IMG/VR virus record: IMGVR_UViG_3300032782_000001
Location: 370,404 to 434,403 of that record
Reading direction: 5' to 3' (one strand)
Source of the DNA: a virus
DNA: 64,000 bases
In this document: piece by piece, positions 1 to 64,000 of the stretch
Position numbering within the stretch: the first letter of the stretch is position 1
Layout: every line of letters starts with the position of its first letter
Notes under the pieces: model-generated
The model's database searches: none
Told to the model about the DNA's origin: nothing
Seen by the model: only the letters and a program-made list of their open reading frames with translations
Program-made: the position numbers and the translations under genes

Positions 1-22
1 TCAAACACCCGCAAGAATATCA

Positions 23-1024
23 TTAGATGTCGGCAAGCCAATCCGGAACAGCAGGAGCATGAATCATCCGACCGGTTTCACGGAGTTGGAAAGCATGAAT
101 ATCAATGCCTCTGACTTGCAAGTCTTCTCGGAGAATACGTAAGCCCAAGTCAAAATCGTCTAGGGATGGTTTTAAAGATGTACTTAATTCCAAGTGGGAA
201 TTCATTCCGACCAATTGGAAGTTAAGTTCAACTCGATGCCTAAGGGATTCAGCCTTTTCCCGTTCAGCCTTAGAAAATCCAGGGAGCCCAGCAGCATAGA
301 TAGAAGCCAAATCAGGATGATGGCAAACAGATGCTGCTACTTTCTTCCGGAGGCGCGGAATCCCAGGAATATTATCGGAAGGATCACCTACCAAACTTTT
401 GAACATTCGCATGTGAGATGGAGGTAGAGGAAACTTTATCATTCTCTCCATATCTTCTGTAGCTCGTTCTACATCAAAGAACCTTTTTCCTTCCACTCCT
501 GGCCTATACAAAATGACGTTGTCGGCCAAGATTTGATAGAAATCTCTATCAGAAGAAATAATTACGTGCATGTCATCTGGTCGAGAATGTATAAAGCTCG
601 CAATTAGATCATCAGCTTCTTCTTCTGCATCATGATAGACGTCTACACCCATGAGTCTCATGATGTGAGCCAAAACATCCAGGTCATGAGGGGATTCATG
701 ACCATCCAGAAGAGTTAACGGCAGGTCCGGCCCTCGCAATTTGGATGGGGAACCATCATCCCGGAGCTTATACTCCGGATCCATCGCAAGTCGCCGTTTA
801 GGAATCCCATCAAGAAATAGAACGACTTTAGTGGGCCGTGAAATTGCCCCAATCCAGTCTGAGAGCATGGACAAGGACCCGTAAATCAATCCAGTCGGGT
901 ATCCTTTGTCGGAAGTTAAAGGCGGTTCACCGTTCTTCTCTCGAAGAGAGACAAAAACGTAATAAGCTCTGTACAACAGATTGTTCCCATCAACGAGAAC
1001 ATATCGTGACGGAGTCTTAGACAT
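23..1024 (-). CDS. 5'-3' exonuclease (FEN/T4 RNase H type)
   Basis: A 333-residue flap-type 5' nuclease that would remove primers or flaps during replication. The N-terminus has VDGNNLLYRAYY with the first metal-binding Asp. Further acidic clusters are EEEADDLIASF and SSDRDFYQIL. The helix-3-turn-helix DNA-binding segment is seen at KSLVGDPSDNIPGI. The length fits stand-alone phage enzymes, and no polymerase domain is attached. It is the last gene of a minus-strand run with the NusG-like and clamp-loader genes directly upstream. Function is confident from motifs; the exact substrate is inferred. Confidence 0.9.
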   Translation of the reverse strand: MSKTPSRYVLVDGNNLLYRAYYVFVSLREKNGEPPLTSDKGYPTGLIYGSLSMLSDWIGAISRPTKVVLFLDGIPKRRLAMDPEYKLRDDGSPSKLRGPDLPLTLLDGHESPHDLDVLAHIMRLMGVDVYHDAEEEADDLIASFIHSRPDDMHVIISSDRDFYQILADNVILYRPGVEGKRFFDVERATEDMERMIKFPLPPSHMRMFKSLVGDPSDNIPGIPRLRKKVAASVCHHPDLASIYAAGLPGFSKAEREKAESLRHRVELNFQLVGMNSHLELSTSLKPSLDDFDLGLRILREDLQVRGIDIHAFQLRETGRMIHAPAVPDWLADI

Positions 1025-1644
1025 TATAATATCCTAGACAGGAAAGAAACTGGGAAGTCAATCAAAACCAGTTTGGAACGAAGTTGTATGGAAACTTGAA
1101 CCGTTTCCCCGTCGTACACTTCGGAAATCTCACCAGGGAGGTTTTTGTAATCGCCTTTAATCACCTTCACTCGATGACCAACAGAGTATTCTTCTTGTCC
1201 GAGCCGGAGACTCTTTACACCATCTCGCATCGGATCAAGATCTTTGTCTTCAAGAAGAGAGTATTTGTACTTCCTCTGCCCGTTAACAACAATAGTTGTG
1301 CATAGGACAGATTTAAAGAAAGTCGTGTCTTGCAACTTCATGTAAGGAATGCCATCATCAAATTTGACAAAGACATATCCATCCATGTATACCATGGTCT
1401 GGGATTCTCCACGAACCCGCTCAGAAACGGCAGGTACGAATACCTCGATCCCAGGCTTACCAAGTAGCTGACGAACTGACCGAATAATTACAGGAATATT
1501 TTTCTCTTTCTCTCCATTTGAAGAGAGTTCGACGCAAACCCATTTGGAAACAGGTTTAGAAGCTAGCGAAGAGGCCTTAGCTAGGTCCTTTGATCCTCCC
1601 GATGAGACCACGGGCCCACTCCTTGTCGGTAATCGGAACATCAT
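1024..1644 (-). CDS. NusG-like transcription elongation/antitermination factor
   Basis: A 206-residue protein. An N-terminal NGN-like domain (about residues 34-110, with VFVPAVSERV and GYVFVKFDD) is followed by a C-terminal KOW domain (GHRVKVIKGDYKNLPGEI). NusG family members bind RNA polymerase and modulate pausing and termination; a phage copy could direct processive phage transcription. The start lies inside the 3' end of the DnaX gene (68-bp overlap), so the first 30 or so residues, which are low complexity, may not be translated. Its 3' end abuts the exonuclease gene. Confidence 0.8.
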   Translation of the reverse strand: MMFRLPTRSGPVVSSGGSKDLAKASSLASKPVSKWVCVELSSNGEKEKNIPVIIRSVRQLLGKPGIEVFVPAVSERVRGESQTMVYMDGYVFVKFDDGIPYMKLQDTTFFKSVLCTTIVVNGQRKYKYSLLEDKDLDPMRDGVKSLRLGQEEYSVGHRVKVIKGDYKNLPGEISEVYDGETVQVSIQLRSKLVLIDFPVSFLSRIL

Positions 1645-2956
1645 CCGTACCGGACTTTACGGAGGGGAGATTTCCAGTGGCAACAGCGGGAACAGGTGGA
1701 GTAGAAGATCCGAAATTAATCTTTTTATCCAAGGACGTAAGATTCTCGTCAGAACTGAATTTGACTCCGTCAATTTCAAGAACTTTGGACTTGATTTGAG
1801 GAATAGGTTTAGTCGCATCTTTCTGTTTAGCAGGAGGGGTAACAGGAAGAGGAAGAGCAGGAAGAGCAGGAGCAGGAGCAGGAGGAGCAGCTGTTAAAGG
1901 TTCTGCAACAATAGAACTCGGTTCACGATTCTGAGTAGGCCGAAATGTCGGTCCGGTAGTTAACAGGGCTGCTTCGATATCAAATGCAGTTGGTTTATCA
2001 AGCTGGATCAGGACACGGACCAATTCAGACCAACCATGTAGTCGGTATTGGAAAAATCGAGTGGCTACAGGATACGTAGGTTTTGCTCCAATGTCAAATC
2101 GCATAGCACTAGAAATAGCGGAAACCATCTGATCCCGAATCCAAGATGGACTCTGCACTGCCACCAAAGAATCCAAAGATTCGAAGGCCTTCCTCGGATT
2201 TTGATCGATAAGAGATAAAATCCTGTCTATAGCCGAATAGTCATCGAATCGAAAAAACTCATTGGCGGAAGCTATGGTAATTGGGCCGCGCACGGACATA
2301 GTGCTGAGAGCCCTAATGCAAGTCCGTGGGCATGAGTCCAACATGCGAACAACAATTTTCAAAGCTTCCGGATCAGCTTCCAGAGATTCTTGAGTACAAA
2401 CTTGATGCAAACGTGCGAGAATTTCTTCGGGAAGAGGTGGGTGTACTGGATATTCCTCTACTCGAGATCGAATAGGAGCTTTGATTTTATGAGGCTCTGT
2501 AGTACAGAGAATGACAGTAAGAAGCCTGTCTTCCATTGCTTTCAATAAAGCGTCTTGAGCTTGCGAAGTGAGCCGCTGCGCCTCATCAATTAAATAAATG
2601 CGCCGACTTCCTTCATATTCAGTATCTCGGATCATCTCACGGATTTTATCTACTGTTCCTTGAGAAGCCGCATCAAGTTCCTCAACATCTTGAGATGTCT
2701 CTTGTAAGACGGATATACACGCATCACACTCCCCGCATGGTTCCCCGTCTGAAAGATCAGTACAAAGAATGGCTCTCGCAACAACGCGAGCCAATGATGT
2801 TTTTCCGCAGCCTTTTGGGCCGCCAAACATCATAGATTGATCCGTTAGGGTCCCGTCTCGACTTCGAGTAAGAAGAAGTTGTACGATTCCCTGATTTCCG
2901 AGGACCTGGCTGAATTTCCTTGGCCTATATTTGAGGTCCAGAGGTGTTCCGCTCAC
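1577..2956 (-). CDS. dnaX: DNA polymerase III subunit gamma/tau-like clamp loader
   Basis: A 459-residue AAA+ clamp-loader subunit. It begins with the DnaX hallmark KYRPRKFSQVLGN. Walker A is GGPKGCGKT (about 45-53). A four-Cys zinc module lies near residues 65-82 (CGECDAC). Walker B is IYLIDEAQ, and the SRVEEYP region carries the sensor/arginine-finger area. Residues from about 330 are a Pro/Ala-rich linker like that of tau. Together with delta and delta' genes near 24.4-26.2 kb it could form a complete bacterial-type loader for the phage clamp at 11.5 kb. The start codon is GTG. Confidence 0.92.
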   Translation of the reverse strand: MSGTPLDLKYRPRKFSQVLGNQGIVQLLLTRSRDGTLTDQSMMFGGPKGCGKTSLARVVARAILCTDLSDGEPCGECDACISVLQETSQDVEELDAASQGTVDKIREMIRDTEYEGSRRIYLIDEAQRLTSQAQDALLKAMEDRLLTVILCTTEPHKIKAPIRSRVEEYPVHPPLPEEILARLHQVCTQESLEADPEALKIVVRMLDSCPRTCIRALSTMSVRGPITIASANEFFRFDDYSAIDRILSLIDQNPRKAFESLDSLVAVQSPSWIRDQMVSAISSAMRFDIGAKPTYPVATRFFQYRLHGWSELVRVLIQLDKPTAFDIEAALLTTGPTFRPTQNREPSSIVAEPLTAAPPAPAPALPALPLPVTPPAKQKDATKPIPQIKSKVLEIDGVKFSSDENLTSLDKKINFGSSTPPVPAVATGNLPSVKSGTDDVPITDKEWARGLIGRIKGPS

Positions 2957-2976
2957 GAAGAATATTACACTAGGAA

Positions 2977-3801
2977 TCAGAGAAGTCGGAATTTGTCTTT
3001 AATATCAGATACGAGAGTTGTGAACTTAGACGTTGCTGTAATACCAGGATGCCATGCTAAGTCCATTGCTGCAAGGTCATACTGAAAACGGATCTTGGAT
3101 CCCGGGATAGGGGTTCCTGACCCATCTCGATCACGACCAATCAACCATAACGTATCTGCGATCGCAGATACAGCAGTGATGTCATGAGCCACGACAAAAA
3201 TCGTGTTGCGTTCGTCCATTAACGCAACTTGAGAAATGAGATCGCAAGTCTTGTCCTTCATGAGAGGATCGAGACCCGTGAATGGCTCATCCATCACAAT
3301 GAAATGTTCACTACACAATAATTGTTGGATAATAGCGACGCGCTGCCGTTGACCACCTGAGAGTTGAGAAGGATACTCCGAAGCCTTCTCTGTGAGTCCA
3401 AACCGTTCCAGCATTTCCAAAGACCGATCTCGGGCCTTCCCATCCTGATCATGTTGTGAAGCTGCAACCAAAAGATTCCCTAGAACAGTTCGATGACGGA
3501 GAAGCGGATAATTTTGAGCTACTACCCCAACCAACCCAGCTTCGACAAGAATACTTTTTCCATCACCATTATTGATGGTTACGCTTCCCGATGTGGGAGC
3601 TTGAAGACCAGACATGATTCGTGAAAGTTGGGTCTTCCCGATGCCAGAAGGCCCAAGGATGCCTACAATCTGCCCTTGTGTGCAGCCAGGCCGAACGATA
3701 TCTCGAACTTCGGCTTTGACATTTTGTAATATCTGCTTATCTCCGAATTTCAAGCAGATATCATTGACGGAGACCAAAACATCTTTGATTTCGTAATCCA
3801 T
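2977..3801 (-). CDS. ABC transporter ATP-binding protein
   Basis: A 274-residue ABC ATPase. Walker A is GILGPSGIGKTQ, the signature is LSGGQRQRVAI, Walker B is FIVMDEPFTGLD, and the H-loop is VVAHD. Layout and length match the ATPases of nitrate/sulfonate/taurine-type importers. A permease and an OmpA-fused binding protein lie immediately upstream on the same strand, so the three genes look like one importer operon. Such a complete set is unexpected in a phage. The substrate cannot be read from the sequence. Confidence 0.88.
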   Translation of the reverse strand: MDYEIKDVLVSVNDICLKFGDKQILQNVKAEVRDIVRPGCTQGQIVGILGPSGIGKTQLSRIMSGLQAPTSGSVTINNGDGKSILVEAGLVGVVAQNYPLLRHRTVLGNLLVAASQHDQDGKARDRSLEMLERFGLTEKASEYPSQLSGGQRQRVAIIQQLLCSEHFIVMDEPFTGLDPLMKDKTCDLISQVALMDERNTIFVVAHDITAVSAIADTLWLIGRDRDGSGTPIPGSKIRFQYDLAAMDLAWHPGITATSKFTTLVSDIKDKFRLL

Positions 3802-3813
3802 TTGTATCTCAAT

Positions 3814-4593
3814 TCATTGACGTTCCCACGTCAGTTCAGAATATGGGCAAAGTATTCGTTTGAGCCAAGCAATGCCCCAGTCTTGGAAGATTCCGACAGC
3901 CAGCACGGTGAGTTGGAGAGCAGCAATAGATGCCAGGTGAAAATGCTTATTCTGATTGAGGAGCATGGTTCCGATGCCGCCTTCGGATCTACTAATGCCT
4001 TCCACCATCGTTAGCATCATCCATCCCATTGCCGCATTCTGTCTGAGGACTTCGAGCGAATAATCAGCACGCCCAAGTATCACGACTTCTAGAATCGCCC
4101 GCCATTCACCCATACGGAGGGTTCGAGCATGGTCGAATTCTTCTCTCGGAATACTAGCAACGACTTCCGCCATTGAAGTCATGAAGAACGTGCTCATCCC
4201 GAAGACGAGCAGAGACACTTTAAGCCAGTGGCCAGCACCGAACATAAGGGTGAACAGCACAACAAACCCGGTCATCCCGAAGAAACGGGCTTTAGAAAAT
4301 GCGGCTACGATAGGCCGCATCGCGGGAAGAACCGTCAGATACGCCATGCCGATGGAGAGAACAGAAGATATGATGAGCGCTTGAAGATTTGTCATGAAGC
4401 TCGAGTAAAGCTCGTAGACGAGACCGTCGTTGCGAAACATCTCCACCCACGCGCTCGCTACTTGAGCCGGCCTCGGGATGAGCTCAGAAGGATAGAAACT
4501 CCATACGAGCAAAGCGAGCCCGACTTGGAATAGAACGATGAACAGAATGACCCGACTCGATACGGGTCTATTTGGGCGGAACGCGTCAATCAT
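3814..4593 (-). CDS. ABC transporter permease
   Basis: A 259-residue membrane protein with about six hydrophobic segments (the first near residues 15-35, FIVLFQVGLALLVW). Around residue 150 an EFDHARTLRMGEW stretch resembles the cytoplasmic EAA loop that docks on the ATPase. It would pair with the adjacent ATP-binding subunit. Its start codon overlaps the stop of the binding-protein gene, which shows translational coupling. The family is most like NitT/TauT-type permeases; substrate unknown. Confidence 0.85.
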   Translation of the reverse strand: MIDAFRPNRPVSSRVILFIVLFQVGLALLVWSFYPSELIPRPAQVASAWVEMFRNDGLVYELYSSFMTNLQALIISSVLSIGMAYLTVLPAMRPIVAAFSKARFFGMTGFVVLFTLMFGAGHWLKVSLLVFGMSTFFMTSMAEVVASIPREEFDHARTLRMGEWRAILEVVILGRADYSLEVLRQNAAMGWMMLTMVEGISRSEGGIGTMLLNQNKHFHLASIAALQLTVLAVGIFQDWGIAWLKRILCPYSELTWERQ

Positions 4594-6392
4594 CAGTTCG
4601 ACGTGCCGAGAACGATGACCACGCGACGATTCTTCGAACGACCGTCTTCGTTTGCATTGGATGCCACCGGGTCATTCTGACCATGCGGGACAACAGTGAA
4701 GCGGGAATCCGGAAAATTCGTACTGGATTGCTTCTCGAGCCACACCTTGACGGCGTTAGCACGCGCCTGGGAGAGCTTCATATTGTTACCAGGATCTCCG
4801 GTGTTGTCAGTGTGACCATGGATCTCAATAGCGAGCTCGTCGGCCACAAGAAGACCGTTCTTAAGTTGCTGGAGCTGGACCTGAGCACTGGGATCGAATG
4901 AAGCAGAGCCCGTTTGGAAATTGATGCTCCAATTCCTCTTCGACACAACTTTGGTAACGGGACCGCCGGTGAATTTCGGCATGTCTGCCGTGGCAACAGC
5001 TGCCGTAGTGGAGATCTTTGGCTTAATAGCCTTCACGAACGAGAGATTCAGAATATCATCCACCTTAGGATAGTTCGGAACCAGCTTCGGATATTGCTGA
5101 ACGACGATATCACCAAACACAGTGTACGTCGCTGCAAAAACATTCGCAGACCCCTCTGATAGACCAAAGAGTTCCTCGAGGTCAGCGTAATTGCTGGCAT
5201 AGGAACCACCAAGATTCACCTGGACACCAGTCTTGTCCGCTTCTGTAGCGCCTTTGTAATATTTCTCCCAGTATGCCGCGTCCTTCTCTTTATAGACCTC
5301 CGCAGAAATCTTGGCTGCATGAGAAAGAGCAGCCGGGAAGGACCTGACTTGATCACCACCTTCGCAAATAGCGGCCAGCATACCGATGATTTCATCCTTG
5401 TTGGCAGCATCCCACTTGCGGATGCCAATGATGGCTGACGGCATTTGACTCCGGTATTCCCTGGTCGAGACAATAGATACGAGTCCACCTTTGTTTTGGG
5501 CAACATTCACATCGCCGGGAGTCCAAGTAACAACGGCATTGACACAAACGTGTTTCTTCTCACCTGTGAGCTTGCCGTTTTGCACGACCTTGCGATCCTC
5601 ACAGGCCCCAGTAATGTACTTCTGACCTGCTTCAATGAAGTCCGTAGCGTTGACCCAATTGAGTGCGTCTGGGTCCCACGTAGTTTCATCCGGGTTATTC
5701 TTGATACCGTTGTCACCAGCCCACTTCATGGCGATATTCCAATCACCATCACGAATAACGCCGGCCACCAAGCCGCCAACTGATACTTTCGGGTGGTCCC
5801 TCCAGTCAGCAGGTCCCATGAATTTATCTTCTCCGCGAGAGTATCCGGTAGATCCAATAATTTCGGCTTGATACTCCTTGCCGATCTTGGAAAGCTCAGC
5901 ATTGACGCCAGCAAGGAATGCTGCAGTCCCATCACCCATCAAAACGAGGAAATGAACCCCCTGCGTGGGTTGAGCATTGGATTTAAGTCCATTGGCAAAA
6001 GCCATGAGGCTGGCTGTCATCTTATTCGTATCATCTTCGCGGATAATGGATAAGTTCACCTTGTGCTGATCCATCAGCGAACCTTCGGTAGTGCTGGCAC
6101 CACCATTGGCGAACAACATACCCATTTGCGAGTTCCAAGCCATGACTTGCATGCGGATCTCGGGAGCTGAAGACTTTGCCACCTTGGTGCCGGGCAGTTG
6201 GACAGGTGACGATGCCACGATCGTATTCGAACTGCCGACCTGAGGAAGGTCGGCAATTTTCGGGACCTCGGATTTAGTAGACGGAGGGCCGATCAGACCG
6301 CGGTCTGCCGCGCATTTGAACCCGGCCACGAGACCGGCAAAGATGGAAGCTGCGAGGATGACGCGTGGCAGGGTCTTGATCTTGGTGGACAT
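4593..6392 (-). CDS. ABC substrate-binding protein fused to OmpA-like peptidoglycan-binding domain
   Basis: A 599-residue exported or membrane-anchored protein. It starts with a hydrophobic segment (about residues 10-26). A periplasmic-binding-like domain spans about 80-470 (for example MGDGTAAFLAGVNAEL). The C-terminal OmpA/MotB-like domain (about 490-597) contains IEIHGHTDNTG and SQARANAVKVWL, which normally grips peptidoglycan. The start is supported by GGAGA five bases upstream of ATG. It is the first gene of the transporter trio and is preceded by two coiled-coil genes. The fusion suggests a solute-binding subunit tethered to the wall; the ligand is unknown. Confidence 0.8.
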   Translation of the reverse strand: MSTKIKTLPRVILAASIFAGLVAGFKCAADRGLIGPPSTKSEVPKIADLPQVGSSNTIVASSPVQLPGTKVAKSSAPEIRMQVMAWNSQMGMLFANGGASTTEGSLMDQHKVNLSIIREDDTNKMTASLMAFANGLKSNAQPTQGVHFLVLMGDGTAAFLAGVNAELSKIGKEYQAEIIGSTGYSRGEDKFMGPADWRDHPKVSVGGLVAGVIRDGDWNIAMKWAGDNGIKNNPDETTWDPDALNWVNATDFIEAGQKYITGACEDRKVVQNGKLTGEKKHVCVNAVVTWTPGDVNVAQNKGGLVSIVSTREYRSQMPSAIIGIRKWDAANKDEIIGMLAAICEGGDQVRSFPAALSHAAKISAEVYKEKDAAYWEKYYKGATEADKTGVQVNLGGSYASNYADLEELFGLSEGSANVFAATYTVFGDIVVQQYPKLVPNYPKVDDILNLSFVKAIKPKISTTAAVATADMPKFTGGPVTKVVSKRNWSINFQTGSASFDPSAQVQLQQLKNGLLVADELAIEIHGHTDNTGDPGNNMKLSQARANAVKVWLEKQSSTNFPDSRFTVVPHGQNDPVASNANEDGRSKNRRVVIVLGTSN

Positions 6393-6420
6393 ATGGTCTC
6401 CGTATTGGTCTCCGTATTAT

Positions 6421-7455
6421 TTATCGCTTGGATTTCGGGGAGTCAAAGAGATCCGAAAAAGAACTAGCTTCTGCGGACTCAGCTTCAGATTCAGCTTGGA
6501 TTTCTTGAGGGTCGGAAGTGGACTGGATACGAACCTTGTTCGAAGACTGTTCGGAAGGAGAGATCAAAAGCTTGTCAGCCTTCTTCTCCCATTCTTCGAA
6601 CTGATCCAGAGCATCTTGCTCATACACTCCGTTCTCGAGATCCATAGTCTTAATGAATCCTTCGGACATATCCATGAAGAGTTCGATCTCTCCAATCTTC
6701 ATGGCGTAGTCATCAGCCAAGTGTTCCATGGCTTGATCAAACATTGCGCGCTGATCACCTTCACCTTGAAGAATTTTCCGTGCTGAAGTGAAGGCCCCGT
6801 AACTCGCCTTAATGGCCGCACGCTCCTGCGTTTTGACTTCAATCTCACCTTCAATATCCTGAACCGTGAATTGTGAAACCTCATAATATTTCTTCATCGC
6901 CTTCGACATAGCTTGCATCTTATTGTAAAGAGCCTGCAAGGTAATGTTGGACTTCTGAAGCCGTCCAGCTTGCCGTGACTGCAGGATAAAAGCAGGTTTC
7001 ATATCCGCTTTATCATGAGCTTGCTTGGCGATTTGAAGAGAATGAAGTCGATTGGCTTCGTTCTTGTCGATGATCCCCTTGAGTTTAACCATTTGGCCAT
7101 TGAGACTGGCCATAGATTTCCTCATATCGTCAAGGCGCTTGTTAAGATCTTCTGCATATCCCTTTAGGATACCGATAGGATCAATTTCAATGATCAACCC
7201 CGTGATGAATCGCATCAAAGACTTCCAGCCGTAGGAAGCCAAGGTTCGAATGCGCTTGTCCGATACCAAGAACACCAAAAATGCGATTGCAGCTGCAAGA
7301 GCTGCAGCATGCAGCGTGTTTGTCAACAGGATGACGATGAAAGGAAGAGCGACGTAAAGCCCCCATCCGAGTGCTCCAAGTAAGAGAGCCAAGAAGAGAA
7401 TACTGGTCTTGCCTTCGGGGCGTTGGAAGAATGTCTTATTCTCAGGAGTGGTCAT
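6421..7455 (-). CDS. membrane-anchored coiled-coil protein
   Basis: A 344-residue protein. Two close hydrophobic segments occupy about residues 15-65 (LFLALLLGALGWGLYVALPF and ALAAAIAFLVFLV). Then comes a long, charged, predicted coiled coil (about 90-290, many Lys/Glu/Gln) and an acidic Ser-rich tail. The overall plan recalls PspA-type membrane-stress proteins, but I see no diagnostic motif. The ATG at 7455 is preceded by GGAAGGTG. It lies between the OmpA-fusion gene and another coiled-coil gene, so it probably belongs to the same envelope cassette. Confidence 0.7.
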   Translation of the reverse strand: MTTPENKTFFQRPEGKTSILFLALLLGALGWGLYVALPFIVILLTNTLHAAALAAAIAFLVFLVSDKRIRTLASYGWKSLMRFITGLIIEIDPIGILKGYAEDLNKRLDDMRKSMASLNGQMVKLKGIIDKNEANRLHSLQIAKQAHDKADMKPAFILQSRQAGRLQKSNITLQALYNKMQAMSKAMKKYYEVSQFTVQDIEGEIEVKTQERAAIKASYGAFTSARKILQGEGDQRAMFDQAMEHLADDYAMKIGEIELFMDMSEGFIKTMDLENGVYEQDALDQFEEWEKKADKLLISPSEQSSNKVRIQSTSDPQEIQAESEAESAEASSFSDLFDSPKSKR

Positions 7456-7457
7456 GA

Positions 7458-8123
7458 TCACACCTTCCCGAAGGTGGCAAGTTTGTTCCGCCTATCAGTG
7501 AGTTGAGCATGGACAACTTGATACGCTGCCACGAATCCTTCCTTCACTGAAGTAATTTTCTGCTCATCAGCAGTCAGCGCGGCCGATTCTGCATCTCGTT
7601 GTTCCGACAAGCGCGAAATATCGGATTGAAGTTGCTGAATTTGCTCGTGTTTGGTTTTAATCTGAGTATCGAGTGACTCTATGGTCGCTTGACGACCACC
7701 GACCTTGCGCTTGAGCTGCGCTTGAGTCTCGTCTTCGAATTCGCGGCCCTTCTGTTCGAGGATGCCGATGCATTTATCAAAATCACCAAGAAGAATTTCG
7801 ACAGAATGGCCGTGTTTGGCCGCAAGCTTCATAGCGGCCTTCCAACGCGCCGATTCATCAGGAATCGAGTCTGCAAGAGTAGAAAGAGTGTCTTGAAGTT
7901 CCACATATCCGGGAGGAGCCGAAGACTCGATAGCAGCTTCAAGACGCTTCCGAGCTGCTCCATCATCAACAGAATGAATAATGGCGGGATGGGATTCTAC
8001 ATGTTGAGGCGCAGGAGTACCTGTCGGCGCTTCCGGATGTCCTTCCGGGACTTCTTCAACGAATGCTCCTTTGACAGAAGCCCAAATACTCTTTTTCTCA
8101 CCCTTTCCAACAGGTTGGTCCAT
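7458..8123 (-). CDS. coiled-coil protein, function unknown
   Basis: About 221 residues. A Pro-rich N-terminal third (PEAPTGTPAPQH) is followed by a long heptad-rich segment with QIQQLQSDISRLSEQRDAES. No membrane segment is visible. The start at 8123 was chosen because GAGGA lies seven bases upstream; an ATG six bases earlier would be too close. The stop codon is almost adjacent to the start of the membrane coiled-coil gene, so the two are probably co-translated and may interact. Confidence 0.65.
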   Translation of the reverse strand: MDQPVGKGEKKSIWASVKGAFVEEVPEGHPEAPTGTPAPQHVESHPAIIHSVDDGAARKRLEAAIESSAPPGYVELQDTLSTLADSIPDESARWKAAMKLAAKHGHSVEILLGDFDKCIGILEQKGREFEDETQAQLKRKVGGRQATIESLDTQIKTKHEQIQQLQSDISRLSEQRDAESAALTADEQKITSVKEGFVAAYQVVHAQLTDRRNKLATFGKV

Positions 8124-8186
8124 GTCCATATCCTCGATCGAACGTTTGCTCGTCCGAGGGACACATTACACCAACGTTCTCGGCAT

Positions 8187-8396
8187 TTACGTGTGCATAA
8201 TATTCCGAACCAGTGATAAATTGCAGTCGTCAATCAGATTGTGAAGTTTTTTGGAATGATTCCATGCCTGGTCAAATGTCTTATGAACAAGAACATACCA
8301 AACCCATTGGTCGCCACAGTTGGGACACGAACAGAGGGTTCTAGTTTGAATAAGAACGAAAAACTCCCACTCGTGGGGTACTATTTTTGAAGGCAC
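8187..8396 (-). CDS. small putative zinc-ribbon protein
   Basis: About 69 residues from a GTG start overlapping the previous gene by 16 bases. It contains CSCPNCGDQWVWYVLV, a CxxC-type metal knuckle of the kind common in small phage proteins. A second Cys pair is not obvious. It otherwise fills a 250-base space. Function unknown; the start is uncertain. Confidence 0.45.
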   Translation of the reverse strand: MPSKIVPHEWEFFVLIQTRTLCSCPNCGDQWVWYVLVHKTFDQAWNHSKKLHNLIDDCNLSLVRNIMHT

Positions 8397-8878
8397 TTGG
8401 CAATCTCAACCAAACCTTCGTTCCACTGACCATTCCTCTCCGCCACTTCTGGGAATTCTTGTACTTCCGGGGGCCGGATACTCCACTTCATTTCTCCCGT
8501 CTTTTCGTCTTCTACGCCCACACATCGGGTCAAAAGATGATCAATGAGAGCAACCCGTTGATTCGGATTGAGGGGATTCCAAACATCAAGCGCAACTTCG
8601 AGAACGAAATCCGTTTGAACAAGGTGTTCAAACTTGCCGGACATCTTATAGACATTCCCGGCAACAGGATTTCCTCCGCGCTTGGAAGCTTTGCTACGGC
8701 AAATATATCGGAATCTGGCATGAGCAAGCTCCGGATGGAATTTCGGAATAAGTTTGGAAGCAATCTGTTCTGCTGCTTCTGAATCACCAAACAGAACTTT
8801 TTCCGGTACTTTCCGTTCCCGCTTGGAGCGGACTGCATCATTTTCATTCCCACTGTTCACGCTATTCACATGCGACAT
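8381..8878 (-). CDS. phage metallopeptidase-like protein with degenerate active site
   Basis: A 165-residue protein. It resembles the putative phage metallopeptidase family in its body (ARFRYICRSKASKRGGNPVAG, then VYKMSGKFEHLVQTDFVLEV) and in the helix RVALIDHLLTRC, which sits where the family normally has a DHELxH zinc site. The Glu and second His are replaced here, so it may have lost peptidase activity. The start at 8878 has a GAGGGA ribosome site and begins eight bases after the primase stop; a longer frame would overlap the primase. Confidence 0.6.
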   Translation of the reverse strand: MSHVNSVNSGNENDAVRSKRERKVPEKVLFGDSEAAEQIASKLIPKFHPELAHARFRYICRSKASKRGGNPVAGNVYKMSGKFEHLVQTDFVLEVALDVWNPLNPNQRVALIDHLLTRCVGVEDEKTGEMKWSIRPPEVQEFPEVAERNGQWNEGLVEIAKCLQK

Positions 8879-8885
8879 TTTTCCC

Positions 8886-9692
8886 TCACGCAGCAAGACG
8901 GAACCGACGAGCAAATCCACTGTCTCCGACCTTTTTCCAAAGATCTCCCGGGTCCTTGTCTTTTGGACCAAGACACGGATATTTTACGTCGACCACACTG
9001 TCGAAAAACGAACCATGGTGTTGAATAAAGTCACGGACACCTTTCCGTCCAGCTGAATCCATGTCTAAGCATAATACGACACGCTTCACGAACCTACGTA
9101 AAAAACGTACTTGAGCGATGCTGGGGGAGCTCGTAGTAATCCCAATCACATTTGGAACTACAAGTCGTTCAATAATGAGATGGTCCCCAGGACCTTCTAC
9201 GAGCCAAGCTTCTTTAGAAGACCAAATAGAACTAATACTGGAAGTAATTCCGAAGAAATAACCTTCTGGCCTACGTGAGACCATGAAACTGTCGTAACTC
9301 TTCTCCGCGAGAGACCGAAGTTGGAAGCCAATGGCTGCTCCCGTGTAACTCGTCAGAGGGAATACAACATGATTCAAAATCCGGCGCCCTACAAACTGTT
9401 GCTTGGGAGCCCCATCTTCGACAATCTCCCATTTAGATGACCACCGTCGATATCGACAACTATCACACCACGCATGAGAAGAATCTCTATCGGAACAAAT
9501 GGTTCCATGTCCAGGATTTTTGGACGGGTCTACATCAAATTCTCCGATGGTATACCCGAGACGATGCCTAGTCCATTGATCAGCACTAATTCCACGACCT
9601 CGAAGATACTCTTGAGCTTCTTCACTTTGAAGAAGTCCTTGGTGGGACCAGTCAAGGAAATCGTCAACGAAGCTCAAGACAAAATAGGACAA
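8886..9692 (-). CDS. DNA primase, TOPRIM-containing (DnaG-like)
   Basis: A 268-residue DnaG-type catalytic core. TOPRIM motifs are seen as WLVEGPGDHL (catalytic Glu), VLCLDMDSAGRKG (DxD) and KDKDPGDLW. A Cys cluster (CDSCRYRR) lies in the middle. The N-terminal CHC2 zinc-binding domain of DnaG is missing here and might be supplied by one of the two unknown upstream genes. The start is a TTG or internal TTG with no strong ribosome site. It should make primers for the phage replisome. Confidence 0.8.
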   Translation of the reverse strand: MSYFVLSFVDDFLDWSHQGLLQSEEAQEYLRGRGISADQWTRHRLGYTIGEFDVDPSKNPGHGTICSDRDSSHAWCDSCRYRRWSSKWEIVEDGAPKQQFVGRRILNHVVFPLTSYTGAAIGFQLRSLAEKSYDSFMVSRRPEGYFFGITSSISSIWSSKEAWLVEGPGDHLIIERLVVPNVIGITTSSPSIAQVRFLRRFVKRVVLCLDMDSAGRKGVRDFIQHHGSFFDSVVDVKYPCLGPKDKDPGDLWKKVGDSGFARRFRLAA

Positions 9693-10297
9693 AGCCCGAT
9701 ACCGGACTTAACGTTATGTAATAGGATACTCGTGTTGCCGCCCATGAACTGAGTATACATACCGACCATGTCAGGCCGCGAGAGGAACACGGGAAAACTG
9801 ACTTTGGAAGAAGTGATACGGCAACATTTTTTATATTTCAGGGTTGATTCTTTCAAACGAAACCATTTCCGAACAGTTGATTCCGACCAAGAATCAGGGA
9901 CAAGGCAAACATGAGGTTGGGACTTCACACCACTCTGCCTCTGAACATAATCAAATGCAGCGGAAGCAGCATCCTTCCCTTGGAAAACATTTGGCCATTT
10001 TTCTTCCATGGACAATTCTAGAGCTGCCGTCATCATGGGTCCAATAATGTCGTCCAGTCTATCTGGATCGTGTTCAAAAACCCCCGCCACAATCCCACCA
10101 CCCTGGAGAGGAACCAAGTTACCAAATTTTTGACCAGGTTTAGAAATCCAACGAATAGGGATGAATTTACCGCGACTAGTCGAAATAATAGCAGGCAGAT
10201 GAGACTCTTTAGCAGGAGTCTCAATTACCGCTGGAATGGCAGAAACCCCTTTACGAGTTCGATGTAGATCGTGCTCGAGAATCTGCAAAAGAATCAC
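9674..10297 (-). CDS. hypothetical protein of the primase cluster
   Basis: A 207-residue protein that I do not recognise. It has no membrane segment or obvious nucleotide motif; the C-terminal half contains a Cys pair (KCCRITSSK). It starts at GTG with GAGG four bases upstream and overlaps the flanking genes by 1 and 19 bases, so it is tightly coupled to the primase. A role in priming is inferred from position only. Confidence 0.6.
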   Translation of the reverse strand: MILLQILEHDLHRTRKGVSAIPAVIETPAKESHLPAIISTSRGKFIPIRWISKPGQKFGNLVPLQGGGIVAGVFEHDPDRLDDIIGPMMTAALELSMEEKWPNVFQGKDAASAAFDYVQRQSGVKSQPHVCLVPDSWSESTVRKWFRLKESTLKYKKCCRITSSKVSFPVFLSRPDMVGMYTQFMGGNTSILLHNVKSGIGLCPILS

Positions 10298-10875
10298 TAG
10301 ACCTCGTTATCATCCCATAGGTTTTCCGGGAGTTCCGGCACGGGAGGGTCCTTTTCCATGGGAGCCGGACGATTTCGGATCCGAGAGAACCAGAGACTCA
10401 AACGTTCCAAAATTGTCAAAGGATGGCTAGCAACGCGATCATCAAGAACCCATTGGAGAGCAGCAATATCACGGAAGTTATCATAGACATACTCATCGTC
10501 TTCGAGTTTTTCCATGAATTGTCGGCGAGCCTCTTCTTCGCCGACTTTGGCTTGGAAGTATTTGCAAGATTTAGCTATATCATCATTATCGCAAATATCG
10601 CCACTCCAAGTAGATGGATTTTGTGAACCATACATACACAGACGAGTAGGAACCTGATCTTGGAGAACCACGAGCGTTACACTCTTGCGAGGAGAACGCT
10701 CATATTCAATTTCAGGAACTCCGTTCCTTGAGTATTTCAAAGGAGAGAGGTTGGGCTGCTCGTGGTTATAAGTACAGTTACGGTGGCATCTCGCTTGAGA
10801 TTCCTTTACGTGCTGCTTTGCATACCTGAGTCGAAGGTTCCGCAGCCGTCGGGAAATGGCTTCTTGAGACTTCAC
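10297..10875 (-). CDS. hypothetical Cys-containing protein of the primase cluster
   Basis: A 192-residue protein with a basic N-terminus. Several Cys residues (CHRNCTYN, LCMYG, ICDND, KSCKYF) spread over residues 30-105 could hold a zinc or Fe-S site. Iron-sulfur primase subunits have spaced Cys like this, but I see no convincing family match. It overlaps the next gene by one base. Confidence 0.6.
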   Translation of the reverse strand: MKSQEAISRRLRNLRLRYAKQHVKESQARCHRNCTYNHEQPNLSPLKYSRNGVPEIEYERSPRKSVTLVVLQDQVPTRLCMYGSQNPSTWSGDICDNDDIAKSCKYFQAKVGEEEARRQFMEKLEDDEYVYDNFRDIAALQWVLDDRVASHPLTILERLSLWFSRIRNRPAPMEKDPPVPELPENLWDDNEV

Positions 10876-10881
10876 CGAATC

Positions 10882-11520
10882 TCACCGTACGGTCTGACGC
10901 CTGTGAAGACGTAAACTGTCCTCTTTACGAGCTTCGTAGGAAATGTGTGCGTGGTTGAGAAATTCGTCGTTGTGCGTCACCATAAGAATATTGACGCCCA
11001 TTTCCTCTGCGAGTTGTCGCATGAAACTTCCGGCATACGGAACATAATGATTCGCAAGAGCATGCATCGATTCATCAAGGATGAGTAAATTGCCCATCCC
11101 AGTACGAGCCATGATGGCTAAACGAAGAATGAGAGAAGCCACCAATACAGGGCCCCCACCGAAATTCGTAAGGGGATTGCCTTCTACATTGTCTTTAGTG
11201 CTTTCAATCGTAAATCTCATAGACAAGCGGTTATGCTTCATCTCTTGGCGAATGCGGAAGACAAGAGATTGATCATAAATCACGTGTGAAAGACCCGTCG
11301 TCACAAGTTGTGACATGGAGTCTACATTCTTACGAAGGGAATCTTCAAGCCACGATTTGAATACTTCCGAGCACTTCTGATCTAACTCAGCTTTATATTT
11401 GAGATTATCAATTTCAGCTTCTTCATTTGAAATTTGAGTACGCAGAAGTTCTCTGTAAACAGAAAGTTTTTGAATTCCTTCCTTTACTTTCGCCATTCGT
11501 TCGATATCTGCGGAATTCAT
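10882..11520 (-). CDS. SbcC/gp46-like ATPase half (coiled coil plus C-lobe)
   Basis: A 212-residue protein carrying only the C-terminal half of an SMC/Rad50-type ATPase. Residues about 1-60 are coiled coil. Then come an ABC-type signature (NFGGGPVLVAS), Walker B (LLILDES) and the H-loop (MVTHND). No Walker A lobe is encoded in the neighbourhood. It would partner with the Mre11/SbcD homologue 2.3 kb upstream in recombination or end-processing. The start overlaps the clamp stop as ATGA. Confidence 0.75.
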   Translation of the reverse strand: MNSADIERMAKVKEGIQKLSVYRELLRTQISNEEAEIDNLKYKAELDQKCSEVFKSWLEDSLRKNVDSMSQLVTTGLSHVIYDQSLVFRIRQEMKHNRLSMRFTIESTKDNVEGNPLTNFGGGPVLVASLILRLAIMARTGMGNLLILDESMHALANHYVPYAGSFMRQLAEEMGVNILMVTHNDEFLNHAHISYEARKEDSLRLHRRQTVR

Positions 11521-12662
11521 TTACGTTCTTTCATACCTTGGAGGTAGTGATAAGCCCGCACCGGATCCCGATCCGGATGTTGAGAAAGTTCGAGAATAGT
11601 TGGGGCATCTGGGTGTCCATATCGAATGGCGACTTCACCGCCCCCGATATATCTAATAATTGATGCCAAGAATCGAGCCGGAAAATCTCCCTGAATACCG
11701 TCCCCTTCAATTATGGAGATAGGGATCTTGGAAAGCTCTTGATTCCCTGCTTGGAGTTCCAAATTGCCTTCTTTGCCGTCAACAGTGGATCGAGTAGTTC
11801 TAACGCTAACCCTCTGGGTGCCTTCCAGAGCCAGTAGAGCCCATTCTAAACTTTGGGCTAGCTTCTCTTGATCTGCAACCACCAATGTGCGAAATTTAGA
11901 TCTATCAGTAACGGATAAAGGAGGCCGATTTCCGTTTACTTTGCTTAAAGCGAGGACCGATCCTGTACGCGGATCTTCCAAATAGAGACGCGCAGAATCC
12001 TGAAAAATAGACACAGAATCACTACCACATTTCGCCAGGAATCCTTTGACGATTGGAACGTCATTACTTACCAGAGAAATATCGGATCGGAAAGTCGGTA
12101 GGAATGCAATTGAACCATAATAACGAGCGTTAGATATGGCGCATCCTTGATCCTTGTAAAAGTGGACCTGGTTTATGCGCATGTCCTCTTCAGTTTTGGT
12201 CTCACGGACCATAGCTGAGCATGAAACTTGTTTGAGTAGTAGATCAAAATCGGAAACACTAACTGATAAGCTATCACCGGCTACAGGCCGTGGAGGAATT
12301 GGTGGCCTGCGAGAACTAGTGGAACGCTTCTTCAAAGTGGCTTGACGAATTTGCTCTGAATTGTGAGTATGAATGGATAGAGACTTATCATTCACATTAA
12401 TCGTCACGGAGTCCAAATCGGAATCGAAAAGAGCAGTCCGATCAACAGTGATGTAGAAATCATCCGAAATGTATCCGTCCGGAATCTTATCCAGAGGATC
12501 TGCAAAAGTTTCCGCCCTAACAAACCTTCGTTTGTCAGCAGAAAATAAAATGAGTCGGTTGCTTGCGAACCTCAAACACAAGTCGTTTGTTTGAGGCTTC
12601 ACGATTTTGGCAATCGCGAAACAACGACGTAAATCTTCTGGCGCAAACTTGAACTTCGGCAC
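11517..12662 (-). CDS. sliding clamp, DnaN-like
   Basis: A 381-residue protein close to the usual DnaN length. It shows divergent beta-clamp character: repeated beta-rich domains, a C-terminal third with DFPARFLASIIRYIGGGEVA and PTILEL, and a final AYHYLQGMK that resembles the YxxMPMRL end of DnaN. A basic Pro-rich insertion (about residues 110-130) is atypical. It sits in the replication block with primase and recombination genes and would be loaded by the phage DnaX/delta/delta' proteins. Similarity is weak but the architecture fits. Confidence 0.7.
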   Translation of the reverse strand: MPKFKFAPEDLRRCFAIAKIVKPQTNDLCLRFASNRLILFSADKRRFVRAETFADPLDKIPDGYISDDFYITVDRTALFDSDLDSVTINVNDKSLSIHTHNSEQIRQATLKKRSTSSRRPPIPPRPVAGDSLSVSVSDFDLLLKQVSCSAMVRETKTEEDMRINQVHFYKDQGCAISNARYYGSIAFLPTFRSDISLVSNDVPIVKGFLAKCGSDSVSIFQDSARLYLEDPRTGSVLALSKVNGNRPPLSVTDRSKFRTLVVADQEKLAQSLEWALLALEGTQRVSVRTTRSTVDGKEGNLELQAGNQELSKIPISIIEGDGIQGDFPARFLASIIRYIGGGEVAIRYGHPDAPTILELSQHPDRDPVRAYHYLQGMKERK

Positions 12663-12663
12663 T

Positions 12664-12972
12664 TCAAGCCTTCTGAATTTCAGCCAGCATGGGTCGAATA
12701 ATCTTCTCGGCGGCTTCCAGCTCGGATCTATAGATCGTAAGCTTGGTACCGATCACTTCACTCATATGTCGGATGTCATCTTGGAGCTTGTCAGGTTCGA
12801 ACCCCTCTTCCCGAGCCTGCTCCATATATGACTTGAGTGTTTGCTTACGCTCGGCTAACCGAGCTTCAATTTTATTCTTGTCTCGCTCGAGGCTGGTGCC
12901 TTTATCGGTAAGAGTCTTGTACAAGGCTTCGAGCTCGTCGATGCTCAACTCGGAGGGTGGACGTGTGTTCAT
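12664..12972 (-). CDS. small coiled-coil protein
   Basis: A 102-residue, highly charged, Leu-spaced helical protein with no Cys or enzyme motif. It sits one base from the clamp gene. It may be an accessory of the neighbouring recombination or clamp proteins; function unknown. Confidence 0.6.
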   Translation of the reverse strand: MNTRPPSELSIDELEALYKTLTDKGTSLERDKNKIEARLAERKQTLKSYMEQAREEGFEPDKLQDDIRHMSEVIGTKLTIYRSELEAAEKIIRPMLAEIQKA

Positions 12973-12998
12973 ATGGCTAGAAGGATAGCATACACCCG

Positions 12999-13853
12999 TT
13001 ACACCGGATCGAGATCGAAAATGGAACTTTCGATCCTGCTCCCACTTTCAACTTTCCGAGCTGCTACATGTTTACGCCCTTCTTCGCATCGATTCTGATA
13101 ATCACATCTTGAACATTCAGGACCAGTCTTTGGATCAAAAATTTTTAATTTGATCTTATTTGCTACTTCAAATGTCGTGTCGACATTTGCACGCATAGCA
13201 TCAGCATCATACAATATCCATTGAATGGGTTCATCTGGGAATTTATAATGGAGGAATCCAAGCTTATCAGGTGCGACCCCGTATTTAATATAATAAAGTA
13301 CAGAGTACCAAATCAGCTGCTCAGGGTCCACATACTTCTCTCTGTGTTTACTGCCTTTCCCGTCAATGATGGAAATGGGATTTTTAGTCCCATGGATGAA
13401 ATCAGCTTTCCCACCGAGTTTCAATGTAGACCCGTGTTTCGGGCTAGTGTAGATCAGTGTGAGGTCAACTTCGGATCTACTAGAATCGGTTAACAGCTTA
13501 TGCTTCCTAATAACATCTAAGATTCTCGGTACCAGATTCCGCACTTCATCGACGGTTTTCAGGAATAGGTCCTTATACTCAGAAGTGTCAGCTTTTTCTT
13601 CCACGAAAATAGCTCGAGTAGCTGATTCAACGGAAGCAAGCGTCGTAGCTAGAACGTCTGGAGACATCCAAAACTGTCGGTTGTAAAACCATTCAAAGAC
13701 TTTCCCCATAGACTTCCCAAACACAGTATCGTGAAGATTCCACTGCTGAGGGAGTCTCTGAATATATGAAAACATGTATTTACGTGGGCATGTCAAGTAG
13801 CACTTGCGACCTGAATAGCTCAGGTAAATATCATAATGGGGCCCGTTAGCCAT
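12999..13853 (-). CDS. Cas4/RecB-like PD-(D/E)XK nuclease
   Basis: About 284 residues. The N-terminal YSGRKCYLTCPRKY and C-terminal CSRCDYQNRC supply the Cys set of an Fe-S cluster as in Cas4/AddB-type nucleases. The nuclease core is GKADFIHG followed by IIDGKGSK (the D...xGK position), then QLIWYSVLYY, the motif that follows the active site. It is probably a 5'-3' exonuclease or recombination nuclease acting with the SbcD and SMC-half proteins on either side. The ATG at 13853 is preferred over an earlier TTG. Confidence 0.8.
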   Translation of the reverse strand: MANGPHYDIYLSYSGRKCYLTCPRKYMFSYIQRLPQQWNLHDTVFGKSMGKVFEWFYNRQFWMSPDVLATTLASVESATRAIFVEEKADTSEYKDLFLKTVDEVRNLVPRILDVIRKHKLLTDSSRSEVDLTLIYTSPKHGSTLKLGGKADFIHGTKNPISIIDGKGSKHREKYVDPEQLIWYSVLYYIKYGVAPDKLGFLHYKFPDEPIQWILYDADAMRANVDTTFEVANKIKLKIFDPKTGPECSRCDYQNRCEEGRKHVAARKVESGSRIESSIFDLDPV

Positions 13854-13861
13854 GATCAACG

Positions 13862-14860
13862 CTACTCGTCGAGAGTCCCGGCCTCGGCGGCTTCGAGGAT
13901 TTCTTCTATCCTAACTTTGACATCATCAGCCATGTTCGAATTCTTCAAATCTTCCAATCGGTTCCGGATACCGCCATCTTCAGGAGCTGAAGCTCCTGCT
14001 CGAAGCTGAACCAAGAAATCATTCAAAGACCTTCGCTCCGCATCCAATTGTTTCTTTTTCTCTAGGTCGAACACATTTAAAGCGTCCGCGTGCGGAATGA
14101 TGTGCTCTTCCACGTGGACTCCTCTGGAATCGCATTTAATAAGTGAAACTTTGGGTTTCCTCTCCATATTTTCAAAAGTCAGAGCGCCACGAGATACTGC
14201 ACCCAAATTCACGAATTTAATTCCAAGGTGTTCTTGAACGCCTTGATCTTTGTGATAATGGCCAAAGATATAAACATCAGGGCAACCATCGAATACCAAA
14301 TCTCGATAATCAAAGATGTGCTCATGGAAGAAAGATTGGATCCGCTCTTCTGGAGCATAAGCAGCAAGAGCGTGGACGAATGCGATGGTGTAATCAGAGC
14401 CATCTTTCTTGCGGACAGAATCATGGAGGTGAGCTTCCTCCATACCGACCGTATATTCCACACCCACTACACGAACGCGAAGAGTGCCGGATTCAAAAGT
14501 TTCGTCTCGAAGTTGAGAGACAGCTCGAGACCGGAACAGGACGCCAAGAGGCTGCCTGGGGAGAGAATCCGGGTCATTACGGCTCATGTCATGGTTGCCC
14601 GCCACAGCAAAAGTGGGACACGAGCCTCCAGCATGAATTTTTGCAACGTGGCCTAACGTTGCCATTGTAGTCTTGTTTGCTTCTTTAACGTGGAAGAGAT
14701 CCCCTCCACGTAGAACAGCATTGGCTTGGAAACGCCTGGCCATATCGGCTTGCCAAGCCAGCTTATCAAGGATTGCAGACCGATAATCGTCTTTCCGGAA
14801 TCCCGGAGATAAATCGGCCAGATGTTCATCTGAGGAAGTGAGGAACCGGATTTCTGACAA
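13862..14860 (-). CDS. Mre11/SbcD-like nuclease (gp47 type)
   Basis: About 332 residues. Calcineurin-type phosphoesterase motifs appear in order: TSSDEHL, GGDLFH, AVAGNHDMS, FVHALAA and FGHYHKDQG. It would process DNA ends with a Rad50-like partner. The likely start is TTG at 14860, with GGAGGT just upstream, giving MSEIRFL; a longer frame reaching 14908 would overlap the upstream gene. It lies next to the Cas4-like nuclease. Confidence 0.88.
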   Translation of the reverse strand: MSEIRFLTSSDEHLADLSPGFRKDDYRSAILDKLAWQADMARRFQANAVLRGGDLFHVKEANKTTMATLGHVAKIHAGGSCPTFAVAGNHDMSRNDPDSLPRQPLGVLFRSRAVSQLRDETFESGTLRVRVVGVEYTVGMEEAHLHDSVRKKDGSDYTIAFVHALAAYAPEERIQSFFHEHIFDYRDLVFDGCPDVYIFGHYHKDQGVQEHLGIKFVNLGAVSRGALTFENMERKPKVSLIKCDSRGVHVEEHIIPHADALNVFDLEKKKQLDAERRSLNDFLVQLRAGASAPEDGGIRNRLEDLKNSNMADDVKVRIEEILEAAEAGTLDE

Positions 14861-14879
14861 GATGACCTCCAGTAGGAGG

Positions 14880-15119
14880 TTACACCTCCATGATAAGGCG
14901 GACGTCAACGAGATCAGCTATTTCAGAACTGATCGGGACGCAGTCAGCCATGACACTCTTACACTTGTTGCAGACAAGCTCCCATCCGGAATGATACTCT
15001 TTCATCCATTCCATGGATGCACCTAGTCCGCATATGCAAGTCCCGTTTACGATGATTCTGCCGTCTAAGAATCGATGAACGGAAGAATACGAACGAGGGA
15101 GTGCATTAAGCCGCGTCAT
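14880..15119 (-). CDS. small zinc-ribbon protein
   Basis: A 79-residue protein with a CICG...CNKC metal-binding pattern (about residues 27-54) and an acidic C-terminus. The start at 15119 overlaps the helicase stop by 14 bases and has an AAGAG site; a longer frame would run 150 bases into the helicase. Function unknown. Confidence 0.55.
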   Translation of the reverse strand: MTRLNALPRSYSSVHRFLDGRIIVNGTCICGLGASMEWMKEYHSGWELVCNKCKSVMADCVPISSEIADLVDVRLIMEV

Positions 15120-17340
15120 CACTCTTCGATTGAAGCTTTTGAAGTTCTTCAGAGATGAATGAGGAAAGCGCAGAATTCCGAACAGTTTCTCTATCATTCG
15201 TGGTGGCAAACCTAAAAGCTCCCGGATCTCCGAAGATGAATACTTTCTTCTTCGCACGGGTAATCGCGGTGTAGATAAGATTTCGGTACAGCATTACACC
15301 GTACTTCATTGTCATGGGTAGAACAATATAGTCAAATTCCTGCCCTTGACACTTGTGCGCAGTACAGGCATATGCCACACGTAGAACATGACGAGCTTCT
15401 TCCACTTTAAAAGTGAAGATTTTGTCTACATATTTCGGAACGGTTGACTCAGAGTCAAACCAATCAAAAATTTTGACTTCAATTTCGTCATTCTTAAGAG
15501 AAATTCGCTGGACCTTTCCAACATCTCCATTGAAGACCATTCTATCATAATCATTCTTGATAATCATGACACGGTCTCCTTCATAGAGATCGGTCTCGCC
15601 ATGACGAATCTTCGTAGTCTTGTCATATCCAGGGTTGAGGACTTCACGAAGTTCTAGATTCAGATTATTAACTCCTAAGATCCCGTCGTAGGTTGGAGCA
15701 ATTACTTGGAAATTGGCATTCTTGGCCTTCATGTTGGAAGCCATGTCACAAATTTCCTCCATTACCCTGTCTTTATGATAGTGGAGGAATACAAATTCCG
15801 AATTTTGCTTGAAAGTCGTGTCCACGGGCTCACCACGAAGAATAGAATGAGCTACGGAGATAATGTCTGACTGCTTTTCTTGCCTGTAGATACGAGTTAA
15901 TGACACGTGGGGGACAGATTCACAAGACATGAGATTGTTGAGAACATATCCAGGCCCAACAGATGGAAGTTGAGCTGAATCTCCAACCATGATGACAATC
16001 GTGGAGGGAGATAAAGCAGATACTAGATGGAAGAAGGTAGCACCATCTACCATGCTCATTTCATCTACAATGACAGCATCTACGATGAACTTATTGCTGG
16101 AATCGAATTCCCATCCACCATCGCGCTTGAATCCCAACGCACGGTGAATGGTATATGCGGGTTTCCCAGTAACTTGGGAGAGTCGCTTAGCCGCGATTCC
16201 AGTTGGAGACAATAAAGAATAGTTCAAATGAGCCTTCTCAAAAAGGTTGACGAAAGCCGAGATCAGAAGAGTTTTTCCTGTACCAGGATAACCGGAAACT
16301 ACGCAAAGACGCGAATCAGAAAGCAGCATGAAAGCCTGCCGCTGCTCTTCTGAGAGAACCAAGCCGCGACCCTTCTCGAAGGAAGAAAGGGTGTCTGCCA
16401 AATCTTTGAAAGGAAAAGGCTTCTGACTGGCAAATTCAGCCATACACTGGGCTGCAACCGATTCATGGTGCCAATTCCAAAATGGGTAAATGCGATCATT
16501 GTCGCAAATTACGGCCTTGGACTCACGAAGTTGAGCTAAAGCCGTGTAGAATTCCGATTCAGATATATATTCACCATGAGAAAATGGCTGAAGTCCATTG
16601 CGTCGGAACATTCGACGCGCGTGGTCAAGAATTTGGTCTGAACTTGCATACATGTGACCTTCTGATTGAGAAAGTTCGATCAGAGAATGTTGAACGAATG
16701 CCTTAATACGCCGGGAATCATCTACCCCGATTCCAAGCTTGCGAGCAGCGATGTCGGCAGTTAAAAATCCGATTCCGGCGCAATCCGCGAGTCGATACGG
16801 GTCTGACCGAGTAATATTCCTCGTATCAGTCCCGAATTTGGTATATACGGACTTAATTTGGGATGCAGTCAGTCCGAGTTCCGCCAAGAAAATAGCCACA
16901 GTCCGGGTCTCGGAAGATTCTTTCCACTCCCGGATGATGGAATCAGCTTGAGGCTTCGTAAGAAAATCAAGAGATTGAATCGAATCAGCGTTAGTTTCGA
17001 GGACATGGAGAAGGTTGTCCCCATAAACTCCATAAAGTCGATTGGCTGTAACAGGACCAATCGTACGGACGTTGTTCATCAAGTAACTGACAATTCCAGC
17101 TTTCCCTTTTTCGGGAATGACTTCACATGAGGTGGCATTGAGCTGCCGACCATAAGTCGCATGCTCTTCGTATTTCCCAATAAATTTGGCCTTCAGACCA
17201 ACACTAAATGAGAAACCTGGGAAATTTCCTCGGACGGTTACTTCTGATTTCTTACCCTCCGGAATAGTCTTGAGGACATAATACCCATTCTCGCGCTTAG
17301 CGAAGAGGATACCACTGATCTTGCAGGTCAGTTCTTCCAT
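15106..17340 (-). CDS. RecD2-like SF1B DNA helicase
   Basis: A 744-residue helicase. The N-terminal half has the OB/HhH-type region of RecD2 (for example LDFLTKPQADSI). The motor follows: Walker A SGYPGTGKTLL, Walker B VIVDEMSMVD, motif III VGDSAQLPSVG, motif IV LTRIYRQ, and the C-terminal YACTAHKCQGQEFD and IYTAITRAKK. It should translocate 5'-3' on DNA and may serve as the replicative or recombination helicase. A plausible promoter lies just upstream. Confidence 0.9.
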   Translation of the reverse strand: MEELTCKISGILFAKRENGYYVLKTIPEGKKSEVTVRGNFPGFSFSVGLKAKFIGKYEEHATYGRQLNATSCEVIPEKGKAGIVSYLMNNVRTIGPVTANRLYGVYGDNLLHVLETNADSIQSLDFLTKPQADSIIREWKESSETRTVAIFLAELGLTASQIKSVYTKFGTDTRNITRSDPYRLADCAGIGFLTADIAARKLGIGVDDSRRIKAFVQHSLIELSQSEGHMYASSDQILDHARRMFRRNGLQPFSHGEYISESEFYTALAQLRESKAVICDNDRIYPFWNWHHESVAAQCMAEFASQKPFPFKDLADTLSSFEKGRGLVLSEEQRQAFMLLSDSRLCVVSGYPGTGKTLLISAFVNLFEKAHLNYSLLSPTGIAAKRLSQVTGKPAYTIHRALGFKRDGGWEFDSSNKFIVDAVIVDEMSMVDGATFFHLVSALSPSTIVIMVGDSAQLPSVGPGYVLNNLMSCESVPHVSLTRIYRQEKQSDIISVAHSILRGEPVDTTFKQNSEFVFLHYHKDRVMEEICDMASNMKAKNANFQVIAPTYDGILGVNNLNLELREVLNPGYDKTTKIRHGETDLYEGDRVMIIKNDYDRMVFNGDVGKVQRISLKNDEIEVKIFDWFDSESTVPKYVDKIFTFKVEEARHVLRVAYACTAHKCQGQEFDYIVLPMTMKYGVMLYRNLIYTAITRAKKKVFIFGDPGAFRFATTNDRETVRNSALSSFISEELQKLQSKSDDAA

Positions 17341-17358
17341 CTGTTACTGCCACGATCA

Positions 17359-17387
17359 ATAGTACATCAAAAGCCCGCGAAATACAA
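17359..17387 (-). promoter_or_regulatory. candidate sigma70-type promoter for the RecD-like helicase
   Basis: On the minus strand TTGTAT and TACTAT are separated by 17 bases, 19 bases before the helicase ATG. The matches to -35 and -10 are partial, so this is tentative. Confidence 0.35.
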
Positions 17388-17399
17388 GAAGGAAAGCTT

Positions 17400-18197
17400 T
17401 TACGAAATCCGAATCATATCATAGAATTCAGATTCGGTAATAATAGAAACCCCATATTTTTTGGCCTTCTGCATTTTGGAAGAGGTAAAGGATTGGTCCT
17501 CATTAGTAATGAGGTAAGTCAATCCAGATCCGACGGATTCTTTAACCGTCCCTCCAGCATTTAAAATATCTTTTTGTACTGCCTTACGTGGTTTAGACGT
17601 GGCTCCCGTAATACAGAAAGATTTTCCGCTAAGAGGCCCGGAAATAGGTCGTTTCAAGTCTAGGACGGAAGCAAGGTCCAGAATTGCTTCTCTCCGTTCC
17701 TGGATTCCGGAGTATATTTGGCGAGCTGTTACTTCTCCTACGTTAGGGACTCGGAGCAAATCTTCAATCGAAGCTGAGAGGATCTTTTCTACAGTGTCCA
17801 ACCCGGCCTGAACCATGTCAGTGGAAGTGGCGATACCCAAATTCTGAATATTGAGACCGGCCAACATGAGTTCAAGAGGAATAGACTTAGCCCGATGAAG
17901 AACTTCCCAACACTTCTGGGCTACTTTAACCCCAGAACAACATTCAGCCATGTCTTCAACATCCAGTCTGTACAGATCTGCAATGGAAGCGATGCGGGGA
18001 TTATCCGGATCGGTCAAAGTATCAATGAAGGAATCTCCCCAGTGAAGTAAACCGAGTCGATTCACCCAAGCCTTGACCGAACCAGACAACCTGGACGGGC
18101 ATCCTTTGGATCGACAATAGAGGAATTCTCCCTCTATCGTGGTTGGCCCAGCACAAGAAGGACAGGCATCAGGAATCTTGAAGAGCTCGGGCTCCAT
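17400..18197 (-). CDS. NAD-dependent DNA ligase, C-terminal half (Zn, HhH, BRCT)
   Basis: A 265-residue protein equal to the C-terminal part of bacterial LigA. It has a four-Cys zinc finger (CPSCAGPTT...CRSKGCPSR, about residues 12-41), helix-hairpin-helix repeats (for example LLRVPNVGEVTARQI) and a BRCT domain (SGKSFCITGATSKPRK onward). It has no adenylation domain. The matching N-terminal half is encoded divergently at 18751-19878, so the ligase appears to be assembled from two polypeptides. Confidence 0.85.
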   Translation of the reverse strand: MEPELFKIPDACPSCAGPTTIEGEFLYCRSKGCPSRLSGSVKAWVNRLGLLHWGDSFIDTLTDPDNPRIASIADLYRLDVEDMAECCSGVKVAQKCWEVLHRAKSIPLELMLAGLNIQNLGIATSTDMVQAGLDTVEKILSASIEDLLRVPNVGEVTARQIYSGIQERREAILDLASVLDLKRPISGPLSGKSFCITGATSKPRKAVQKDILNAGGTVKESVGSGLTYLITNEDQSFTSSKMQKAKKYGVSIITESEFYDMIRIS

Positions 18198-18220
18198 GCC
18201 CGAGGTTACACGTAACAGAT

Positions 18221-18682
18221 TTAAGCCTGTTCTTGTTGCTCTTCAGCAGCCGGGGCAGGGGTCTCTTCTTCCACTTCAACGGGAACTTCGTAGACCTCTT
18301 CGGGCGCCGGGGGCGCCGGGGGTGCCCCGTGCTGCGGAGGACCGCCTTGAGGCGAACCATAGGCCATGTCGGATTCGGCCATCTGAAGCTTGCCGTCGTA
18401 GAATGCCTTAGAGAATTTCGAGAGTTCTTCGCCCAACGCCAGAACCTCTTCAGAAATCTTCTCGAGCTCTGAAAGCTCTCCACCAATGAAATCGCCCTGG
18501 AGGCGAGCCAGCTTGGCGTAAAGGACGTGAGTGTCCTTCAAGACGTCAGCAATGTAGGAGTTGACCCGTTGCCATTCAGCATCCCTATCCGTGGCTGCGG
18601 ACCTAACGAGGTGCAGATTCCTGCGATCACGAAGCTCTTGGGCCACGCGATACGCCACAGTCGCAAAATTGGAAGCAGGCAT
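18221..18682 (-). CDS. hypothetical protein with Pro/Ala-rich acidic tail
   Basis: A 153-residue protein between the two ligase-half genes. The first two thirds are helical and charged (RLQGDFIGGELSELEKISE). The last 45 residues are Pro/Ala/Glu-rich (a run of PPAPPAPEE character). The start at 18682 has AGAGGA six bases upstream; a longer frame would cross the divergent promoter region into the ligase gene. Function unknown. Confidence 0.65.
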   Translation of the reverse strand: MPASNFATVAYRVAQELRDRRNLHLVRSAATDRDAEWQRVNSYIADVLKDTHVLYAKLARLQGDFIGGELSELEKISEEVLALGEELSKFSKAFYDGKLQMAESDMAYGSPQGGPPQHGAPPAPPAPEEVYEVPVEVEEETPAPAAEEQQEQA

Positions 18683-18750
18683 GCAGGTCCTCTTAGGAAG
18701 AGGCGCCACCAAAGGGCTATTTAGATATCGAACTAGTGTACCATAGGGGT

Positions 18751-19878
18751 ATGGACCGCAAAGAAGAATTGAAGAAACTAATCCAAGAAGCGCAAGAAGC
18801 TTACTACAATTTGGAACCCAAAGTATCGGACCAAGTTTATGACGCATGGGTTGATGAACTGACTCAGTTAGACCCCATTGCAACAGAAGTTACGGTCGTC
18901 GGGGCTCCGGTTCCACAGTTATCGGTCTGGGAGAAAGTTGCTCACGAGATCCCAATGGGGTCTCTCAATAAAGTTAATTCATTCGAAGAGTTCAAAGAGT
19001 GGGCTCAGAAAACCGGGGCGTCCACTTTGTTCATGACTCACAAAGTTGACGGGTCATCGATGGAATTAGTTTATAAGTCCGGCAAGCTTATCAGGTGCGT
19101 GACTAGAGGTGACGGCATCATCGGCGAAGATGTGACCGCCAATGTCATTCAAATCCCATCAGTGCCCAAACAATTAGAGGAACCGGTGGACGTCACTGTG
19201 CGCGGTGAAATTGTCATGTTCAAAAGCGTTTTCGAGAAAAAATATGCGGGAGTCTACGCCAACCCGCGCAATACCGCAGCAGCCAAGGTCCGCGAGAAGA
19301 AAGGAGGAGGAGAAACATGCCGAGATCTGGAATTTATAGCTTATTGGATGCAACTTGGAGACAATGCATTTCAACCGAAGACCGTGGTCTTCATGATCGA
19401 TTGGCTCGAAAGGCGGAAATTTAACATCCCAGAGTGCTCGGTCACAATCATCACCGAAATGGACCATATGTATCGACTTTATGAGTCCACTAAGAAAAAT
19501 CGAGATTCAATCCCTTACGAAATCGATGGAATGGTGGTGTCTGTTAACAACCTCGATAGATTCGAAGAACTCGGGGAACTCAACATGCGTCCAAGAGGAC
19601 AAATTGCGTGGAAATTTGACTCAGCGATGGGGATATCAAGGGTCATTGACATTAAATGGCAAGTTGGACTCACGGGACGAATTACTCCCGTCGCAAGCAT
19701 TGAGCCTGTGAATATCGGTGGTGTAACAATTACAAGCGTCTCTCTCCATAACCTGACGTTATTCCGAGATCTTCGTCTCTCCCCCGGATCTCAAGTTCTC
19801 GTCTCCAGAAGAAATGACGTTATCCCATACATCGAAGCTAGGTTGGACGACAACAAAGCTGATGAGCTCAAGCAATGA
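18751..19878 (+). CDS. NAD-dependent DNA ligase, N-terminal half (Ia, adenylation, OB)
   Basis: About 375 residues. An Ia domain for NAD binding (YYNLEPKVSDQVYDAWVDEL) is followed by the adenylation domain with the lysine motif HKVDGSSMEL, RGEIVMF, ANPRNTAAAK and IDGMVVSVN, and then an OB-like segment (GRITPVASIEPVNIGG). It stops before the zinc finger, HhH and BRCT domains, which are in the opposite-strand gene at 17400-18197. An in-frame GTG 15 bases upstream is an alternative start. Confidence 0.88.
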   Translation: MDRKEELKKLIQEAQEAYYNLEPKVSDQVYDAWVDELTQLDPIATEVTVVGAPVPQLSVWEKVAHEIPMGSLNKVNSFEEFKEWAQKTGASTLFMTHKVDGSSMELVYKSGKLIRCVTRGDGIIGEDVTANVIQIPSVPKQLEEPVDVTVRGEIVMFKSVFEKKYAGVYANPRNTAAAKVREKKGGGETCRDLEFIAYWMQLGDNAFQPKTVVFMIDWLERRKFNIPECSVTIITEMDHMYRLYESTKKNRDSIPYEIDGMVVSVNNLDRFEELGELNMRPRGQIAWKFDSAMGISRVIDIKWQVGLTGRITPVASIEPVNIGGVTITSVSLHNLTLFRDLRLSPGSQVLVSRRNDVIPYIEARLDDNKADELKQ

Positions 19879-20096
19879 CACGACCTCGACATGAAGCAGC
19901 TAAGACTCGACTCAATCTGCAGATTCCAGACGGCTTCCGGGAAACACTAGAAAATGTTCGAAAGAAAACCGACGCGGCCTCCATAACAGAGGTAATCATT
20001 AAAGCAGTTCGGGTATATGAAGCAATAAGTAAGTCCAACGCCAGGTTGATACTGAGGTATCCTGACGGAATGGAAAAAGAAGTTTGGGTGATCTAA
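19875..20096 (+). CDS. ribbon-helix-helix-like DNA-binding protein
   Basis: A 73-residue protein with the layout of small RHH repressors: a basic strand (TRLNLQIPDG) and two helices (FRETLENVRKKT and SITEVIIKAVRVYEAI). The start overlaps the ligase-half stop as ATGA, so it is co-expressed. It could autoregulate the divergent ligase promoters. Its 3' end overlaps the convergent HPRT gene by 4 bases. Confidence 0.65.
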   Translation: MTRPRHEAAKTRLNLQIPDGFRETLENVRKKTDAASITEVIIKAVRVYEAISKSNARLILRYPDGMEKEVWVI

Positions 20097-20605
20097 AGTT
20101 CGTAAATACCAATATACGGTAAATTTCGATATCTCTCATCGAAATCCAATCCATACCCAACAACAAAATGATCTTCAATAGTGAATCCGAGATAATCGAT
20201 CGGAACCTCAACCTTCTTACGAGAAGGTTTGTGTAAGAGTGCGCAAACTGCAATGCTGGACGGATTCCTTGCTTGAAGCACTGATAAAAGATAATGAATC
20301 GTAAGTCCAGTATCGATAATATCTTCTACCAACAAAATGTGCCTGCCTTCTATCGGTTTCACCAAATCGGCAGTGATCCGGACTTCTCCGGAAGATGAGA
20401 GAGAATTTCCGTATGAACTGGCTGCTAGAAAATCGATGGTCATGCTGGGAGAATCGATGGCTCGGACCAAATCAGCCAGAAAGATGAAAGAACCTTTCAA
20501 GACACCAATTACAGTCAAAAGTTGGCCGTCATAACGTTTCCGGATTTCTTCCCCAAGAGTGGAGACTCGGAGAGAAATATCGCTAGCAGAGAGAAGTTCC
20601 TGCAT
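20093..20605 (-). CDS. hypoxanthine/guanine phosphoribosyltransferase
   Basis: A 170-residue type I phosphoribosyltransferase. Key elements are VIGVLKGSFIFLADL (PPi loop), the PRPP-binding signature ILLVEDIIDTGLT, and the C-terminal purine-binding region HFVVGYGLDFDERYRN, all typical of HPRT. It would convert hypoxanthine or guanine to IMP or GMP, feeding the purine pool used by the PurZ-like enzyme encoded at 32.4 kb. The start at 20605 was chosen over a weak TTG. Confidence 0.9.
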   Translation of the reverse strand: MQELLSASDISLRVSTLGEEIRKRYDGQLLTVIGVLKGSFIFLADLVRAIDSPSMTIDFLAASSYGNSLSSSGEVRITADLVKPIEGRHILLVEDIIDTGLTIHYLLSVLQARNPSSIAVCALLHKPSRKKVEVPIDYLGFTIEDHFVVGYGLDFDERYRNLPYIGIYEL

Positions 20606-20607
20606 AG

Positions 20608-20868
20608 TCAACTCACTTTATTTCCTTGAGCGGCGGCCGTCATCTCTTCAATAGTTTGAAGAGATTCAAACGAAATCATTGTAATTCGAACTTTCTTACC
20701 AAGCAATGTGGCTAGCGCCGCTTGTGGATCGAATCCTATGCCATCATCGTCCACTAATACCAAATGACCAGTTTTACCATCAAGGGTAACCGTTCCATCA
20801 CGGAGTACCCCCGCATCAAAGCCGTGTTGGAACCTGTCACCATCATTATCGTAATCGATTTCGGCCAT
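20608..20868 (-). CDS. hypothetical small protein
   Basis: An 86-residue acidic, beta-rich protein (TGHLVLVDDDGIGFDPQAA) with no recognised motif. It lies directly upstream of the HPRT gene and is probably co-transcribed with it. Confidence 0.6.
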   Translation of the reverse strand: MAEIDYDNDGDRFQHGFDAGVLRDGTVTLDGKTGHLVLVDDDGIGFDPQAALATLLGKKVRITMISFESLQTIEEMTAAAQGNKVS

Positions 20869-20915
20869 ATGTAACGGTACGCAGAAAATTCGGGAAGACG
20901 AATGTATTAAGGGGA

Positions 20916-21365
20916 ATGAGCAAGGCCGCCGATCGAATCCCCTATCACCTTCGTCCCCAAGTCACCAGGCCGAGTGTTCTCGTCCTGCACGAGAAGCATG
21001 GAAAACAATATTTCTATGTGCCTGATGAAGAAGCTTTGTTCAAAGCGGCACTAGAAGTCTTGAAAGCAAGAAATTGCGCTCATTATTATTACAAGCCAGA
21101 ACATCCTAAAGACCCGGGCATTACGAAAGAACAAGTCGAAGCTTTGCCAGAAGTGATGAAGGCCGAAGGCAAGAAGAAGCTTTCCACATACGATCAGGAA
21201 ATTCGGCAATATGAGGACTGCTTGAGAATGTATGAAACGATCCAAAAGACAATCGAGGAGGGAGATGGGAGGGCAGCTTGGCGTATTCTCCGAGATCGAA
21301 ACGACGGGGAGTATGAGCGGGTTTCCCTCGAACCTGTACTCCAACCCGGTGATTACAAACGGTAA
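20916..21365 (+). CDS. hypothetical protein
   Basis: A 149-residue protein preceded by AAGGGG. It has a Tyr-rich central stretch (HYYYKPEHPKD) and charged helices, with no family recognised. It stands alone on the plus strand between minus-strand operons and converges on the small gene at 21366. Confidence 0.65.
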   Translation: MSKAADRIPYHLRPQVTRPSVLVLHEKHGKQYFYVPDEEALFKAALEVLKARNCAHYYYKPEHPKDPGITKEQVEALPEVMKAEGKKKLSTYDQEIRQYEDCLRMYETIQKTIEEGDGRAAWRILRDRNDGEYERVSLEPVLQPGDYKR

Positions 21366-21638
21366 TCAAACGGTTGTGTAATTACCGGGAATATATATTC
21401 CACTCACATGATCTCGCATGGCTTCAGCATGCTTGCGCCCTTCTTCAAGAACTTCCATCATGTCGGCATGGAAAGCTGCTTCGTCGAAGGCAACGTTATG
21501 CTCTCGCCAATGACGATTGCACATAGATCTGAACATGTCTTTCTCCGCATCCCCTGATGGGTTGCAAATAGGACAATGGTCAGATGGAGGCTCGAATGGC
21601 AATTCGAGCTGCACGGGAAGCGTGTCGTATCGCTTCAT
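21366..21638 (-). CDS. small putative zinc-binding protein
   Basis: A 90-residue protein with CPICNP...CNRHW, a Cys/His set able to bind zinc, and a helical C-terminus. The start at 21638 overlaps the ribonucleotide reductase stop as ATGA, showing coupling; a longer frame would extend into that gene. A role linked to nucleotide reduction is only positional inference. Confidence 0.6.
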   Translation of the reverse strand: MKRYDTLPVQLELPFEPPSDHCPICNPSGDAEKDMFRSMCNRHWREHNVAFDEAAFHADMMEVLEEGRKHAEAMRDHVSGIYIPGNYTTV

Positions 21639-24439
21639 GAGCATCCAGATGAAGATCCGCATTGCATGCACAAATAACAAGTCCCGTTACGCCTTGTCAT
21701 GGCTCCGCAAGAACCACACGGCGGTGCATCCAGATCCATAAGAGAAGGCCTGGAAACAGATTCCGGAGAACTATCGGGAGGAGATGACGATGGAGAATCT
21801 GCTCCATTCATCAATTTATGATCCAATCCGGAGTTAGATCCACCGAAGTAACGCACGTCCAAAAGTTTGAACAAATAGTCATAGAGACTATCCGCGAACC
21901 TGATGTTAGGATTGCTAGTGAATCCGGCAGGTTCGAATTTCGTGTGCACAAAGCTGCGAATGAGCTTTTCGAGAGGAACTCCGTATTGGAGTGCAATACT
22001 CATGAGTTGGGTGAATCCATCGATGAGTCCACCCATTGTCGAACCGTTCTTGCCGAGTTTGAGAAACACTTCACCTAGAGTCCCATCAGGGTACTCACCC
22101 ATAATGATATAACCCTTGTGACCACTGATCTCAAATCGATGCCTGTGAGCAGTAATATCCTCCGGCATATGCTTGCGACGCGCGATAGACGCATCTGATT
22201 GAATAGCCTTGTTCTCATCCTTCTTGGTCGCGAGTGGTTGAGAAAGCTTGCATCCGTCGCGATACAAGGCAACGCATTTCAGTCCGAGCTTCCAGCTCTC
22301 AAGATAAATGTCAGCGATCTCCTGGGTTGTAACACTCCTCGGAAGATTAACTGTCTTACTTTGAGCGCAAGTGATGAGTGGCTGGATGGCAGCCATCATC
22401 TTAATGTGCGCCATCGGTGACAAATACCTCCCCGATGGTCCCGACGGCATTGCGCAGTCAAAGACTGGAAGATCCCTATCTTTCAGATGAGGAGCTCCTT
22501 CAATATGTCCCTTCTCTTCGAGATGAGCGCAGATGGATTCCACTTGATCGTCCGTATATCCGAGCCTGACTAATGCTTCGGGGACTACTTCGTTGACGAG
22601 CTTCATGAAACCGCCGCCCACGAGAGATTTGTAAGAGATAAGAGAGAATGCCGGTTCAATACCAGTCGTGTCCATCCCCATAAGGAAGGAAATGGTGCCG
22701 AGAGGGGCTTGCAGGGTGGCCTGTGAAACGTAGAAGCCGTATTTCGAACCGAGATCCATGACGTCGTTCCAAGCCTTGTGACTGTGCGCAACCACTTCGG
22801 CCCCCAGAGGGTCAGAACGAAGACTCGGCCGACGCAAAATATCGGCATTTGCCACATTATGCATTGCCATGACATGCATCATAGAATCTCGGTTCTTCTC
22901 GAATTCTTCAAACGGACCAACACGAGCAGCCAACTGAGCTGCCGTCTTGTAGACAACAGCAGTCATGAGACTAGCAAGACGAGCCGCTACAGCTCGGCCT
23001 TCGTCGGAATCGTACGAATATCCGAGCTTCATGAGAAGAGCTCCGAGGTTCCCATAATTCGTACCGATAGGTCGAAGCTTGAGAGAATTCTGACGGATCT
23101 TCTCAGTCGGATAATCGGCCTTATCCACAATCGCCATCTGAGCGGTGCTGAAGACTCGAACAGCTTGTTCGAACCTATTGTAGTTGAAAGCCAATATCCC
23201 CCGATCTTGATCGAAGAATTTCGTCAGATTGATTGCACATAGATTGCAGGCAGTATCATCCACATGCAAGAATTCTGAGCATGGGTTGGAGGAATTGATC
23301 CGACCAGATTCCGGAGTGGTGTGCCATCGGTTGATATGATCAGTGAATTGAACGCCCGGATCCCCACAAGTCCAAGCTGCTTCAGCAATTTCATTCCAGA
23401 GATCACGAGCCCGATAGGATTTGACAATGCGACCGGTTAGACGCTCGTGAGTGTCCCACATTCCATCCATTACGACGGCCCGCATGAACTCGTCAGGAAT
23501 TGATACGGAATGATTGGCATTCTGATATGACACCCATTTATAAGCCGAATTGGGATCATCGTAAGCAGCGCTATAGCCGCATTTCTCGATGAGATCGTGA
23601 GCCCTGCGCTCCTCGATGGCTTTGCAGCGGATGAAACCAGGTCGGCCATCTTGAGTTTCAAGAATATCCGGGTGGTTCATATCGAGAACCACCATCTTAG
23701 CTGCATTGCGGGTGGAACCACCAGACTTCATTGCCTTAGCACCCTTGTCGTGCTCTTCCATCCAGCCAAGCGGTCCACAAACGTAAGCCCCCGAAGAGAG
23801 CTTCTCATAAGAGGAACGGATCTTAGACAGGTTGGCTCCTGAACCGGAACCGCCAGCAAAAATGACCTTTTCTGATTGAGAAAAGGCATTGATCGATTCG
23901 AGGGTATCTTCAACCCCCGAGATGAAACATGCGGATGCCGCTTGCCGACGCCCAGGAACCCCTAAGTTAAACCAGACAGGAGAATTGAACGCACCGTATT
24001 GATGCAATAGGGAATAAAGCAGTTCTTCTTCAAAGACTACTGCGTCTTGATCTGAATTGAAGAATCCTTGGTCATCCGCCCAAAGACGAAGAGTAGAAGC
24101 AACACGACTGAAAAGTTGTTTGACGGAGTTTTCTTTTACCCCATCAATGTAGCGGAAATACTTGCTGGCAACCACGTCGATAGTGTTCTGGTTCCACCAA
24201 TCGGGTACTTCCACGTCTCGTTGTTGGAATTTGATATCTCCATTCGGTCCGCGAATTTCGGCGGTGGCAGTCTTCCATTGAATCTCTTCAAACGGATGAA
24301 TACCTTCGCTAGTGAATACCCTTTCCCACTTTCCGGAGGCCAAAGCATCAGCGTTTTTCGGATCTCGGGCGAGTGCAATGACGTTGCTCCTGTATGGAGT
24401 CTCAATCGCCAGGGTTCCGTTAGCGGCGACGCTTACCAT
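21635..24439 (-). CDS. nrdJ: class II (adenosylcobalamin-dependent) ribonucleotide reductase
   Basis: A 934-residue large single-chain reductase that makes deoxynucleotides without oxygen or a small subunit. Recognisable are NSPVWFNLGVPG, CFISGVEDTLESI, the glycine-rich GGSGSGANLSKIR, NPCSEFLHVDDTACNLCAIN (the NPCSE active-site region) and a C-terminal TSCPD-like region ending in a Cys-rich tail (CGSCGAM...CMQCGSSSGC). Needing coenzyme B12, it depends on host cobalamin. The start at 24439 has a strong AGGAGG six bases upstream, located inside the end of the delta-subunit gene. Confidence 0.92.
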   Translation of the reverse strand: MVSVAANGTLAIETPYRSNVIALARDPKNADALASGKWERVFTSEGIHPFEEIQWKTATAEIRGPNGDIKFQQRDVEVPDWWNQNTIDVVASKYFRYIDGVKENSVKQLFSRVASTLRLWADDQGFFNSDQDAVVFEEELLYSLLHQYGAFNSPVWFNLGVPGRRQAASACFISGVEDTLESINAFSQSEKVIFAGGSGSGANLSKIRSSYEKLSSGAYVCGPLGWMEEHDKGAKAMKSGGSTRNAAKMVVLDMNHPDILETQDGRPGFIRCKAIEERRAHDLIEKCGYSAAYDDPNSAYKWVSYQNANHSVSIPDEFMRAVVMDGMWDTHERLTGRIVKSYRARDLWNEIAEAAWTCGDPGVQFTDHINRWHTTPESGRINSSNPCSEFLHVDDTACNLCAINLTKFFDQDRGILAFNYNRFEQAVRVFSTAQMAIVDKADYPTEKIRQNSLKLRPIGTNYGNLGALLMKLGYSYDSDEGRAVAARLASLMTAVVYKTAAQLAARVGPFEEFEKNRDSMMHVMAMHNVANADILRRPSLRSDPLGAEVVAHSHKAWNDVMDLGSKYGFYVSQATLQAPLGTISFLMGMDTTGIEPAFSLISYKSLVGGGFMKLVNEVVPEALVRLGYTDDQVESICAHLEEKGHIEGAPHLKDRDLPVFDCAMPSGPSGRYLSPMAHIKMMAAIQPLITCAQSKTVNLPRSVTTQEIADIYLESWKLGLKCVALYRDGCKLSQPLATKKDENKAIQSDASIARRKHMPEDITAHRHRFEISGHKGYIIMGEYPDGTLGEVFLKLGKNGSTMGGLIDGFTQLMSIALQYGVPLEKLIRSFVHTKFEPAGFTSNPNIRFADSLYDYLFKLLDVRYFGGSNSGLDHKLMNGADSPSSSPPDSSPESVSRPSLMDLDAPPCGSCGAMTRRNGTCYLCMQCGSSSGCS

Positions 24440-25334
24440 TCTGTGCCTCCTCACTCAAACGAACGATTTCAGATTCCAACCCGTATCGCGCAAGCGTGTT
24501 CCCACGTTTGTGCATGATGTCCAAATCACACAAAGTGTTAAGGCTGGACATCAAAGACGCAGAAGCCCATAAACCGAGTCGCGGGAGCACCATTTTCTTA
24601 TATAGGAAAGGGTGGATGCCAAGACGCTCGGCGACGTCGGGAACCTTCCCGTCGACTAAAGTCTGCAATCTGATCTGTTGCACTACGTGACGCTGCATGT
24701 AGGCCAGAATCCATCCAGTTTCGTCCCCGTTCTCTTGGAGCTTGTCGTGGAATGCCAGAGCCCGGATGGTTTGACCTTCGCATATGGCGTCAATGATCTG
24801 CTTGGGGGTTAACTCGGCGGAGAAGCACATCACGAGACGTGCCTTCTCAGGCAGAACCGTGCCACCCTTAGGGGTTATTACCGAAAGTTTCCTGATCTCC
24901 GATGAGATCTTTCGCAGACCGTTTCCGCAATTCACAAAAAGCGCACCCGCTACCCGGCTTAGATCTATGTTGAGAGCCTCTCCTTCCTTCAAAATCCACT
25001 TGATGACATCATTATTATCATCGAATGTCTTAAGTTTTGGAAAATTGTGAACTCGGCGTGCACGCGAATCAGATAAAATCTTCTTTCCAGCAGAAACAGC
25101 AATGACAACATCATTACCAGTGGGTATGTAAGGAATTTCTGAGACATCCCATAAAATGAAGGAGCGCGTTCCTCCATCTACCGTGGTCATTTGTACCTCT
25201 TCGAGGTACTCGTTAAGTCCTTTCGGGAGAGTATACTCAGCGGTGTGAGATGTCAGAGAAGCATGAGCTTCTTCTCTGGCTGCGCGTTCTTTTAAAAACT
25301 CTTCCTCACCATTAATTAGGATCAACGACGCCAC
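24420..25334 (-). CDS. holA: DNA polymerase III delta subunit (HolA-like)
   Basis: A 304-residue clamp-loader delta subunit. It begins with LILINGEEEFLKERA as in HolA. It has no Walker A, as expected for delta, and its C-terminal domain has the family pattern AERLGIHPFLYKKMVLPRL followed by DLDIMHKRGN. It opens the sliding clamp in the loader. The delta' gene is directly upstream and the reductase gene overlaps its 3' end. Confidence 0.85.
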   Translation of the reverse strand: MASLILINGEEEFLKERAAREEAHASLTSHTAEYTLPKGLNEYLEEVQMTTVDGGTRSFILWDVSEIPYIPTGNDVVIAVSAGKKILSDSRARRVHNFPKLKTFDDNNDVIKWILKEGEALNIDLSRVAGALFVNCGNGLRKISSEIRKLSVITPKGGTVLPEKARLVMCFSAELTPKQIIDAICEGQTIRALAFHDKLQENGDETGWILAYMQRHVVQQIRLQTLVDGKVPDVAERLGIHPFLYKKMVLPRLGLWASASLMSSLNTLCDLDIMHKRGNTLARYGLESEIVRLSEEAQNGKRRR

Positions 25335-25355
25335 GGGAAAATGACATTACACCTA

Positions 25356-26183
25356 TCAGTGGTGTCGATTCAGACAGGCTCTATACCAATGAATTTCTGC
25401 ATTCAAAGAAGGATTTTTAAACAAATCAGAGGCCAAGCGGAGGAAATTTCGCATCATTGAAACAACGCCAGAATTGGAACGAAGTTCCGAGACTGCAACG
25501 GAAATAGTATGACAAATAGCATCTCGCTCTACGGAGCGACCACTCTTAAGAGATGAAATCAACTCGGGAACAGGAATTTGTACTGGGTCCACCTGACCTA
25601 GCATAATTTGCACACACAACTTGCAGAAACTATGATATCGTTGATCATTCAAAAATAAACCGTAGAAACCCGGGCGACCTCTCGACATCATAATTGCGTT
25701 ATCATCTAGCCTATGCACAGTAGACGCATATTCATGCATCTCGGACTCGCTCAAGGGAGTCCATCTAATGATGTTTTCCAATCGATTCTGAAGCGCTGGT
25801 AATAAACATCCTTCATCTTCAAGGACCAAGAACACTCGACAATGAGCTGGAGGTTCTTCTAATAGTTTTAATAGTGCATCTTGCGCAGGTTCTGTTAGGA
25901 AATCTGCGTTATCTACCAAGACCGCTTTGAAAGGACTAAATAGAGGACCAGATTGTAGAAATTCTCTGGCTTCCCGGATTCCATCTACAGTAGTTTCTGC
26001 AACTGACAAATCGGTTTCAGAAACCGCGTCAGAGAGCAACCGTGATAAGTAGAGGTATTTACCTACGTGTGATGGTCCGGAAAGGACGACGACCCTAGCC
26101 GGAGTCCGATGATTTACCAGGAGGGAGACTTCGTGCCTCGCTAGGGAATTGCCGTAAATCTCTGTCTTTTCCTGATCCTCCAC
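25356..26183 (-). CDS. holB: DNA polymerase III delta' subunit (HolB-like)
   Basis: A 275-residue AAA+ protein. It has a modified P-loop (LSGPSHVGKYLYLSRLL), VLVDNADFLTEPAQDALLKL and the delta' hallmark LLEEPPAHCRVFLVLE, then NRLENIIRW. It completes a gamma/tau, delta, delta' loader set in this window. The start is GTG with GAGAGG upstream, inside the end of a small zinc-ribbon gene. Confidence 0.88.
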   Translation of the reverse strand: MEDQEKTEIYGNSLARHEVSLLVNHRTPARVVVLSGPSHVGKYLYLSRLLSDAVSETDLSVAETTVDGIREAREFLQSGPLFSPFKAVLVDNADFLTEPAQDALLKLLEEPPAHCRVFLVLEDEGCLLPALQNRLENIIRWTPLSESEMHEYASTVHRLDDNAIMMSRGRPGFYGLFLNDQRYHSFCKLCVQIMLGQVDPVQIPVPELISSLKSGRSVERDAICHTISVAVSELRSNSGVVSMMRNFLRLASDLFKNPSLNAEIHWYRACLNRHH

Positions 26184-26304
26184 GGAAAACCTCTCGAATT
26201 ACCACTGTTACTTCGAAGATACATTTGCAGGGAAGACAGGTCATACGATTGACCTGACCTGTGGAATCCAAGGGACCACCACAATGAGGGCAAAAGAATA
26301 TCAC
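26095..26304 (-). CDS. small zinc-ribbon protein
   Basis: A 69-residue protein. The N-terminal CPHCGG...CLPCKC forms a classic four-Cys zinc ribbon, and the tail is basic and Ser/Gly-rich. The GTG start touches the upstream stop (TGATGTG). The 3' 88 bases overlap the delta' gene, so the tail may be shaped by that overlap. Function unknown. Confidence 0.55.
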   Translation of the reverse strand: MIFFCPHCGGPLDSTGQVNRMTCLPCKCIFEVTVVIREVFRGGSGKDRDLRQFPSEARSLPPGKSSDSG

Positions 26305-26305
26305 A

Positions 26306-26506
26306 TCAGCAAGCAGTAAAAGCTCCCCCTACAGGGACATTCCAACTGAATCCGCATTTGACGCATTTGTACATGACGTTATGTGCGCCGTCTTGACTCA
26401 ATTTGTAAACATTCCGACTATCACAGGCCTGACCGCGAGTGAGTTGATCAGTTCCTCGCTTGCATGCCACAAGGACGATAGGATGTTCTTCGTTTTGGTC
26501 ATTCAT
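26306..26506 (-). CDS. small zinc-ribbon protein
   Basis: A 66-residue protein. Cys residues at CKRG, ACDS and YKCVKCGFSWNV suit a zinc ribbon. The ATG at 26506 has AAGGGG upstream and overlaps the preceding gene by 8 bases. It is one of several tiny Cys-rich proteins in this operon; function unknown. Confidence 0.6.
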   Translation of the reverse strand: MNDQNEEHPIVLVACKRGTDQLTRGQACDSRNVYKLSQDGAHNVMYKCVKCGFSWNVPVGGAFTAC

Positions 26507-26846
26507 TGGGAATACCCCTTCCAGCAAACTCTACTGCAACACGTGCTCGAATGCGCGTTTCAGCTTGCATCAGAGTTTCTGAAGGAAACATTCTGAGCGT
26601 AGAAGTCTGAGCGATTTGTTTAATAATGTCAAAGTCCGACTTGACGATCGTCAGGGGTTCCTTCTTAAGTGGGGGAACCCATAGTTTTACAATTTCAGGC
26701 CCAGAAGCAGGAGAAGTTACCAGAACTTGAAGTTTCCCTAACATCAGGGAAATTATTACCGACGGGAAAGTTGTAACTGCAAATTCTTGGGTAGCAGGAC
26801 GGATTCGGCGCCCAGCCGCAAAGCGGTCGCCAATAATCCCATCCAT
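26499..26846 (-). CDS. hypothetical protein
   Basis: A 115-residue protein with a beta-rich middle (VIISLMLGKLQVLVTSP) and a helical C-terminus ending in RARVAVEFAGRGIPNE. No family recognised. It is packed between the sigma-like gene and the zinc-ribbon genes in one operon. Confidence 0.6.
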   Translation of the reverse strand: MDGIIGDRFAAGRRIRPATQEFAVTTFPSVIISLMLGKLQVLVTSPASGPEIVKLWVPPLKKEPLTIVKSDFDIIKQIAQTSTLRMFPSETLMQAETRIRARVAVEFAGRGIPNE

Positions 26847-26847
26847 A

Positions 26848-28119
26848 TCAGATCCAAGCGCGGAAGACTGAATCAGCGATCTTATGAATCACTGAAGCCG
26901 TTTGGCCCTGACCATCAGCCTCCTCAGCCCCGGCTCCACCACCCTTTTCTTCCTTGGCAAGCTCAGCTTCGAGGGTCTTACCCTCTTTCTTAAGCTCACC
27001 TTCAAGTTTCTTGATGAGATTTTGGATCCTCGGCTCCCCGTCTTTCTTGTCCTTGCGAGCCTTGAGAATCGTGCGATAATCGCGACCGCGTTGATAGTCA
27101 ATACCCTTTTGGGCCTTCGCCTTCTCGATTCCTCGAACCTCCTTCGGAGTGGTTCCAGAGAAGAACTCCTCCTTGAGAGCTTCGTAGTCACCTGGCGTCA
27201 TATTGGTGTCGATGAATTTCCAGATTTCATTTAGAAGCTTCTTGCGAAGATCACCGAGATAAGCCGCCCACTTGAGGTTGACTTTGCCTTGAATCTTTTT
27301 CTCGTCTAGTCCAGGATTCTTCTTCTTAATCTCCGGGCCCCATTTGGCGTAGAAGTCATTCCAAACTTCAGGATAGTTCTCCCGAAGAAAAGACGACTGG
27401 TTCATATTCTCTTTGATATCAGAACCGAACCCGCCAACGTTGTGCTCGAAAACCATATCGAACACAGCGCCGGTATCTTTGGACAACGAGGCTTTAAGAT
27501 CAGGGAGATAGTCGTCGATGAGGTCGTAAAACTCCTTGAGCGCGGCCTGATCATCAAGGGCCTTTCCGAGCATCGTCTCATCGGATGTCGGCATGCGGGC
27601 CTCACCACCTTCGGCGCCGCCTCCTCCCTCAGGACGAGTCCCGAAGGCGTCATCAACCGACTTTTCTTTCTTCTTACGACGCTGAGTATCGATGGATTTC
27701 GAGATTGATTTCGTACGTAAATTGGAATAGATCGCATCAAGTGCGTCTTGCCAATTATCGAAATCCTTGCTGAAGTCCCAAGGCTTCGCCCCATGCTCCT
27801 TGCCGCGTGGAACCCTGACTTTTTCTCCGGTCTCTTCGTCGACCTCGTCAACGAACTTGGTGCCGGTGGTCAGATAACTCAGGAAATCCTGAATCGTGTC
27901 CATCGCCCGTTGATCGTCGTTCTGGTTTTGACGGCGAGAGATGGCCATCATCTTGTGGCCGATTGACGCCGGCTGTACGTCAATATTCTGACCCGGGAAT
28001 TGGTTTTTCAGGAGGTTAATGATCGCCCTCCCGAAGCCAGTCTCGACATCAGCATAGAGCTGGAACATAGCCAGGATCAGCCTGATCGAAGGCGCGACTC
28101 GAGATACAAAGGGTCCCAT
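26848..28119 (-). CDS. large charged protein, possible diverged sigma-like factor
   Basis: A 423-residue protein. Residues about 60-160 resemble sigma region 2 in layout: a helix with DDQRAMDTIQDFLSYL, then NWQDALDAIYSNLRTKS and a basic RRKKKEKSVDD. The middle is Gly-rich, and the last 80 residues are a Lys/Glu coiled-coil-like tail ending in a short aromatic helix. It lies directly downstream of the clear sigma-like gene. The family call is tentative; a structural role is also possible. Start ATG with AAGG four bases upstream. Confidence 0.55.
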   Translation of the reverse strand: MGPFVSRVAPSIRLILAMFQLYADVETGFGRAIINLLKNQFPGQNIDVQPASIGHKMMAISRRQNQNDDQRAMDTIQDFLSYLTTGTKFVDEVDEETGEKVRVPRGKEHGAKPWDFSKDFDNWQDALDAIYSNLRTKSISKSIDTQRRKKKEKSVDDAFGTRPEGGGGAEGGEARMPTSDETMLGKALDDQAALKEFYDLIDDYLPDLKASLSKDTGAVFDMVFEHNVGGFGSDIKENMNQSSFLRENYPEVWNDFYAKWGPEIKKKNPGLDEKKIQGKVNLKWAAYLGDLRKKLLNEIWKFIDTNMTPGDYEALKEEFFSGTTPKEVRGIEKAKAQKGIDYQRGRDYRTILKARKDKKDGEPRIQNLIKKLEGELKKEGKTLEAELAKEEKGGGAGAEEADGQGQTASVIHKIADSVFRAWI

Positions 28120-28145
28120 CGTGCCTTCGATCAGGCACTAAAGGG

Positions 28146-29771
28146 CTAGGTCGAGGAGCCGCCGCCTTGTCGGATGTCACGGATAACGCGCCGGTTGATG
28201 GCCGCGTTCACCCTTTCCAAAGAGACCCCCAACTTCAGGCTGATCTCGTCGGCTTCCATGCCTGCATCGTACATGAAACACACAAGGTCGGTCCTTGCAG
28301 CAACACACGGACCAAAAGTTTCGTCACCAATGATTTGCTCTGGCGTACATCCGTGCTTGTCACAAACATCACGCATGGCCTGGTCGACGTCCACAAGAGC
28401 AAGACGCCTGGTGATCTCGTCCCTGTGAGCACGGAGTTTGGCCATTGCAGAAGCCCGTAAGCGATTCACCTTCTGCAATGGCTTACCGCTGATCCCTGCA
28501 TAGTCCTTGGCACTCATCTCTCCGAGGTCGAGAGACCGAATGACGGCTTCCTCGTCAGGCGTCAATCCAGCAGACGCCATGACTGCTGCCAGATCCTTAC
28601 GGATCTCGACCTGACTGAATTGATTTTGCGAACCGGGATCACGAAACACCCGTTGACGACCCGTAGGGTCGTCAACATCTTCAGATTCCCAAGCAACAGT
28701 CTCAGAGTCTCCAATTTCCGGAGAGAGACCGTTATTGAAAACCATAGTGGGCATATCGTCGCCACGCGAGATACGCTTGAAACTGTTGACGACTTCATGA
28801 TCGATGATCAGTTCTGCGTACTTGAGAAGACCTGCATCGATACCCGGTGCCACCCCATTCGGACCAGGAGGTCGCATGATGTGAAGAGGAGTGAATGCCG
28901 CATCCCCGGTTGACCGGAGCATATTGGTCTTTTTCCAGCCACGAAGCATGGGCTTCAGCTGCCGGTCATTCCATCGAAGCCTCGCGACTTTATCACGAAT
29001 GGAAGGATGATTCCAGCCTCCGGGCTTGCTCCTATCCAAAGCGAGAGAAATGCCACGATCCTTGAGAAGTTTCAGTCCGTGTTCACAAGCCGGACATGCA
29101 ACGATCACGTGGTTATTGTAATGGCTAGCACAATAACCACGGCTGAAATGACGCCGAGGACAAGCGTTGCCAGCAGCATCAACATATGAACACACCGGCC
29201 CGTGGGGCTTGGGGTCCTCCACAACCTTGATACATTCATGCTCAGTGAGCTCAGCAGGCTTCAACCGACCCTGCCTATACATGGATTCAAGGATCCCGTA
29301 GGAACCGGCGGGATATCCAAGGAGCCTGAGGACATCATCACTGCTGATCGTGTGTCCTTGAATGGAATAGTAATAACGGGCGTAGTCGAATTTGGCAAAA
29401 TCCAAAATATCAGACACACGCCAAAGTGAATCCGGACAAGACCGGACGCACGTCTTGGCCTTCATGCAGTGCTTGTTCTGGCACAGCGTAGGGCCAACGT
29501 TGACAGGCAACAACGAACCAATGAAGACAATCGAAGCTCCGCCAAGCATGCGTTGAGCTTGAGACCGATCCACGATCTCATGGCGAAGATGCTTGAAAAA
29601 CCACCGACCAATGAAGTCTTTGGTCAGGAGGCGAACCCGCACGTCCTGCGCGGCATCGGGGATCCTCTCCTTATCACGCTTGAACTTGCGCGAGACCTTC
29701 GAGAGGATCCACGCATGCCACTGACTCAGAAATGACTGGTTCGTCGGGATCGCGACAGTCTGATATTGCAT
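28146..29771 (-). CDS. sigma-70-like factor with zinc-finger insertion
   Basis: A 541-residue protein. Residues about 20-75 look like sigma region 2 (IPDAAQDVRVRLLTKDF then LRHEIVDRSQAQR). Residues about 400-450 look like region 4 (LTPDEEAVIRSLDLGEMSA, KDYAGISGKPLQKVN). Between them are three Cys/His modules (CQNKHCMKAKTC, CPRRHFSRGYCASHY, CPACEHG). A further helix-turn-helix (ADEISLKLGVSLERVNAAI) ends the protein. It would redirect host RNA polymerase to phage promoters. The start at 29771 has GGAGG upstream; a good promoter is about 80 bases further up. Confidence 0.75.
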   Translation of the reverse strand: MQYQTVAIPTNQSFLSQWHAWILSKVSRKFKRDKERIPDAAQDVRVRLLTKDFIGRWFFKHLRHEIVDRSQAQRMLGGASIVFIGSLLPVNVGPTLCQNKHCMKAKTCVRSCPDSLWRVSDILDFAKFDYARYYYSIQGHTISSDDVLRLLGYPAGSYGILESMYRQGRLKPAELTEHECIKVVEDPKPHGPVCSYVDAAGNACPRRHFSRGYCASHYNNHVIVACPACEHGLKLLKDRGISLALDRSKPGGWNHPSIRDKVARLRWNDRQLKPMLRGWKKTNMLRSTGDAAFTPLHIMRPPGPNGVAPGIDAGLLKYAELIIDHEVVNSFKRISRGDDMPTMVFNNGLSPEIGDSETVAWESEDVDDPTGRQRVFRDPGSQNQFSQVEIRKDLAAVMASAGLTPDEEAVIRSLDLGEMSAKDYAGISGKPLQKVNRLRASAMAKLRAHRDEITRRLALVDVDQAMRDVCDKHGCTPEQIIGDETFGPCVAARTDLVCFMYDAGMEADEISLKLGVSLERVNAAINRRVIRDIRQGGGSST

Positions 29772-29847
29772 GTAGCCTCCACGCGGCAATTGCCTTGCCT
29801 ATCGGAGTAACTGCGGGATGTCCACATCGCCTGCGGACGAAGGAACC

Positions 29848-29876
29848 ACTTTAACATGCCTTATTCTCTAAGTCAA
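29848..29876 (-). promoter_or_regulatory. sigma70-type promoter upstream of the sigma-like gene
   Basis: On the minus strand TTGACT and TAAAGT are separated by exactly 17 bases, 77 bases before the ATG at 29771. This would use the host housekeeping holoenzyme. Confidence 0.5.
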
Positions 29877-29898
29877 CTATTTCGTGATCGGCGATGGT

Positions 29899-30699
29899 TT
29901 AGCTGGAAGAGCCGACCACCGGGAGAAAAGCCGACGGATTGGGAAGGATTGGTGGAGCCGGCGCGAGCAGCTGCATGACTACGGCATCGGAAAACGGAAC
30001 GGGGTGATCGGTGAGCCATGTGACGGCTTTCTCTACGCGAACCTTGGATGAATTTCGGCCTTCAAGACAATTGCCCGCGGTATAAGCCGACAATCTCTCA
30101 AGGACCGGTAGATTCCGGCACACGGTGAAAGAGCTCGAAGCCATCCGAAGTCCGGCGCGGAAGCAGTTGCGCCTATCCGAAATCAGATCTTCTCCACTCC
30201 ACCCCCGACTCGTGTCCTTAGTGAACTCGTACCCCTCCTTCGTGAGGGCAATACGCAAGTCAGTTTTGCCAGTTGCGGGGTTTGGTTTTCCGAGCTGAAC
30301 TTGAACCATGCACCAAGAACGGCCTCCGTCCCCTCGAGCTTGAGGACCGAGGTTCAAATCTACGTCCTTGCGATAACCACTTTCGAACAGAGCGATAGAT
30401 GCCAAGAGAGCCGCGGTGCGGGCTCGACCAAATTTTCCAGGAAAAAGAGGTTTCTCCTGGGGATCATAAGCCACAGCAATGATGGATTCCGCAATTTCTC
30501 CGTAACGAACGATTCCTTCGTCGTGAGTTTCTTTCGCGCCTGCAATGAAACTACGACCTGGCGGTGACCAAGACGCCATGCGATCCACCATCCACTGGCG
30601 AAGATCGGAAATGTCAGGTGAAGCACTTGCGGGTCGGCTAAAAAGCATCGCCACAAGAGCCAAGAAGCCGGCAAAAAGCCGCGCGCGATTCTTCTGCAT
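29899..30699 (-). CDS. exported lytic transglycosylase-like protein
   Basis: A 266-residue protein with a clear signal peptide (MQKNRARLFAGFLALVAMLF then SRPASA and a cleavage-type site). The mature part has a lysozyme/SLT-like core: ALLASIALFESGYRKDVD with the catalytic-type Glu, then GPQARGDGGRSWCMVQVQ. Four to six Cys fit an extracytoplasmic fold. The ATG at 30699 has AGGAGA five bases upstream. It probably acts on peptidoglycan during lysis or entry. A promoter with two palindromes lies upstream. Confidence 0.78.
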   Translation of the reverse strand: MQKNRARLFAGFLALVAMLFSRPASASPDISDLRQWMVDRMASWSPPGRSFIAGAKETHDEGIVRYGEIAESIIAVAYDPQEKPLFPGKFGRARTAALLASIALFESGYRKDVDLNLGPQARGDGGRSWCMVQVQLGKPNPATGKTDLRIALTKEGYEFTKDTSRGWSGEDLISDRRNCFRAGLRMASSSFTVCRNLPVLERLSAYTAGNCLEGRNSSKVRVEKAVTWLTDHPVPFSDAVVMQLLAPAPPILPNPSAFLPVVGSSS

Positions 30700-30788
30700 T
30701 GCAATCTCCTGTCGCTGCGAAAAAGTCAACTACGAGTCGACTTCCAATGGACGACGCCCACTCGAGGAGATGGAGAGACGCCGCTCGA

Positions 30789-30812
30789 ATCCTATACTTG
30801 TAAGTATAGGAT
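30789..30812. promoter_or_regulatory. 24-bp perfect palindrome, candidate operator
   Basis: Two 11-bp arms (ATCCTATACTT and AAGTATAGGAT) are separated by 2 bases. It lies between the -10 of the 30.8-kb promoter and the transglycosylase gene. No U-tract follows on either strand, so an operator fits better than a terminator. Confidence 0.55.
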
Positions 30813-30824
30813 CCTGTTGAGAAG

Positions 30825-30858
30825 TCATGCTTAAAGCATGATCAAGCTGCTTTGTCAA
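30825..30858 (-). promoter_or_regulatory. sigma70-type promoter with palindrome over the -10
   Basis: A perfect -35 TTGACA (30853-30858) and TTTAAG -10 (30830-30835) are 17 bases apart on the minus strand. The -10 lies within the 17-bp palindrome TCATGCTTAAAGCATGA (30825-30841). With the second palindrome downstream, this looks like a repressible promoter for the transglycosylase gene. Confidence 0.6.
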
Positions 30859-30867
30859 CCGAACTAT

Positions 30868-31203
30868 TTACACATCACGTGTTGAACGTCGGGTTTTTCC
30901 TGACGGTTCTGGTGAACTTCGATGGTCCTCTACGGGACTTAATTCAAGATATTGAGAGAATCCCATTATTGATGATTTCTGAGTGGAATAAATGCACTTC
31001 CTCCTCAAAACTTTGTAGGGCCCATCTATGGTCCGAACACGCTTCGGATCTTTGGGATTCCGAAGAGCCATTCTGAATTCGATTTCGGTACCTTCTGGGA
31101 TCAGAGGCATGTCAGCTCTGAACTCAAAATGCACCGGAACATCGAGGAACACCAGAAAAGTTCTTACGAGACCTGATCCACACGCTTCTTCTAATGCCAT
31201 TGC
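30868..31203 (-). CDS. hypothetical protein
   Basis: A 111-residue protein. The central part is beta-rich (LVFLDVPVHFEFRADMPLI), followed by RTIDGPYKVLRRKCIYS. The frame is open further upstream through a hydrophobic leader-like stretch (FLLIFLILFFVLSTSS) without an ATG but with TTG/CTG codons, so it could be an exported protein with an unusual start. It converges on the 30.8-kb promoter. Confidence 0.45.
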   Translation of the reverse strand, partial: AMALEEACGSGLVRTFLVFLDVPVHFEFRADMPLIPEGTEIEFRMALRNPKDPKRVRTIDGPYKVLRRKCIYSTQKSSIMGFSQYLELSPVEDHRSSPEPSGKTRRSTRDV

Positions 31204-31400
31204 ACTTTCTGAATCCGACTCCGCCGTTTCCACTGCTTGCTCCGCTGCTGGATGCTCACTACTTGTCGAAAGAACGAAGAAAAGGATCAAAAAGATCAGG
31301 AGAAAAGATGGAGGCTACGAGCTCAAGTCCCGGCTGCCATCTAAACAGCATTGGGTCTCTTCAAGCCGAGAGTCCCAAGGCCAAATTCCAGATCTGATCT

Positions 31401-31535
31401 TCAGGTAAAAACCTCCGTCCGAAGAACGAGAAGAAGCTGGGTGGATCCGAAGATCCGGCTCTGAACCCAAACCGCCTCACGTAGGGAGATTCCATGGCAG
31501 TGTATCGTCATGTAATGCTCCCTCGGTCCTTCCAT
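31401..31535 (-). CDS. possible very small protein
   Basis: A 44-residue frame from an ATG with a GGGTGGG stretch nine bases upstream. Its end (VWVQSRIFGSTQLLLVLRTE) is beta-like. No motif; it may be spurious. It lies divergent to the gene at 31588. Confidence 0.25.
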   Translation of the reverse strand: MEGPREHYMTIHCHGISLREAVWVQSRIFGSTQLLLVLRTEVFT

Positions 31536-31587
31536 CGCGAAGCCCACCCTACAGTAGCCACGCCTCTTGTGATTCCGAAAGCATGAC

Positions 31588-32382
31588 GTGACTGCAAAGA
31601 ATTCGAAAGCAAAAAGAACCGTTAGCGTAGCAGAGCGCGAGGAAGCGCTCAAGAAAGCCTTGGATGAGGCTACTCAACGCATGGCCACAGGCAAGAAGGA
31701 ACGGGAGTATTTTCGACCCCTCTTGGAAGAATTGGTTCGCAATAATGCAATTCCTGTGGAGCTATTGCAGTTTGTTCCGGTTCGAGCCTCGGAAGCTGGT
31801 AAAACAAGGTTTGACCAGCTTTATGACGCGGCCATGTTGTTGGCATTCCCGGGGTATAGGAAGGAAACTCTTCAAAGGCTTTTAGCTCCTGGTGAATCTG
31901 TAAAAACTGGCACGAAGATTTGGAGAGTGACATTTCCTGAGAAATTTGGTCTATCGCATGTGCTGATTCGAGCAGAATCTTTCCAAGAAGCTTTTGCTCT
32001 CGGCTGCGATTATGCTTGTCGAGTTTCATTACGAATGAACAAACGAATACCAGTCGATTTGACAGTCCGTGTCATGATTGTGACGGAAAGGGCTCTGCGC
32101 CGGAAACTCGATATGAGATGGGCGAATCGGGTACAAAGGCGTAAGCAACTTCAGCTCGAAGCTCGTATATATACTCCAAAAGAACTTGCTGGAGCCAGAA
32201 TGGCTGCCATCGGACATCCGAAAGATCCGAAGAGAAGCTTGGCTAGATATGTAGAAGCAAAAGATCTGCAGAGTATTTTGAAATCAAAAGGACTCACCAA
32301 GGTTTCGGCTGTTGAGGCAGAAATCCCGAAGAAAGAACTCGTCATTGATACCGGTCCAGGGATTCCAAAGATTCGTGGGTAA
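31588..32382 (+). CDS. hypothetical basic protein
   Basis: A 264-residue Lys/Arg-rich protein. An N-terminal helix (EREEALKKALDEATQRM) precedes a core with WRVTFPEKFGLSHVLIRAES. The C-terminal half is strongly basic (LRRKLDMRWANRVQRRKQL). Nucleic-acid binding is likely from charge, but no family was recognised. It starts at GTG and is the first gene of the plus-strand run leading into the PurZ-like gene. Confidence 0.6.
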   Translation: MTAKNSKAKRTVSVAEREEALKKALDEATQRMATGKKEREYFRPLLEELVRNNAIPVELLQFVPVRASEAGKTRFDQLYDAAMLLAFPGYRKETLQRLLAPGESVKTGTKIWRVTFPEKFGLSHVLIRAESFQEAFALGCDYACRVSLRMNKRIPVDLTVRVMIVTERALRRKLDMRWANRVQRRKQLQLEARIYTPKELAGARMAAIGHPKDPKRSLARYVEAKDLQSILKSKGLTKVSAVEAEIPKKELVIDTGPGIPKIRG

Positions 32383-32426
32383 CTGGCTCTTGTAATGTTC
32401 GTCCAGTCTGGAGGCGGAAGAGAAAA

Positions 32427-33614
32427 ATGCAAGATGGGAAGCTCAATATTCTGCTGGATTGCTTCTGGGGTTCTAGCGGAAAGGGCAAAACGTCCGCCTT
32501 CTTGGCGGATAGATTCAACGTCACTCACGTCTCCAGCTCCAACTTCCCGAATGCTGGTCACACCGCTCTGTTTGAAGACGGAACGAAGTTCGTTGCAAAA
32601 GCCATCCCGACGGCTGCCATCCTCAAGAAAGTGAAAGGAATGGGGATGGAATGCTGGATTACTCCTGGTTCTGGATTCTCATGGGGCCAACTTTGTAAGG
32701 AATGGAAAGAAGCTGGATATCCCGAAATTCGAATCCATGAGCGTGCGAGCATCGTTACAGACGATCACGCTAAGCGGGAACGTGAAGGTGCGGATTCAAC
32801 CATGCATATTGCATCCACAATGCAAGGTTCGGCCGCAGCCATCGTAGATAAAATCCTTCGACGAGCTGACTGCAAACTCGCTTGGAATGATCATGAAGAA
32901 ATGAAGAGGCAGTTTAGTCATCTCTTCGAAAGCAAGACAGCACGATCCTCAGATTCAATTTCTGTGATCCGGGCGGACGAATTCCGCAAGTGCGTCCAGG
33001 AAACTGTGATGACAAGGGGCCACATGTGGCTCCACGAGGGATCGCAAGGTTATGCTCTCTCTATCGATCACGGATCGCACTATCCACAATGCACTTCACG
33101 TAATTGCACTGTGCAAGCGGCGCTCGATCACCTCGCAATGCCGCCACGATCTCTGGGAGATGTTTACCTCAATTTGAGGACGTTCCCCATTCGAGTTGGA
33201 AACGTTATGGGAGATGACGGGCAACAGAAGGGGTACTCCGGTGACTTCTATCCGGACTGTGAAGAAATGACTTGGGAACAGGTCGCTTCTGAATCTGGAA
33301 TGCCTGCCGAAGAAGCCAAAGCGCTTGCTGAAAGAGAACGTACGACTGTGACCAAGCGTATCCGTCGCGTTTGTACTTTTTCGTTCATCGGACTCCGAGA
33401 CGCAGTCGTGACCAATGGAGCCACGAAGCTCGTTCTCAATTTCGTCCAATATCTAGATTGGAATGATCATGGATTGCGCGGCGGAAAAGAAGCCTTCGAG
33501 AAGCTCTCCAAGAAGAGCAGGAAATTCATCGATAAAATCGAAGCCACCACCAATGTTCCTGTAGTCCTCATCGGAACCGGTGCGGCACACGAAGACATGA
33601 TCAGTCTGTTATAA
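32427..33614 (+). CDS. purZ: PurZ-like adenylosuccinate synthetase homologue (2-aminoadenine pathway)
   Basis: A 395-residue PurA-family GTP-dependent ligase. The P-loop reads FWGSSGKGK (residues 13-21), so Ser16 stands where PurA has its catalytic Asp (WGDEGKGK). NAGHT follows at 42-46 and HEGSQGYALSIDHG further on. Phage PurZ enzymes characterised in aminoadenine-genome phages carry this Asp-to-Ser change and use dGMP with aspartate to make the dZMP precursor. I therefore infer a role in replacing adenine by 2-aminoadenine in phage DNA. Start ATG with GGAGGCGGAAGAG upstream. The MazG-like gene is 4.7 kb downstream. Confidence 0.85.
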   Translation: MQDGKLNILLDCFWGSSGKGKTSAFLADRFNVTHVSSSNFPNAGHTALFEDGTKFVAKAIPTAAILKKVKGMGMECWITPGSGFSWGQLCKEWKEAGYPEIRIHERASIVTDDHAKREREGADSTMHIASTMQGSAAAIVDKILRRADCKLAWNDHEEMKRQFSHLFESKTARSSDSISVIRADEFRKCVQETVMTRGHMWLHEGSQGYALSIDHGSHYPQCTSRNCTVQAALDHLAMPPRSLGDVYLNLRTFPIRVGNVMGDDGQQKGYSGDFYPDCEEMTWEQVASESGMPAEEAKALAERERTTVTKRIRRVCTFSFIGLRDAVVTNGATKLVLNFVQYLDWNDHGLRGGKEAFEKLSKKSRKFIDKIEATTNVPVVLIGTGAAHEDMISLL

Positions 33615-33620
33615 TCTTTT

Positions 33621-33866
33621 GTGGTTGAAAATACGTCAGCGCTTGCGCACGTTCTGTGCGGAACTTGCGTCGGAGAATTCGAACGCCACTGCGGTTATTT
33701 CGAATCTTCCAAGAGAAGAAGTTCAGTCCAGTCTCTCCAAAAATTCGAGACCGGGACCAGAGCATTCTGTTGTAATTGCGGACAGGATGACTGGGTAATG
33801 GCAGTTTGCCGTTTAAAAACCAATAACGACATTTGTGATGGAAATCACATTGAAGTGGATTTGTGA
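33621..33866 (+). CDS. small Cys-rich protein
   Basis: An 81-residue protein from GTG. CGTCVGEFERHC and FCCNCGQDDW could form a zinc site. It follows the PurZ-like gene by six bases, so it is probably co-transcribed. Function unknown. Confidence 0.5.
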   Translation: MVENTSALAHVLCGTCVGEFERHCGYFESSKRRSSVQSLQKFETGTRAFCCNCGQDDWVMAVCRLKTNNDICDGNHIEVDL

Positions 33867-33868
33867 TT

Positions 33869-34120
33869 ATGGAAGATAAACCTCGAATTTTCGGTGCAGG
33901 AGTTTTCACCGCAGCTGTAAGTATGAGAGGGATGACTCTTTATGTTGGAACACAAGAAATCCAGTTCGTTAAATCAATGAATTTGGAAGGAGACGCTGAG
34001 TCCGGCGTCATGAAACTGGAGATTTCATTCCCTCTGAGTCATGAACCGAAAGTAATGGAAGAAATTGAGCTGAATATGCGAGCAGCTCGGAAGCTTCCTT
34101 GGGTTGTAGTTAAACAATGA
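33869..34120 (+). CDS. hypothetical small protein
   Basis: An 83-residue protein with a beta-rich body (GVFTAAVSMRGMTLYVGTQE) and a helical C-terminus. It overlaps or abuts the previous stop. No family recognised; it converges on the gene at 34121. Confidence 0.5.
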   Translation: MEDKPRIFGAGVFTAAVSMRGMTLYVGTQEIQFVKSMNLEGDAESGVMKLEISFPLSHEPKVMEEIELNMRAARKLPWVVVKQ

Positions 34121-34696
34121 TTAATTTGCCGATCGAGGCTCTTCTTTTCGCTTACGCTTCAAGTGTATACCGATTTGATCTGGATTGGAAATCATATATT
34201 CATAACATGATTTGAAATATCCCTGGACAGGATGTGCTGCATCCTTGCGCATCAAGGCTTCCAAGACCAACATTCCGGATTTAGTGTCAGACCAAATCCA
34301 GTCTTCGTCAATAGGTACGCCCGGAGATTGTTGGCTCCATACGTTCCCATAAGGAAACATGAGTAAGATGTATTCCATTTTGCTCAAATGAGGCCGGGGA
34401 AGCGGAACATAGCTTTCCTGACGTTTGATTGATAAGAATATCCCAGGAGGCAACACCAGACCGTTTGGAGTATTGGAAACCCACCTTTTGATGCTCATCC
34501 ATTTGACTTCAGGAGTCTTAATGTGCATCCGCTTCCGGCATGTCAGTGAACAATTGTAAAGCGCTGATGGAGACAGGCCACATAGCCAAGGGCGAAAATC
34601 TGCGGGCACGCCCGTAAATGAGTGCAAGGATTTAATAGAAGGAATCTGGATAGTCGAAATCCGCCGTTGTACAATCGTTTTCACGTTCGAATCCAT
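34121..34696 (-). CDS. hypothetical protein
   Basis: A 191-residue Trp/Cys-containing protein (FRPWLCGLSPSALYNCSLTC) with a basic end (LKRKRKEEPRSAN). The ATG has GGGAG eight bases upstream. It is divergent from the ThyX-like gene, the two starts being only 15 bases apart, so their ribosome sites share the GGGAGCCTC palindromic stretch. Function unknown. Confidence 0.55.
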   Translation of the reverse strand: MDSNVKTIVQRRISTIQIPSIKSLHSFTGVPADFRPWLCGLSPSALYNCSLTCRKRMHIKTPEVKWMSIKRWVSNTPNGLVLPPGIFLSIKRQESYVPLPRPHLSKMEYILLMFPYGNVWSQQSPGVPIDEDWIWSDTKSGMLVLEALMRKDAAHPVQGYFKSCYEYMISNPDQIGIHLKRKRKEEPRSAN

Positions 34697-34711
34697 AGAT
34701 GAGGCTCCCTA

Positions 34712-36049
34712 ATGTCCGAACAACAGACCGAGATCTTCTGCCTTACGGACCATACGGGTGCTCCATTGAGCCCCGCGAAACAAGCGACTGTACTTGCGAA
34801 ATATTCACGGTCTCCGGAGTCTGCCAAAGAACTCTTGGCCAAACTTTCGGCCGAAGAAGCGGATAAATTCCAGGAAAAGTGGGTTGTGAGTTATGGCCAT
34901 AAGAGTGTGGCAGAACTCGCTACCGCGCCTGTATGCCTCGAGCGAATTTCTATCGTGGCATCCAAATTCTTCGAATCTTGGCAAAGGCCTGGATACTCGG
35001 AAAAGAGTACAAGGTACCAGGCTTTCTCTCGAGATTCCTTCGTCACGCCGCCTGGTGGCCCTGAGACCATGGCAAAATTCGCCGCCAGGTTCTACGATGC
35101 ATACGATCGTCTCAATGAGAGAATGACGGCACGATGCGCCAAACTCATGAATCTGCCAGAGTCCGACAGGACTGTGAAGGCTAGAGCGTTTGATAACCTC
35201 AGGTACCTGTTGCCTGCTGGAACTGGAACGAACGTCGCTATTGTCGCCAACATGTGCGACTTGCGAGAAATGATCGTCAGGGCTCGGGGCCACAACAATT
35301 CTGAATTCCGTCTCATCGGGGACAAAATCCACGATGCAGTAGGAGAAGTTGCCCCCACTTTAGTAAAACATACTGAACCGGATGCTTTCGAACCAGTCGT
35401 AAAAGGACTCGGGAACATTAGCCCGAAATTCAGTTTTGAAGCTCCGGATTGGTACGTGGACCTCCACAAGCCATTCTTGCTGCCCGATCCTGCGTTGACT
35501 CAAAAGTCATTTGAATCGACAATCGCAGATCGGCACGGAATGAGTTGGTCAGCGTTCTGCAAGCACATGGACTCTCGCCCAGAACACCGACACGTACCCA
35601 AAGTCTTCCGATCCATTCGGATCGCTTTTGACATTATGATGGACTACGGCGCATACCGAGATCTACAAAGGCATCGGCGTTGTGAGCAATATGCAGAGCC
35701 ATTGTCTATTCACTACGGGTATTTAGTGCCAGATGACATTCTCGGATCCGATCTTGAGAATGAATATCGAGAAGCTATGGAGGCTATTTGGGCATATGAC
35801 GACGATTCTGTCGTTCACGACGCAGACTTTATGCAGTATATGATTCCCCTTGGCTATCTGCATAGGTCCGTATTTGATATGGACCTGGAGCAACTCTACT
35901 ATATTTCAGAACTCCGAACCAAGCCGCAAGGCCATATTTCGTATAGGCGAGTAGCTTACGAAATGTATCGGCTCGGTAAAGAGAGGTTCCCGCAAGCCAT
36001 GCAGTGGTGTCGAGCTATTTTACCGGCTTCAATCGGGAAGCATACTTGA
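34712..36049 (+). CDS. ThyX-like flavin-dependent thymidylate synthase, two-domain form
   Basis: A 445-residue protein with two ThyX-like halves. The first half has SYGHKSVAELATAPVCLERI, SWQRPGYSEKSTRY and a FDNLRYLLPAG region. The second half carries the signature-type QRHRRCEQYAEPLSIHYGY and ISELRTKPQGHISYRRVAYE. Single-domain ThyX is roughly half this size. It would methylate dUMP to dTMP with folate and FAD, supplying thymidine for phage DNA. Start ATG with GAGG upstream. Confidence 0.82.
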   Translation: MSEQQTEIFCLTDHTGAPLSPAKQATVLAKYSRSPESAKELLAKLSAEEADKFQEKWVVSYGHKSVAELATAPVCLERISIVASKFFESWQRPGYSEKSTRYQAFSRDSFVTPPGGPETMAKFAARFYDAYDRLNERMTARCAKLMNLPESDRTVKARAFDNLRYLLPAGTGTNVAIVANMCDLREMIVRARGHNNSEFRLIGDKIHDAVGEVAPTLVKHTEPDAFEPVVKGLGNISPKFSFEAPDWYVDLHKPFLLPDPALTQKSFESTIADRHGMSWSAFCKHMDSRPEHRHVPKVFRSIRIAFDIMMDYGAYRDLQRHRRCEQYAEPLSIHYGYLVPDDILGSDLENEYREAMEAIWAYDDDSVVHDADFMQYMIPLGYLHRSVFDMDLEQLYYISELRTKPQGHISYRRVAYEMYRLGKERFPQAMQWCRAILPASIGKHT

Positions 36050-36072
36050 GTCTTGAGGCCGTATCGTTTGGT

Positions 36073-36366
36073 ATGAAAGAGTTCCAAGCTCAACTTGCTA
36101 ATACTGGCAAGGATATGGAAGAAGTCGTACAATTGATTATCGAGCTTTACGATCGATATGATCAGGTAAGATTCCCGTTCCAATTCAAGAGTAGAGAACC
36201 CCAAGCAGAGTTGGAACAAGTTGGCGGATACAGGACGCCACCTCGGAGGGTACCTCTACCTAGACCCACTTTTATGGAACGTGCTCGCAAAGAAATAGTC
36301 ATTACTGCTAATAGAATCACAGTTTTTATTTTGAATATTATGACACTTTGGATGTTTCAGCGGTGA
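36073..36366 (+). CDS. small tail-anchored membrane protein
   Basis: A 97-residue protein. A soluble helical N-terminus (MKEFQAQLANTGKDMEEVVQ), a Pro-rich linker (YRTPPRRVPLPRP) and a final hydrophobic segment (ITVFILNIMTLWMF) suggest insertion by its C-terminus. It follows the ThyX-like gene. Function unknown. Confidence 0.55.
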   Translation: MKEFQAQLANTGKDMEEVVQLIIELYDRYDQVRFPFQFKSREPQAELEQVGGYRTPPRRVPLPRPTFMERARKEIVITANRITVFILNIMTLWMFQR

Positions 36367-36698
36367 GATTTGGGATAAACCATGTCTTGATGGAAAGTCG
36401 TGGTTTCCCGTTCGTGCAGAATTGGCTGATGAAAAATCTTCGTGACTTTCCGATAAAGAGACCCTGAATCGGGATCGATAACGGGGACTTCCGCGATAGT
36501 GATGCAAGGTCCATCTTTTTCGGCCCTTTCGGCCGATTCGACGGACAGTTTGATCTTATCGACAGGAACCCGTCCGTAACCACCGATTACGGAACACAAA
36601 ACTTTTTTGCCGCTACGCAGCGTAAGCGGACTTGCCCCTCGCTCCGGGCAGTTTACGGCTACGCGACATTTAGTACATTCGAGTTGTAGGACGTTCAT
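36357..36698 (-). CDS. small protein with N-terminal zinc knuckle
   Basis: A 113-residue protein. LECTKCRVAVNCPERG forms a Cys cluster at the N-terminus, and the rest is beta-rich. It converges on the membrane-protein gene by 10 bases. Function unknown. Confidence 0.55.
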   Translation of the reverse strand: MNVLQLECTKCRVAVNCPERGASPLTLRSGKKVLCSVIGGYGRVPVDKIKLSVESAERAEKDGPCITIAEVPVIDPDSGSLYRKVTKIFHQPILHERETTTFHQDMVYPKSHR

Positions 36699-36740
36699 TT
36701 ACTAGACGTTACCGCGCTGAAACGTTTTTGAACGGGTTCT

Positions 36741-37625
36741 GTGAACATGAGCATCAGGCAATTCGTACCCCCGAAGTCTCTTAGTTCAATGAGGGAAATC
36801 GGGAGGTCCATGAGTGATAAGGGATTCTTTGAAATTGACCTCGTGGAGGCCAATATTACATGGACGAATGCGTTCACACTGCAAAAATTGGGATTGACTT
36901 CTGAACAGGTCAGAAGCATGACAATGTTTGATATCGTCCCTGTGGATCTCCATGATCCGATTCGGGACCATCTAGAAGATCACGCTTCAGGAAAACCAAA
37001 AAAATTCGCTATTTGGCCAGTTAAAACTTCCACTGGGAAAATTTCGTGGTGGTACATCTTTGACTCCAAAGTGGAATTTCCAATAAGCTGGTCATGTGCT
37101 GAATTCGTCCAGGAAACTGACGTGGATGGACCAGCTTATACTTTCATGCGCATCACTATGATGAACGCAAATAGTTATGGAACACTCCATAATCGCGTTC
37201 AAGAGTTGGATTCTTGGATCCATGATCAAGTTTCGCGTCTAGATGAAAAAGACGCTGATCACGACAAAGCTCTCTCGGAACTAAGTGAGAGAATGAAACA
37301 TGTTGTGAATGCTGCCACTCGTGCAGCTTCGACATCTCTCGAAGCTGCGTCAGCTGTTAAGGACTTAAAAGAGTCTCTGAAAGAGCAACTAGAAAAACAT
37401 GAAGAAGAAATCCTTAAATTAATTAGCACGGACGTTCATCACGACAGAAGGATGGAAGCGTTCGAGAAACACGTTAAAACTACTACAGACGTTGCAATCA
37501 AGTCTATTACAACTCAAGCGGATAAAGCCGGAAAAGGACTTTCTCGGAAAGTCACGATTCCCGTATCCACAATTGCAGCGATTGCCACTATTATTCAGTG
37601 GCTGATTCAGCATTTCCTGAAATAG
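36741..37625 (+). CDS. PAS-domain protein with coiled coil and C-terminal membrane anchor
   Basis: A 294-residue protein. Residues about 25-135 look like a PAS fold (FFEIDLVEANITWTNAFTLQ, MFDIVPVDLHDPI, then WWYIFDSKVEF). Next is a long helical coiled coil (150-260). The end is hydrophobic (STIAAIATIIQWLIQHFL), placing the sensor on the membrane. It has no kinase or cyclase domain. A stand-alone receiver protein is encoded at 51.5 kb. Start GTG, or ATG two codons later. Confidence 0.65.
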   Translation: MNMSIRQFVPPKSLSSMREIGRSMSDKGFFEIDLVEANITWTNAFTLQKLGLTSEQVRSMTMFDIVPVDLHDPIRDHLEDHASGKPKKFAIWPVKTSTGKISWWYIFDSKVEFPISWSCAEFVQETDVDGPAYTFMRITMMNANSYGTLHNRVQELDSWIHDQVSRLDEKDADHDKALSELSERMKHVVNAATRAASTSLEAASAVKDLKESLKEQLEKHEEEILKLISTDVHHDRRMEAFEKHVKTTTDVAIKSITTQADKAGKGLSRKVTIPVSTIAAIATIIQWLIQHFLK

Positions 37626-37629
37626 TTCA

Positions 37630-37652
37630 ATATCTTGCGTATCGCAAGATAT
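37630..37652. promoter_or_regulatory. perfect hairpin/palindrome overlapping the DUF488 start codon
   Basis: Ten-bp arms (ATATCTTGCG and CGCAAGATAT) with a 3-base loop end on the first bases of the ATG at 37651. No separate Shine-Dalgarno is visible. It could occlude translation as an RNA hairpin or bind a protein. Confidence 0.5.
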
Positions 37653-38277
37653 GATCTACACTATCGGTCACAGCGTCCTTCCTAAAGAAGAATTCCTCCG
37701 ACTCATCCGAGGAAAAGTGGATACTGTCATCGATGTTCGGTCTCATCCGAACTCCAAATGGCCACACTTTCGGAAGGAATCGTTGGAGAAATGGCTGCCT
37801 GAAGCAGGCATTGGATATGAATGGTGGCCTGAACTCGGTGGTTGGGACGCCAGGCACCTGCCTCTGGTTGAAACGTTTCCCGATGTGGACCTTGCTGCCT
37901 ATGCCAAGGGCAAATTCCCGAAGCAACGTATTGCAAAAAACGCCGAGCCGCCAGCAGAGCAGCTTGCATTACTAAAGCCGCAATGGACTAATATCGGCCT
38001 ACGTGATTACGCTTCTTTCACCAGCTTGGATGAATTTCTCGAAGGCGCAGACAGATTAATGGCGCGAGGAGAATCCGGTTCCGTTGGAATCATGTGTTGT
38101 GAGGTTCTGCCCTGGAAATGTCACAGGTCAATGATTTCGGACTATCTGGCATTTCGACAAGTGGACTCTGTTCACATGCAACCGAAGCCCAAGGCACATT
38201 CCCAAATGCTTGGGAATAGATTGGAACGCTATTCAGTCTCCATTTTGGAGGCTTGGAAAGCTTGGAAAGGCATTTAG
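37651..38277 (+). CDS. DUF488 family protein
   Basis: A 208-residue protein with the family's opening IYTIGHSVLPKEEFLRLI, then DTVIDVRSHPNSKWPHF and the late CCEVLPWKCHRSMISDYLA. The family is widespread and poorly characterised; the conserved Cys/His/Arg set suggests a catalytic or nucleotide-binding pocket. The start codon sits in a hairpin. Confidence 0.8.
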   Translation: MIYTIGHSVLPKEEFLRLIRGKVDTVIDVRSHPNSKWPHFRKESLEKWLPEAGIGYEWWPELGGWDARHLPLVETFPDVDLAAYAKGKFPKQRIAKNAEPPAEQLALLKPQWTNIGLRDYASFTSLDEFLEGADRLMARGESGSVGIMCCEVLPWKCHRSMISDYLAFRQVDSVHMQPKPKAHSQMLGNRLERYSVSILEAWKAWKGI

Positions 38278-38300
38278 TGTAACGTCGGAGCGGAGGCTCC

Positions 38301-38912
38301 ATGGACGTTTATCTCGTTAGTTCTCGAAGGCTCGATTGTGCACACCAGAATGTCTACGAGACGAAAGTCGTCTGTGGGAATTTGGAATCAGCCCGTCGGG
38401 CTGCTAAGAGTCTGTGTAGCGATCTCGACGGGTTATTCAACGAAACAGTTAAGAACGTCGAGTGGGAATATGACGTTGGAGGTGATCATCCGGTCAGAGT
38501 AACCAAGACGATGCTTAACGGTCATTGTGATCTCGGTATTGAAGAACTTTGCGCAATTTCTTCTCAGATCGCTTTGGAGCATGGGTGGAAGAATGATTTC
38601 CCCACTCAGTCACTTTTAACTGTAACTGAAATTGCAGAAGCTGTTGAGGAATTCCGTGATCATCGGGGACTGAACGAGATCTGGTACAGCCACACCGTCA
38701 AGTCCAATAACGGAAAGACGAAGACTATTTCGGAAGTCTCGGCGGATACACCAGGAGCAAAACCCGAAGGTATCCCTGTAGAACTTGGAGATGCCATTAT
38801 TCGGATTTGTGATTGGTGTGGACAAAACGCCATTGATCTCCTGACTGCAATTCGCATCAAGGTCGAGTATAATCGGACCCGACCTTTCAGGCACGGGGGT
38901 AAGGCCATTTAG
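38301..38912 (+). CDS. MazG-like nucleotide pyrophosphohydrolase (MazZ candidate)
   Basis: A 203-residue protein. The last 115 residues have the MazG pattern: EIAEAVEEFRDH (Glu110, 113, 116, 117) and, about 45 residues on, ELGDAIIRICDW (Glu161, Asp164), which bind Mg. The first 75 residues form an extra unrecognised domain. In aminoadenine phages a MazG-type enzyme (MazZ) turns dGTP into dGMP for PurZ; that role is inferred here from the PurZ-like gene in the same run. GGAGG precedes the ATG. Confidence 0.75.
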   Translation: MDVYLVSSRRLDCAHQNVYETKVVCGNLESARRAAKSLCSDLDGLFNETVKNVEWEYDVGGDHPVRVTKTMLNGHCDLGIEELCAISSQIALEHGWKNDFPTQSLLTVTEIAEAVEEFRDHRGLNEIWYSHTVKSNNGKTKTISEVSADTPGAKPEGIPVELGDAIIRICDWCGQNAIDLLTAIRIKVEYNRTRPFRHGGKAI

Positions 38913-39097
38913 TGAGTCTAACATTTTCTTCGTTAGAGGCGGAAATTCTCCATAGCTTGATCATGGGGATCAAGCGAATGGAGCGCCACAGCCCTGCAAC
39001 CATTGGTGGCAGCGGATGGTGTACTCTTGAAATCGGATTCCGTGAAACTCGGATAAGAGCCCCGCAAGGGAATGATGACTCAAGAAAAAACTACTAA
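38912..39097 (+). CDS. small hypothetical protein
   Basis: A 61-residue protein from a GTG that overlaps the previous TAG by one base. The N-terminal helix is SSLEAEILHSLIMGIKRM. No motif recognised. Confidence 0.45.
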   Translation: MSLTFSSLEAEILHSLIMGIKRMERHSPATIGGSGWCTLEIGFRETRIRAPQGNDDSRKNY

Positions 39098-39105
39098 ATC
39101 AAGGT

Positions 39106-39363
39106 GTGGATTGGTGGAGGATGGAAGTCATCTGGGGAAATGACGAGAATCACACCCTTCTCGGGATTATGGATCTTAGACGGACCCGTTACGAAGCGGG
39201 AGAACTGGACTCAATAATTCAAAAAATAAGTGCTTTGATGCGTGCGGAAGAGTTGAAAGAGATGGAACGAGTAGTTTCGCGACTCGTCCGTATGAAAGTC
39301 TCTGATGATGATATCAGAAGAACACTAAACGAAGCACTCGTTCGTGATGTAATGGACACATGA
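39106..39363 (+). CDS. small helical protein ending in DVMDT
   Basis: An 85-residue protein, mostly helical (LKEMERVVSRLVRMKVSDDD). Its C-terminus, RDVMDT, resembles the EVMES tail shared by several other proteins here. GTG start, or ATG five codons later with GGTGGAGG before it. It overlaps the next gene as ATGA. Confidence 0.5.
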   Translation: MDWWRMEVIWGNDENHTLLGIMDLRRTRYEAGELDSIIQKISALMRAEELKEMERVVSRLVRMKVSDDDIRRTLNEALVRDVMDT

Positions 39364-40151
39364 CACTCCCGTTGAAATATCCGGAGTCCATGGTGGATGA
39401 AAAGGAAAAATTCCTGTTTGCCATCCGATTTTCTCTGGAATTTCTGATGCGGGGATATTTAGCAAAAGTAGTCGTTGGGGAACCTGGAAAGGTTATTGAA
39501 GCTGTCCAGAAGATGGAACTTAATGATATCTGCAATTTGGCTCAGTTCTGCAAAGAAGCCCAATCTAATTCCGAAATAATGAAGGTCATCCAAAAACGCA
39601 TCCTGGAATCCAAAGATGGTTTCCACATTCGTAGGCTCGCCATCGTTCCGGGTGTGAATGTGGAGTATCTTCAGTCCGTCGATTTAGATAACTGGGATGA
39701 TAAATCGGGACGTTACAATTATTCAAACGTAGATTTTATTGTCAGTGCTTGGACTTACATCAGAGGACATAATTCTAAGAAACTCACAGAGTTCGTAGTT
39801 AAGCATGGCTATCCGAACACCATGTTCAATTTGTGCAGGGATGATCCGCAGGTAAATCGAATGGATGCCGCAAGATTCGTTGTGGCTAAGAAAGATCTTT
39901 ACATTCTCCTTAAAATGGTCCAGGCGAGTATGATCAGTCTTCAAGAAGCAGAAGACCTAGTTGCTGAATCAGAAGACCCTGGTATTTGGTATTCCTTTGC
40001 CAAAAATTTTGAAGGGATAAACATTCCTCGACTAGAAAAATTAATGTTCGAGAAGGGACGAGATCCCTACAAATCTTGGTTCCGAGATTATATCCCGGGA
40101 GCCAATCTCATTCGAGACTGGCAAATTGTAGCAGAAGTGATGGAATCGTGA
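39360..40151 (+). CDS. hypothetical helical-repeat protein with EVMES tail
   Basis: A 263-residue, mostly helical protein with repeat-like modules containing paired hydrophobic helices and DP motifs (for example ESEDPGIWYSFAKNFEG). It ends in IVAEVMES, a tail found on several unrelated small proteins in this window. No enzyme motif seen. Translationally coupled to the previous gene. Confidence 0.6.
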   Translation: MTLPLKYPESMVDEKEKFLFAIRFSLEFLMRGYLAKVVVGEPGKVIEAVQKMELNDICNLAQFCKEAQSNSEIMKVIQKRILESKDGFHIRRLAIVPGVNVEYLQSVDLDNWDDKSGRYNYSNVDFIVSAWTYIRGHNSKKLTEFVVKHGYPNTMFNLCRDDPQVNRMDAARFVVAKKDLYILLKMVQASMISLQEAEDLVAESEDPGIWYSFAKNFEGINIPRLEKLMFEKGRDPYKSWFRDYIPGANLIRDWQIVAEVMES

Positions 40152-40433
40152 TTATTTACAAGTCGTCTCTAACTCACCACACGACTTGATCGACACCCAA
40201 CAACTCGGCTTAATGGACAAGCCGTTATTTTGAACGTATTCACAATCTTTGCGACACGAATCAGGATCGCTGGGTGTTGATCCTTTTGCCTCAGGGCAAC
40301 CAAGAACTTTCAGGTGATCGCAAGCTTCACCACAAGAAGCCGTGTCAGTGGGCTGTACGGGAACAAGGGGTGCTTCCGGAGCTGGACACCCATTGCAGCC
40401 CATAACAAGCAAAAGTAGTAGGAATCGCTTCAT
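40152..40433 (-). CDS. Cys-rich lipoprotein
   Basis: A 93-residue protein with a lipoprotein signal (MKRFLLLLLVMGC, lipobox-like LVMGC) and a Pro-rich linker. It then has a spaced Cys array (CGEACDHLKVLGC, CRKDCEYV, CWVSIKSCGELETTC) that should form disulfides outside the cytoplasm. The ATG overlaps the protease stop. This Cys pattern reminds me of delta-proteobacterial/myxobacterial lipoproteins, which is only a weak hint about the host. Confidence 0.7.
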   Translation of the reverse strand: MKRFLLLLLVMGCNGCPAPEAPLVPVQPTDTASCGEACDHLKVLGCPEAKGSTPSDPDSCRKDCEYVQNNGLSIKPSCWVSIKSCGELETTCK

Positions 40434-41311
40434 GATGCCAAGTCTCCTTGGAAGACAAGTCCGTTGGTCGGAACCCATGGGTCGTTCGCAAATCCGGACA
40501 CAAACCATCCGGGGTCGAGGAGAGCATAACCACCGTCACCCCAATCTGTACCCCAAGAATTACGAATCTTAATGTTGTTCCCAATTTTGCCCATTGCCAT
40601 GATACAATGTTGGCCAATGACTTTCTCTGTGATGTTCCAAGGTTCTCCTTGAGGCGGAGGAATAACCTGGTTCCCTGAAGCTTTGTAGAAAGCTTCAGTC
40701 ACTGGAATACCGAAACAGACCGGATGGCGACCGCCGATTGCACTTTGAATATCGGACAGCATTCCATCCGCAATGGAATCAATACGATAATATGAATGGA
40801 GCTTATTGTTCAAAGCATACCAGGTAGCTTTGATATCAGGACGAACGTTGACTTTGTCAGGCGTATACGGCCACAAACTTTCAGGACAAATTCCAAATAC
40901 GTTCATGGCTTGGAAAGCCGCCTTGACTGACATTCCCTTGTCAAGGTTTGTGAGATTGTGGATCCCGTCCACCGTCATTATGGAACGACCATTGTAATAA
41001 ATTTGATTCCTGGAAATTTGAACTTGTGTCAATCCATCCAGTCCATTGCAAAGCTCAATTGCGTCGGCTGACGCGTTAGCCACGCAAGAACTTTCCCACA
41101 ATTGGTTGGAAACCTCCGTGCACCACTGTTGGAGATCTACATCACCAGCCGTAACGCTCAAAACTGGTAAAAGGTCTTTGGAAAAGATCTTATCACCGTC
41201 TGTGACGACGCTTGGCATGAATCCACCAATTTCGGTCCTTAAAATCATATCGGAATTCTCGATAAAAGCTTTTGACTGTGAAGATTCGAAACGTTTATGC
41301 TGATATGACAT
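40430..41311 (-). CDS. papain-like (C1) cysteine peptidase
   Basis: A 293-residue protein. The catalytic Cys motif is QLWESSCVANASADA, the His lies in IGQHCIMAMGKIG, and the Asn in RNSWGTDWGDGGYALL, the order and spacing of C1 peptidases. No signal peptide or clear propeptide is seen. Coupled to the Cys-rich lipoprotein gene downstream. It might process phage proteins or act on host proteins; the target is unknown. Confidence 0.85.
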   Translation of the reverse strand: MSYQHKRFESSQSKAFIENSDMILRTEIGGFMPSVVTDGDKIFSKDLLPVLSVTAGDVDLQQWCTEVSNQLWESSCVANASADAIELCNGLDGLTQVQISRNQIYYNGRSIMTVDGIHNLTNLDKGMSVKAAFQAMNVFGICPESLWPYTPDKVNVRPDIKATWYALNNKLHSYYRIDSIADGMLSDIQSAIGGRHPVCFGIPVTEAFYKASGNQVIPPPQGEPWNITEKVIGQHCIMAMGKIGNNIKIRNSWGTDWGDGGYALLDPGWFVSGFANDPWVPTNGLVFQGDLAS

Positions 41312-41650
41312 GTGAGGATCGTGAAGATCGCTGCCGGATTAGCCGGCGTGAGCTACGGTGTTCTTTCAGCTTACGCTGATAGAACCGACTCACAGAATGA
41401 ATTCTTGCACCAGAAGCTTCAAAAGGAGCTAGAAGGACTCGGCTATTCTCCAGTGGAATCCATCGGAGAATGGGAAGGAGTACCGGAAAAATGCTGGGTC
41501 GTACCAAACATTAATATTTCTGAATTTGTGGAATTGGCTCGAAGATATGAACAAGAAGCCGTTATTGTGTGCGCCCGAGGAGGAAGGCCGAGAATTTTGA
41601 AAGTCGGAGGGGTACCGAAGCCTCCTGTTTCACGTCCTATGAGCGAATGA
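41312..41650 (+). CDS. DUF3293-like small protein
   Basis: A 112-residue protein with EGLGYSPVESIGEWEGVPEK and EFVELARRYEQEAVIVCARG, similar to the small DUF3293 family. The first 20 residues are hydrophobic and could be a signal peptide. Alternative GTG starts lie 0 and 9 bases downstream; the start abuts the divergent protease start. Confidence 0.55.
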   Translation: MRIVKIAAGLAGVSYGVLSAYADRTDSQNEFLHQKLQKELEGLGYSPVESIGEWEGVPEKCWVVPNINISEFVELARRYEQEAVIVCARGGRPRILKVGGVPKPPVSRPMSE

Positions 41651-41660
41651 AGATTGAGTC

Positions 41661-42329
41661 ATGGGTTATTACTACCGCATGCGAGCCAGGGATGTAGACA
41701 GCGCCTCTATCTTGTACAGGAGTTGGGTAGTACCCAATATGCCGGATTTCCAAGCCACTCTCTACACGGGACCCAAATCTGGCGGCAGCCCATTGGCGGA
41801 TGTCACCGTAGCTGCAAAATGGAAGTCAGGAATCCCGGATAACCAAATTGCAAACTTCAGTCTTGTTGATTTTCTGTTCACCAATAGCGTGCCTTCGAAT
41901 GGATCTGGTAATTTCACTGTAGGAAGTAAATTTACTCCCATCAGATCTTGTAAAGCTATCGGGGTTCGGTTTTATTGGGGAGCGGCCAATAAGGCATTGA
42001 AAATTTCAATTTGGGATGTCGGAGCTGCGTCAAGAATGACTTTTGATGGGTTCGTAACGGGAGTGGCAGGAGTCTATAGAGTCCCGTTCACCAGTATTCA
42101 AACTTTGACTCCGTTCAAGTCATACGCTGTCACTGTGTATCAAACAGATGGTGCTAATTACACTAATCAAACTAGTGTTGCCGCGGAGCCAGGATCTGAA
42201 ACGACAATTGCGAGTCCATTATTTTTCTACACCAATTTCAAGTCCTTTATCGCTGGAGACGGGAACCCAACGAGCACAGCTGGCTCAGAGAGATACCCTG
42301 TAGAACCCTTACTGGTAGGAACTGGATGA
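41661..42329 (+). CDS. DUF4082-like beta-sandwich protein, copy 1
   Basis: A 222-residue Gly/Ser/Thr-rich protein with the jelly-roll style of carbohydrate-binding or adhesin domains: CKAIGVRFYWGAANKALKIS, then PFTSIQTLTPFKSYAVTVYQ. It shares YRMRARDVDS, RSWVV, YTGPKSGGS and TAGSERYPVEP with the next gene, so they are tandem duplicates. Likely a virion surface or fibre component, by inference. Confidence 0.6.
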   Translation: MGYYYRMRARDVDSASILYRSWVVPNMPDFQATLYTGPKSGGSPLADVTVAAKWKSGIPDNQIANFSLVDFLFTNSVPSNGSGNFTVGSKFTPIRSCKAIGVRFYWGAANKALKISIWDVGAASRMTFDGFVTGVAGVYRVPFTSIQTLTPFKSYAVTVYQTDGANYTNQTSVAAEPGSETTIASPLFFYTNFKSFIAGDGNPTSTAGSERYPVEPLLVGTG

Positions 42330-43006
42330 CCATTTATTACAAAATGAGAGGTCGGGATGTGGATGCGCCATCCCTTACTTTCCGGTCATGGGTAGTCGCC
42401 AATATACCTGACTTGACTGGAGCACAGTATACAGGACCCAAGTCTGGCGGAAGTGCACTTGCGGATGTGTATATATCGAGCGTCAGAGACGATGGGGGTA
42501 TTCAGACAGACACTGTCCCTGACTTTAGTCCCGTGAACTTCATGATGGCAAACAGTAACCCTGTTTCCAACTCATCATTAAATCAAGGAAGCGGCACTGC
42601 CTTCCGAGTCACTAGAGCTTGTAGCTTGCTCGGTATTCGATTCTACTGGGCAGTTTCTTCTAAAACTGTCAAGCTTTCTCTTTGGAATTTGAACACAAGT
42701 GCCCGTGTAAATTCTATCACGGTGTTCGTTCCAACCGCGGGTCTATACTCCTTCTATTTCTCTTCCCCCATAAGCCTCACCCCATTTGTCCAATACTCAA
42801 CCGTAGCGTGGGAGACTGACTCTGGCGCTTTCTACACAACGCAGACCAGCCTTCCAACTGTTCCGTCAGTTCCATTTTTCTCAGGTCCATACCTTATTTG
42901 GACCAATTTCAAAATCTATGGGACTAATGATACGGTTCCGAATACAACAGCTGGCTCTGAAAATTATCCAACAGAGCCGATCATTATAGGGAACACTCAG
43001 CCATAG
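42326..43006 (+). CDS. DUF4082-like beta-sandwich protein, copy 2
   Basis: A 226-residue paralogue of the preceding protein (YKMRGRDVDAPS, RSWVVANIPD, LLGIRFYWAVSSKTVKLS, TAGSENYPTEP). The ATG overlaps the upstream stop. Divergence between the copies suggests diversification of a surface-exposed function. Confidence 0.6.
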   Translation: MTIYYKMRGRDVDAPSLTFRSWVVANIPDLTGAQYTGPKSGGSALADVYISSVRDDGGIQTDTVPDFSPVNFMMANSNPVSNSSLNQGSGTAFRVTRACSLLGIRFYWAVSSKTVKLSLWNLNTSARVNSITVFVPTAGLYSFYFSSPISLTPFVQYSTVAWETDSGAFYTTQTSLPTVPSVPFFSGPYLIWTNFKIYGTNDTVPNTTAGSENYPTEPIIIGNTQP

Positions 43007-43573
43007 TCATCGGTGGAAACCGAATAAATCCACGATTTCATCCCATCCGACTACTCGACGAAGATGGGATTCTCGGCGATTATATGGAGTGTCCCAAAGC
43101 AATGCGTGGCCGTTAGGATGATGTAAACCCCATTTCTCCACGTTGTCCGGTTTATCATCGACTAGTCCATGGCCTGCGACCGCATATTTCCGGAAACAGT
43201 GAATGATTTCGTCCTGACGAGCATTAAAATGATGAGATAACCATTCATTGCGTTCCTGCATCCATGTTTTACTAATATGGTGTGGAGTAGTAACAAATAA
43301 TATCTCCACATCTGGAATAGAGCGGAGCTTTTCTACGGCTTTTTGAGCCTCAGGAAAAGGCTTCAAAGAAGAAGCGAATCCGGGCTCCGCAATCCCGTTA
43401 TTACAAGCGGCCTTCATTTCGGCAGTGGGAAGAACATCAGTCACATCCCAGGTAGTGAATGCACTCATTTCCAATCGGATTCCAAAGAGATCATTGATGA
43501 GATCTCGGGCTGCCTCGTGGAAGTCACCTAAAACTCCATCGACATCCAACAAGAGACGCCTATGTAAACTCAT
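43007..43573 (-). CDS. HAD-type 5'(3')-deoxyribonucleotidase
   Basis: A 188-residue HAD phosphatase. Motif I is RLLLDVDGVLGDFHEA (DxD), motif II is EILFVTTPHH, and motif III/IV is GHGLVDDKPDNVEKWG. It matches NT5C-type nucleotidases, which dephosphorylate (d)NMPs and may tune the dNTP pool alongside the MazG-like enzyme and kinase. The start at 43573 overlaps the upstream stop as ATGA. Confidence 0.8.
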   Translation of the reverse strand: MSLHRRLLLDVDGVLGDFHEAARDLINDLFGIRLEMSAFTTWDVTDVLPTAEMKAACNNGIAEPGFASSLKPFPEAQKAVEKLRSIPDVEILFVTTPHHISKTWMQERNEWLSHHFNARQDEIIHCFRKYAVAGHGLVDDKPDNVEKWGLHHPNGHALLWDTPYNRRESHLRRVVGWDEIVDLFGFHR

Positions 43574-44088
43574 GACGACATTACGACTTCGACGCAGCAA
43601 GAGCGCCATAGTTCAACAAGATCTTCCAATTCCATGTCTTTGGCTGGACCAATCAGTGCGGTTCTGATCATTTCTACCCCTCTAGCATGCTCTTCAGATC
43701 GACGCCTGGTTGCCCGTTTCTCGATGAGGACCATGGCTTTCCCATAAAGCCCATTGGTGGGTGCTTCTTGGATCGCTTTGTCAGAGCGTTCTCTGATTTC
43801 CGCCAGAAGCTTATCCATGGCGGCTCTCACGGATTTGGGTTTCAGGACAAAACGTTTGAATCGAGGATTGTACTGATGAATGATCTTCAGTTCAAGCTCC
43901 CTATCTGAATAGGAACAAGATACCCATTTCATTTTCGGGAGTCCGACGTCCAAAAGAACGGATGTGTGATAGAATTGGGAAAGATCTTGATTCGCTTGAA
44001 TGTTGTTCGGAGGAACAAAGCGTACGCGTGCTAAAATAATCTTCGTTTGGGATAGCTTCTGAATCAGGAATTCGGCAGTTTTTGCCAT
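43570..44088 (-). CDS. hypothetical protein
   Basis: A 172-residue protein with a beta-rich first half and a charged helical second half (KRATRRRSEEHARGVEMI). It ends VEVVMSS, reminiscent of the VMES-type tails. Coupled to the nucleotidase gene. Function unknown. Confidence 0.55.
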   Translation of the reverse strand: MAKTAEFLIQKLSQTKIILARVRFVPPNNIQANQDLSQFYHTSVLLDVGLPKMKWVSCSYSDRELELKIIHQYNPRFKRFVLKPKSVRAAMDKLLAEIRERSDKAIQEAPTNGLYGKAMVLIEKRATRRRSEEHARGVEMIRTALIGPAKDMELEDLVELWRSCCVEVVMSS

Positions 44089-44124
44089 CTCAGATCAATA
44101 CATTCCTGGTACCGTGGAGATACG

Positions 44125-45237
44125 ATGATCACGATTCTGGACATAGGCTGGGGAACGTATAAACAATATGAAGGGCCCTTTTTCAGGGGGGTCATTCCTT
44201 ATTCTCTCGGGGCCACATATACGGAAGATCAACGGACGATGGCAGTTATCACCGCCACGGAAGGTGGACATTACGATGCCATTAACATGTATGATAGATG
44301 CATTCTTTCCTCTGGTCTGATTCAATGGTGTGAAGCTGGTCAATTTTCAGTTTCGGATATGCTTGGAGCCGTGGCAGAAATGGATTCTTCTGCATTGGCT
44401 CCTTTGACTCAGTATTTGACGAGTATTGGCTTGAGCTTCAAGAAGAATGACAAAGGCAGGTGGCGATTCTTCTTCCCCGACGCACGAGGGGAAGTAGACA
44501 GGCTGGATGAACAACAACAACTCTTCCTGTTCAAGTCCAATGGACAGCAGGGGACTTGGGACGATTCTTCTAAAGAATATGCTAAAGGTTGGGCTGCTGC
44601 CGTCGCCAGCGTATTCCAAAGTACGATCGCTCAGCAAGCTCAAATCCGGTATACGATCCCAAGGCTCATGGGATTTGTCTTGCCTCAAGCAATGACTACG
44701 CTATGGGGAACCGAATCTGGTACTCCTACTGGCCCAGGGGACTGGAGAGCTGCCGCTAGAGCCGCATATTTGTCGTTTGCTGCAAATAACCCGACTTATG
44801 CAAACCAATCATTGCAGTCATACGTATCGGAAGCTGGAGCGGCGCAATGGAATTCAGATTGGGTTGTAGGTATGTTACAAGCTCTGACCTTTGATCCTGG
44901 AGTCATCATTTATCCCGCCAGATATGATGCCATCAGGCCCGTGATCGAGAAGCTCTACGGCGTAGATCTTCCTGATTTTGATCAAGAATTGAAGGATTGG
45001 CATGATGGCAATGCCAATCGTGTTCCCGGTTATCCTCCGTCAGGAATGCATACGACGAAAGAAATTCAGCAAGCTCTCATCAAGCTCGGATTTGATATTG
45101 GTCCAACGGGGGCTGACGGTCAGTATGGTCCAAAAACTAAGGATGCCGTTATGGTGTTTCAGAAACTCCACGGACTCAAGGCCGACGGTATTGTTGGGGT
45201 AAATACCTGCGCGGCCCTGTTCGCATTGTCGTCATGA
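44125..45237 (+). CDS. endolysin-like protein with C-terminal peptidoglycan-binding domain
   Basis: A 370-residue protein. The C-terminus (about 305-365: IQQALIKLGFDIGPTGADGQ, then YGPKTKDAVMVFQKLHGL) is a PG_binding_1 domain. The N-terminal part, with TATEGGHYDAINMYDRC and GLIQWCEAG, is lysozyme-like in having an early catalytic-type Glu. No signal peptide, so it would need a holin, or act from the virion. GGAG five bases upstream supports the ATG. Confidence 0.75.
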   Translation: MITILDIGWGTYKQYEGPFFRGVIPYSLGATYTEDQRTMAVITATEGGHYDAINMYDRCILSSGLIQWCEAGQFSVSDMLGAVAEMDSSALAPLTQYLTSIGLSFKKNDKGRWRFFFPDARGEVDRLDEQQQLFLFKSNGQQGTWDDSSKEYAKGWAAAVASVFQSTIAQQAQIRYTIPRLMGFVLPQAMTTLWGTESGTPTGPGDWRAAARAAYLSFAANNPTYANQSLQSYVSEAGAAQWNSDWVVGMLQALTFDPGVIIYPARYDAIRPVIEKLYGVDLPDFDQELKDWHDGNANRVPGYPPSGMHTTKEIQQALIKLGFDIGPTGADGQYGPKTKDAVMVFQKLHGLKADGIVGVNTCAALFALSS

Positions 45238-45434
45238 GCAATTCACTGGATTCCAAGACCGTAAAAGAAATTCTGGAAGGACCAGACGACGAGCTTCTGC
45301 ATGTGGTTCTAATCCTGTCCAAAGAGTCTCGGAAGCGAATGAACGCCAAAATGGCGGACCCGGAATACAGATCCAAACTCAGTGATGGTATGCAGAAGAT
45401 TTTCGCTTCTAGAAATCCAGCTCCAAAGCTTTAA
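45234..45434 (+). CDS. small helical protein
   Basis: A 66-residue protein coupled to the endolysin gene by an ATGA overlap. It is helical with a basic centre (ESRKRMNAKMADPEYRSKL). It has no membrane segment, so it is not a holin. Function unknown. Confidence 0.5.
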   Translation: MSNSLDSKTVKEILEGPDDELLHVVLILSKESRKRMNAKMADPEYRSKLSDGMQKIFASRNPAPKL

Positions 45435-45933
45435 CGGGAGCAGTACGCTCAAATTCCTCTACGATTCTCTGTTCCAATATAGGACGCATAAAATTAGCAG
45501 CCTGATCCCATGCTTCAATAGTCTGTTGGAGACGGTCGGGTGATACTCCGTCCCAGTTTTCAAGCAATGCTTTTGTAGCTTCTAGCACATCGCGGAGAGT
45601 ATCTGCCACATCCGGTGGCGGGATTCGTTCCCACTTCGGAGCGAGAAGCTCAAATCGGACCCAGTTCTTTTTCTCTGAACCGTCGTAAGGCTCATGCCAG
45701 TATTGGAGATTGGCTTCTGCCGGTTCCCCATTTTGTTTCAACGTAGGATTGATGCGGACCAATCCAGAAATACGAACAAAATCACCGATTTTGAGTTTGG
45801 ATCCGGGTTCAATCTCAAAGTTGTATGCTTGATTAAGCATAGCACATTCGACCGTAACCACCCATCGGGTCTGGCCTTCCGTCAGGAACCGTACTCGACC
45901 TTCACGGGGGGCTACACTGAATGTTTCAAGCAT
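45409..45933 (-). CDS. hypothetical protein with OB-like N-terminus
   Basis: A 174-residue protein. The first 90 residues are beta-rich with GSKLKIGDFVRISGLVRIN, which recalls an OB fold. The rest is an acidic helical region. Convergent with the preceding plus-strand gene by 26 bases. Single-strand DNA binding is possible but unproven. Confidence 0.5.
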   Translation of the reverse strand: MLETFSVAPREGRVRFLTEGQTRWVVTVECAMLNQAYNFEIEPGSKLKIGDFVRISGLVRINPTLKQNGEPAEANLQYWHEPYDGSEKKNWVRFELLAPKWERIPPPDVADTLRDVLEATKALLENWDGVSPDRLQQTIEAWDQAANFMRPILEQRIVEEFERTAPVKALELDF

Positions 45934-46045
45934 GTGTCAAGAATACATCGGAGTCATATTAGATCCAGCCCAAATCGGGTCCGCCTTAATAATACAAAGA
46001 TCTCATGACCAAATCTGGTCGCATTCTATTGTCGAATATTATTAG

Positions 46046-46285
46046 ATGGAATGCCATATTTTGTGGAGTCCGGAGCCAGGAGTCTGCAGCTCATGCGGAC
46101 GCAGGTCATCCCAAGTCCGTAGGTTCACTACTGGGACCACACATGAAATGTATTGCTTTCCTTGTTGGAACGGGGCACAAGAATCGTGTCTCGTGAGTAG
46201 TCTGGATTGGGAAGAAAACGAGAACGTGATCTTCCGAATCGGAGGAATAGAGCGTGGAACCGCACAAGGAGCTGTCTGCCATTGA
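46046..46285 (+). CDS. small zinc-binding protein
   Basis: A 79-residue protein with CSSCGRRSSQ and EMYCFPCWNG, two CxxC knuckles suitable for one zinc. It overlaps the glycosylase-like gene by 32 bases. Function unknown. Confidence 0.5.
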   Translation: MECHILWSPEPGVCSSCGRRSSQVRRFTTGTTHEMYCFPCWNGAQESCLVSSLDWEENENVIFRIGGIERGTAQGAVCH

Positions 46286-46952
46286 GAAGTTCCGACCGGA
46301 TCTGAAAAGCGGTCCACACGCTTATTTTTCCAAAGCTTTAGAATTCGCTCGAGCGAATTATTCTGAACAGATGGAGGAAATTGCCTCCGTCCAATTCCAA
46401 AAAGTTTCTCAGGAATATTTCTTCAGAGAGTATATCTGGGTAGTCCACGCAACAGGATTCTCGGCTAAGGCTGTCGGCAAATTCATGCCCAAGCTAATTC
46501 AAGCATACGGTCCATGGAATTGTCTTCCAGATCTTCCGTTCCCCCAAGCCTTCGAACGAGTGAAGATTGTCTGCAATAATCCACAGAAATCTAAGGCTAT
46601 TTATGCAATGGCCAAACTCATGTGCGACGAAATGTTCCGTAAAGATGGAACCGCAGTTCCATGGGAGGAATTCCGAAGAAACCGGCTTTCTTCACCTGAA
46701 TTATTGGCGAAACTTCCCTATGTGGGGAAAGTGACATGTTTCCACCTCGGCAGGAACATCGGGTTATTGGAATGTGTGAAGCCTGATCTTCATCTCATTC
46801 GAATGGCAGAATATTGGGGCTTCAAGAATTGTGAAGAGATGTGTCGCGCGGTCAGGCCAGAAGGAATGCCACTCGGGATCGTGGACCTTGTTTTTTGGTA
46901 CGCAGCGTCTACGTTTGGAACTTTGGAAGTAAGGAAGGATGGCCAGCGCTAA
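46254..46952 (+). CDS. HhH-GPD-like DNA glycosylase
   Basis: A 232-residue helical protein. The segment LLAKLPYVGKVTCFHLGRNI fits a helix-hairpin-helix, and the following CVKPDLHLIRMAEYWG places an Asp where HhH-GPD glycosylases have the catalytic Asp (family pattern VDxHVxR). No Fe-S Cys loop is visible. It would excise a modified or mismatched base. The GTG start has GGAGGA seven bases upstream. Confidence 0.6.
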   Translation: MEPHKELSAIEKFRPDLKSGPHAYFSKALEFARANYSEQMEEIASVQFQKVSQEYFFREYIWVVHATGFSAKAVGKFMPKLIQAYGPWNCLPDLPFPQAFERVKIVCNNPQKSKAIYAMAKLMCDEMFRKDGTAVPWEEFRRNRLSSPELLAKLPYVGKVTCFHLGRNIGLLECVKPDLHLIRMAEYWGFKNCEEMCRAVRPEGMPLGIVDLVFWYAASTFGTLEVRKDGQR

Positions 46953-47326
46953 CTATCCATGACTTCATAGATAGGCCACAGATTAATAATTAAATCTGCC
47001 GCATCTTCAGAGCTGATATCCCTGAAATTCGGATACTCTATCCGGAAATTTGGTTGAGCTTTGTCATAAATTTGGGTTTTAATTTGCTCTGGCTTCCCGA
47101 TAGGATCGGGAAGCGATAGGTGAATCCCCCAAATTTGCTTCCATTCTAAATGACAGATTTCGAATTCAAATGTGAGTTCGAGCCCGCCTAGAAGACAAAT
47201 GGCTTCGTCATTATTATTTTTCTCTCCTTTAAGAAAAACTCTGGATGAAATCCAATCCCACCGTTCCTTCACAATCTTGCCAGCCAAAAGTCGGATTTCA
47301 GGGTCCAATTCGCTAATATCGATCAC
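46949..47326 (-). CDS. hypothetical protein with EVMDS tail
   Basis: A 125-residue, Trp-containing beta-rich protein ending in WPIYEVMDS, one of the recurring tails here. The GTG at 47326 has GGAG five bases upstream and follows the neighbouring stop by 14 bases. Function unknown. Confidence 0.5.
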   Translation of the reverse strand: MIDISELDPEIRLLAGKIVKERWDWISSRVFLKGEKNNNDEAICLLGGLELTFEFEICHLEWKQIWGIHLSLPDPIGKPEQIKTQIYDKAQPNFRIEYPNFRDISSEDAADLIINLWPIYEVMDS

Positions 47327-47340
47327 TGGTTCTCCATTAT

Positions 47341-47583
47341 TCAGGACTCCATCACTTCCCAGATAATATTCATCGGACATTCTTCAGGCTCATCCCCCAC
47401 CGGAACAGTGGAGTCACACCATTCACAATGACCCAAACCGTTAGCTTGACGTAAAACACGATGGCCTTTCCCAAAAGCAATCTCATCCAATTTCTTGAAA
47501 ATAAGTTCGTCTTCAGCCGATTTAATTTGTTCTCGCGCAGATATAACTGCCGCAGAATGTATAGGCAAAGGTTGACGTGCCAT
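47341..47583 (-). CDS. small Cys-containing protein with EVMES tail
   Basis: An 80-residue protein. CEWCDSTVPVGDEPEEC suggests a metal site, and it ends NIIWEVMES. Divergent from the dNMP kinase gene. Function unknown. Confidence 0.5.
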   Translation of the reverse strand: MARQPLPIHSAAVISAREQIKSAEDELIFKKLDEIAFGKGHRVLRQANGLGHCEWCDSTVPVGDEPEECPMNIIWEVMES

Positions 47584-47603
47584 GCGAGACTGTACGGTCG
47601 GTC

Positions 47604-48554
47604 GTGCGTCACCACATCTTCTGTTTCAGTGGGTACTCGGGCGTCGGCAAAGATGAATGCGCCGGGCATCTCGTTCGAACGAGACAGGCAATTCACACTG
47701 GGCTTGCAGACCCTGCCAAACGCCATATGGCAGATCTCTACGGATTCACCAAAGAACAGCTCTTCGGACCGAGTCATTTTCGCAATGCAGGCGATCCGAG
47801 ATATCCGAAGAATGTTATTCGAAATCTCGGATTCCAATACTTTGATGGTCAAGTAGAGTTGCGAGATGTTGTAGGAGAACTTCGTGATGGCAAACGCTAT
47901 ATCATCGTAGAAACAAGAAATCTCCCTGGAACAGAACCAGTTCCAGGGAAGCCAGGTTGGCCGGCTGTTCCGCGGCAACCTCTCCAACTCGGGAAAGCTC
48001 GATACTTCATCGAAAACGATCATCCGAATTTCTTCTTGTCGCCTCGTGAGGCGCTGCAACTCTACTGCAATCTCATGAACGATCTCTATCTCGATTCATG
48101 GATTCGCAAGGGTATTGAAGTTCATCAACAACTTGCCGAAATCCATCAGCAAGATGGAAAGGAAGTCTTCATGCGTCATAGTTACGATCGCATGATGGGC
48201 GTAATCGTGAATGACGTGCGGGAAGGTACCAATTGGAAAACGTCAGATGGGAACTTCTTTACATGCTTTTCTGATTTCCGCCACCGACACGAAATCTCCC
48301 TCGTCAGAGCGTTCAAAGCTGAGTATACTCCAGTCGTGATTCGCGTGAAGCACCCGAAGATTACAATGCCCCCATACGATCATCGTTCAGAGACGGAACA
48401 AGCTAGTATTCCGGATTCTGCATTCGACTTCGTCATCGATAATGACGGGAGTCTCCAAGAGCTCTACACAAAGGTCGAGAAGATCGTAGAAACGGTCATT
48501 GCATCTGACGGTTGGAGGCTTCGAGGGCGGAGCTTATATGAGGAGGCCTCGTGA
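47604..48554 (+). CDS. deoxynucleoside monophosphate kinase-like protein
   Basis: About 316 residues. An N-terminal P-loop CFSGYSGVGKDECAGHL matches T4 gp1-like dNMP kinases, and a C-terminal VRVKHP plus FDFVIDNDGSLQELY matches the lid and end of the family. It is longer than most, with extra central sequence. It would phosphorylate dNMPs, possibly including dZMP. An earlier GTG at 47577 would overlap the divergent gene start. Confidence 0.75.
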   Translation: MRHHIFCFSGYSGVGKDECAGHLVRTRQAIHTGLADPAKRHMADLYGFTKEQLFGPSHFRNAGDPRYPKNVIRNLGFQYFDGQVELRDVVGELRDGKRYIIVETRNLPGTEPVPGKPGWPAVPRQPLQLGKARYFIENDHPNFFLSPREALQLYCNLMNDLYLDSWIRKGIEVHQQLAEIHQQDGKEVFMRHSYDRMMGVIVNDVREGTNWKTSDGNFFTCFSDFRHRHEISLVRAFKAEYTPVVIRVKHPKITMPPYDHRSETEQASIPDSAFDFVIDNDGSLQELYTKVEKIVETVIASDGWRLRGRSLYEEAS

Positions 48555-49597
48555 CGATTGATATTGAGAAACTCAAGGCAGTCACCGACATTTATTGCCA
48601 TGCATCATGCCCGGACGGCCTATCATCGGCAATGCTTTGTGCAGCAGCATTTTCAATGCTCGGGAGCAAGCCGAAGATTTGGTTCATCCAGTATGGAACC
48701 GAGAAGATGCTGAAGATGGAGGCCAGACCAAACCAGCTCTTCGTCGACATCACGCCTCCTCTCGAGCGATGGGAAGAATGGAAGGAACACTCACCCATTG
48801 TTCTTGACCATCACAAGACTGCTCGGAAGGCCACGGAAGGACTCGGAGGCATTTACGGGACCGAGACCCAATCCGGAGCTTCACTGGCTTACGAACATGT
48901 CTTTGAACCATTGTTCAAAGACGACTTTAGTGAGAGTGAGTACGCTGATTGGAAAAACCTCGCCGAGCTCGCACCCATTCGGGATACCTGGCAAGATTCA
49001 CATGAGCGCTGGGTTGAAGCTACTGGAATGGCTCACGCGCTCATGCAGAATAACCCTTATGAACTCGTGGATGCGGCCCGTGAAGGGAAAGTAGACTTCC
49101 AAGAGCTCTTCAAGCAGGCGAAGCGCGAAGGAGATCGGATTGATTTCAAGGCCAGAAAATTGGCCGAAAACGCTTATTTCGATCAGATCCAGTGTCTCGG
49201 AGTGAATTACCTTCTCGGGGTATTTAATTGCACTGAGAAGCTCATCTCGGATGCTGCGAACACGCTCCTAAGGCATGGGTGCGACATCGCTGTTGCCTAT
49301 TTCATGCTTTGTGAAGACGGAGGTCCGAAGATTTCAATCTCCATCCGAACCAATGGAGAGATTTCAGCAGAAATCTTAGCCGCTCATAACAAGGGCGGAG
49401 GACATGACAAAGCTGCGGGCTTCAGGATTGACGATGGTCTGAATGCCTCAGTCAAGTCAATTGTTCAAGTCATCAAGCAGTCTGTCTGGAATACTAAAAC
49501 CCAAAGTGTGAAGCCTGATGACGGACGAGAGCGTAAAACCAAAGACATGGTTTTGCAATCTTTGCAAGAGGCTAAGCCAGGTAAGAAACGGAGCTAA
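48551..49597 (+). CDS. DHH-family phosphoesterase
   Basis: A 348-residue protein. CHASCPDGLSSAML (DxD region), LFVDITPP and IVLDHHKTA form the DHH metal site. The C-terminal GGGHDKAAGFRI matches the DHHA1 glycine-rich motif. Family members are RecJ-like exonucleases or nanoRNA/pAp phosphatases; the short length favours a small-oligonucleotide or mononucleotide substrate. The GTG overlaps the kinase stop after GAGGAGG. Confidence 0.82.
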   Translation: MTIDIEKLKAVTDIYCHASCPDGLSSAMLCAAAFSMLGSKPKIWFIQYGTEKMLKMEARPNQLFVDITPPLERWEEWKEHSPIVLDHHKTARKATEGLGGIYGTETQSGASLAYEHVFEPLFKDDFSESEYADWKNLAELAPIRDTWQDSHERWVEATGMAHALMQNNPYELVDAAREGKVDFQELFKQAKREGDRIDFKARKLAENAYFDQIQCLGVNYLLGVFNCTEKLISDAANTLLRHGCDIAVAYFMLCEDGGPKISISIRTNGEISAEILAAHNKGGGHDKAAGFRIDDGLNASVKSIVQVIKQSVWNTKTQSVKPDDGRERKTKDMVLQSLQEAKPGKKRS

Positions 49598-49620
49598 GCC
49601 TCTTGTCGCCCGGTTAGGCG

Positions 49621-50532
49621 ATGCGCCGCCATACGAGTGCCGTAGTCACGCCTGACGACATTCGACAGTATGTCAAAGGTAAGAATAAGAGCATCCGTGT
49701 AACGGATGATAAGGATGGGGCTGTCAACGTCGAGTCAGCTCAATTCGATTTTAGTTTCAAACCCAAAAATTTCAAATGGCACGTCCGAATCGAAGCAACG
49801 GACGATCCTTCTGACGCAGACGAAAAAGTCACGCCCGATCCGGTGAAATTCATCGCCGGGTTCCTTGGGGCTGGTGTTCCAGGCGGTGAACATTTCGAGA
49901 AAATGTCTGCGGGTCCAGATGAATTTTCCGGACTCCTCAGGCATCTAGCCTCTCGGGTGGAATCTGGTTCTCTTGGGCCCAGGAAGCTTAGCGCCATGCT
50001 AAGGCGTGCCGCTGTCATCCCTAATATCAACCTTCTCCGTCGCATCGTGGCAGCTGTAGCCAGGACAGCGGCCGGTCAAGAGACTTCTCTTGCGGAAGTC
50101 AAAAAGTTACAAGAGGAGATGAAAAATAAGGGTTGGAAAGTCAAAGAGACTGAGACTGACGCTGGACTGCCTGAACTTACTGTCGATGTCTCCGGAATCT
50201 ACGAGGCCAAAATCCGAGCTGAAAGCATCTCTTACGCCTATGAGATGAAGACTCTTGGATTCCCCGAATTCGACGAAAAGGGCGACACGGAAGACCCTAT
50301 TTCAACGATTCGAGCATATGCCAAGAGGGACGATATAAGTACGGCTTTGGACGAAAAGAAAAAGAGAGAAGAACTGGAAACCGGAAGGACCGAACCTGCC
50401 CCCGGCACCGTTCCCTCCCACGGTCTACCAGCTCTCCAACCTCAGAAAACGATCAAGGACGAAGAGCTAGGAGACACCGCCCGTCCTGAACCAATCCGGA
50501 CCGACAAGACCGCCCCCGCTAAGCGTAAGTGA
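49621..50532 (+). CDS. hypothetical protein
   Basis: A 303-residue protein with a beta-rich N-terminus, a central helical region (LLRHLASRVESGS, LRRIVAAVARTAAG) and a Pro/Lys-rich disordered tail ending APAKRK. No family recognised. Confidence 0.6.
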   Translation: MRRHTSAVVTPDDIRQYVKGKNKSIRVTDDKDGAVNVESAQFDFSFKPKNFKWHVRIEATDDPSDADEKVTPDPVKFIAGFLGAGVPGGEHFEKMSAGPDEFSGLLRHLASRVESGSLGPRKLSAMLRRAAVIPNINLLRRIVAAVARTAAGQETSLAEVKKLQEEMKNKGWKVKETETDAGLPELTVDVSGIYEAKIRAESISYAYEMKTLGFPEFDEKGDTEDPISTIRAYAKRDDISTALDEKKKREELETGRTEPAPGTVPSHGLPALQPQKTIKDEELGDTARPEPIRTDKTAPAKRK

Positions 50533-50557
50533 TTCCTACCATCACGTACATGATTAT

Positions 50558-50944
50558 ATGAACTGGGAAAACCAGGCAAGGTCCCATGTCGAGTCCGGAC
50601 TACTTGAAATCCATCTCAAGCCCGAAGAATCTTACGAGCTTTGCCAGGTTATTCAGACCCGGATCCGTCAAATCTCCCATCGTGATATTCCGCAGGAAAT
50701 CGATTTCCGATTGGTTTCCACACTTGCACGATTCGGTTGCAGTTTGACTAGGTCCAATTCTTTGCAGGATTTGTCCTACGAAGATGTTACTGAGTTACTC
50801 AAACTGTTTTGGAGCCCCAAAATTCGGGAAGTAGAAAAAGAACTCCAATTCGCCCTTGCGGTATTTGTTTTGAGGCAAACCGGTCCTATTGACCCCGTAT
50901 GGCAAGATCAGATTTCGAAAGAAATGATTGACATTCTCGGTTAG
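50558..50944 (+). CDS. hypothetical helical protein
   Basis: A 128-residue helical protein (YELCQVIQTRIRQISHRD). It converges on a minus-strand gene with a 4-base overlap. No motif recognised. Confidence 0.55.
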   Translation: MNWENQARSHVESGLLEIHLKPEESYELCQVIQTRIRQISHRDIPQEIDFRLVSTLARFGCSLTRSNSLQDLSYEDVTELLKLFWSPKIREVEKELQFALAVFVLRQTGPIDPVWQDQISKEMIDILG

Positions 50945-51225
50945 CTTTCCATCACATCCACAATGATCACCATCTCTGGAATGAGAGAATCCAGAGGAAA
51001 CCAATATTTTTCCCAGCCGATGGCAAACGATGAGTGAATTTTGAGGAGAACGAAACTCGGATCGGTCTCCGTTATTTCCCAAGAGAAATGTTCGATTTGA
51101 AGCAATAACTTCATCTCATACAGAGTTCTCTCAATAAGTTGGCCTGTCAGTGGATTCTTCCACCCTCCTAGCCCGCCAACATTTGCACTAGCGAGTGATT
51201 TGAAAAGGGCGGTTTCAGTGCTCAT
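50941..51225 (-). CDS. small protein with DVMES tail
   Basis: A 94-residue Trp/beta-rich protein ending MVIIVDVMES. The start overlaps the upstream gene's stop as ATGA. It may be related to its upstream neighbour, which ends almost identically. Function unknown. Confidence 0.55.
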   Translation of the reverse strand: MSTETALFKSLASANVGGLGGWKNPLTGQLIERTLYEMKLLLQIEHFSWEITETDPSFVLLKIHSSFAIGWEKYWFPLDSLIPEMVIIVDVMES

Positions 51226-51482
51226 GATTCCATGACTTCAATTACGGGAATCATGTGAGGACGAAGTTCAGCCAAACCGAACTTCCCCGTTTCGGTAGTG
51301 GACTCCGCAAAACCCCACGTCCAGTGGATTTCCACATAGCCTTCGCCTGCCAGCTCACTAACATTCTTCCAACTGGTTATGGTATTGACTGACTTCATGA
51401 CAGTCAAAATAGTTGTCACACGTTCTACGGCATCGCGCCAAGGAGAAGATCCAACATCACATCGAGCAAGATGGATCTTCAT
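51222..51482 (-). CDS. small protein with EVMES tail
   Basis: An 86-residue protein with a helical first half and a beta, Trp-rich second half (YVEIHWTWGFAES), ending MIPVIEVMES. The ATG at 51482 was chosen; TTG and GTG codons lie up to seven codons upstream. Function unknown. Confidence 0.5.
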   Translation of the reverse strand: MKIHLARCDVGSSPWRDAVERVTTILTVMKSVNTITSWKNVSELAGEGYVEIHWTWGFAESTTETGKFGLAELRPHMIPVIEVMES

Positions 51483-51534
51483 TTGGATGGATGTCACAAT
51501 CAAGACAATACACCCATTAAACTGACGAATCAGG

Positions 51535-51933
51535 CTATTTCGCCAATATTCTAACTATCGTCCCAAATAGTGTTTCGAAATTAATGGGCTTTGCGAGCCG
51601 CTCATCTGGAAGTATTGGAGTTAGATTGCGAGCAGAAGACGAAATTTTGATGGTTTTCTCATTGGCTGCCGTCATTAAAATGATCGGAATATTGCACATT
51701 TCTGACTGACGGATTCCAGCCAAAAAGGCCATTCCATCCATTCTTGGCATCATTACGTCAAGAAGAATAAGGTCCGGCTTCGGACCGGGTGCATAAAGAA
51801 GATTAAATGCTTCAATTCCATCCGCCGCTTCAGATGTCACATAGCTATGCTCGTTCAAAGCCATGCAAATAGTTTCCCTCAGATCCGTGTCATCTTCCAC
51901 TACAAGGATCCGGATTTTTTCCATTTGGTCCAT
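51535..51933 (-). CDS. stand-alone response-regulator receiver domain (CheY-like)
   Basis: A 132-residue single receiver domain. It keeps the acidic pair (VVEDDTDLRE), the phospho-acceptor Asp59 (LILLDVMMPRMDG), the Thr (ILMTAANEK) and the Lys (RLAKPIN). It has no output domain. It could intercept host two-component signalling or serve the membrane PAS protein encoded at 36.7 kb; both ideas are inference. ATG three codons downstream is an alternative start. Confidence 0.88.
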   Translation of the reverse strand: MDQMEKIRILVVEDDTDLRETICMALNEHSYVTSEAADGIEAFNLLYAPGPKPDLILLDVMMPRMDGMAFLAGIRQSEMCNIPIILMTAANEKTIKISSSARNLTPILPDERLAKPINFETLFGTIVRILAK

Positions 51934-52023
51934 CCCATGTTGAATTACACAAATGCAAAATTTTTACAAATAACTTGAAACTGTGACTATGTCTAGGACG
52001 CTGAGTGTGTGAACAAGTAATCG

Positions 52024-52824
52024 TTATACCTGTCGACAAAAAACGTCGGCGAATGCTACGAAATTAGGGGATCCGGCAGGTGGCACAGCAAAAGTAACAT
52101 GCGTGAATGCTTGCCGGAATCCCGGCTCAGAAAGAATGTCCCGGAAAATGCCTGCAACGACTTCCGGATCATTACCGAAAACACCGCACCCCCAGGCGCC
52201 GAGAACCGCTACGCCTGATTGAAGTGCCATCGCTGTCAAGACATGACGTGCTCGTTTACGGAAGACTTTCACTACTTGTGTACAGGCAGACGGCGGAAGT
52301 GCACTTGCATTAGGCGCAGGACATGTGACGACCGACAGAAAATACGGACGGTCAACCGTCTGATAGTCAGACGTACGGAAGAACGGAACAGACGGAGAAA
52401 CCGCCAGCGCGTCCGAATAAAGAGGACTATTCGTCGCCCGATGTGACTCGTAAAGCTGTGGCACCGTTTCAAGACAAGAGAAAAGAACGGACTGACGACA
52501 AAGATCTTCTTCCTGCGCCTTGGCACCTCGGAGGAAACCACCACCCGGATGCTTTCCTGAAGCAAAATTCAGAAGACACGGCTCTTCACCGAGATGAGAA
52601 AGCCTAAAACCGGCGTCTGAAGAAGTTTCCGACGTCACCTCGACGAAAAGCCTGGAACAACGAACCGGAATCTCTTGAGTAGAAAGAGTATCCGGAAAAT
52701 GAACAATAGTGCCCTGGATCGCTTGTCGAACTTCCGCCTCAATGAGAACGGGGCCGCGCGGTCCGAGATATCGACCAGACGTGGCAACTTCGACGTTCTC
52801 TTGGGCAATCTTGATGTAATTCAC
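52024..52824 (-). CDS. PARG-like poly(ADP-ribose) glycohydrolase (TIGR02452/DUF2263)
   Basis: About 266 residues. The macrodomain-type core has LLNFASGKHPGGGFLRGAKA followed by QEEDLCRQS, matching the GGG...QEE catalytic signature of bacterial PARG. Later come VVTCPAPNAS and VLGAWGCGVFGNDPE. It would remove ADP-ribose from proteins or nucleic acids, perhaps reversing a toxin-based antiphage defence. The GTG at 52824 overlaps the upstream stop. Confidence 0.85.
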   Translation of the reverse strand: MNYIKIAQENVEVATSGRYLGPRGPVLIEAEVRQAIQGTIVHFPDTLSTQEIPVRCSRLFVEVTSETSSDAGFRLSHLGEEPCLLNFASGKHPGGGFLRGAKAQEEDLCRQSVLFSCLETVPQLYESHRATNSPLYSDALAVSPSVPFFRTSDYQTVDRPYFLSVVTCPAPNASALPPSACTQVVKVFRKRARHVLTAMALQSGVAVLGAWGCGVFGNDPEVVAGIFRDILSEPGFRQAFTHVTFAVPPAGSPNFVAFADVFCRQV

Positions 52825-52961
52825 CCAGCACCCCAATTCTTACACGGCCATTGCTCTGAATTCACGAACCAAGGAGCGAAATCATTCCACTCCAAAACCA
52901 AATCAATGGCCGCAATAGCCTCCCGAAACTTGGTCAAACGTTGCTGTTGCTCCGGCGTCAT
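52821..52961 (-). CDS. small hypothetical protein
   Basis: A 46-residue protein beginning MTPEQQQRLTKF and ending in a Trp-rich stretch (LEWNDFAPWFV). The frame extends upstream, but that would overlap a better-supported gene. Coupled to the PARG-like gene by GTGA. Start uncertain. Confidence 0.4.
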   Translation of the reverse strand: MTPEQQQRLTKFREAIAAIDLVLEWNDFAPWFVNSEQWPCKNWGAG

Positions 52962-52998
52962 TTCATTCCAAGAAGGAGCGTGGGGAAACTGAGAAAGG

Positions 52999-53283
52999 TC
53001 AAGATGAGCCGGAGCCGTTTGAACATCCTGGTGCGAGCCGGCGCTTTCGCCTTTCACGCTCCCGGTTCCTACGTTGTTCCATTGACTCTTCGGTGTGAGT
53101 TGTGCCGAGGGTGGGCGGGCAACGGTGACAACGACGTACCGAACTTTCCTTGTTCGGCGACTGACGCTCCACCTCATGGCCGCACTCAAGTACGTCGTAA
53201 AACCGCCCGTCCTTCTCGACATTGCCTTTGACCTCACGACTTGGAGCCCTCCATCCGCCGGTATGGACAGGACTTCTTGACAT
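52999..53283 (-). CDS. small putative zinc protein with basic tail
   Basis: A 94-residue protein. YDVLECGHEVERQ...RRCHRCPP is a Cys/His pattern common in small phage proteins. It is followed by a very basic Arg-rich region (RRNRERERRKRRL). Probably nucleic-acid binding; function unknown. Confidence 0.55.
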   Translation of the reverse strand: MSRSPVHTGGWRAPSREVKGNVEKDGRFYDVLECGHEVERQSPNKESSVRRCHRCPPTLGTTHTEESMEQRRNRERERRKRRLAPGCSNGSGSS

Positions 53284-53315
53284 GGAAAAAATGATACATC
53301 AAGGGTGCCGCAAAA

Positions 53316-53699
53316 TTATGACATCATGACCCGCCAAACCGTCAAAAGACTTTCCCCCTCCGGATACCCACGAATTCGAGCCTCCAAAATTTCCCGAAGC
53401 CTGCCCGCTTCAACTTCAAACTCATCGACGGAAAGATGACGCGAAGCGACGCTCATGCCGGGCTCGTGGAACGGGAAAATAAAAGGCGTTCCGGCCGTCT
53501 CAATGGCCCGCGGGAGTGCCGCCATCATTTCCAAATCTTCCAAGACGTAGAAATAGTAAAGAAGATGGCCCTCTGCTTCCGCACGCTGGCGTAGCTCCCG
53601 AAACGGAACGACGAGCGCTGAAATTAATTTCTTCCTGCCCTCATCTGTCGCCATGCTGTGACGAATTAGCGCCTCCTTGGCCGACCTCTCCAACCTCAT
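53316..53699 (-). CDS. hypothetical protein
   Basis: A 127-residue helical protein (FRELRQRAEAEGHLLYYFYV) ending TVWRVMMS, loosely like the VMES tails. Starts as an ATGA overlap with the upstream membrane-protein gene. Function unknown. Confidence 0.55.
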   Translation of the reverse strand: MRLERSAKEALIRHSMATDEGRKKLISALVVPFRELRQRAEAEGHLLYYFYVLEDLEMMAALPRAIETAGTPFIFPFHEPGMSVASRHLSVDEFEVEAGRLREILEARIRGYPEGESLLTVWRVMMS

Positions 53700-53884
53700 G
53701 GCTTCGCCTGATTTCGAGGATCAGCCTCACAAAGATGCGCCGCCTTCGTCCCACAAACCGCACAGGTGACATCTACCTGGCAACGCTTGTGGTGGCCCTC
53801 CCAAAACCACGTGAAGACGAGCCAGGCTAAAATTAGGAGGTCCGCCACCAACGCCAAAACGGCGACCAACAACGTAGGTTCCAT
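53696..53884 (-). CDS. small membrane protein with Cys knuckle
   Basis: A 62-residue protein. An N-terminal hydrophobic segment (LLVAVLALVADLLILAWLVF) is followed by CQVDVTCAVCGTKAAHLC. Its size and single span would suit a spanin- or holin-like accessory, but the Cys cluster is unusual for that. Function unknown. Confidence 0.5.
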   Translation of the reverse strand: MEPTLLVAVLALVADLLILAWLVFTWFWEGHHKRCQVDVTCAVCGTKAAHLCEADPRNQAKP

Positions 53885-53947
53885 TCCAAATTCTACGCCG
53901 AAGGACCCAAGGAACCGAGAAAAATCGCTTCCCCGTCCCAAAAAGAT

Positions 53948-54496
53948 TTAATCGAATGCCTTCTGGACCGCCGGATCCAATACCCGCGCTCCCCAAACAT
54001 CGGCCAACACGATCTTGGCCCTGATCGATAACCCTAATAAAACGGAACAATCTTCACACGGCAGACAATCATTGTCATCCCGGTGCGACGCCGCCCGATG
54101 TTCTCGATAAGCCCTGTCCGCCACCTCATACCAAGCAAACACACCCGCTGACAACCGCTCCACTATCCGAATATGACCGGAACCACCCTCGCAAACAGAC
54201 ACCCTCTGAGGATCTCGATTCGCCAAATGCTCCCACGCCGCCGCCAATCCATCTTCTACTGCATCACATTCGACCGATACACCCCCGACAGGCGACGACA
54301 CATAGACCCCGAACCACATATCAGCCCCAACATCAGCATCCGCCTGAAAATCGAACGCCAACGAAAGAACAATAGCCGTCGTTAAATCCTCCATCACCTT
54401 CAACCCCATCCGACGAAATATCCGAAGCCGGCGCTCCTCCGCCTCCCGAACACCATCCACCCGACAAGTGCAAACCATTGGAAGACTTTCTGACAT
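53948..54496 (-). CDS. hypothetical protein
   Basis: A 182-residue acidic protein with scattered Cys (including CLPCEDC) and no membrane segment. It lies just downstream of the small zinc-finger gene ending at 54500. No family recognised. Confidence 0.5.
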   Translation of the reverse strand: MSESLPMVCTCRVDGVREAEERRLRIFRRMGLKVMEDLTTAIVLSLAFDFQADADVGADMWFGVYVSSPVGGVSVECDAVEDGLAAAWEHLANRDPQRVSVCEGGSGHIRIVERLSAGVFAWYEVADRAYREHRAASHRDDNDCLPCEDCSVLLGLSIRAKIVLADVWGARVLDPAVQKAFD

Positions 54497-54499
54497 AAG

Positions 54500-54667
54500 C
54501 TAACCTGAAAACCCACGAGCACGGAAATCGCAATCCCCGATGTGGTCCTTCTCCCGACAACATTTGTAAAACCCGCGAGTCTTGGGACACTCGCGAGCTT
54601 TAGAATCCTCTTGATACGGCCAAGGATCAAAAGTTATCGAATGCCAAAACTTTCCCCAAAAACTCAT
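54500..54667 (-). CDS. very small zinc-finger-like protein
   Basis: A 55-residue protein found by reading the frame directly. An aromatic N-terminus (MSFWGKFWHSITFDPWPYQ) is followed by CPKTRGFYKCCREKDHIGDC, a Cys/His motif typical of tiny phage zinc proteins. There is no strong ribosome site. It ends four bases before the next gene starts. Confidence 0.5.
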   Translation of the reverse strand: MSFWGKFWHSITFDPWPYQEDSKARECPKTRGFYKCCREKDHIGDCDFRARGFSG

Positions 54668-54786
54668 GTGGAATATTACAATCTGAATTTCTTGAGAAAC
54701 GATTATCGGAACGCCACGTTCTCCACAGCATATCTAAAGGACCCGGAAAACTCCAGTAAATTGATTCCTCTCCCCAAAGGAAGGCT
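54668..54786. other. short intergenic region
   Basis: No supported gene. A plus-strand frame ending near 54790 exists but lacks a ribosome site and is antisense to the small zinc-finger gene. Confidence 0.4.
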
Positions 54787-55089
54787 TTAGAGAGGAGTTC
54801 TCTCGAGCTTCATGCAGGCAGAATCATCCACTAACTGGACCTTCATGCCTGCAGGAGCTATCGCAACCCAACCCGGATAAACGTGCTCAGAAATGAGCAC
54901 ATCCGCTCCCCACAAAGTCCCGCGAATACCCAAGTCCAAATGCTCCTTGTGCGTGGTCCGGTCAAATTGGTCTGGGGGAAGATTATCAATATCTGATTGA
55001 TGCATGAACAAAGTCCCCACCCTCAATCGCTGAGATTCCATCCACGCAAATTTGTCCGCCAACAAATGAAGTAGGTCGGTTCCAGTCAT
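54787..55089 (-). CDS. hypothetical small protein
   Basis: A 100-residue protein with a helical start and a beta-rich end (GTLWGADVLISEHVYPGWVA). I have a general impression of similar small phage proteins, but no function is assigned. Confidence 0.55.
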   Translation of the reverse strand: MTGTDLLHLLADKFAWMESQRLRVGTLFMHQSDIDNLPPDQFDRTTHKEHLDLGIRGTLWGADVLISEHVYPGWVAIAPAGMKVQLVDDSACMKLERTPL

Positions 55090-55108
55090 GGAACTACTTT
55101 ACCTATAT

Positions 55109-56524
55109 CTAAAGCCTATCTTCTGCAAAAACGTATCCACGCTCTCCGAATTTCACTCGCATGACTTCCATGATCCATGCTTTCCGGAAATTCCGGAAAG
55201 AAGCAAACTCTCGAAGTCTCCTAAATTCAGTCATAAGTACGTTATCTGCGATCCTGTGAACTTCCACCAAATGCCCATCAATGTAAGAGACGGTCCTTTC
55301 TGAAGTGGGGAATACAAAAGAACAATTCGCACAGATGCGATCACCAGATCGCATCACCAGACCGCAACTTGGACACATCTTCGTAGACGCAGATGCAATG
55401 AGACCGCGTCCAACGAACAAATCATAAGATCTGACATGATCGGGTAAACCATGACGCAGAGCATTTCCGGAGTGATCGAGGATCACAGGAGGAGCCGGAA
55501 TGCTGGCTGAAACATACTCCGGACGCATGCATCGACATGCCTGCTGCATATAGAGAGTTCGGGACAAAGTCGGTCGAGCTAAGATTACACATTTCAATTC
55601 CGGACAATCCCATCCTTCGGAGAGCACCAAACAATTGGAAAGAACTTTGATATCACCTCTCAAGAACGATTCGAAGAATTTCCGCCTGGTCTCATCAGGA
55701 GTATCACTGTCAATATGTTCTGCAGTGACATCCGCACCTCGAAACGCTCGGACGATAGACTTGGAGTGTTCGACCCCCACCGCGAAACAGATGGTTGGAC
55801 GACCGAAAGCGTGAGTTCGATAATGAGATATAATGTCTCCAACCAAATCAATGTCGTTCATGATCGCGTTTAACTGTGTCTCATCATAGTCCCCTCGAAC
55901 GACTTTCAACCTGGCAAGGGCGGAGAGATTAGCGTATGGACGCGTAAACACACGCGGCCTCACTAAGTATCCATATTGAATTAATCTGGTAACTTCCTCA
56001 CCGACAATGATTTCATCGAAGTCATTCCCGAGACCTTGTCCATCATAACGCCATGGAGTCCCCGTGAGTCCGAGAATTTTGGCTTCCGGATAAGCCGAGA
56101 TGACTCGACGAGTGGATGCGTTGGGAGCTCGATGAGCCTCATCGACAATGATAATGTCGAAATGAGCGAATGCTTCATCCTCCATTTGGTTCAAAAAAGT
56201 ATGGAGGGAACTAACCTGGATGGGTGCTCCGGGCTTGTTGGAAAAGGCTTTGTCGTCGCCAGAAGGGTTGGCCATAACGAGCCCGATGTCGTTCGGATCG
56301 ATCCCCTCTTGGACGAATTTCTGTAATGCTTGCCTTACGAGCTCCCGCCGATGAGCCAAAAATAAAATACGGAGACCAGCCGCAGCTGCGCGCTGCGAAA
56401 CCAAAATAGCTACAAACGTCTTGCCGGCTCCCATATGCAAGACATACAGGATGCGCCGCACTCGCGTCCAAGCATCAAAGATCCGACGGACAGATGAGTC
56501 CTGATAATATCGGGCCTTATTCAT
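55109..56524 (-). CDS. SF2 DEAD/DEAH-type helicase
   Basis: About 471 residues. Motif I is HMGAGKTFVAILV, Ia is LFLAHRRELVRQAL, II is IIIVDEAHRAP, III is ILGLTGTPWRYDG, and the C-terminal lobe has LSEGWDCPELKCV and QQACRCMRPE. It ends with a zinc ribbon (CPSCGLVM...ICANC). Similar to UvsW/RadD-type phage and bacterial repair helicases. The ATG at 56524 overlaps the upstream stop by 8 bases. Confidence 0.88.
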   Translation of the reverse strand: MNKARYYQDSSVRRIFDAWTRVRRILYVLHMGAGKTFVAILVSQRAAAAGLRILFLAHRRELVRQALQKFVQEGIDPNDIGLVMANPSGDDKAFSNKPGAPIQVSSLHTFLNQMEDEAFAHFDIIIVDEAHRAPNASTRRVISAYPEAKILGLTGTPWRYDGQGLGNDFDEIIVGEEVTRLIQYGYLVRPRVFTRPYANLSALARLKVVRGDYDETQLNAIMNDIDLVGDIISHYRTHAFGRPTICFAVGVEHSKSIVRAFRGADVTAEHIDSDTPDETRRKFFESFLRGDIKVLSNCLVLSEGWDCPELKCVILARPTLSRTLYMQQACRCMRPEYVSASIPAPPVILDHSGNALRHGLPDHVRSYDLFVGRGLIASASTKMCPSCGLVMRSGDRICANCSFVFPTSERTVSYIDGHLVEVHRIADNVLMTEFRRLREFASFRNFRKAWIMEVMRVKFGERGYVFAEDRL

Positions 56525-58052
56525 CGCCAACCCATGGGCAAACGTACGTCCGATTGCCTTCGATCTTCCAACCTGGGAGAGGATTGATTTTGAAGTGGAA
56601 GAACTGAGAAGCGCTAATCTTCTTCCATGAATTTGACTTCGCGTGTTTCCCGCATGTGGGAATATAGAGGCGAGCTTTGGACCAAAACATTGTCGCATGA
56701 TTGGAACACTTGACGCATTTCCAAATGACGACAGTGACTTCCTTGTCATTGGACTCTTGGACTACAGCCTTTCGTCCTTTGTGGTTACCGGCTAAGACCA
56801 ATACGATATCACCAGGTTCCAAAGCAAATTGCGGAAAGCTGCTGTACGCTTCTCGCATGATCGCAGATGACTTTTCGTAGTCATTGCGTTTAATCAATGA
56901 TTCCAGAGACGAACGACGCTGCTTCGCCAGCTTCGCGACAGCCCGATGGATCAGTTTAATGTCGCGAACATGCTCGGCGAGTTTCTTGCGATTGACCGCC
57001 ATTTCTTCATGGCGCCGTTTCGCTTCTTGTTCCCGTCGTTCCCGTTTCTCTTGAAGAGCCCGATTTCGCTTATCCTTCCGAAGTTTTTCTGCTTCCAGCT
57101 TCTCCTGATGTTTCTTAGTTGCTTCTTCAGCCCTTTGCCGGCCGGAATTGTGCCAATCTTCCCAGGCTTCTTGGAGACCTTTTTCGAAGTCGCTAATGAA
57201 TAGCTCGGGTCGATGCCCCCAATTTGGGATCCGACCGCCCGGGATGGAGGCGTACAAATTCAACAGTCTATTTTTCTTGGAGGAATTGCGAATGAATTGG
57301 AGGCTATACACTAAATGTTGACGTACGCGTTCTGCAGATCCTCCTTCACCTTGAGTGGCTTCAGACTTAATCGGCGGACATTTATTCAACGACCGCCCAG
57401 CCTCCGCGTATGTCATCGGCTCTCCGAAGAACCCGAAACATGCGAGCAGGCAATACCACTGCCGTGTAGTAAGAAGCTTCAAGACGCCGCGAATAGTGTT
57501 AATGGTGCGGAGAACATCTTTCGGGTGAACATCTAGAGAATGTTCATTTCCGCAATCTACTACACGGCAATGATATGACAAATTATCGTGAACGAATGGA
57601 AGCTTCTTGTTGGCAATTTCTGGCCAAATTTCTTCCGGGATTTGACCGAGACCTTCAGCAAGCCGCTTGGCGGAGGCCTTCCAATCACCTCGCTTGTCAT
57701 CCCATGGACTTTCACGACCGTGTTCATAAGAAGAGATAACGTCGTTCGGTAGTTCGGTTAGTCGAGAGACGGATGTGATACTGTCGTGCCCTAAACTATT
57801 GCGCAATTGGAAAATGCGATTGCGTTTATGAGATGACTTGGAAGGCGGTTCTCCTCGGATTTTGAGAGGATGGATAGCAACCGATGTGTCCATCCCCGAT
57901 TCCACTCGACGTACGAACCTGTCGGCTGACACTCCGAAGATGAATTCGACGTCTTCGGCCGTCATCTTCTCGCCAAACACTTCCCAATTGCGAGTGTTAA
58001 GCGTTCGATCGCAGCCGATTGGCTCTTCGGACGGCTTGTCCTCGGAGTTCAT
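56517..58052 (-). CDS. HTH / sigma-4-like / KOW fusion protein
   Basis: A 511-residue multidomain protein, probably a transcription factor. Residues about 78-150 look like an XRE helix-turn-helix (IFQLRNSLG...SRLTELPNDVISSYE). Residues about 190-260 resemble sigma region 4 (LLTTRQWYCLLACFGFFGE, MTYAEAGRSL, then ERVRQHLVYSL). A long Arg/Glu coiled coil (about 300-380) follows. Then comes a KOW motif (EPGDIVLVLAGNHKGRKAVV) with nearby Cys residues (CVKCSN). The combination is not one I know. It overlaps the helicase gene. Confidence 0.6.
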   Translation of the reverse strand: MNSEDKPSEEPIGCDRTLNTRNWEVFGEKMTAEDVEFIFGVSADRFVRRVESGMDTSVAIHPLKIRGEPPSKSSHKRNRIFQLRNSLGHDSITSVSRLTELPNDVISSYEHGRESPWDDKRGDWKASAKRLAEGLGQIPEEIWPEIANKKLPFVHDNLSYHCRVVDCGNEHSLDVHPKDVLRTINTIRGVLKLLTTRQWYCLLACFGFFGEPMTYAEAGRSLNKCPPIKSEATQGEGGSAERVRQHLVYSLQFIRNSSKKNRLLNLYASIPGGRIPNWGHRPELFISDFEKGLQEAWEDWHNSGRQRAEEATKKHQEKLEAEKLRKDKRNRALQEKRERREQEAKRRHEEMAVNRKKLAEHVRDIKLIHRAVAKLAKQRRSSLESLIKRNDYEKSSAIMREAYSSFPQFALEPGDIVLVLAGNHKGRKAVVQESNDKEVTVVIWKCVKCSNHATMFWSKARLYIPTCGKHAKSNSWKKISASQFFHFKINPLPGWKIEGNRTYVCPWVGDE

Positions 58053-58152
58053 TCAACCAAGTACACCCCCGATTGGAGAATTTAGGACTCCATGACAGAT
58101 CGCACGCGCATAAACTACGAACCGGAAGCCTTCATCGGCTGTACCTTGCCAC

Positions 58153-58872
58153 ATGGAAACCTTCCGAGGTCGCCCATTGACCGAGACTGAAATTCAATGG
58201 CGAACCGAAGGCCGATGCATTGGATGCGGAGCTCCCGCCCGGAAAGTCAAAATGAAAGACGGGACCATTCGCCCTGATATGGAATGCAAAGATTGCTACG
58301 GATCCAGGAATTCATACCCTTCCGGAGGCAATTCATTCCGTGAGTTCGGTGCTTCTCGAGCATCTGTTGGACATGAATATCGATCCCGGCTTGGTTACTC
58401 TTCCCGAGCCGGCGGAGCCCCACGACAACCCGGAGAAGAAACTGCCACCCAGAAAACCGAAGTTTGGTTGTCTACCCCGGAGCCCAAACTCCTTCCCTCA
58501 CCAGAACCGCCCTTCCAAATCACCCCCTCCAGGGTAAAAATCGTGCATATGCGGTGGTCTGGAATGTCTATCGCCGACATCGCACATGAACTTCGTCTAT
58601 GGGTGCCAAACGTCCGACATGTTCTTCAGAAACTTCGAGCCTCTAAAAGTACCATCCCAGACTGGGCCCAAGACTGGTTAAGGCAGGAAGTTTATAGCCG
58701 AGATCAACCCGACCATCTGACCCGCAAACATGAAGAAACCCTTCAACACACCATCTCCCAACTTCTCAGCCGCGGCATCCCAAAAGTAGTCATCCTGGAA
58801 ACCCTCGGACTCCATTCGGAACGCGACGCGTCCCTCATGGAACCCTGCGGTTGCTTCTCCGACCAAACATAA
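58153..58872 (+). CDS. zinc-ribbon and helix-turn-helix protein
   Basis: A 239-residue protein. The N-terminus has CIGCGAPARK...CKDCYG (two CxxC). A long Ser/Pro linker follows, then a helix-turn-helix-like region (RWSGMSIADIAHELRLWVPN) and a last helical domain. Likely DNA-binding. It is divergent from the gene at 58052; a 32-codon frame at 58092-58190 in the gap is too weak to call. Confidence 0.55.
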   Translation: METFRGRPLTETEIQWRTEGRCIGCGAPARKVKMKDGTIRPDMECKDCYGSRNSYPSGGNSFREFGASRASVGHEYRSRLGYSSRAGGAPRQPGEETATQKTEVWLSTPEPKLLPSPEPPFQITPSRVKIVHMRWSGMSIADIAHELRLWVPNVRHVLQKLRASKSTIPDWAQDWLRQEVYSRDQPDHLTRKHEETLQHTISQLLSRGIPKVVILETLGLHSERDASLMEPCGCFSDQT

Positions 58873-59094
58873 GATCGTTCAATTACCCCGAACGACGTTC
58901 CGAACCAGGCACTACCCCCTAGAAAAGGGATCGTCCACGCAAAAATCGAACGAATACTTTGAAGCGCTCAGGGACCCAATTTTCCCTGTGCATGAACTTC
59001 CCCATCCAAAAAGATTTACCTCGTCACTCCCTCCCCCTCTCCCCTATCCCATACCCTCCCACCCCCATACTACTCCCCCTATCCCTATTTATCC
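58873..59094. other. intergenic boundary with polypyrimidine tract
   Basis: No gene is supported. About 59020-59098 is almost purely C/T on the plus strand (polypurine on the minus strand) with repeated CCCTAT-like units. Base composition rises sharply in GC to the right of it. Confidence 0.6.
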
Positions 59095-59439
59095 CTACTG
59101 GGTGGCCATGGGGGCGAGGGCCCGCATCTCCGGGATGTCGTAGTAGCAGACCGGCCCGTAGCAGTTCGGGGGCGTCGGCGCGGGGCGCCAGCTCCGGGCC
59201 GCGGCGGGCCTTTCCGCGCGCTTGGCGGTCGTCGGGCGGGTCTCGGGCCGCGGGAAGATCGGAGACGCTCCCGGGGCCACGTAGACGGCCGGAGCGACCG
59301 GTTCGGGCTTCGGCGCTTCCTGGACGGGGGTCGGATCGGGCTGGCGCGTCCCGTAGATGCGCAGTTCGCCTTGGAAGAGCGAGGGGCCGAAGGCGTAGGC
59401 GGCGAGGCCGAGGACCAGCAGGACGAGGAACGTCTTCAT
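59095..59439 (-). CDS. small exported or membrane-anchored Pro-rich protein
   Basis: A 114-residue protein with an N-terminal signal or anchor (MKTFLVLLVLGLAAYAFG), a Pro/Ala-rich body (PVQEAPKPEPVAPAVYV) and a C-terminal Cys pair (CYGPVCYYD). It shares the QEAPKP-rich plan with the gene at 62622. Driven by its own copy of the GC-region promoter. Confidence 0.65.
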   Translation of the reverse strand: MKTFLVLLVLGLAAYAFGPSLFQGELRIYGTRQPDPTPVQEAPKPEPVAPAVYVAPGASPIFPRPETRPTTAKRAERPAAARSWRPAPTPPNCYGPVCYYDIPEMRALAPMATQ

Positions 59440-59445
59440 ATCTCC

Positions 59446-59472
59446 GGATACGGCGGACGGGGCCGGACTTGT
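59446..59472 (-). promoter_or_regulatory. GC-region promoter, gene at 59439
   Basis: ACAAGTCC, then 14 bases, then TATCC on the minus strand; a short GGAG follows before the ATG. Confidence 0.65.
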
Positions 59473-59483
59473 CGCCCGGCCCC
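59459..59483 (-). terminator. GC-rich hairpin overlapping the -35
   Basis: Arms GGGGCCGG and CCGGCCCC around a 9-base loop that contains the -35-like ACAAGT. It lies just downstream of the gene ending at 59492. No U-tract. Confidence 0.45.
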
Positions 59484-59491
59484 GCGGCCCG

Positions 59492-59752
59492 TCACTCGGG
59501 CAGAACGGCCAGGGCGGCGCGGAAGAGGGCCGGGCGGCCGGTCATGAAGACCCAGGGCGCCCCGTCTTCCTCGTCGCCTTGACGGAACAGGGCGACGCAG
59601 GAGTTGCCCCGGGCGACGAGGCCAACCGCGTTCCCCTTGAGGTCAGGGCCGGCGTGCCCCTGGTTGACGTTGATCTTGGGGTCACCCGAGACCTTCACTT
59701 GGTACTCGCGACCCGAGAACACGAACGAACCCTCGAAGGACCATTTGCTCAT
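59492..59752 (-). CDS. small hypothetical protein
   Basis: An 86-residue beta-rich protein (FEGSFVFSGREYQVKVSGD). Unlike its neighbours it has no GGAGG before the ATG, although a weaker promoter match is present upstream. Function unknown. Confidence 0.6.
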   Translation of the reverse strand: MSKWSFEGSFVFSGREYQVKVSGDPKINVNQGHAGPDLKGNAVGLVARGNSCVALFRQGDEEDGAPWVFMTGRPALFRAALAVLPE

Positions 59753-59757
59753 GGGTT

Positions 59758-59783
59758 GCAATACGGCGAGGGCCGCCAGGTTT
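59758..59783 (-). promoter_or_regulatory. GC-region promoter, weaker copy, gene at 59752
   Basis: AAACCT, then 14 bases, then TATTG on the minus strand. The -35 is less conserved and the cassette lacks the Shine-Dalgarno. Confidence 0.4.
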
Positions 59784-59804
59784 CCCCAGCGGCCCTCGGT
59801 CCGT

Positions 59805-60032
59805 CTAGCAGCGCTCCATGCGGCGCGCCCACCGCTCGTAGTCCTCGACCTGCTCCTCCGTCATCTTGGGGACGAGAGGAGTCCGGGAGCCAGACTCGTC
59901 CTCGTACTCGAGCGTGTCGCCGTGCGAGGCCATGTTCGGGCTGACGCATTGCCCGATGGGTGCGTGCTTGACGAGCCGGGTCAGGGGCTTGGCCGTGCGG
60001 TCTGCGTCGAGACGTGCCTTCTTCGTGTCCAT
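59805..60032 (-). CDS. small hypothetical protein, paralogue of gene at 62036
   Basis: A 75-residue protein. KARLDADRTAKPLTRLVKHA and LEYEDE closely match the protein at 62036-62224, so the two are duplicates; this copy has an extra C-terminal helix (EEQVEDYERWARRM). The ATG follows the standard GGAGGTGAC cassette. Confidence 0.7.
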   Translation of the reverse strand: MDTKKARLDADRTAKPLTRLVKHAPIGQCVSPNMASHGDTLEYEDESGSRTPLVPKMTEEQVEDYERWARRMERC

Positions 60033-60051
60033 CGTCGTCACCTCCGACCTG

Positions 60052-60078
60052 GAATACGACAAGAGGGACCGGACTTGC
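60052..60078 (-). promoter_or_regulatory. GC-region promoter, gene at 60032
   Basis: GCAAGTCC, then 14 bases, then TATTC on the minus strand, followed by GGAGGTGACG and ATG. Confidence 0.75.
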
Positions 60079-60088
60079 GCCCGGTCCC
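60065..60088 (-). terminator. GC-rich hairpin overlapping the -35
   Basis: Arms GGGACCGG and CCGGTCCC with an 8-base loop carrying GCAAGT of the promoter -35. It follows the stop of the upstream gene (60104) and could end its transcript. Confidence 0.45.
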
Positions 60089-60103
60089 CTGGGTCCTGGT
60101 GGG

Positions 60104-60322
60104 CTATTCGCCCTTGGCCGCTTTCCTTCCTGCTTCGGTGACCCTGATGTTGCCTTCCGCGTCCTCTTCGAGCATGCCGCGGCGCAGCAATGCTTCGTGC
60201 GTCACGATGTTCTGGTGGTGCGTCGGGCGTCGCATGCCGATCTTGGTCTTTTGACCCTTGTTGCTGTCTTCGACCCCGACGCACCATTTGAGATCTTCGA
60301 GCATCCGCTGGCTGAGCTTCAT
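60104..60322 (-). CDS. small hypothetical protein
   Basis: A 72-residue helical protein (LSQRMLEDLKWCVGV) whose C-terminus, ALLRRGMLEEDAEGNIRVTE, resembles a small winged-helix segment. Function unknown. Standard promoter and GGAGG cassette. Confidence 0.65.
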   Translation of the reverse strand: MKLSQRMLEDLKWCVGVEDSNKGQKTKIGMRRPTHHQNIVTHEALLRRGMLEEDAEGNIRVTEAGRKAAKGE

Positions 60323-60340
60323 CCCGTCACCTCCGGGGCA

Positions 60341-60367
60341 GAATACGCCCCGGAGCGCGGAATTTGC
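60341..60367 (-). promoter_or_regulatory. GC-region promoter, gene at 60322
   Basis: GCAAATTC, then 14 bases, then TATTC on the minus strand, followed by GGAGGTGACG and ATG. Confidence 0.7.
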
Positions 60368-60371
60368 GGCT

Positions 60372-60608
60372 TTAGGGCACTTCCATCCGGACGGTGATTT
60401 GGTCGTCCTTCCCTTCCCATCCGTCCGGGTGCGCGTCGTAGAAGCCATCCCGGACTTCGAGGTTGCCCACGAGGACGCCCGACTCGTCCTGCTCGGTGTG
60501 GAATTCCCCGACCGCCGTATGCCACGCCACGATGTTCTTAGCGCGTCGGATCGCTTCGTCCGACGTCATGGTGTCCGGCTTCTCGATCCCGATGAAGACC
60601 ATTTCCAT
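60372..60608 (-). CDS. small hypothetical protein
   Basis: A 78-residue acidic protein (AIRRAKNIVAWHTAVGEFHT) with no recognised family. Standard cassette upstream. Confidence 0.65.
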   Translation of the reverse strand: MEMVFIGIEKPDTMTSDEAIRRAKNIVAWHTAVGEFHTEQDESGVLVGNLEVRDGFYDAHPDGWEGKDDQITVRMEVP

Positions 60609-60626
60609 CTCGTCACCTCCAGCCAG

Positions 60627-60654
60627 GAATACGGCCGGAGGTGCGAGATTTACA
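60627..60654 (-). promoter_or_regulatory. GC-region promoter, gene at 60608
   Basis: TGTAAATCT, then 14 bases, then TATTC on the minus strand, followed by GGAGGTGACG and ATG. Confidence 0.75.
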
Positions 60655-60659
60655 GGCCT

Positions 60660-60875
60660 TCAGGCTGCGAACCGGGTTGCTTCCTCGGCGAAGACCGAGA
60701 GAACGTCGGCCGCTTCCTCGAGTTCGGTCTCGAGGAAATCGACCTGTGCCTGGTTGTATTCCAAGTCCTCGTAGTCGGTGTAGCCCTCCGCGTCCGTGGA
60801 CGCTGCGTGAGCCGCCTCGTACGCATCCCCGATGGCCATTCCGAGCAGCGAATCCCTGGCGATCACCTTCTCCAT
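60660..60875 (-). CDS. small acidic helical protein
   Basis: A 71-residue, strongly acidic protein (DYEDLEYNQAQVDFLETELE). Acidic small proteins of early phage regions often act by binding host proteins or as DNA mimics; that is only a possibility here. Confidence 0.65.
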   Translation of the reverse strand: MEKVIARDSLLGMAIGDAYEAAHAASTDAEGYTDYEDLEYNQAQVDFLETELEEAADVLSVFAEEATRFAA

Positions 60876-60894
60876 TGTCGTCACCTCCGACCAG

Positions 60895-60922
60895 GAATAC
60901 GACGGAGAACGCAGGATTTACA
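60895..60922 (-). promoter_or_regulatory. GC-region promoter, gene at 60875
   Basis: TGTAAATCC, then 14 bases, then TATTC on the minus strand, followed by GGAGGTGACG and ATG. Confidence 0.78.
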
Positions 60923-60962
60923 AGTCTGAAGCGGCGCGCGGCGGATTTCTGCTCTGCCCGGA

Positions 60963-61033
60963 GGATCCGGCGGGATTCGAACCCGCGACCATGGGGTTAA
61001 AAGCCCCTAGCTCTACCCCTGAGCTACGGATCC
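60963..61033 (-). tRNA. tRNA-Lys (anticodon UUU)
   Basis: A 71-nt cloverleaf. A perfect 7-bp acceptor stem (GGATCCG/CGGATCC), a GCTC/GAGC D-stem, an anticodon loop CTTTTAA giving UUU, and a GCGGG TTCGAAT CCCGC T-arm. The top pair of the anticodon stem is A-A. No CCA is encoded. It reads AAA/AAG codons, which would matter if the GC-rich host lacks enough of this tRNA for the AT-richer phage genes. Confidence 0.93.
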
Positions 61034-61035
61034 AA

Positions 61036-61051
61036 TGTTTCACGTGAAAAC
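61036..61051. promoter_or_regulatory. parS-like palindrome
   Basis: TGTTTCACGTGAAAAC matches the bacterial ParB-binding parS consensus TGTTTCACGTGAAACA at the first 14 of 16 positions, centred on CACGTG. No ParB gene is visible in the window. It sits two bases from the tRNA gene. Confidence 0.4.
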
Positions 61052-61084
61052 ATCGGGACGGCGGGTGTAGTGACCCGCCGTCCC
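61047..61084 (-). terminator. strong hairpin before tRNA-Lys
   Basis: On the minus strand a perfect 12-bp stem (GGGACGGCGGGT/ACCCGCCGTCCC) with a 6-base loop, then GATGTTTTC. Probable rho-independent terminator of the gene ending at 61096, or a structure separating it from the tRNA. Confidence 0.6.
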
Positions 61085-61095
61085 TTGGGGTTGTG

Positions 61096-61281
61096 TCAGC
61101 CCACGCCGTAGACCGCCATGTGCTCGATCCACGGATGGACGCGGACCCCACGCTTGGTCGGGGGCGGCGGTTCCGTGGCCCATGCCGCGTACGCCTTGCA
61201 GTCTTCGCACTCCCCGCAAGGCTCCGGCTCGCCCGTGCAGACCTTGGAATCCTCGACCGGCGCATTGAACCTCGTGTTCAT
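61096..61281 (-). CDS. small Cys-containing protein
   Basis: A 61-residue protein with CTGEPEPCGECEDC, a four-Cys cluster possibly binding zinc. Standard cassette upstream; terminator hairpin downstream. Function unknown. Confidence 0.65.
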   Translation of the reverse strand: MNTRFNAPVEDSKVCTGEPEPCGECEDCKAYAAWATEPPPPTKRGVRVHPWIEHMAVYGVG

Positions 61282-61300
61282 CGTCATCACCTCCGACCAT

Positions 61301-61328
61301 GAATACGGCCGGAGGCGACGGATTTACA
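61301..61328 (-). promoter_or_regulatory. GC-region promoter, gene at 61281
   Basis: TGTAAATCC, then 14 bases, then TATTC on the minus strand, followed by GGAGGTGATG and ATG. Confidence 0.77.
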
Positions 61329-61596
61329 CCTCGCGGATTTGGTCTCGCGCCTCGCGCTTGTGGAACTGGCGACGCACCTTGCCCACCAGCTGCTTGACGC
61401 GGTGCGTCGACCGACCACCAGTAGCGGCAGTGCTGTAGCGGTCGAGGTGGCCGTCGCGGAAGGTCGCGCAGATCTCCGAGCCGAAGTGGCCGGCTTGGAA
61501 GCGTTGACCGATCGTCATCTTCGGATGGTTGCGCGACGGCTCCGAGAGCCACTTCGTGTACCGCATCGTGGGAACCTTGCGCGTCGTCCTTGCCAT
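61324..61596 (-). CDS. small basic protein
   Basis: A 90-residue, strongly basic protein (MARTTRKVPTMRYTKWLSEP, VGKVRRQFHKREARDQ). Nucleic-acid binding is plausible from charge. Its 3' end overlaps the next promoter's -35. Confidence 0.65.
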   Translation of the reverse strand: MARTTRKVPTMRYTKWLSEPSRNHPKMTIGQRFQAGHFGSEICATFRDGHLDRYSTAATGGRSTHRVKQLVGKVRRQFHKREARDQIREV

Positions 61597-61601
61597 CTCG
61601 A

Positions 61602-61790
61602 TCACCTCCGTTTCTGAGTACGCGACCGAGAGTTGGACTTGCAACTCCAAAACACCGTCAAGTACGGGCCGACGTACGAGCGGTCTGACTTCAGGAGCTT
61701 GTTGCCCATCTTCTCGAGAAAGGCGTCAATCTCCTCGTCCGAGTCGAAGCGCTTGCTGTGCTCGTAGTCCACCCCATCCAACATTGGCAT
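61602..61790 (-). CDS. small hypothetical protein
   Basis: A 62-residue protein with an acidic helix (DSDEEIDAFLEKMGNKLL) and a basic tail (KSNSRSRTQKRR). Standard cassette upstream. Its coding end carries the next gene's promoter and Shine-Dalgarno. Confidence 0.62.
   Translation of the reverse strand: MPMLDGVDYEHSKRFDSDEEIDAFLEKMGNKLLKSDRSYVGPYLTVFWSCKSNSRSRTQKRR
61616..61642 (-). promoter_or_regulatory. GC-region promoter, gene at 61596
   Basis: GCAAGTCC, then 14 bases, then TACTC on the minus strand, inside the end of the upstream gene, followed by GGAGGTGATC and ATG. Confidence 0.7.
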
Positions 61791-61808
61791 GTTGTCACCT
61801 CCAATTTG

Positions 61809-61835
61809 GAATACGACGGAGAAGGCCGGACTTGC
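61809..61835 (-). promoter_or_regulatory. GC-region promoter, gene at 61790
   Basis: GCAAGTCC, then 14 bases, then TATTC on the minus strand, followed by GGAGGTGAC and ATG. The -35 is within a GGCCGG/CCGGCC hairpin (61824-61843). Confidence 0.75.
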
Positions 61836-61852
61836 GCCCGGCCCTTGCCCGA

Positions 61853-61987
61853 TCAGCCCACAGGCCCGCGCACCTCGCAGGCGAGCCAGACCAGACCGTG
61901 CCAGACCCCCTGGCGCCGGAAGTACGCGATCCAGCCCCCGAACTCCTCCGAAACGAGCCGCGGCAACCGCACGAGACGAGAAACCAT
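61853..61987 (-). CDS. very small protein
   Basis: A 44-residue protein found from its cassette: MVSRLVRLPRLVSEEFGGWI, with a Trp-rich end (QGVWHGLVWLACEV). The ATG follows GGAGGTGGCGGAC and a promoter match, so it is expressed by the same rule as its neighbours. Function unknown. Confidence 0.6.
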   Translation of the reverse strand: MVSRLVRLPRLVSEEFGGWIAYFRRQGVWHGLVWLACEVRGPVG

Positions 61988-62006
61988 GTCCGCCACCTCC
62001 GGCCGA

Positions 62007-62033
62007 GGATACGACCGGAGGTGGCGGATTTGC
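62007..62033 (-). promoter_or_regulatory. GC-region promoter, gene at 61987
   Basis: GCAAATCC, then 14 bases, then TATCC on the minus strand, followed by GGAGGTGGCG and ATG. Confidence 0.72.
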
Positions 62034-62035
62034 GG

Positions 62036-62224
62036 TCAGGTGAGCTTGGTGCGGAGCCCGTCCTCGTCCTCGTACTCGAGGTCCGTGAGGTGCGTGTGCG
62101 GTCCGACGCACTGGCCGACGGGCACGTGCTTGACGATTCGCGTCTTCGGCTTGGCGGTCTTGTCCGCGTCGAGACGGGCCTTCTGGCAGAGCGTGTCGTA
62201 GTCGTCCAAGAGCTTCGTGTTCAT
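62036..62224 (-). CDS. small hypothetical protein, paralogue of gene at 59805
   Basis: A 62-residue protein (KARLDADKTAKPKTRIVKHV, LEYEDEDG) nearly colinear with the 59805-60032 product. The duplicated pair suggests a dosage or specificity advantage in early infection. Standard cassette. Confidence 0.7.
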   Translation of the reverse strand: MNTKLLDDYDTLCQKARLDADKTAKPKTRIVKHVPVGQCVGPHTHLTDLEYEDEDGLRTKLT

Positions 62225-62242
62225 CGAATCACCTCCGACTGA

Positions 62243-62269
62243 GAGTACGGCGGAGAGGGCCGGACTTGC
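62243..62269 (-). promoter_or_regulatory. GC-region promoter, gene at 62224
   Basis: GCAAGTCC, then 14 bases, then TACTC on the minus strand, followed by GGAGGTGATT and ATG. Confidence 0.73.
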
Positions 62270-62278
62270 GCCCGGCCC
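62257..62278 (-). terminator. GC-rich hairpin overlapping the -35
   Basis: Arms GGGCCGG and CCGGCCC with an 8-base loop containing the -35 GCAAGT, placed just after the stop of the gene at 62287. Confidence 0.45.
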
Positions 62279-62286
62279 CCGGCCCT

Positions 62287-62526
62287 TCAGGGCGCCTCGA
62301 CCATCAGGTCCAGAAACGCCTGGCCATCCGGCGTAAGCGCTTCGGCGTCCACGAAGCCCACAGCCGTCTGCCGGGTCCGCAAGTCGGCCGTCTGTCCCTC
62401 GGCCGTCTCGCCCACGGTGAGGCGGTCCGAGAAGAGGCCGGCCTGCGTCCCATCCGCCCAACAGACCGCGATCGTCAGGCCCAGGCCCAGGCTGTCCGCG
62501 AACACCGCCTTGTTCGTCAATTTCAT
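62287..62526 (-). CDS. small hypothetical protein
   Basis: A 79-residue beta/alpha protein (FADSLGLGLTIAVCWADGTQ; LTPDGQAFLDLMVEAP). No family recognised. Standard cassette. Confidence 0.65.
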   Translation of the reverse strand: MKLTNKAVFADSLGLGLTIAVCWADGTQAGLFSDRLTVGETAEGQTADLRTRQTAVGFVDAEALTPDGQAFLDLMVEAP

Positions 62527-62545
62527 CGTCGTCACCTCCGACCAG

Positions 62546-62573
62546 GAATACGGCAGGACGGGCGGGATTTACA
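62546..62573 (-). promoter_or_regulatory. GC-region promoter, gene at 62526
   Basis: TGTAAATCC, then 14 bases, then TATTC on the minus strand, followed by GGAGGTGACG and ATG. Confidence 0.78.
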
Positions 62574-62612
62574 CGACGCGGGCCGGGTTGTAAATCCCCC
62601 GGCCCGCGTCGT
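62573..62612. terminator. 14-bp perfect hairpin between genes
   Basis: Arms ACGACGCGGGCCGG and CCGGCCCGCGTCGT with a 12-base loop. It follows the stop of the gene at 62622 and can form on both strands. The loop and right arm contain a plus-strand promoter match. Confidence 0.55.
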
Positions 62613-62616
62613 ATTC
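62589..62616 (+). promoter_or_regulatory. GC-region promoter match pointing antisense to gene 62622-62972
   Basis: TGTAAATCC, then 14 bases, then TATTC on the plus strand, a full match to the family. No GGAGG or start codon follows; transcription would run antisense through the gene at 62622. Confidence 0.5.
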
Positions 62617-62621
62617 GGATC

Positions 62622-62972
62622 TCAGTGGCAGCGGAGCGTAACCGTCCGGCTGCCCCACGCGCCCTGGCCGCTGCCGGGCTTCGCGTTCCAGAGCGCACCG
62701 ACCTCTCGGGTCTCGCCGTCGTTGCAGGGGGCCGCTTGCACGTGGACCGCCTTGGGCGCGGGGCGCGGCTTGGACGCCACGATCGTGATCGGGATCTCGA
62801 GGGGCGCGGGCTCGTCGTGGGCCTTCTCGGGCGCCGGTGCGGGCTTGGGCGCCTCCTGCGTGGCCACGGGCGCCGCCTTGGCCGTGGGCTCCACGAACGT
62901 GCTTCCGAGCCAGACGCTCGCGGCCGCCGCCAGGATCCACGCGCCGATCGTCGCCATCGTCTTCTTCGTCAT
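62622..62972 (-). CDS. small exported or membrane-anchored Pro-rich protein
   Basis: A 116-residue protein with an N-terminal hydrophobic segment (MATIGAWILAAAASVWLG), a Pro/Ala-rich body (QEAPKPAPAPEKAHDEPAP) and a C-terminal domain with two Cys. Same plan as the gene at 59095. It probably acts at the envelope. Confidence 0.65.
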   Translation of the reverse strand: MTKKTMATIGAWILAAAASVWLGSTFVEPTAKAAPVATQEAPKPAPAPEKAHDEPAPLEIPITIVASKPRPAPKAVHVQAAPCNDGETREVGALWNAKPGSGQGAWGSRTVTLRCH

Positions 62973-62991
62973 GATCATCACCTCCATCCCC

Positions 62992-63018
62992 CGATACGAC
63001 GACGAGCCGCAGACTTCC
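62992..63018 (-). promoter_or_regulatory. GC-region promoter, gene at 62972
   Basis: GGAAGTCT, then 14 bases, then TATCG on the minus strand, then GGAGGTGATG and ATG. It is part of a 36-bp direct repeat. Confidence 0.65.
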
Positions 63019-63029
63019 GAACCCGGCAG
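62994..63029. repeat. 36-bp direct repeat, copy 1
   Basis: Identical to 63356-63391. It spans the promoter core of two small genes, so it is a recent promoter duplication. Confidence 0.8.
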
Positions 63030-63109
63030 GCCTATGCAAATTGTTGCAAGTTGGAAGTATTGGAGGACGGAGGGGGCTTGCGTGTCTCGTTCCAATTGCA
63101 AGACATGAC

Positions 63110-63144
63110 GATGCCCAGACTCCGTAAATTGGAGCCCGGGCATC
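63110..63144 (-). terminator. imperfect hairpin after gene 63153-63335
   Basis: Outer arms GATGCCC/GGGCATC and inner CTCC/GGAG around GTAAATT, just past the stop at 63153. No U-tract; tentative. Confidence 0.35.
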
Positions 63145-63152
63145 GTATGCGT

Positions 63153-63335
63153 TCAGCGGCAGCCGCGTGCGTTGAACCGCGGGTCTCGCTCGTGGTTCTT
63201 CTGCCACGTGGTGGGCCGCTTGGCTCCTGCGTCGCGCGGCGCGCTGGCGAGGAGCCTTTCGTAGAAGCCGGGCTCCTTGTCGTGGCAGCCTTCGGGCGGC
63301 GAGCATCGCAACGTGTCGGGTTCTTGGTCGTCCAT
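63153..63335 (-). CDS. small hypothetical protein
   Basis: A 60-residue Cys-containing basic protein (LRCSPPEGCHDKEPGFYERL; RFNARGCR). Standard cassette upstream, divergent from the plus-strand gene at 63444. Function unknown. Confidence 0.62.
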   Translation of the reverse strand: MDDQEPDTLRCSPPEGCHDKEPGFYERLLASAPRDAGAKRPTTWQKNHERDPRFNARGCR

Positions 63336-63353
63336 CGCGTCACCTCCGCCCAC

Positions 63354-63380
63354 GCATACGACGACGAGCCGCAGACTTCC
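63354..63380 (-). promoter_or_regulatory. GC-region promoter, gene at 63335
   Basis: GGAAGTCT, then 14 bases, then TATGC on the minus strand, followed by GGAGGTGACG and ATG. Confidence 0.65.
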
Positions 63381-63391
63381 GAACCCGGCAG
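63356..63391. repeat. 36-bp direct repeat, copy 2
   Basis: Identical to 62994-63029, covering the promoter of the gene at 63335. Confidence 0.8.
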
Positions 63392-63397
63392 CGGGCC

Positions 63398-63424
63398 GCA
63401 AATTGTGCTGTGGGTGCCGTATCA
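63398..63424 (+). promoter_or_regulatory. GC-region promoter, gene at 63444
   Basis: GCAAATTG, then 14 bases, then TATCA on the plus strand, followed by GGAGGTGACGACA and ATG. Confidence 0.65.
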
Positions 63425-63443
63425 CTGGTTGGAGGTGACGACA

Positions 63444-63971
63444 ATGAACCAGGACATCGACACGCAGGTTTCGGATTCTCTCTTCGGCGCGGCTCTCGTT
63501 CAGGCGGTTCTCGCGGAGCCCGAGACCACGGAGCCCTGCCCCGCGACGGCCCGCTCGGCCAAGCCCGCGGAAATCCAGCCCGCCACGGCGTACTCCAAGT
63601 CGGAGGTGACGACGATGAACCAGAACAGCTACCCGTTCCGCAGCAAGGCCCAGATCGCAGCAGCTCTCGCCGAAAGCGCGCCCTTCCGCCTCGAGTGCCT
63701 CGGCATCCTGTTCGATCGCCAGACGGCGTACGAACAGAGCTCCGAGACCACGCTCAACCGCAACCGCCAGGGCTTCATGAGCTCGCACGCCGTCCACGGC
63801 TGCCGCATCGCCAAGAAGATGCGGGCCGGCGAGGAGCTCACCGCCGAGGATCTCGATCGCGTCGCGACGATCGTGCCGCGCTACACCCGCCAGCTCGCCG
63901 AGCACTTCCGCCACGAGGCGGTTGCGGCGAACCCGGCCCTCAAGGCGGCGGCCGCAGTCTTCGGGGTCTGA
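63444..63971 (+). CDS. hypothetical protein, long form (contains a nested gene)
   Basis: A 175-residue protein. The first 57 residues (MNQDIDTQVSDSLFGAALVQ onward) are joined in frame to a complete 118-residue protein beginning MNQNSYPFRSKAQIAA. The junction encodes a second promoter, Shine-Dalgarno and ATG, and both parts begin MNQ. This looks like an upstream gene whose stop was lost, or a partial tandem duplication. Function unknown. Confidence 0.6.
   Translation: MNQDIDTQVSDSLFGAALVQAVLAEPETTEPCPATARSAKPAEIQPATAYSKSEVTTMNQNSYPFRSKAQIAAALAESAPFRLECLGILFDRQTAYEQSSETTLNRNRQGFMSSHAVHGCRIAKKMRAGEELTAEDLDRVATIVPRYTRQLAEHFRHEAVAANPALKAAAAVFGV
63569..63595 (+). promoter_or_regulatory. GC-region promoter inside a coding frame, gene at 63615
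   Basis: GGAAATCC, then 14 bases, then TACTC on the plus strand, followed by GGAGGTGACGACG and ATG at 63615, all inside the longer frame. Confidence 0.7.
63615..63971 (+). CDS. hypothetical protein, nested short form
   Basis: A 118-residue protein with SKAQIAAALAESAPFRLECL, RNRQGFMSSHAVHGCRIAKK and RYTRQLAEHFRHEAV. It looks like a compact, well-folded helical protein and is probably the main product, since it has the full cassette. No function recognised. Confidence 0.65.
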   Translation: MNQNSYPFRSKAQIAAALAESAPFRLECLGILFDRQTAYEQSSETTLNRNRQGFMSSHAVHGCRIAKKMRAGEELTAEDLDRVATIVPRYTRQLAEHFRHEAVAANPALKAAAAVFGV

Positions 63972-64000
63972 GATCGGACCAGGGGGGCGCGTAACCGGAA

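What the first reader, a model, noticed from the sequence alone, without database searches (positions are those of the whole stretch)
32427..38912. PurZ-like enzyme plus MazG-like hydrolase: probable 2-aminoadenine (Z) genome
Sequence: the PurA-family P-loop reads WGSSGKGK, with Ser in place of the catalytic Asp, while NAGHT and the HEGSQG...IDHG region are kept. Established: this Asp-to-Ser change marks PurZ of aminoadenine phages, where MazG-type MazZ supplies dGMP. A MazG-like gene is in the same plus-strand run (38301-38912) and a dNMP kinase is at 47.6 kb. Inference: adenine is replaced by Z in this phage. DatZ and a matching polymerase were not found here. The replication genes seen are of Pol III type, so the Z pathway may be paired with a Pol III replisome rather than DpoZ.
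Basis: partly seen in the sequence, partly recalled or inferred. Interest (0 to 1): 0.92.

Follow-up and report, generated by a model that had tools for sequence, protein, structure and literature searches.

The report
Huge phage predicted to replace adenine
A 436-kb bacterial virus, one of a lineage of giant phages known only from metagenomes, carries a genuine PurZ enzyme and other nucleotide enzymes suggesting it replaces adenine in its DNA with 2-aminoadenine, a chemistry so far tied to phages of about 38-81 kb.

Summary
The window is part of a 436,316-base phage record whose ends share a 127-bp repeat, so it probably closes to a circle. The 395-aa protein has all three PurZ-diagnostic substrate residues (S16, T306, Q341). 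It sits in a huge-phage clade beside the phiVC8/S-2L PurZ, away from PurA and PurZ0, and its predicted fold best matches PurZ crystal structures.

The MazG-like gene at 38301-38912 is absent around purZ in all 19 related loci. There is no Pol III alpha gene: the polymerase is family A, but without DpoZ signatures.

The likelier partners lie ~230 kb away: an HD phosphohydrolase (PHROG 'dATP triphosphohydrolase') overlapping a second MazG-like gene, next to the polymerase. Serine-PurZ and this HD gene are in 6/6 lineage records of at least 300 kb and 0/14 polymerase-related huge phages; three of the six also encode PurB, the next pathway enzyme. The HD gene does not group with DatZ and lacks its purine-discriminating residue, so the dATP-removal step is inferred.

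A Z genome is likely (about 0.75) but unproven without nucleoside analysis. Verdict: new variant of a known kind.

The parts
32427..33614 (+). purZ, 395 aa, predicted dGMP:aspartate ligase (2-amino-2'-deoxyadenylosuccinate synthetase); ribosome-binding site GGAGG just upstream
   Evidence: Families, tree, active-site residues S16/T306/Q341, predicted fold closest to 6FKO/6TNH/7ODX, upstream sequence
34712..36049 (+). ThyX-like thymidylate synthase, 445 aa, a conserved neighbour of purZ
   Evidence: PF02511 E 2.4e-32; orthologue near purZ in most related loci
47577..48554 (+). deoxynucleoside monophosphate kinase-like, 325 aa; candidate dZMP kinase (inference)
   Evidence: PF21448 E 5.7e-8, phrog_139 E 4.3e-22; orthologue near purZ in most related loci and immediately beside it in G042
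31588..32382 (+). unknown 264-aa protein directly upstream of purZ, conserved
   Evidence: Orthologue upstream of purZ in most related loci; no Pfam match
34121..34696 (-). unknown 191-aa protein on the opposite strand between purZ and thyX, conserved
   Evidence: Orthologue in most related loci; no Pfam match
38301..38912 (+).
   Evidence: phrog_3301 E 1.3e-26; absent around purZ in all 19 related loci; its best relatives are in actinophages
21635..24454 (-). vitamin B12-dependent ribonucleotide reductase, deoxynucleotide supply
   Evidence: NF005122 1099.8 bits, cut-off 859

Best explanation
A lineage of huge phages (five apparently closed records of 363-436 kb) makes dZTP and builds DNA with 2-aminoadenine instead of adenine. 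Proposed pathway: the MazG-like protein at genome 169454-169957 converts dGTP to dGMP; PurZ (window 32427-33614) joins aspartate to dGMP to give dSMP; adenylosuccinate lyase (phage PurB in three of six members, the host's in this one) gives dZMP; the phage dNMP kinase or host kinases give dZTP; the HD phosphohydrolase at genome 168805-169461 removes dATP; and a family A polymerase without DpoZ signatures copies with whatever purine remains, as proposed for S-2L PrimPol. Shown here by sequence: PurZ identity, the HD-MazG gene pair, PurB in three relatives, the polymerase family, and lineage-wide co-occurrence. Inferred: every substrate, the direction of the pathway, and the base in the virion.
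For: PurZ residues equivalent to S-2L S23, T273 and Q308 are S16, T306 and Q341; typical PurA has D, G, D. S at the first position and T at 273 in all 37 huge-phage PurZ sequences tabulated. Tree: window PurZ lies in a huge-phage clade that, with Flavobacterium phage MaF61 (99/90), is sister to the phiVC8/S-2L/SH-Ab clade (95/83) and split from PurA and PurZ0 by a 99/96 branch. AlphaFold model: best PDB hits by E-value are phiVC8 and S-2L PurZ. The HD and MazG-like genes overlap and lie next to the polymerase. Among records of at least 300 kb with a related polymerase, the window lineage has serine PurZ and HD in 6/6; other lineages have 0/14 of either, and 4 of those 14 carry canonical Asp PurA. 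PurB above its equivalog cut-off in G002, G036, G042.
Against: No nucleoside analysis. The HD protein groups apart from DatZ (split 90/89) and has Ser at the I22 position that excludes the 2-amino group in S-2L DatZ, so dATP specificity is not supported. The MazG-like partner lacks the guanine-contacting Asp of S-2L MazZ. The polymerase lacks DpoZ signatures. PurZ misses the NCBIfam cut-off. The six lineage members are related, so co-occurrence is not six independent events. Some records may be incomplete.
Confidence: 0.75

Rival explanations
1. The phage has PurZ and makes dZTP, but A is only partly replaced, because the polymerase is not Z-selective and the HD enzyme is not a strict dATPase.
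For: Canonical KRxNFxxIYG motif and no clustering with DpoZ-1 or DpoZ-2; HD residue I22 to Ser/Thr.
Against: S-2L achieves full replacement with a non-selective polymerase plus DatZ (PMC8065100); the HD gene is retained throughout the lineage.
Confidence: 0.15
2. The protein is a divergent PurA that makes adenylosuccinate from IMP, with PurB boosting ordinary adenine supply.
For: Same superfamily; PurB in three relatives; related huge phages carry true PurA.
Against: Catalytic Asp replaced by Ser in every member; PurZ-specific T273 and Q308 equivalents present; the sister huge phages' PurA keeps GDEGKG or GDCGKG; tree and fold place it with PurZ.
Confidence: 0.05
3. PurZ makes Z, but the HD-MazG pair serves another purpose (dNMP salvage or degradation of other nucleotides) and is linked to PurZ only by shared ancestry of one lineage. 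This is compatible with a Z genome and is not exclusive of the best explanation.
For: The HD protein is about as close to YfbR as to DatZ by profile; structure hits are YfbR, OxsA, lin2634 and HDDC2; PurZ-bearing subclade B huge phages lack it.
Against: HD plus MazG is the same functional pair that accompanies purZ in phiVC8/S-2L-type phages; the HD gene is absent in 14 polymerase-related huge phages without serine PurZ.
Confidence: 0.25

Closest known systems
PurZ of phiVC8, S-2L, SH-Ab 15497 (2-aminoadenylosuccinate synthetase)
   Same: Ser for catalytic Asp, Thr at the T273 position, base-site Gln as in S-2L, insertion after the RV motif, overall fold
   Different: About 30% identity to named phages; a separate sister clade found only in uncultured phages; not adjacent to mazZ or datZ; three members carry inteins
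Z-cluster purZ-mazZ-datZ of S-2L and ZP6
   Same: A MazG-like and an HD phosphohydrolase gene together
   Different: The pair sits about 230 kb from purZ beside the polymerase; HD not in the DatZ clade; base-contact residues differ
DpoZ-1/DpoZ-2 polymerases
   Same: Family A polymerase
   Different: Motif B keeps F and Y (KRCNFAFIYG), no helix-O insertion, groups with polymerases of other huge phages
PurZ0 system of Wayne/Ghobes (DutZ, DmtZ, DUF5664)
   Same: Purine replacement logic; Gordonia phage Archimedes also has an annotated PurB
   Different: Window PurZ has Gln, not Asp, at the 308 position and falls outside the PurZ0 clade

Membership tests
PurZ (PF00709 subfamily) | Asp13 of PurA replaced by Ser | tested here: met
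   S16; all huge-phage relatives
PurZ (PF00709 subfamily) | PurZ-specific substrate contacts T273 and Q308 (S-2L numbering) | tested here: met
   T306 and Q341
PurZ (PF00709 subfamily) | Grouping with characterised PurZ, apart from PurA | tested here: met
   99/96 branch
PurZ (PF00709 subfamily) | NCBIfam NF038379 curated score cut-off (300 bits); a naming threshold of one model, not a biological feature | tested here: not met
   198 bits, still the best of all models; the family is named here on residues, tree and fold
PurZ (PF00709 subfamily) | dGMP as substrate | not testable with these tools
   needs an enzyme assay
PurZ0 | Placement in the PurZ0 clade; Asp at the 308 position | tested here: not met
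DatZ | HD metal ligands and phosphate contacts (R19, H34, H66, D67, E70, K81, K116, D119) | tested here: met
DatZ | Bulky hydrophobic residue at I22 that excludes 2-amino purines | tested here: not met
   Ser or Thr in all 10 lineage members
DatZ | Grouping with DatZ of Z phages | tested here: not met
   other side of a 90/89 split; weak, long branches
MazZ | MazG metal motif ExxE...ExxD | tested here: met
   E92/E95/E120/D123 of the 169454-169957 protein, conserved in the 3 lineage members aligned
MazZ | Guanine-specific contacts (N20, D60 of S-2L MazZ) | tested here: inconclusive
   D60 aligns with V130; alignment is remote
DpoZ | DpoZ motif B changes (L455/F459) and helix-O insertion, or clustering with DpoZ | tested here: not met
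Z-genome phage | 2-aminoadenine in virion DNA | not testable with these tools
   needs nucleoside LC-MS

The most novel reading that the evidence does not exclude
A whole lineage of 363-436 kb phages has 2-aminoadenine genomes made by an independently assembled pathway: PurZ of a new clade, a non-DatZ HD phosphohydrolase plus MazG pair, sometimes phage PurB, and an ordinary-looking family A polymerase; a second huge-phage PurZ subclade without the HD gene uses yet another solution, with a short divergent PolA-like protein.
Probability: 0.55. Interest if true: 0.82.

Novelty: new variant of a known kind. Interest (0 to 1): 0.72.

Why it matters
The named Z phages found here are about 38-81 kb (to 168 kb if Flavobacterium phage MaF61, whose PurA-like protein has the Ser change, is counted). 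Full adenine replacement in genomes of up to 436 kb would be a roughly five- to tenfold larger Z genome, would show that the chemistry scales to complex phages with many genes of their own for replication and metabolism, and would add a second, convergent way of excluding dATP. It also makes directly testable whether a polymerase without DpoZ signatures can copy Z DNA when the nucleotide pool is controlled.

Tried and rejected
1) The window MazG-like gene as MazZ: rejected, not conserved near purZ. 2) Pol III replisome: rejected, no Pol III alpha, and no family B polymerase in the six lineage records. 3) DpoZ: rejected on motif and tree. 4) dUTPase-like ORF g81955 as DutZ: weak phmmer hit (0.015) and no dUTPase Pfam match; dropped. 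A dCTP deaminase lies beside the polymerase. 5) Scan of 84,980 GTDB genomes with the huge-phage PurZ alignment: none. 6) Single-sequence scan of IMG/VR found nothing; the alignment scan kept 80 loci (its cap) out of 493 candidate relatives. 7) AlphaFold of the HD protein: HD fold, but the base-contact loop is below pLDDT 50 and no structure hit passes 0.001; not used for specificity. 8) PurB in this genome: none found.

Full report
Setting. The window is bases 370404-434403 of a 436,316-base IMG/VR virus record, G000. I read the rest of the record as overlapping stretches. Its two ends share an exact 127-base direct repeat, so it most likely closes to a circle of 436,189 bases. It is a tailed phage: terminase and tail-fibre families are present. 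Records G002, G013, G034 and G036 also have terminal repeats of 46, 55, 127 and 29 bases.

Observation. The 395-aa ORF at 32427-33614 is real and reads WGSSGKGK, NAGHT and HEGSQG. Its best families are PHROG '2-aminooxy adenylosuccinate synthetase' (5e-54) and NCBIfam PurZ (1.9e-58; 198 bits, below the curated cut-off of 300), ahead of every PurA model. Best named-phage relatives are about 30-36% identical.

Is it PurZ? In S-2L PurZ, S23, T273 and Q308 are PurZ-specific residues that interact with the substrates (PMC8342488). The window protein has S16, T306 and Q341 there, where typical PurA has D, G and D. Ser and Thr at the first two positions are invariant in the 37 huge-phage sequences tabulated. 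In a 97-row tree the window protein falls in a clade of huge-phage proteins on IMG/VR contigs up to 427 kb. With Flavobacterium phage MaF61 (99/90) that clade is sister to the phiVC8/S-2L/SH-Ab PurZ clade (95/83), and a 99/96 branch separates them all from PurA and PurZ0. An AlphaFold model (pLDDT 84) is closest by E-value to phiVC8 and S-2L PurZ structures. This is established computationally; substrate use is inference.

The 38301-38912 ORF is MazG-like, but no orthologue appears around purZ in 19 related loci, whereas the ThyX, dNMP kinase and two unknown neighbours (31588, 34121) are conserved. Its family is in only G000, G003 and G022 at full strength, and its best relatives are in actinophages.

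The likelier partners. Outside the window, at genome 168805-169461 and 169454-169957, an HD phosphohydrolase (PF12917 6.5e-18; PHROG 'dATP triphosphohydrolase' 1.7e-18) overlaps a second MazG-like gene. The pair lies about 10 kb from the polymerase, with the same order in G002 and G013 and in further lineage records. Of 13 lineage records that reach the region, 12 have the HD gene over its Pfam cut-off and one (G035) has a sub-threshold match; two pairs of these records look like near-duplicates.

Control for chance. I took records of at least 300 kb whose family A polymerase is related. In the window lineage, serine PurZ and the HD gene occur in 6 of 6 (G000, G002, G013, G034, G036, G042). 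In other lineages 0 of 14 have either, and four of those 14 carry PurA with the canonical Asp. Fisher's test gives 2.6e-5, but the six are one lineage, so this is not a count of independent events. In S-2L and ZP6, purZ, mazZ and datZ are neighbours, and HD and MazG genes follow purZ in most of the small-phage loci of the phiVC8-like clade; the huge-phage pair is the same functional combination at a different place.

PurB. Three of the six lineage members (G002, G036, G042) encode adenylosuccinate lyase above the TIGR00928 equivalog cut-off. This is the step after PurZ, normally left to the host. None was found in the window's own genome.

What does not fit. The HD protein keeps all metal and phosphate ligands, but its base contacts differ: W20 to Phe/Tyr and I22 to Ser/Thr in all ten lineage members. 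It falls on the other side of a 90/89 split from DatZ, in a tree with long branches. I22 is what excludes the 2-amino group in S-2L DatZ (PMC8065100). So it is not shown to be DatZ, and it may not spare dZTP. The MazG partner lacks the Asp that reads guanine N2 in S-2L MazZ, though the alignment is remote.

Polymerase. There is no Pol III alpha in the record and no family B polymerase in the six lineage records. The family A polymerase (965 aa, genome 179284-182181) has motif B KRCNFAFIYG, without the Leu/Phe changes and helix-O insertion of phiVC8-type DpoZ or the Phe of Wayne-type DpoZ, and groups with polymerases of other huge phages. The best inference is that A is excluded by pool control, as proposed for S-2L, whose PrimPol does not discriminate (PMC8065100).

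Novelty. A 2026 survey of NCBI viruses found 151 PurZ-group sequences in at least seven phage groups, and the sections I read do not mention huge phages (PMC12884076). A 2026 jumbo-phage review contains none of the searched terms for 2-aminoadenine or PurZ (PMC13282480). Searches of the open-access library for PurZ, 2-aminoadenine or diaminopurine with jumbo or huge phages showed no paper reporting this among the titles listed; subscription papers were not searched. Scans of named phages and GTDB genomes gave no close relative.

Verdict. PurZ is confirmed at high confidence; a 2-aminoadenine genome in this huge-phage lineage is likely (about 0.75) and new in scale and gene set; the dATP-removal and dGMP-supply steps are inferred; DpoZ is excluded on the tested signatures.

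Noticed in passing
L033:8651-11113, L073:8576-10999, L099:6872-10510: PurZ genes of three huge phages carry inteins with LAGLIDADG endonuclease domains, inserted at or near the NAGHT active-site motif; L099 appears to have a second intein near residue 221.
   Followed up: partly
L139-L149 (records G014, G017-G021, G023-G025, G027, G033): A second huge-phage PurZ subclade has no HD/DatZ-like gene and encodes a 380-450 aa PolA-like protein with a strongly altered motif B and no evident exonuclease domain.
   Followed up: partly
L113:595-1635 (Sinorhizobium medicae plasmid): A plasmid-borne 346-aa PurA-like protein has Ser at the catalytic Asp position and Thr at the T273 position, and groups with PurZ0.
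   Followed up: no
window 58500-64000: GC jumps from about 0.48 to 0.61-0.69; the ORFs tested there have no Pfam match; one tRNA-Lys is predicted.
   Followed up: partly
L027:7983-9326 (Flavobacterium phage MaF61, 168 kb): Annotated adenylosuccinate synthetase has Ser at the catalytic position (GSSGKGK) and sits beside huge-phage PurZ in the tree; it lies among RNR and terminase genes.
   Followed up: partly
L173, L174, L175 (lineage DnaB, and polymerase in L173): DnaB ORFs of 871-1171 aa and a polymerase ORF of 1342 aa are much longer than their relatives and may also carry inteins.
   Followed up: no
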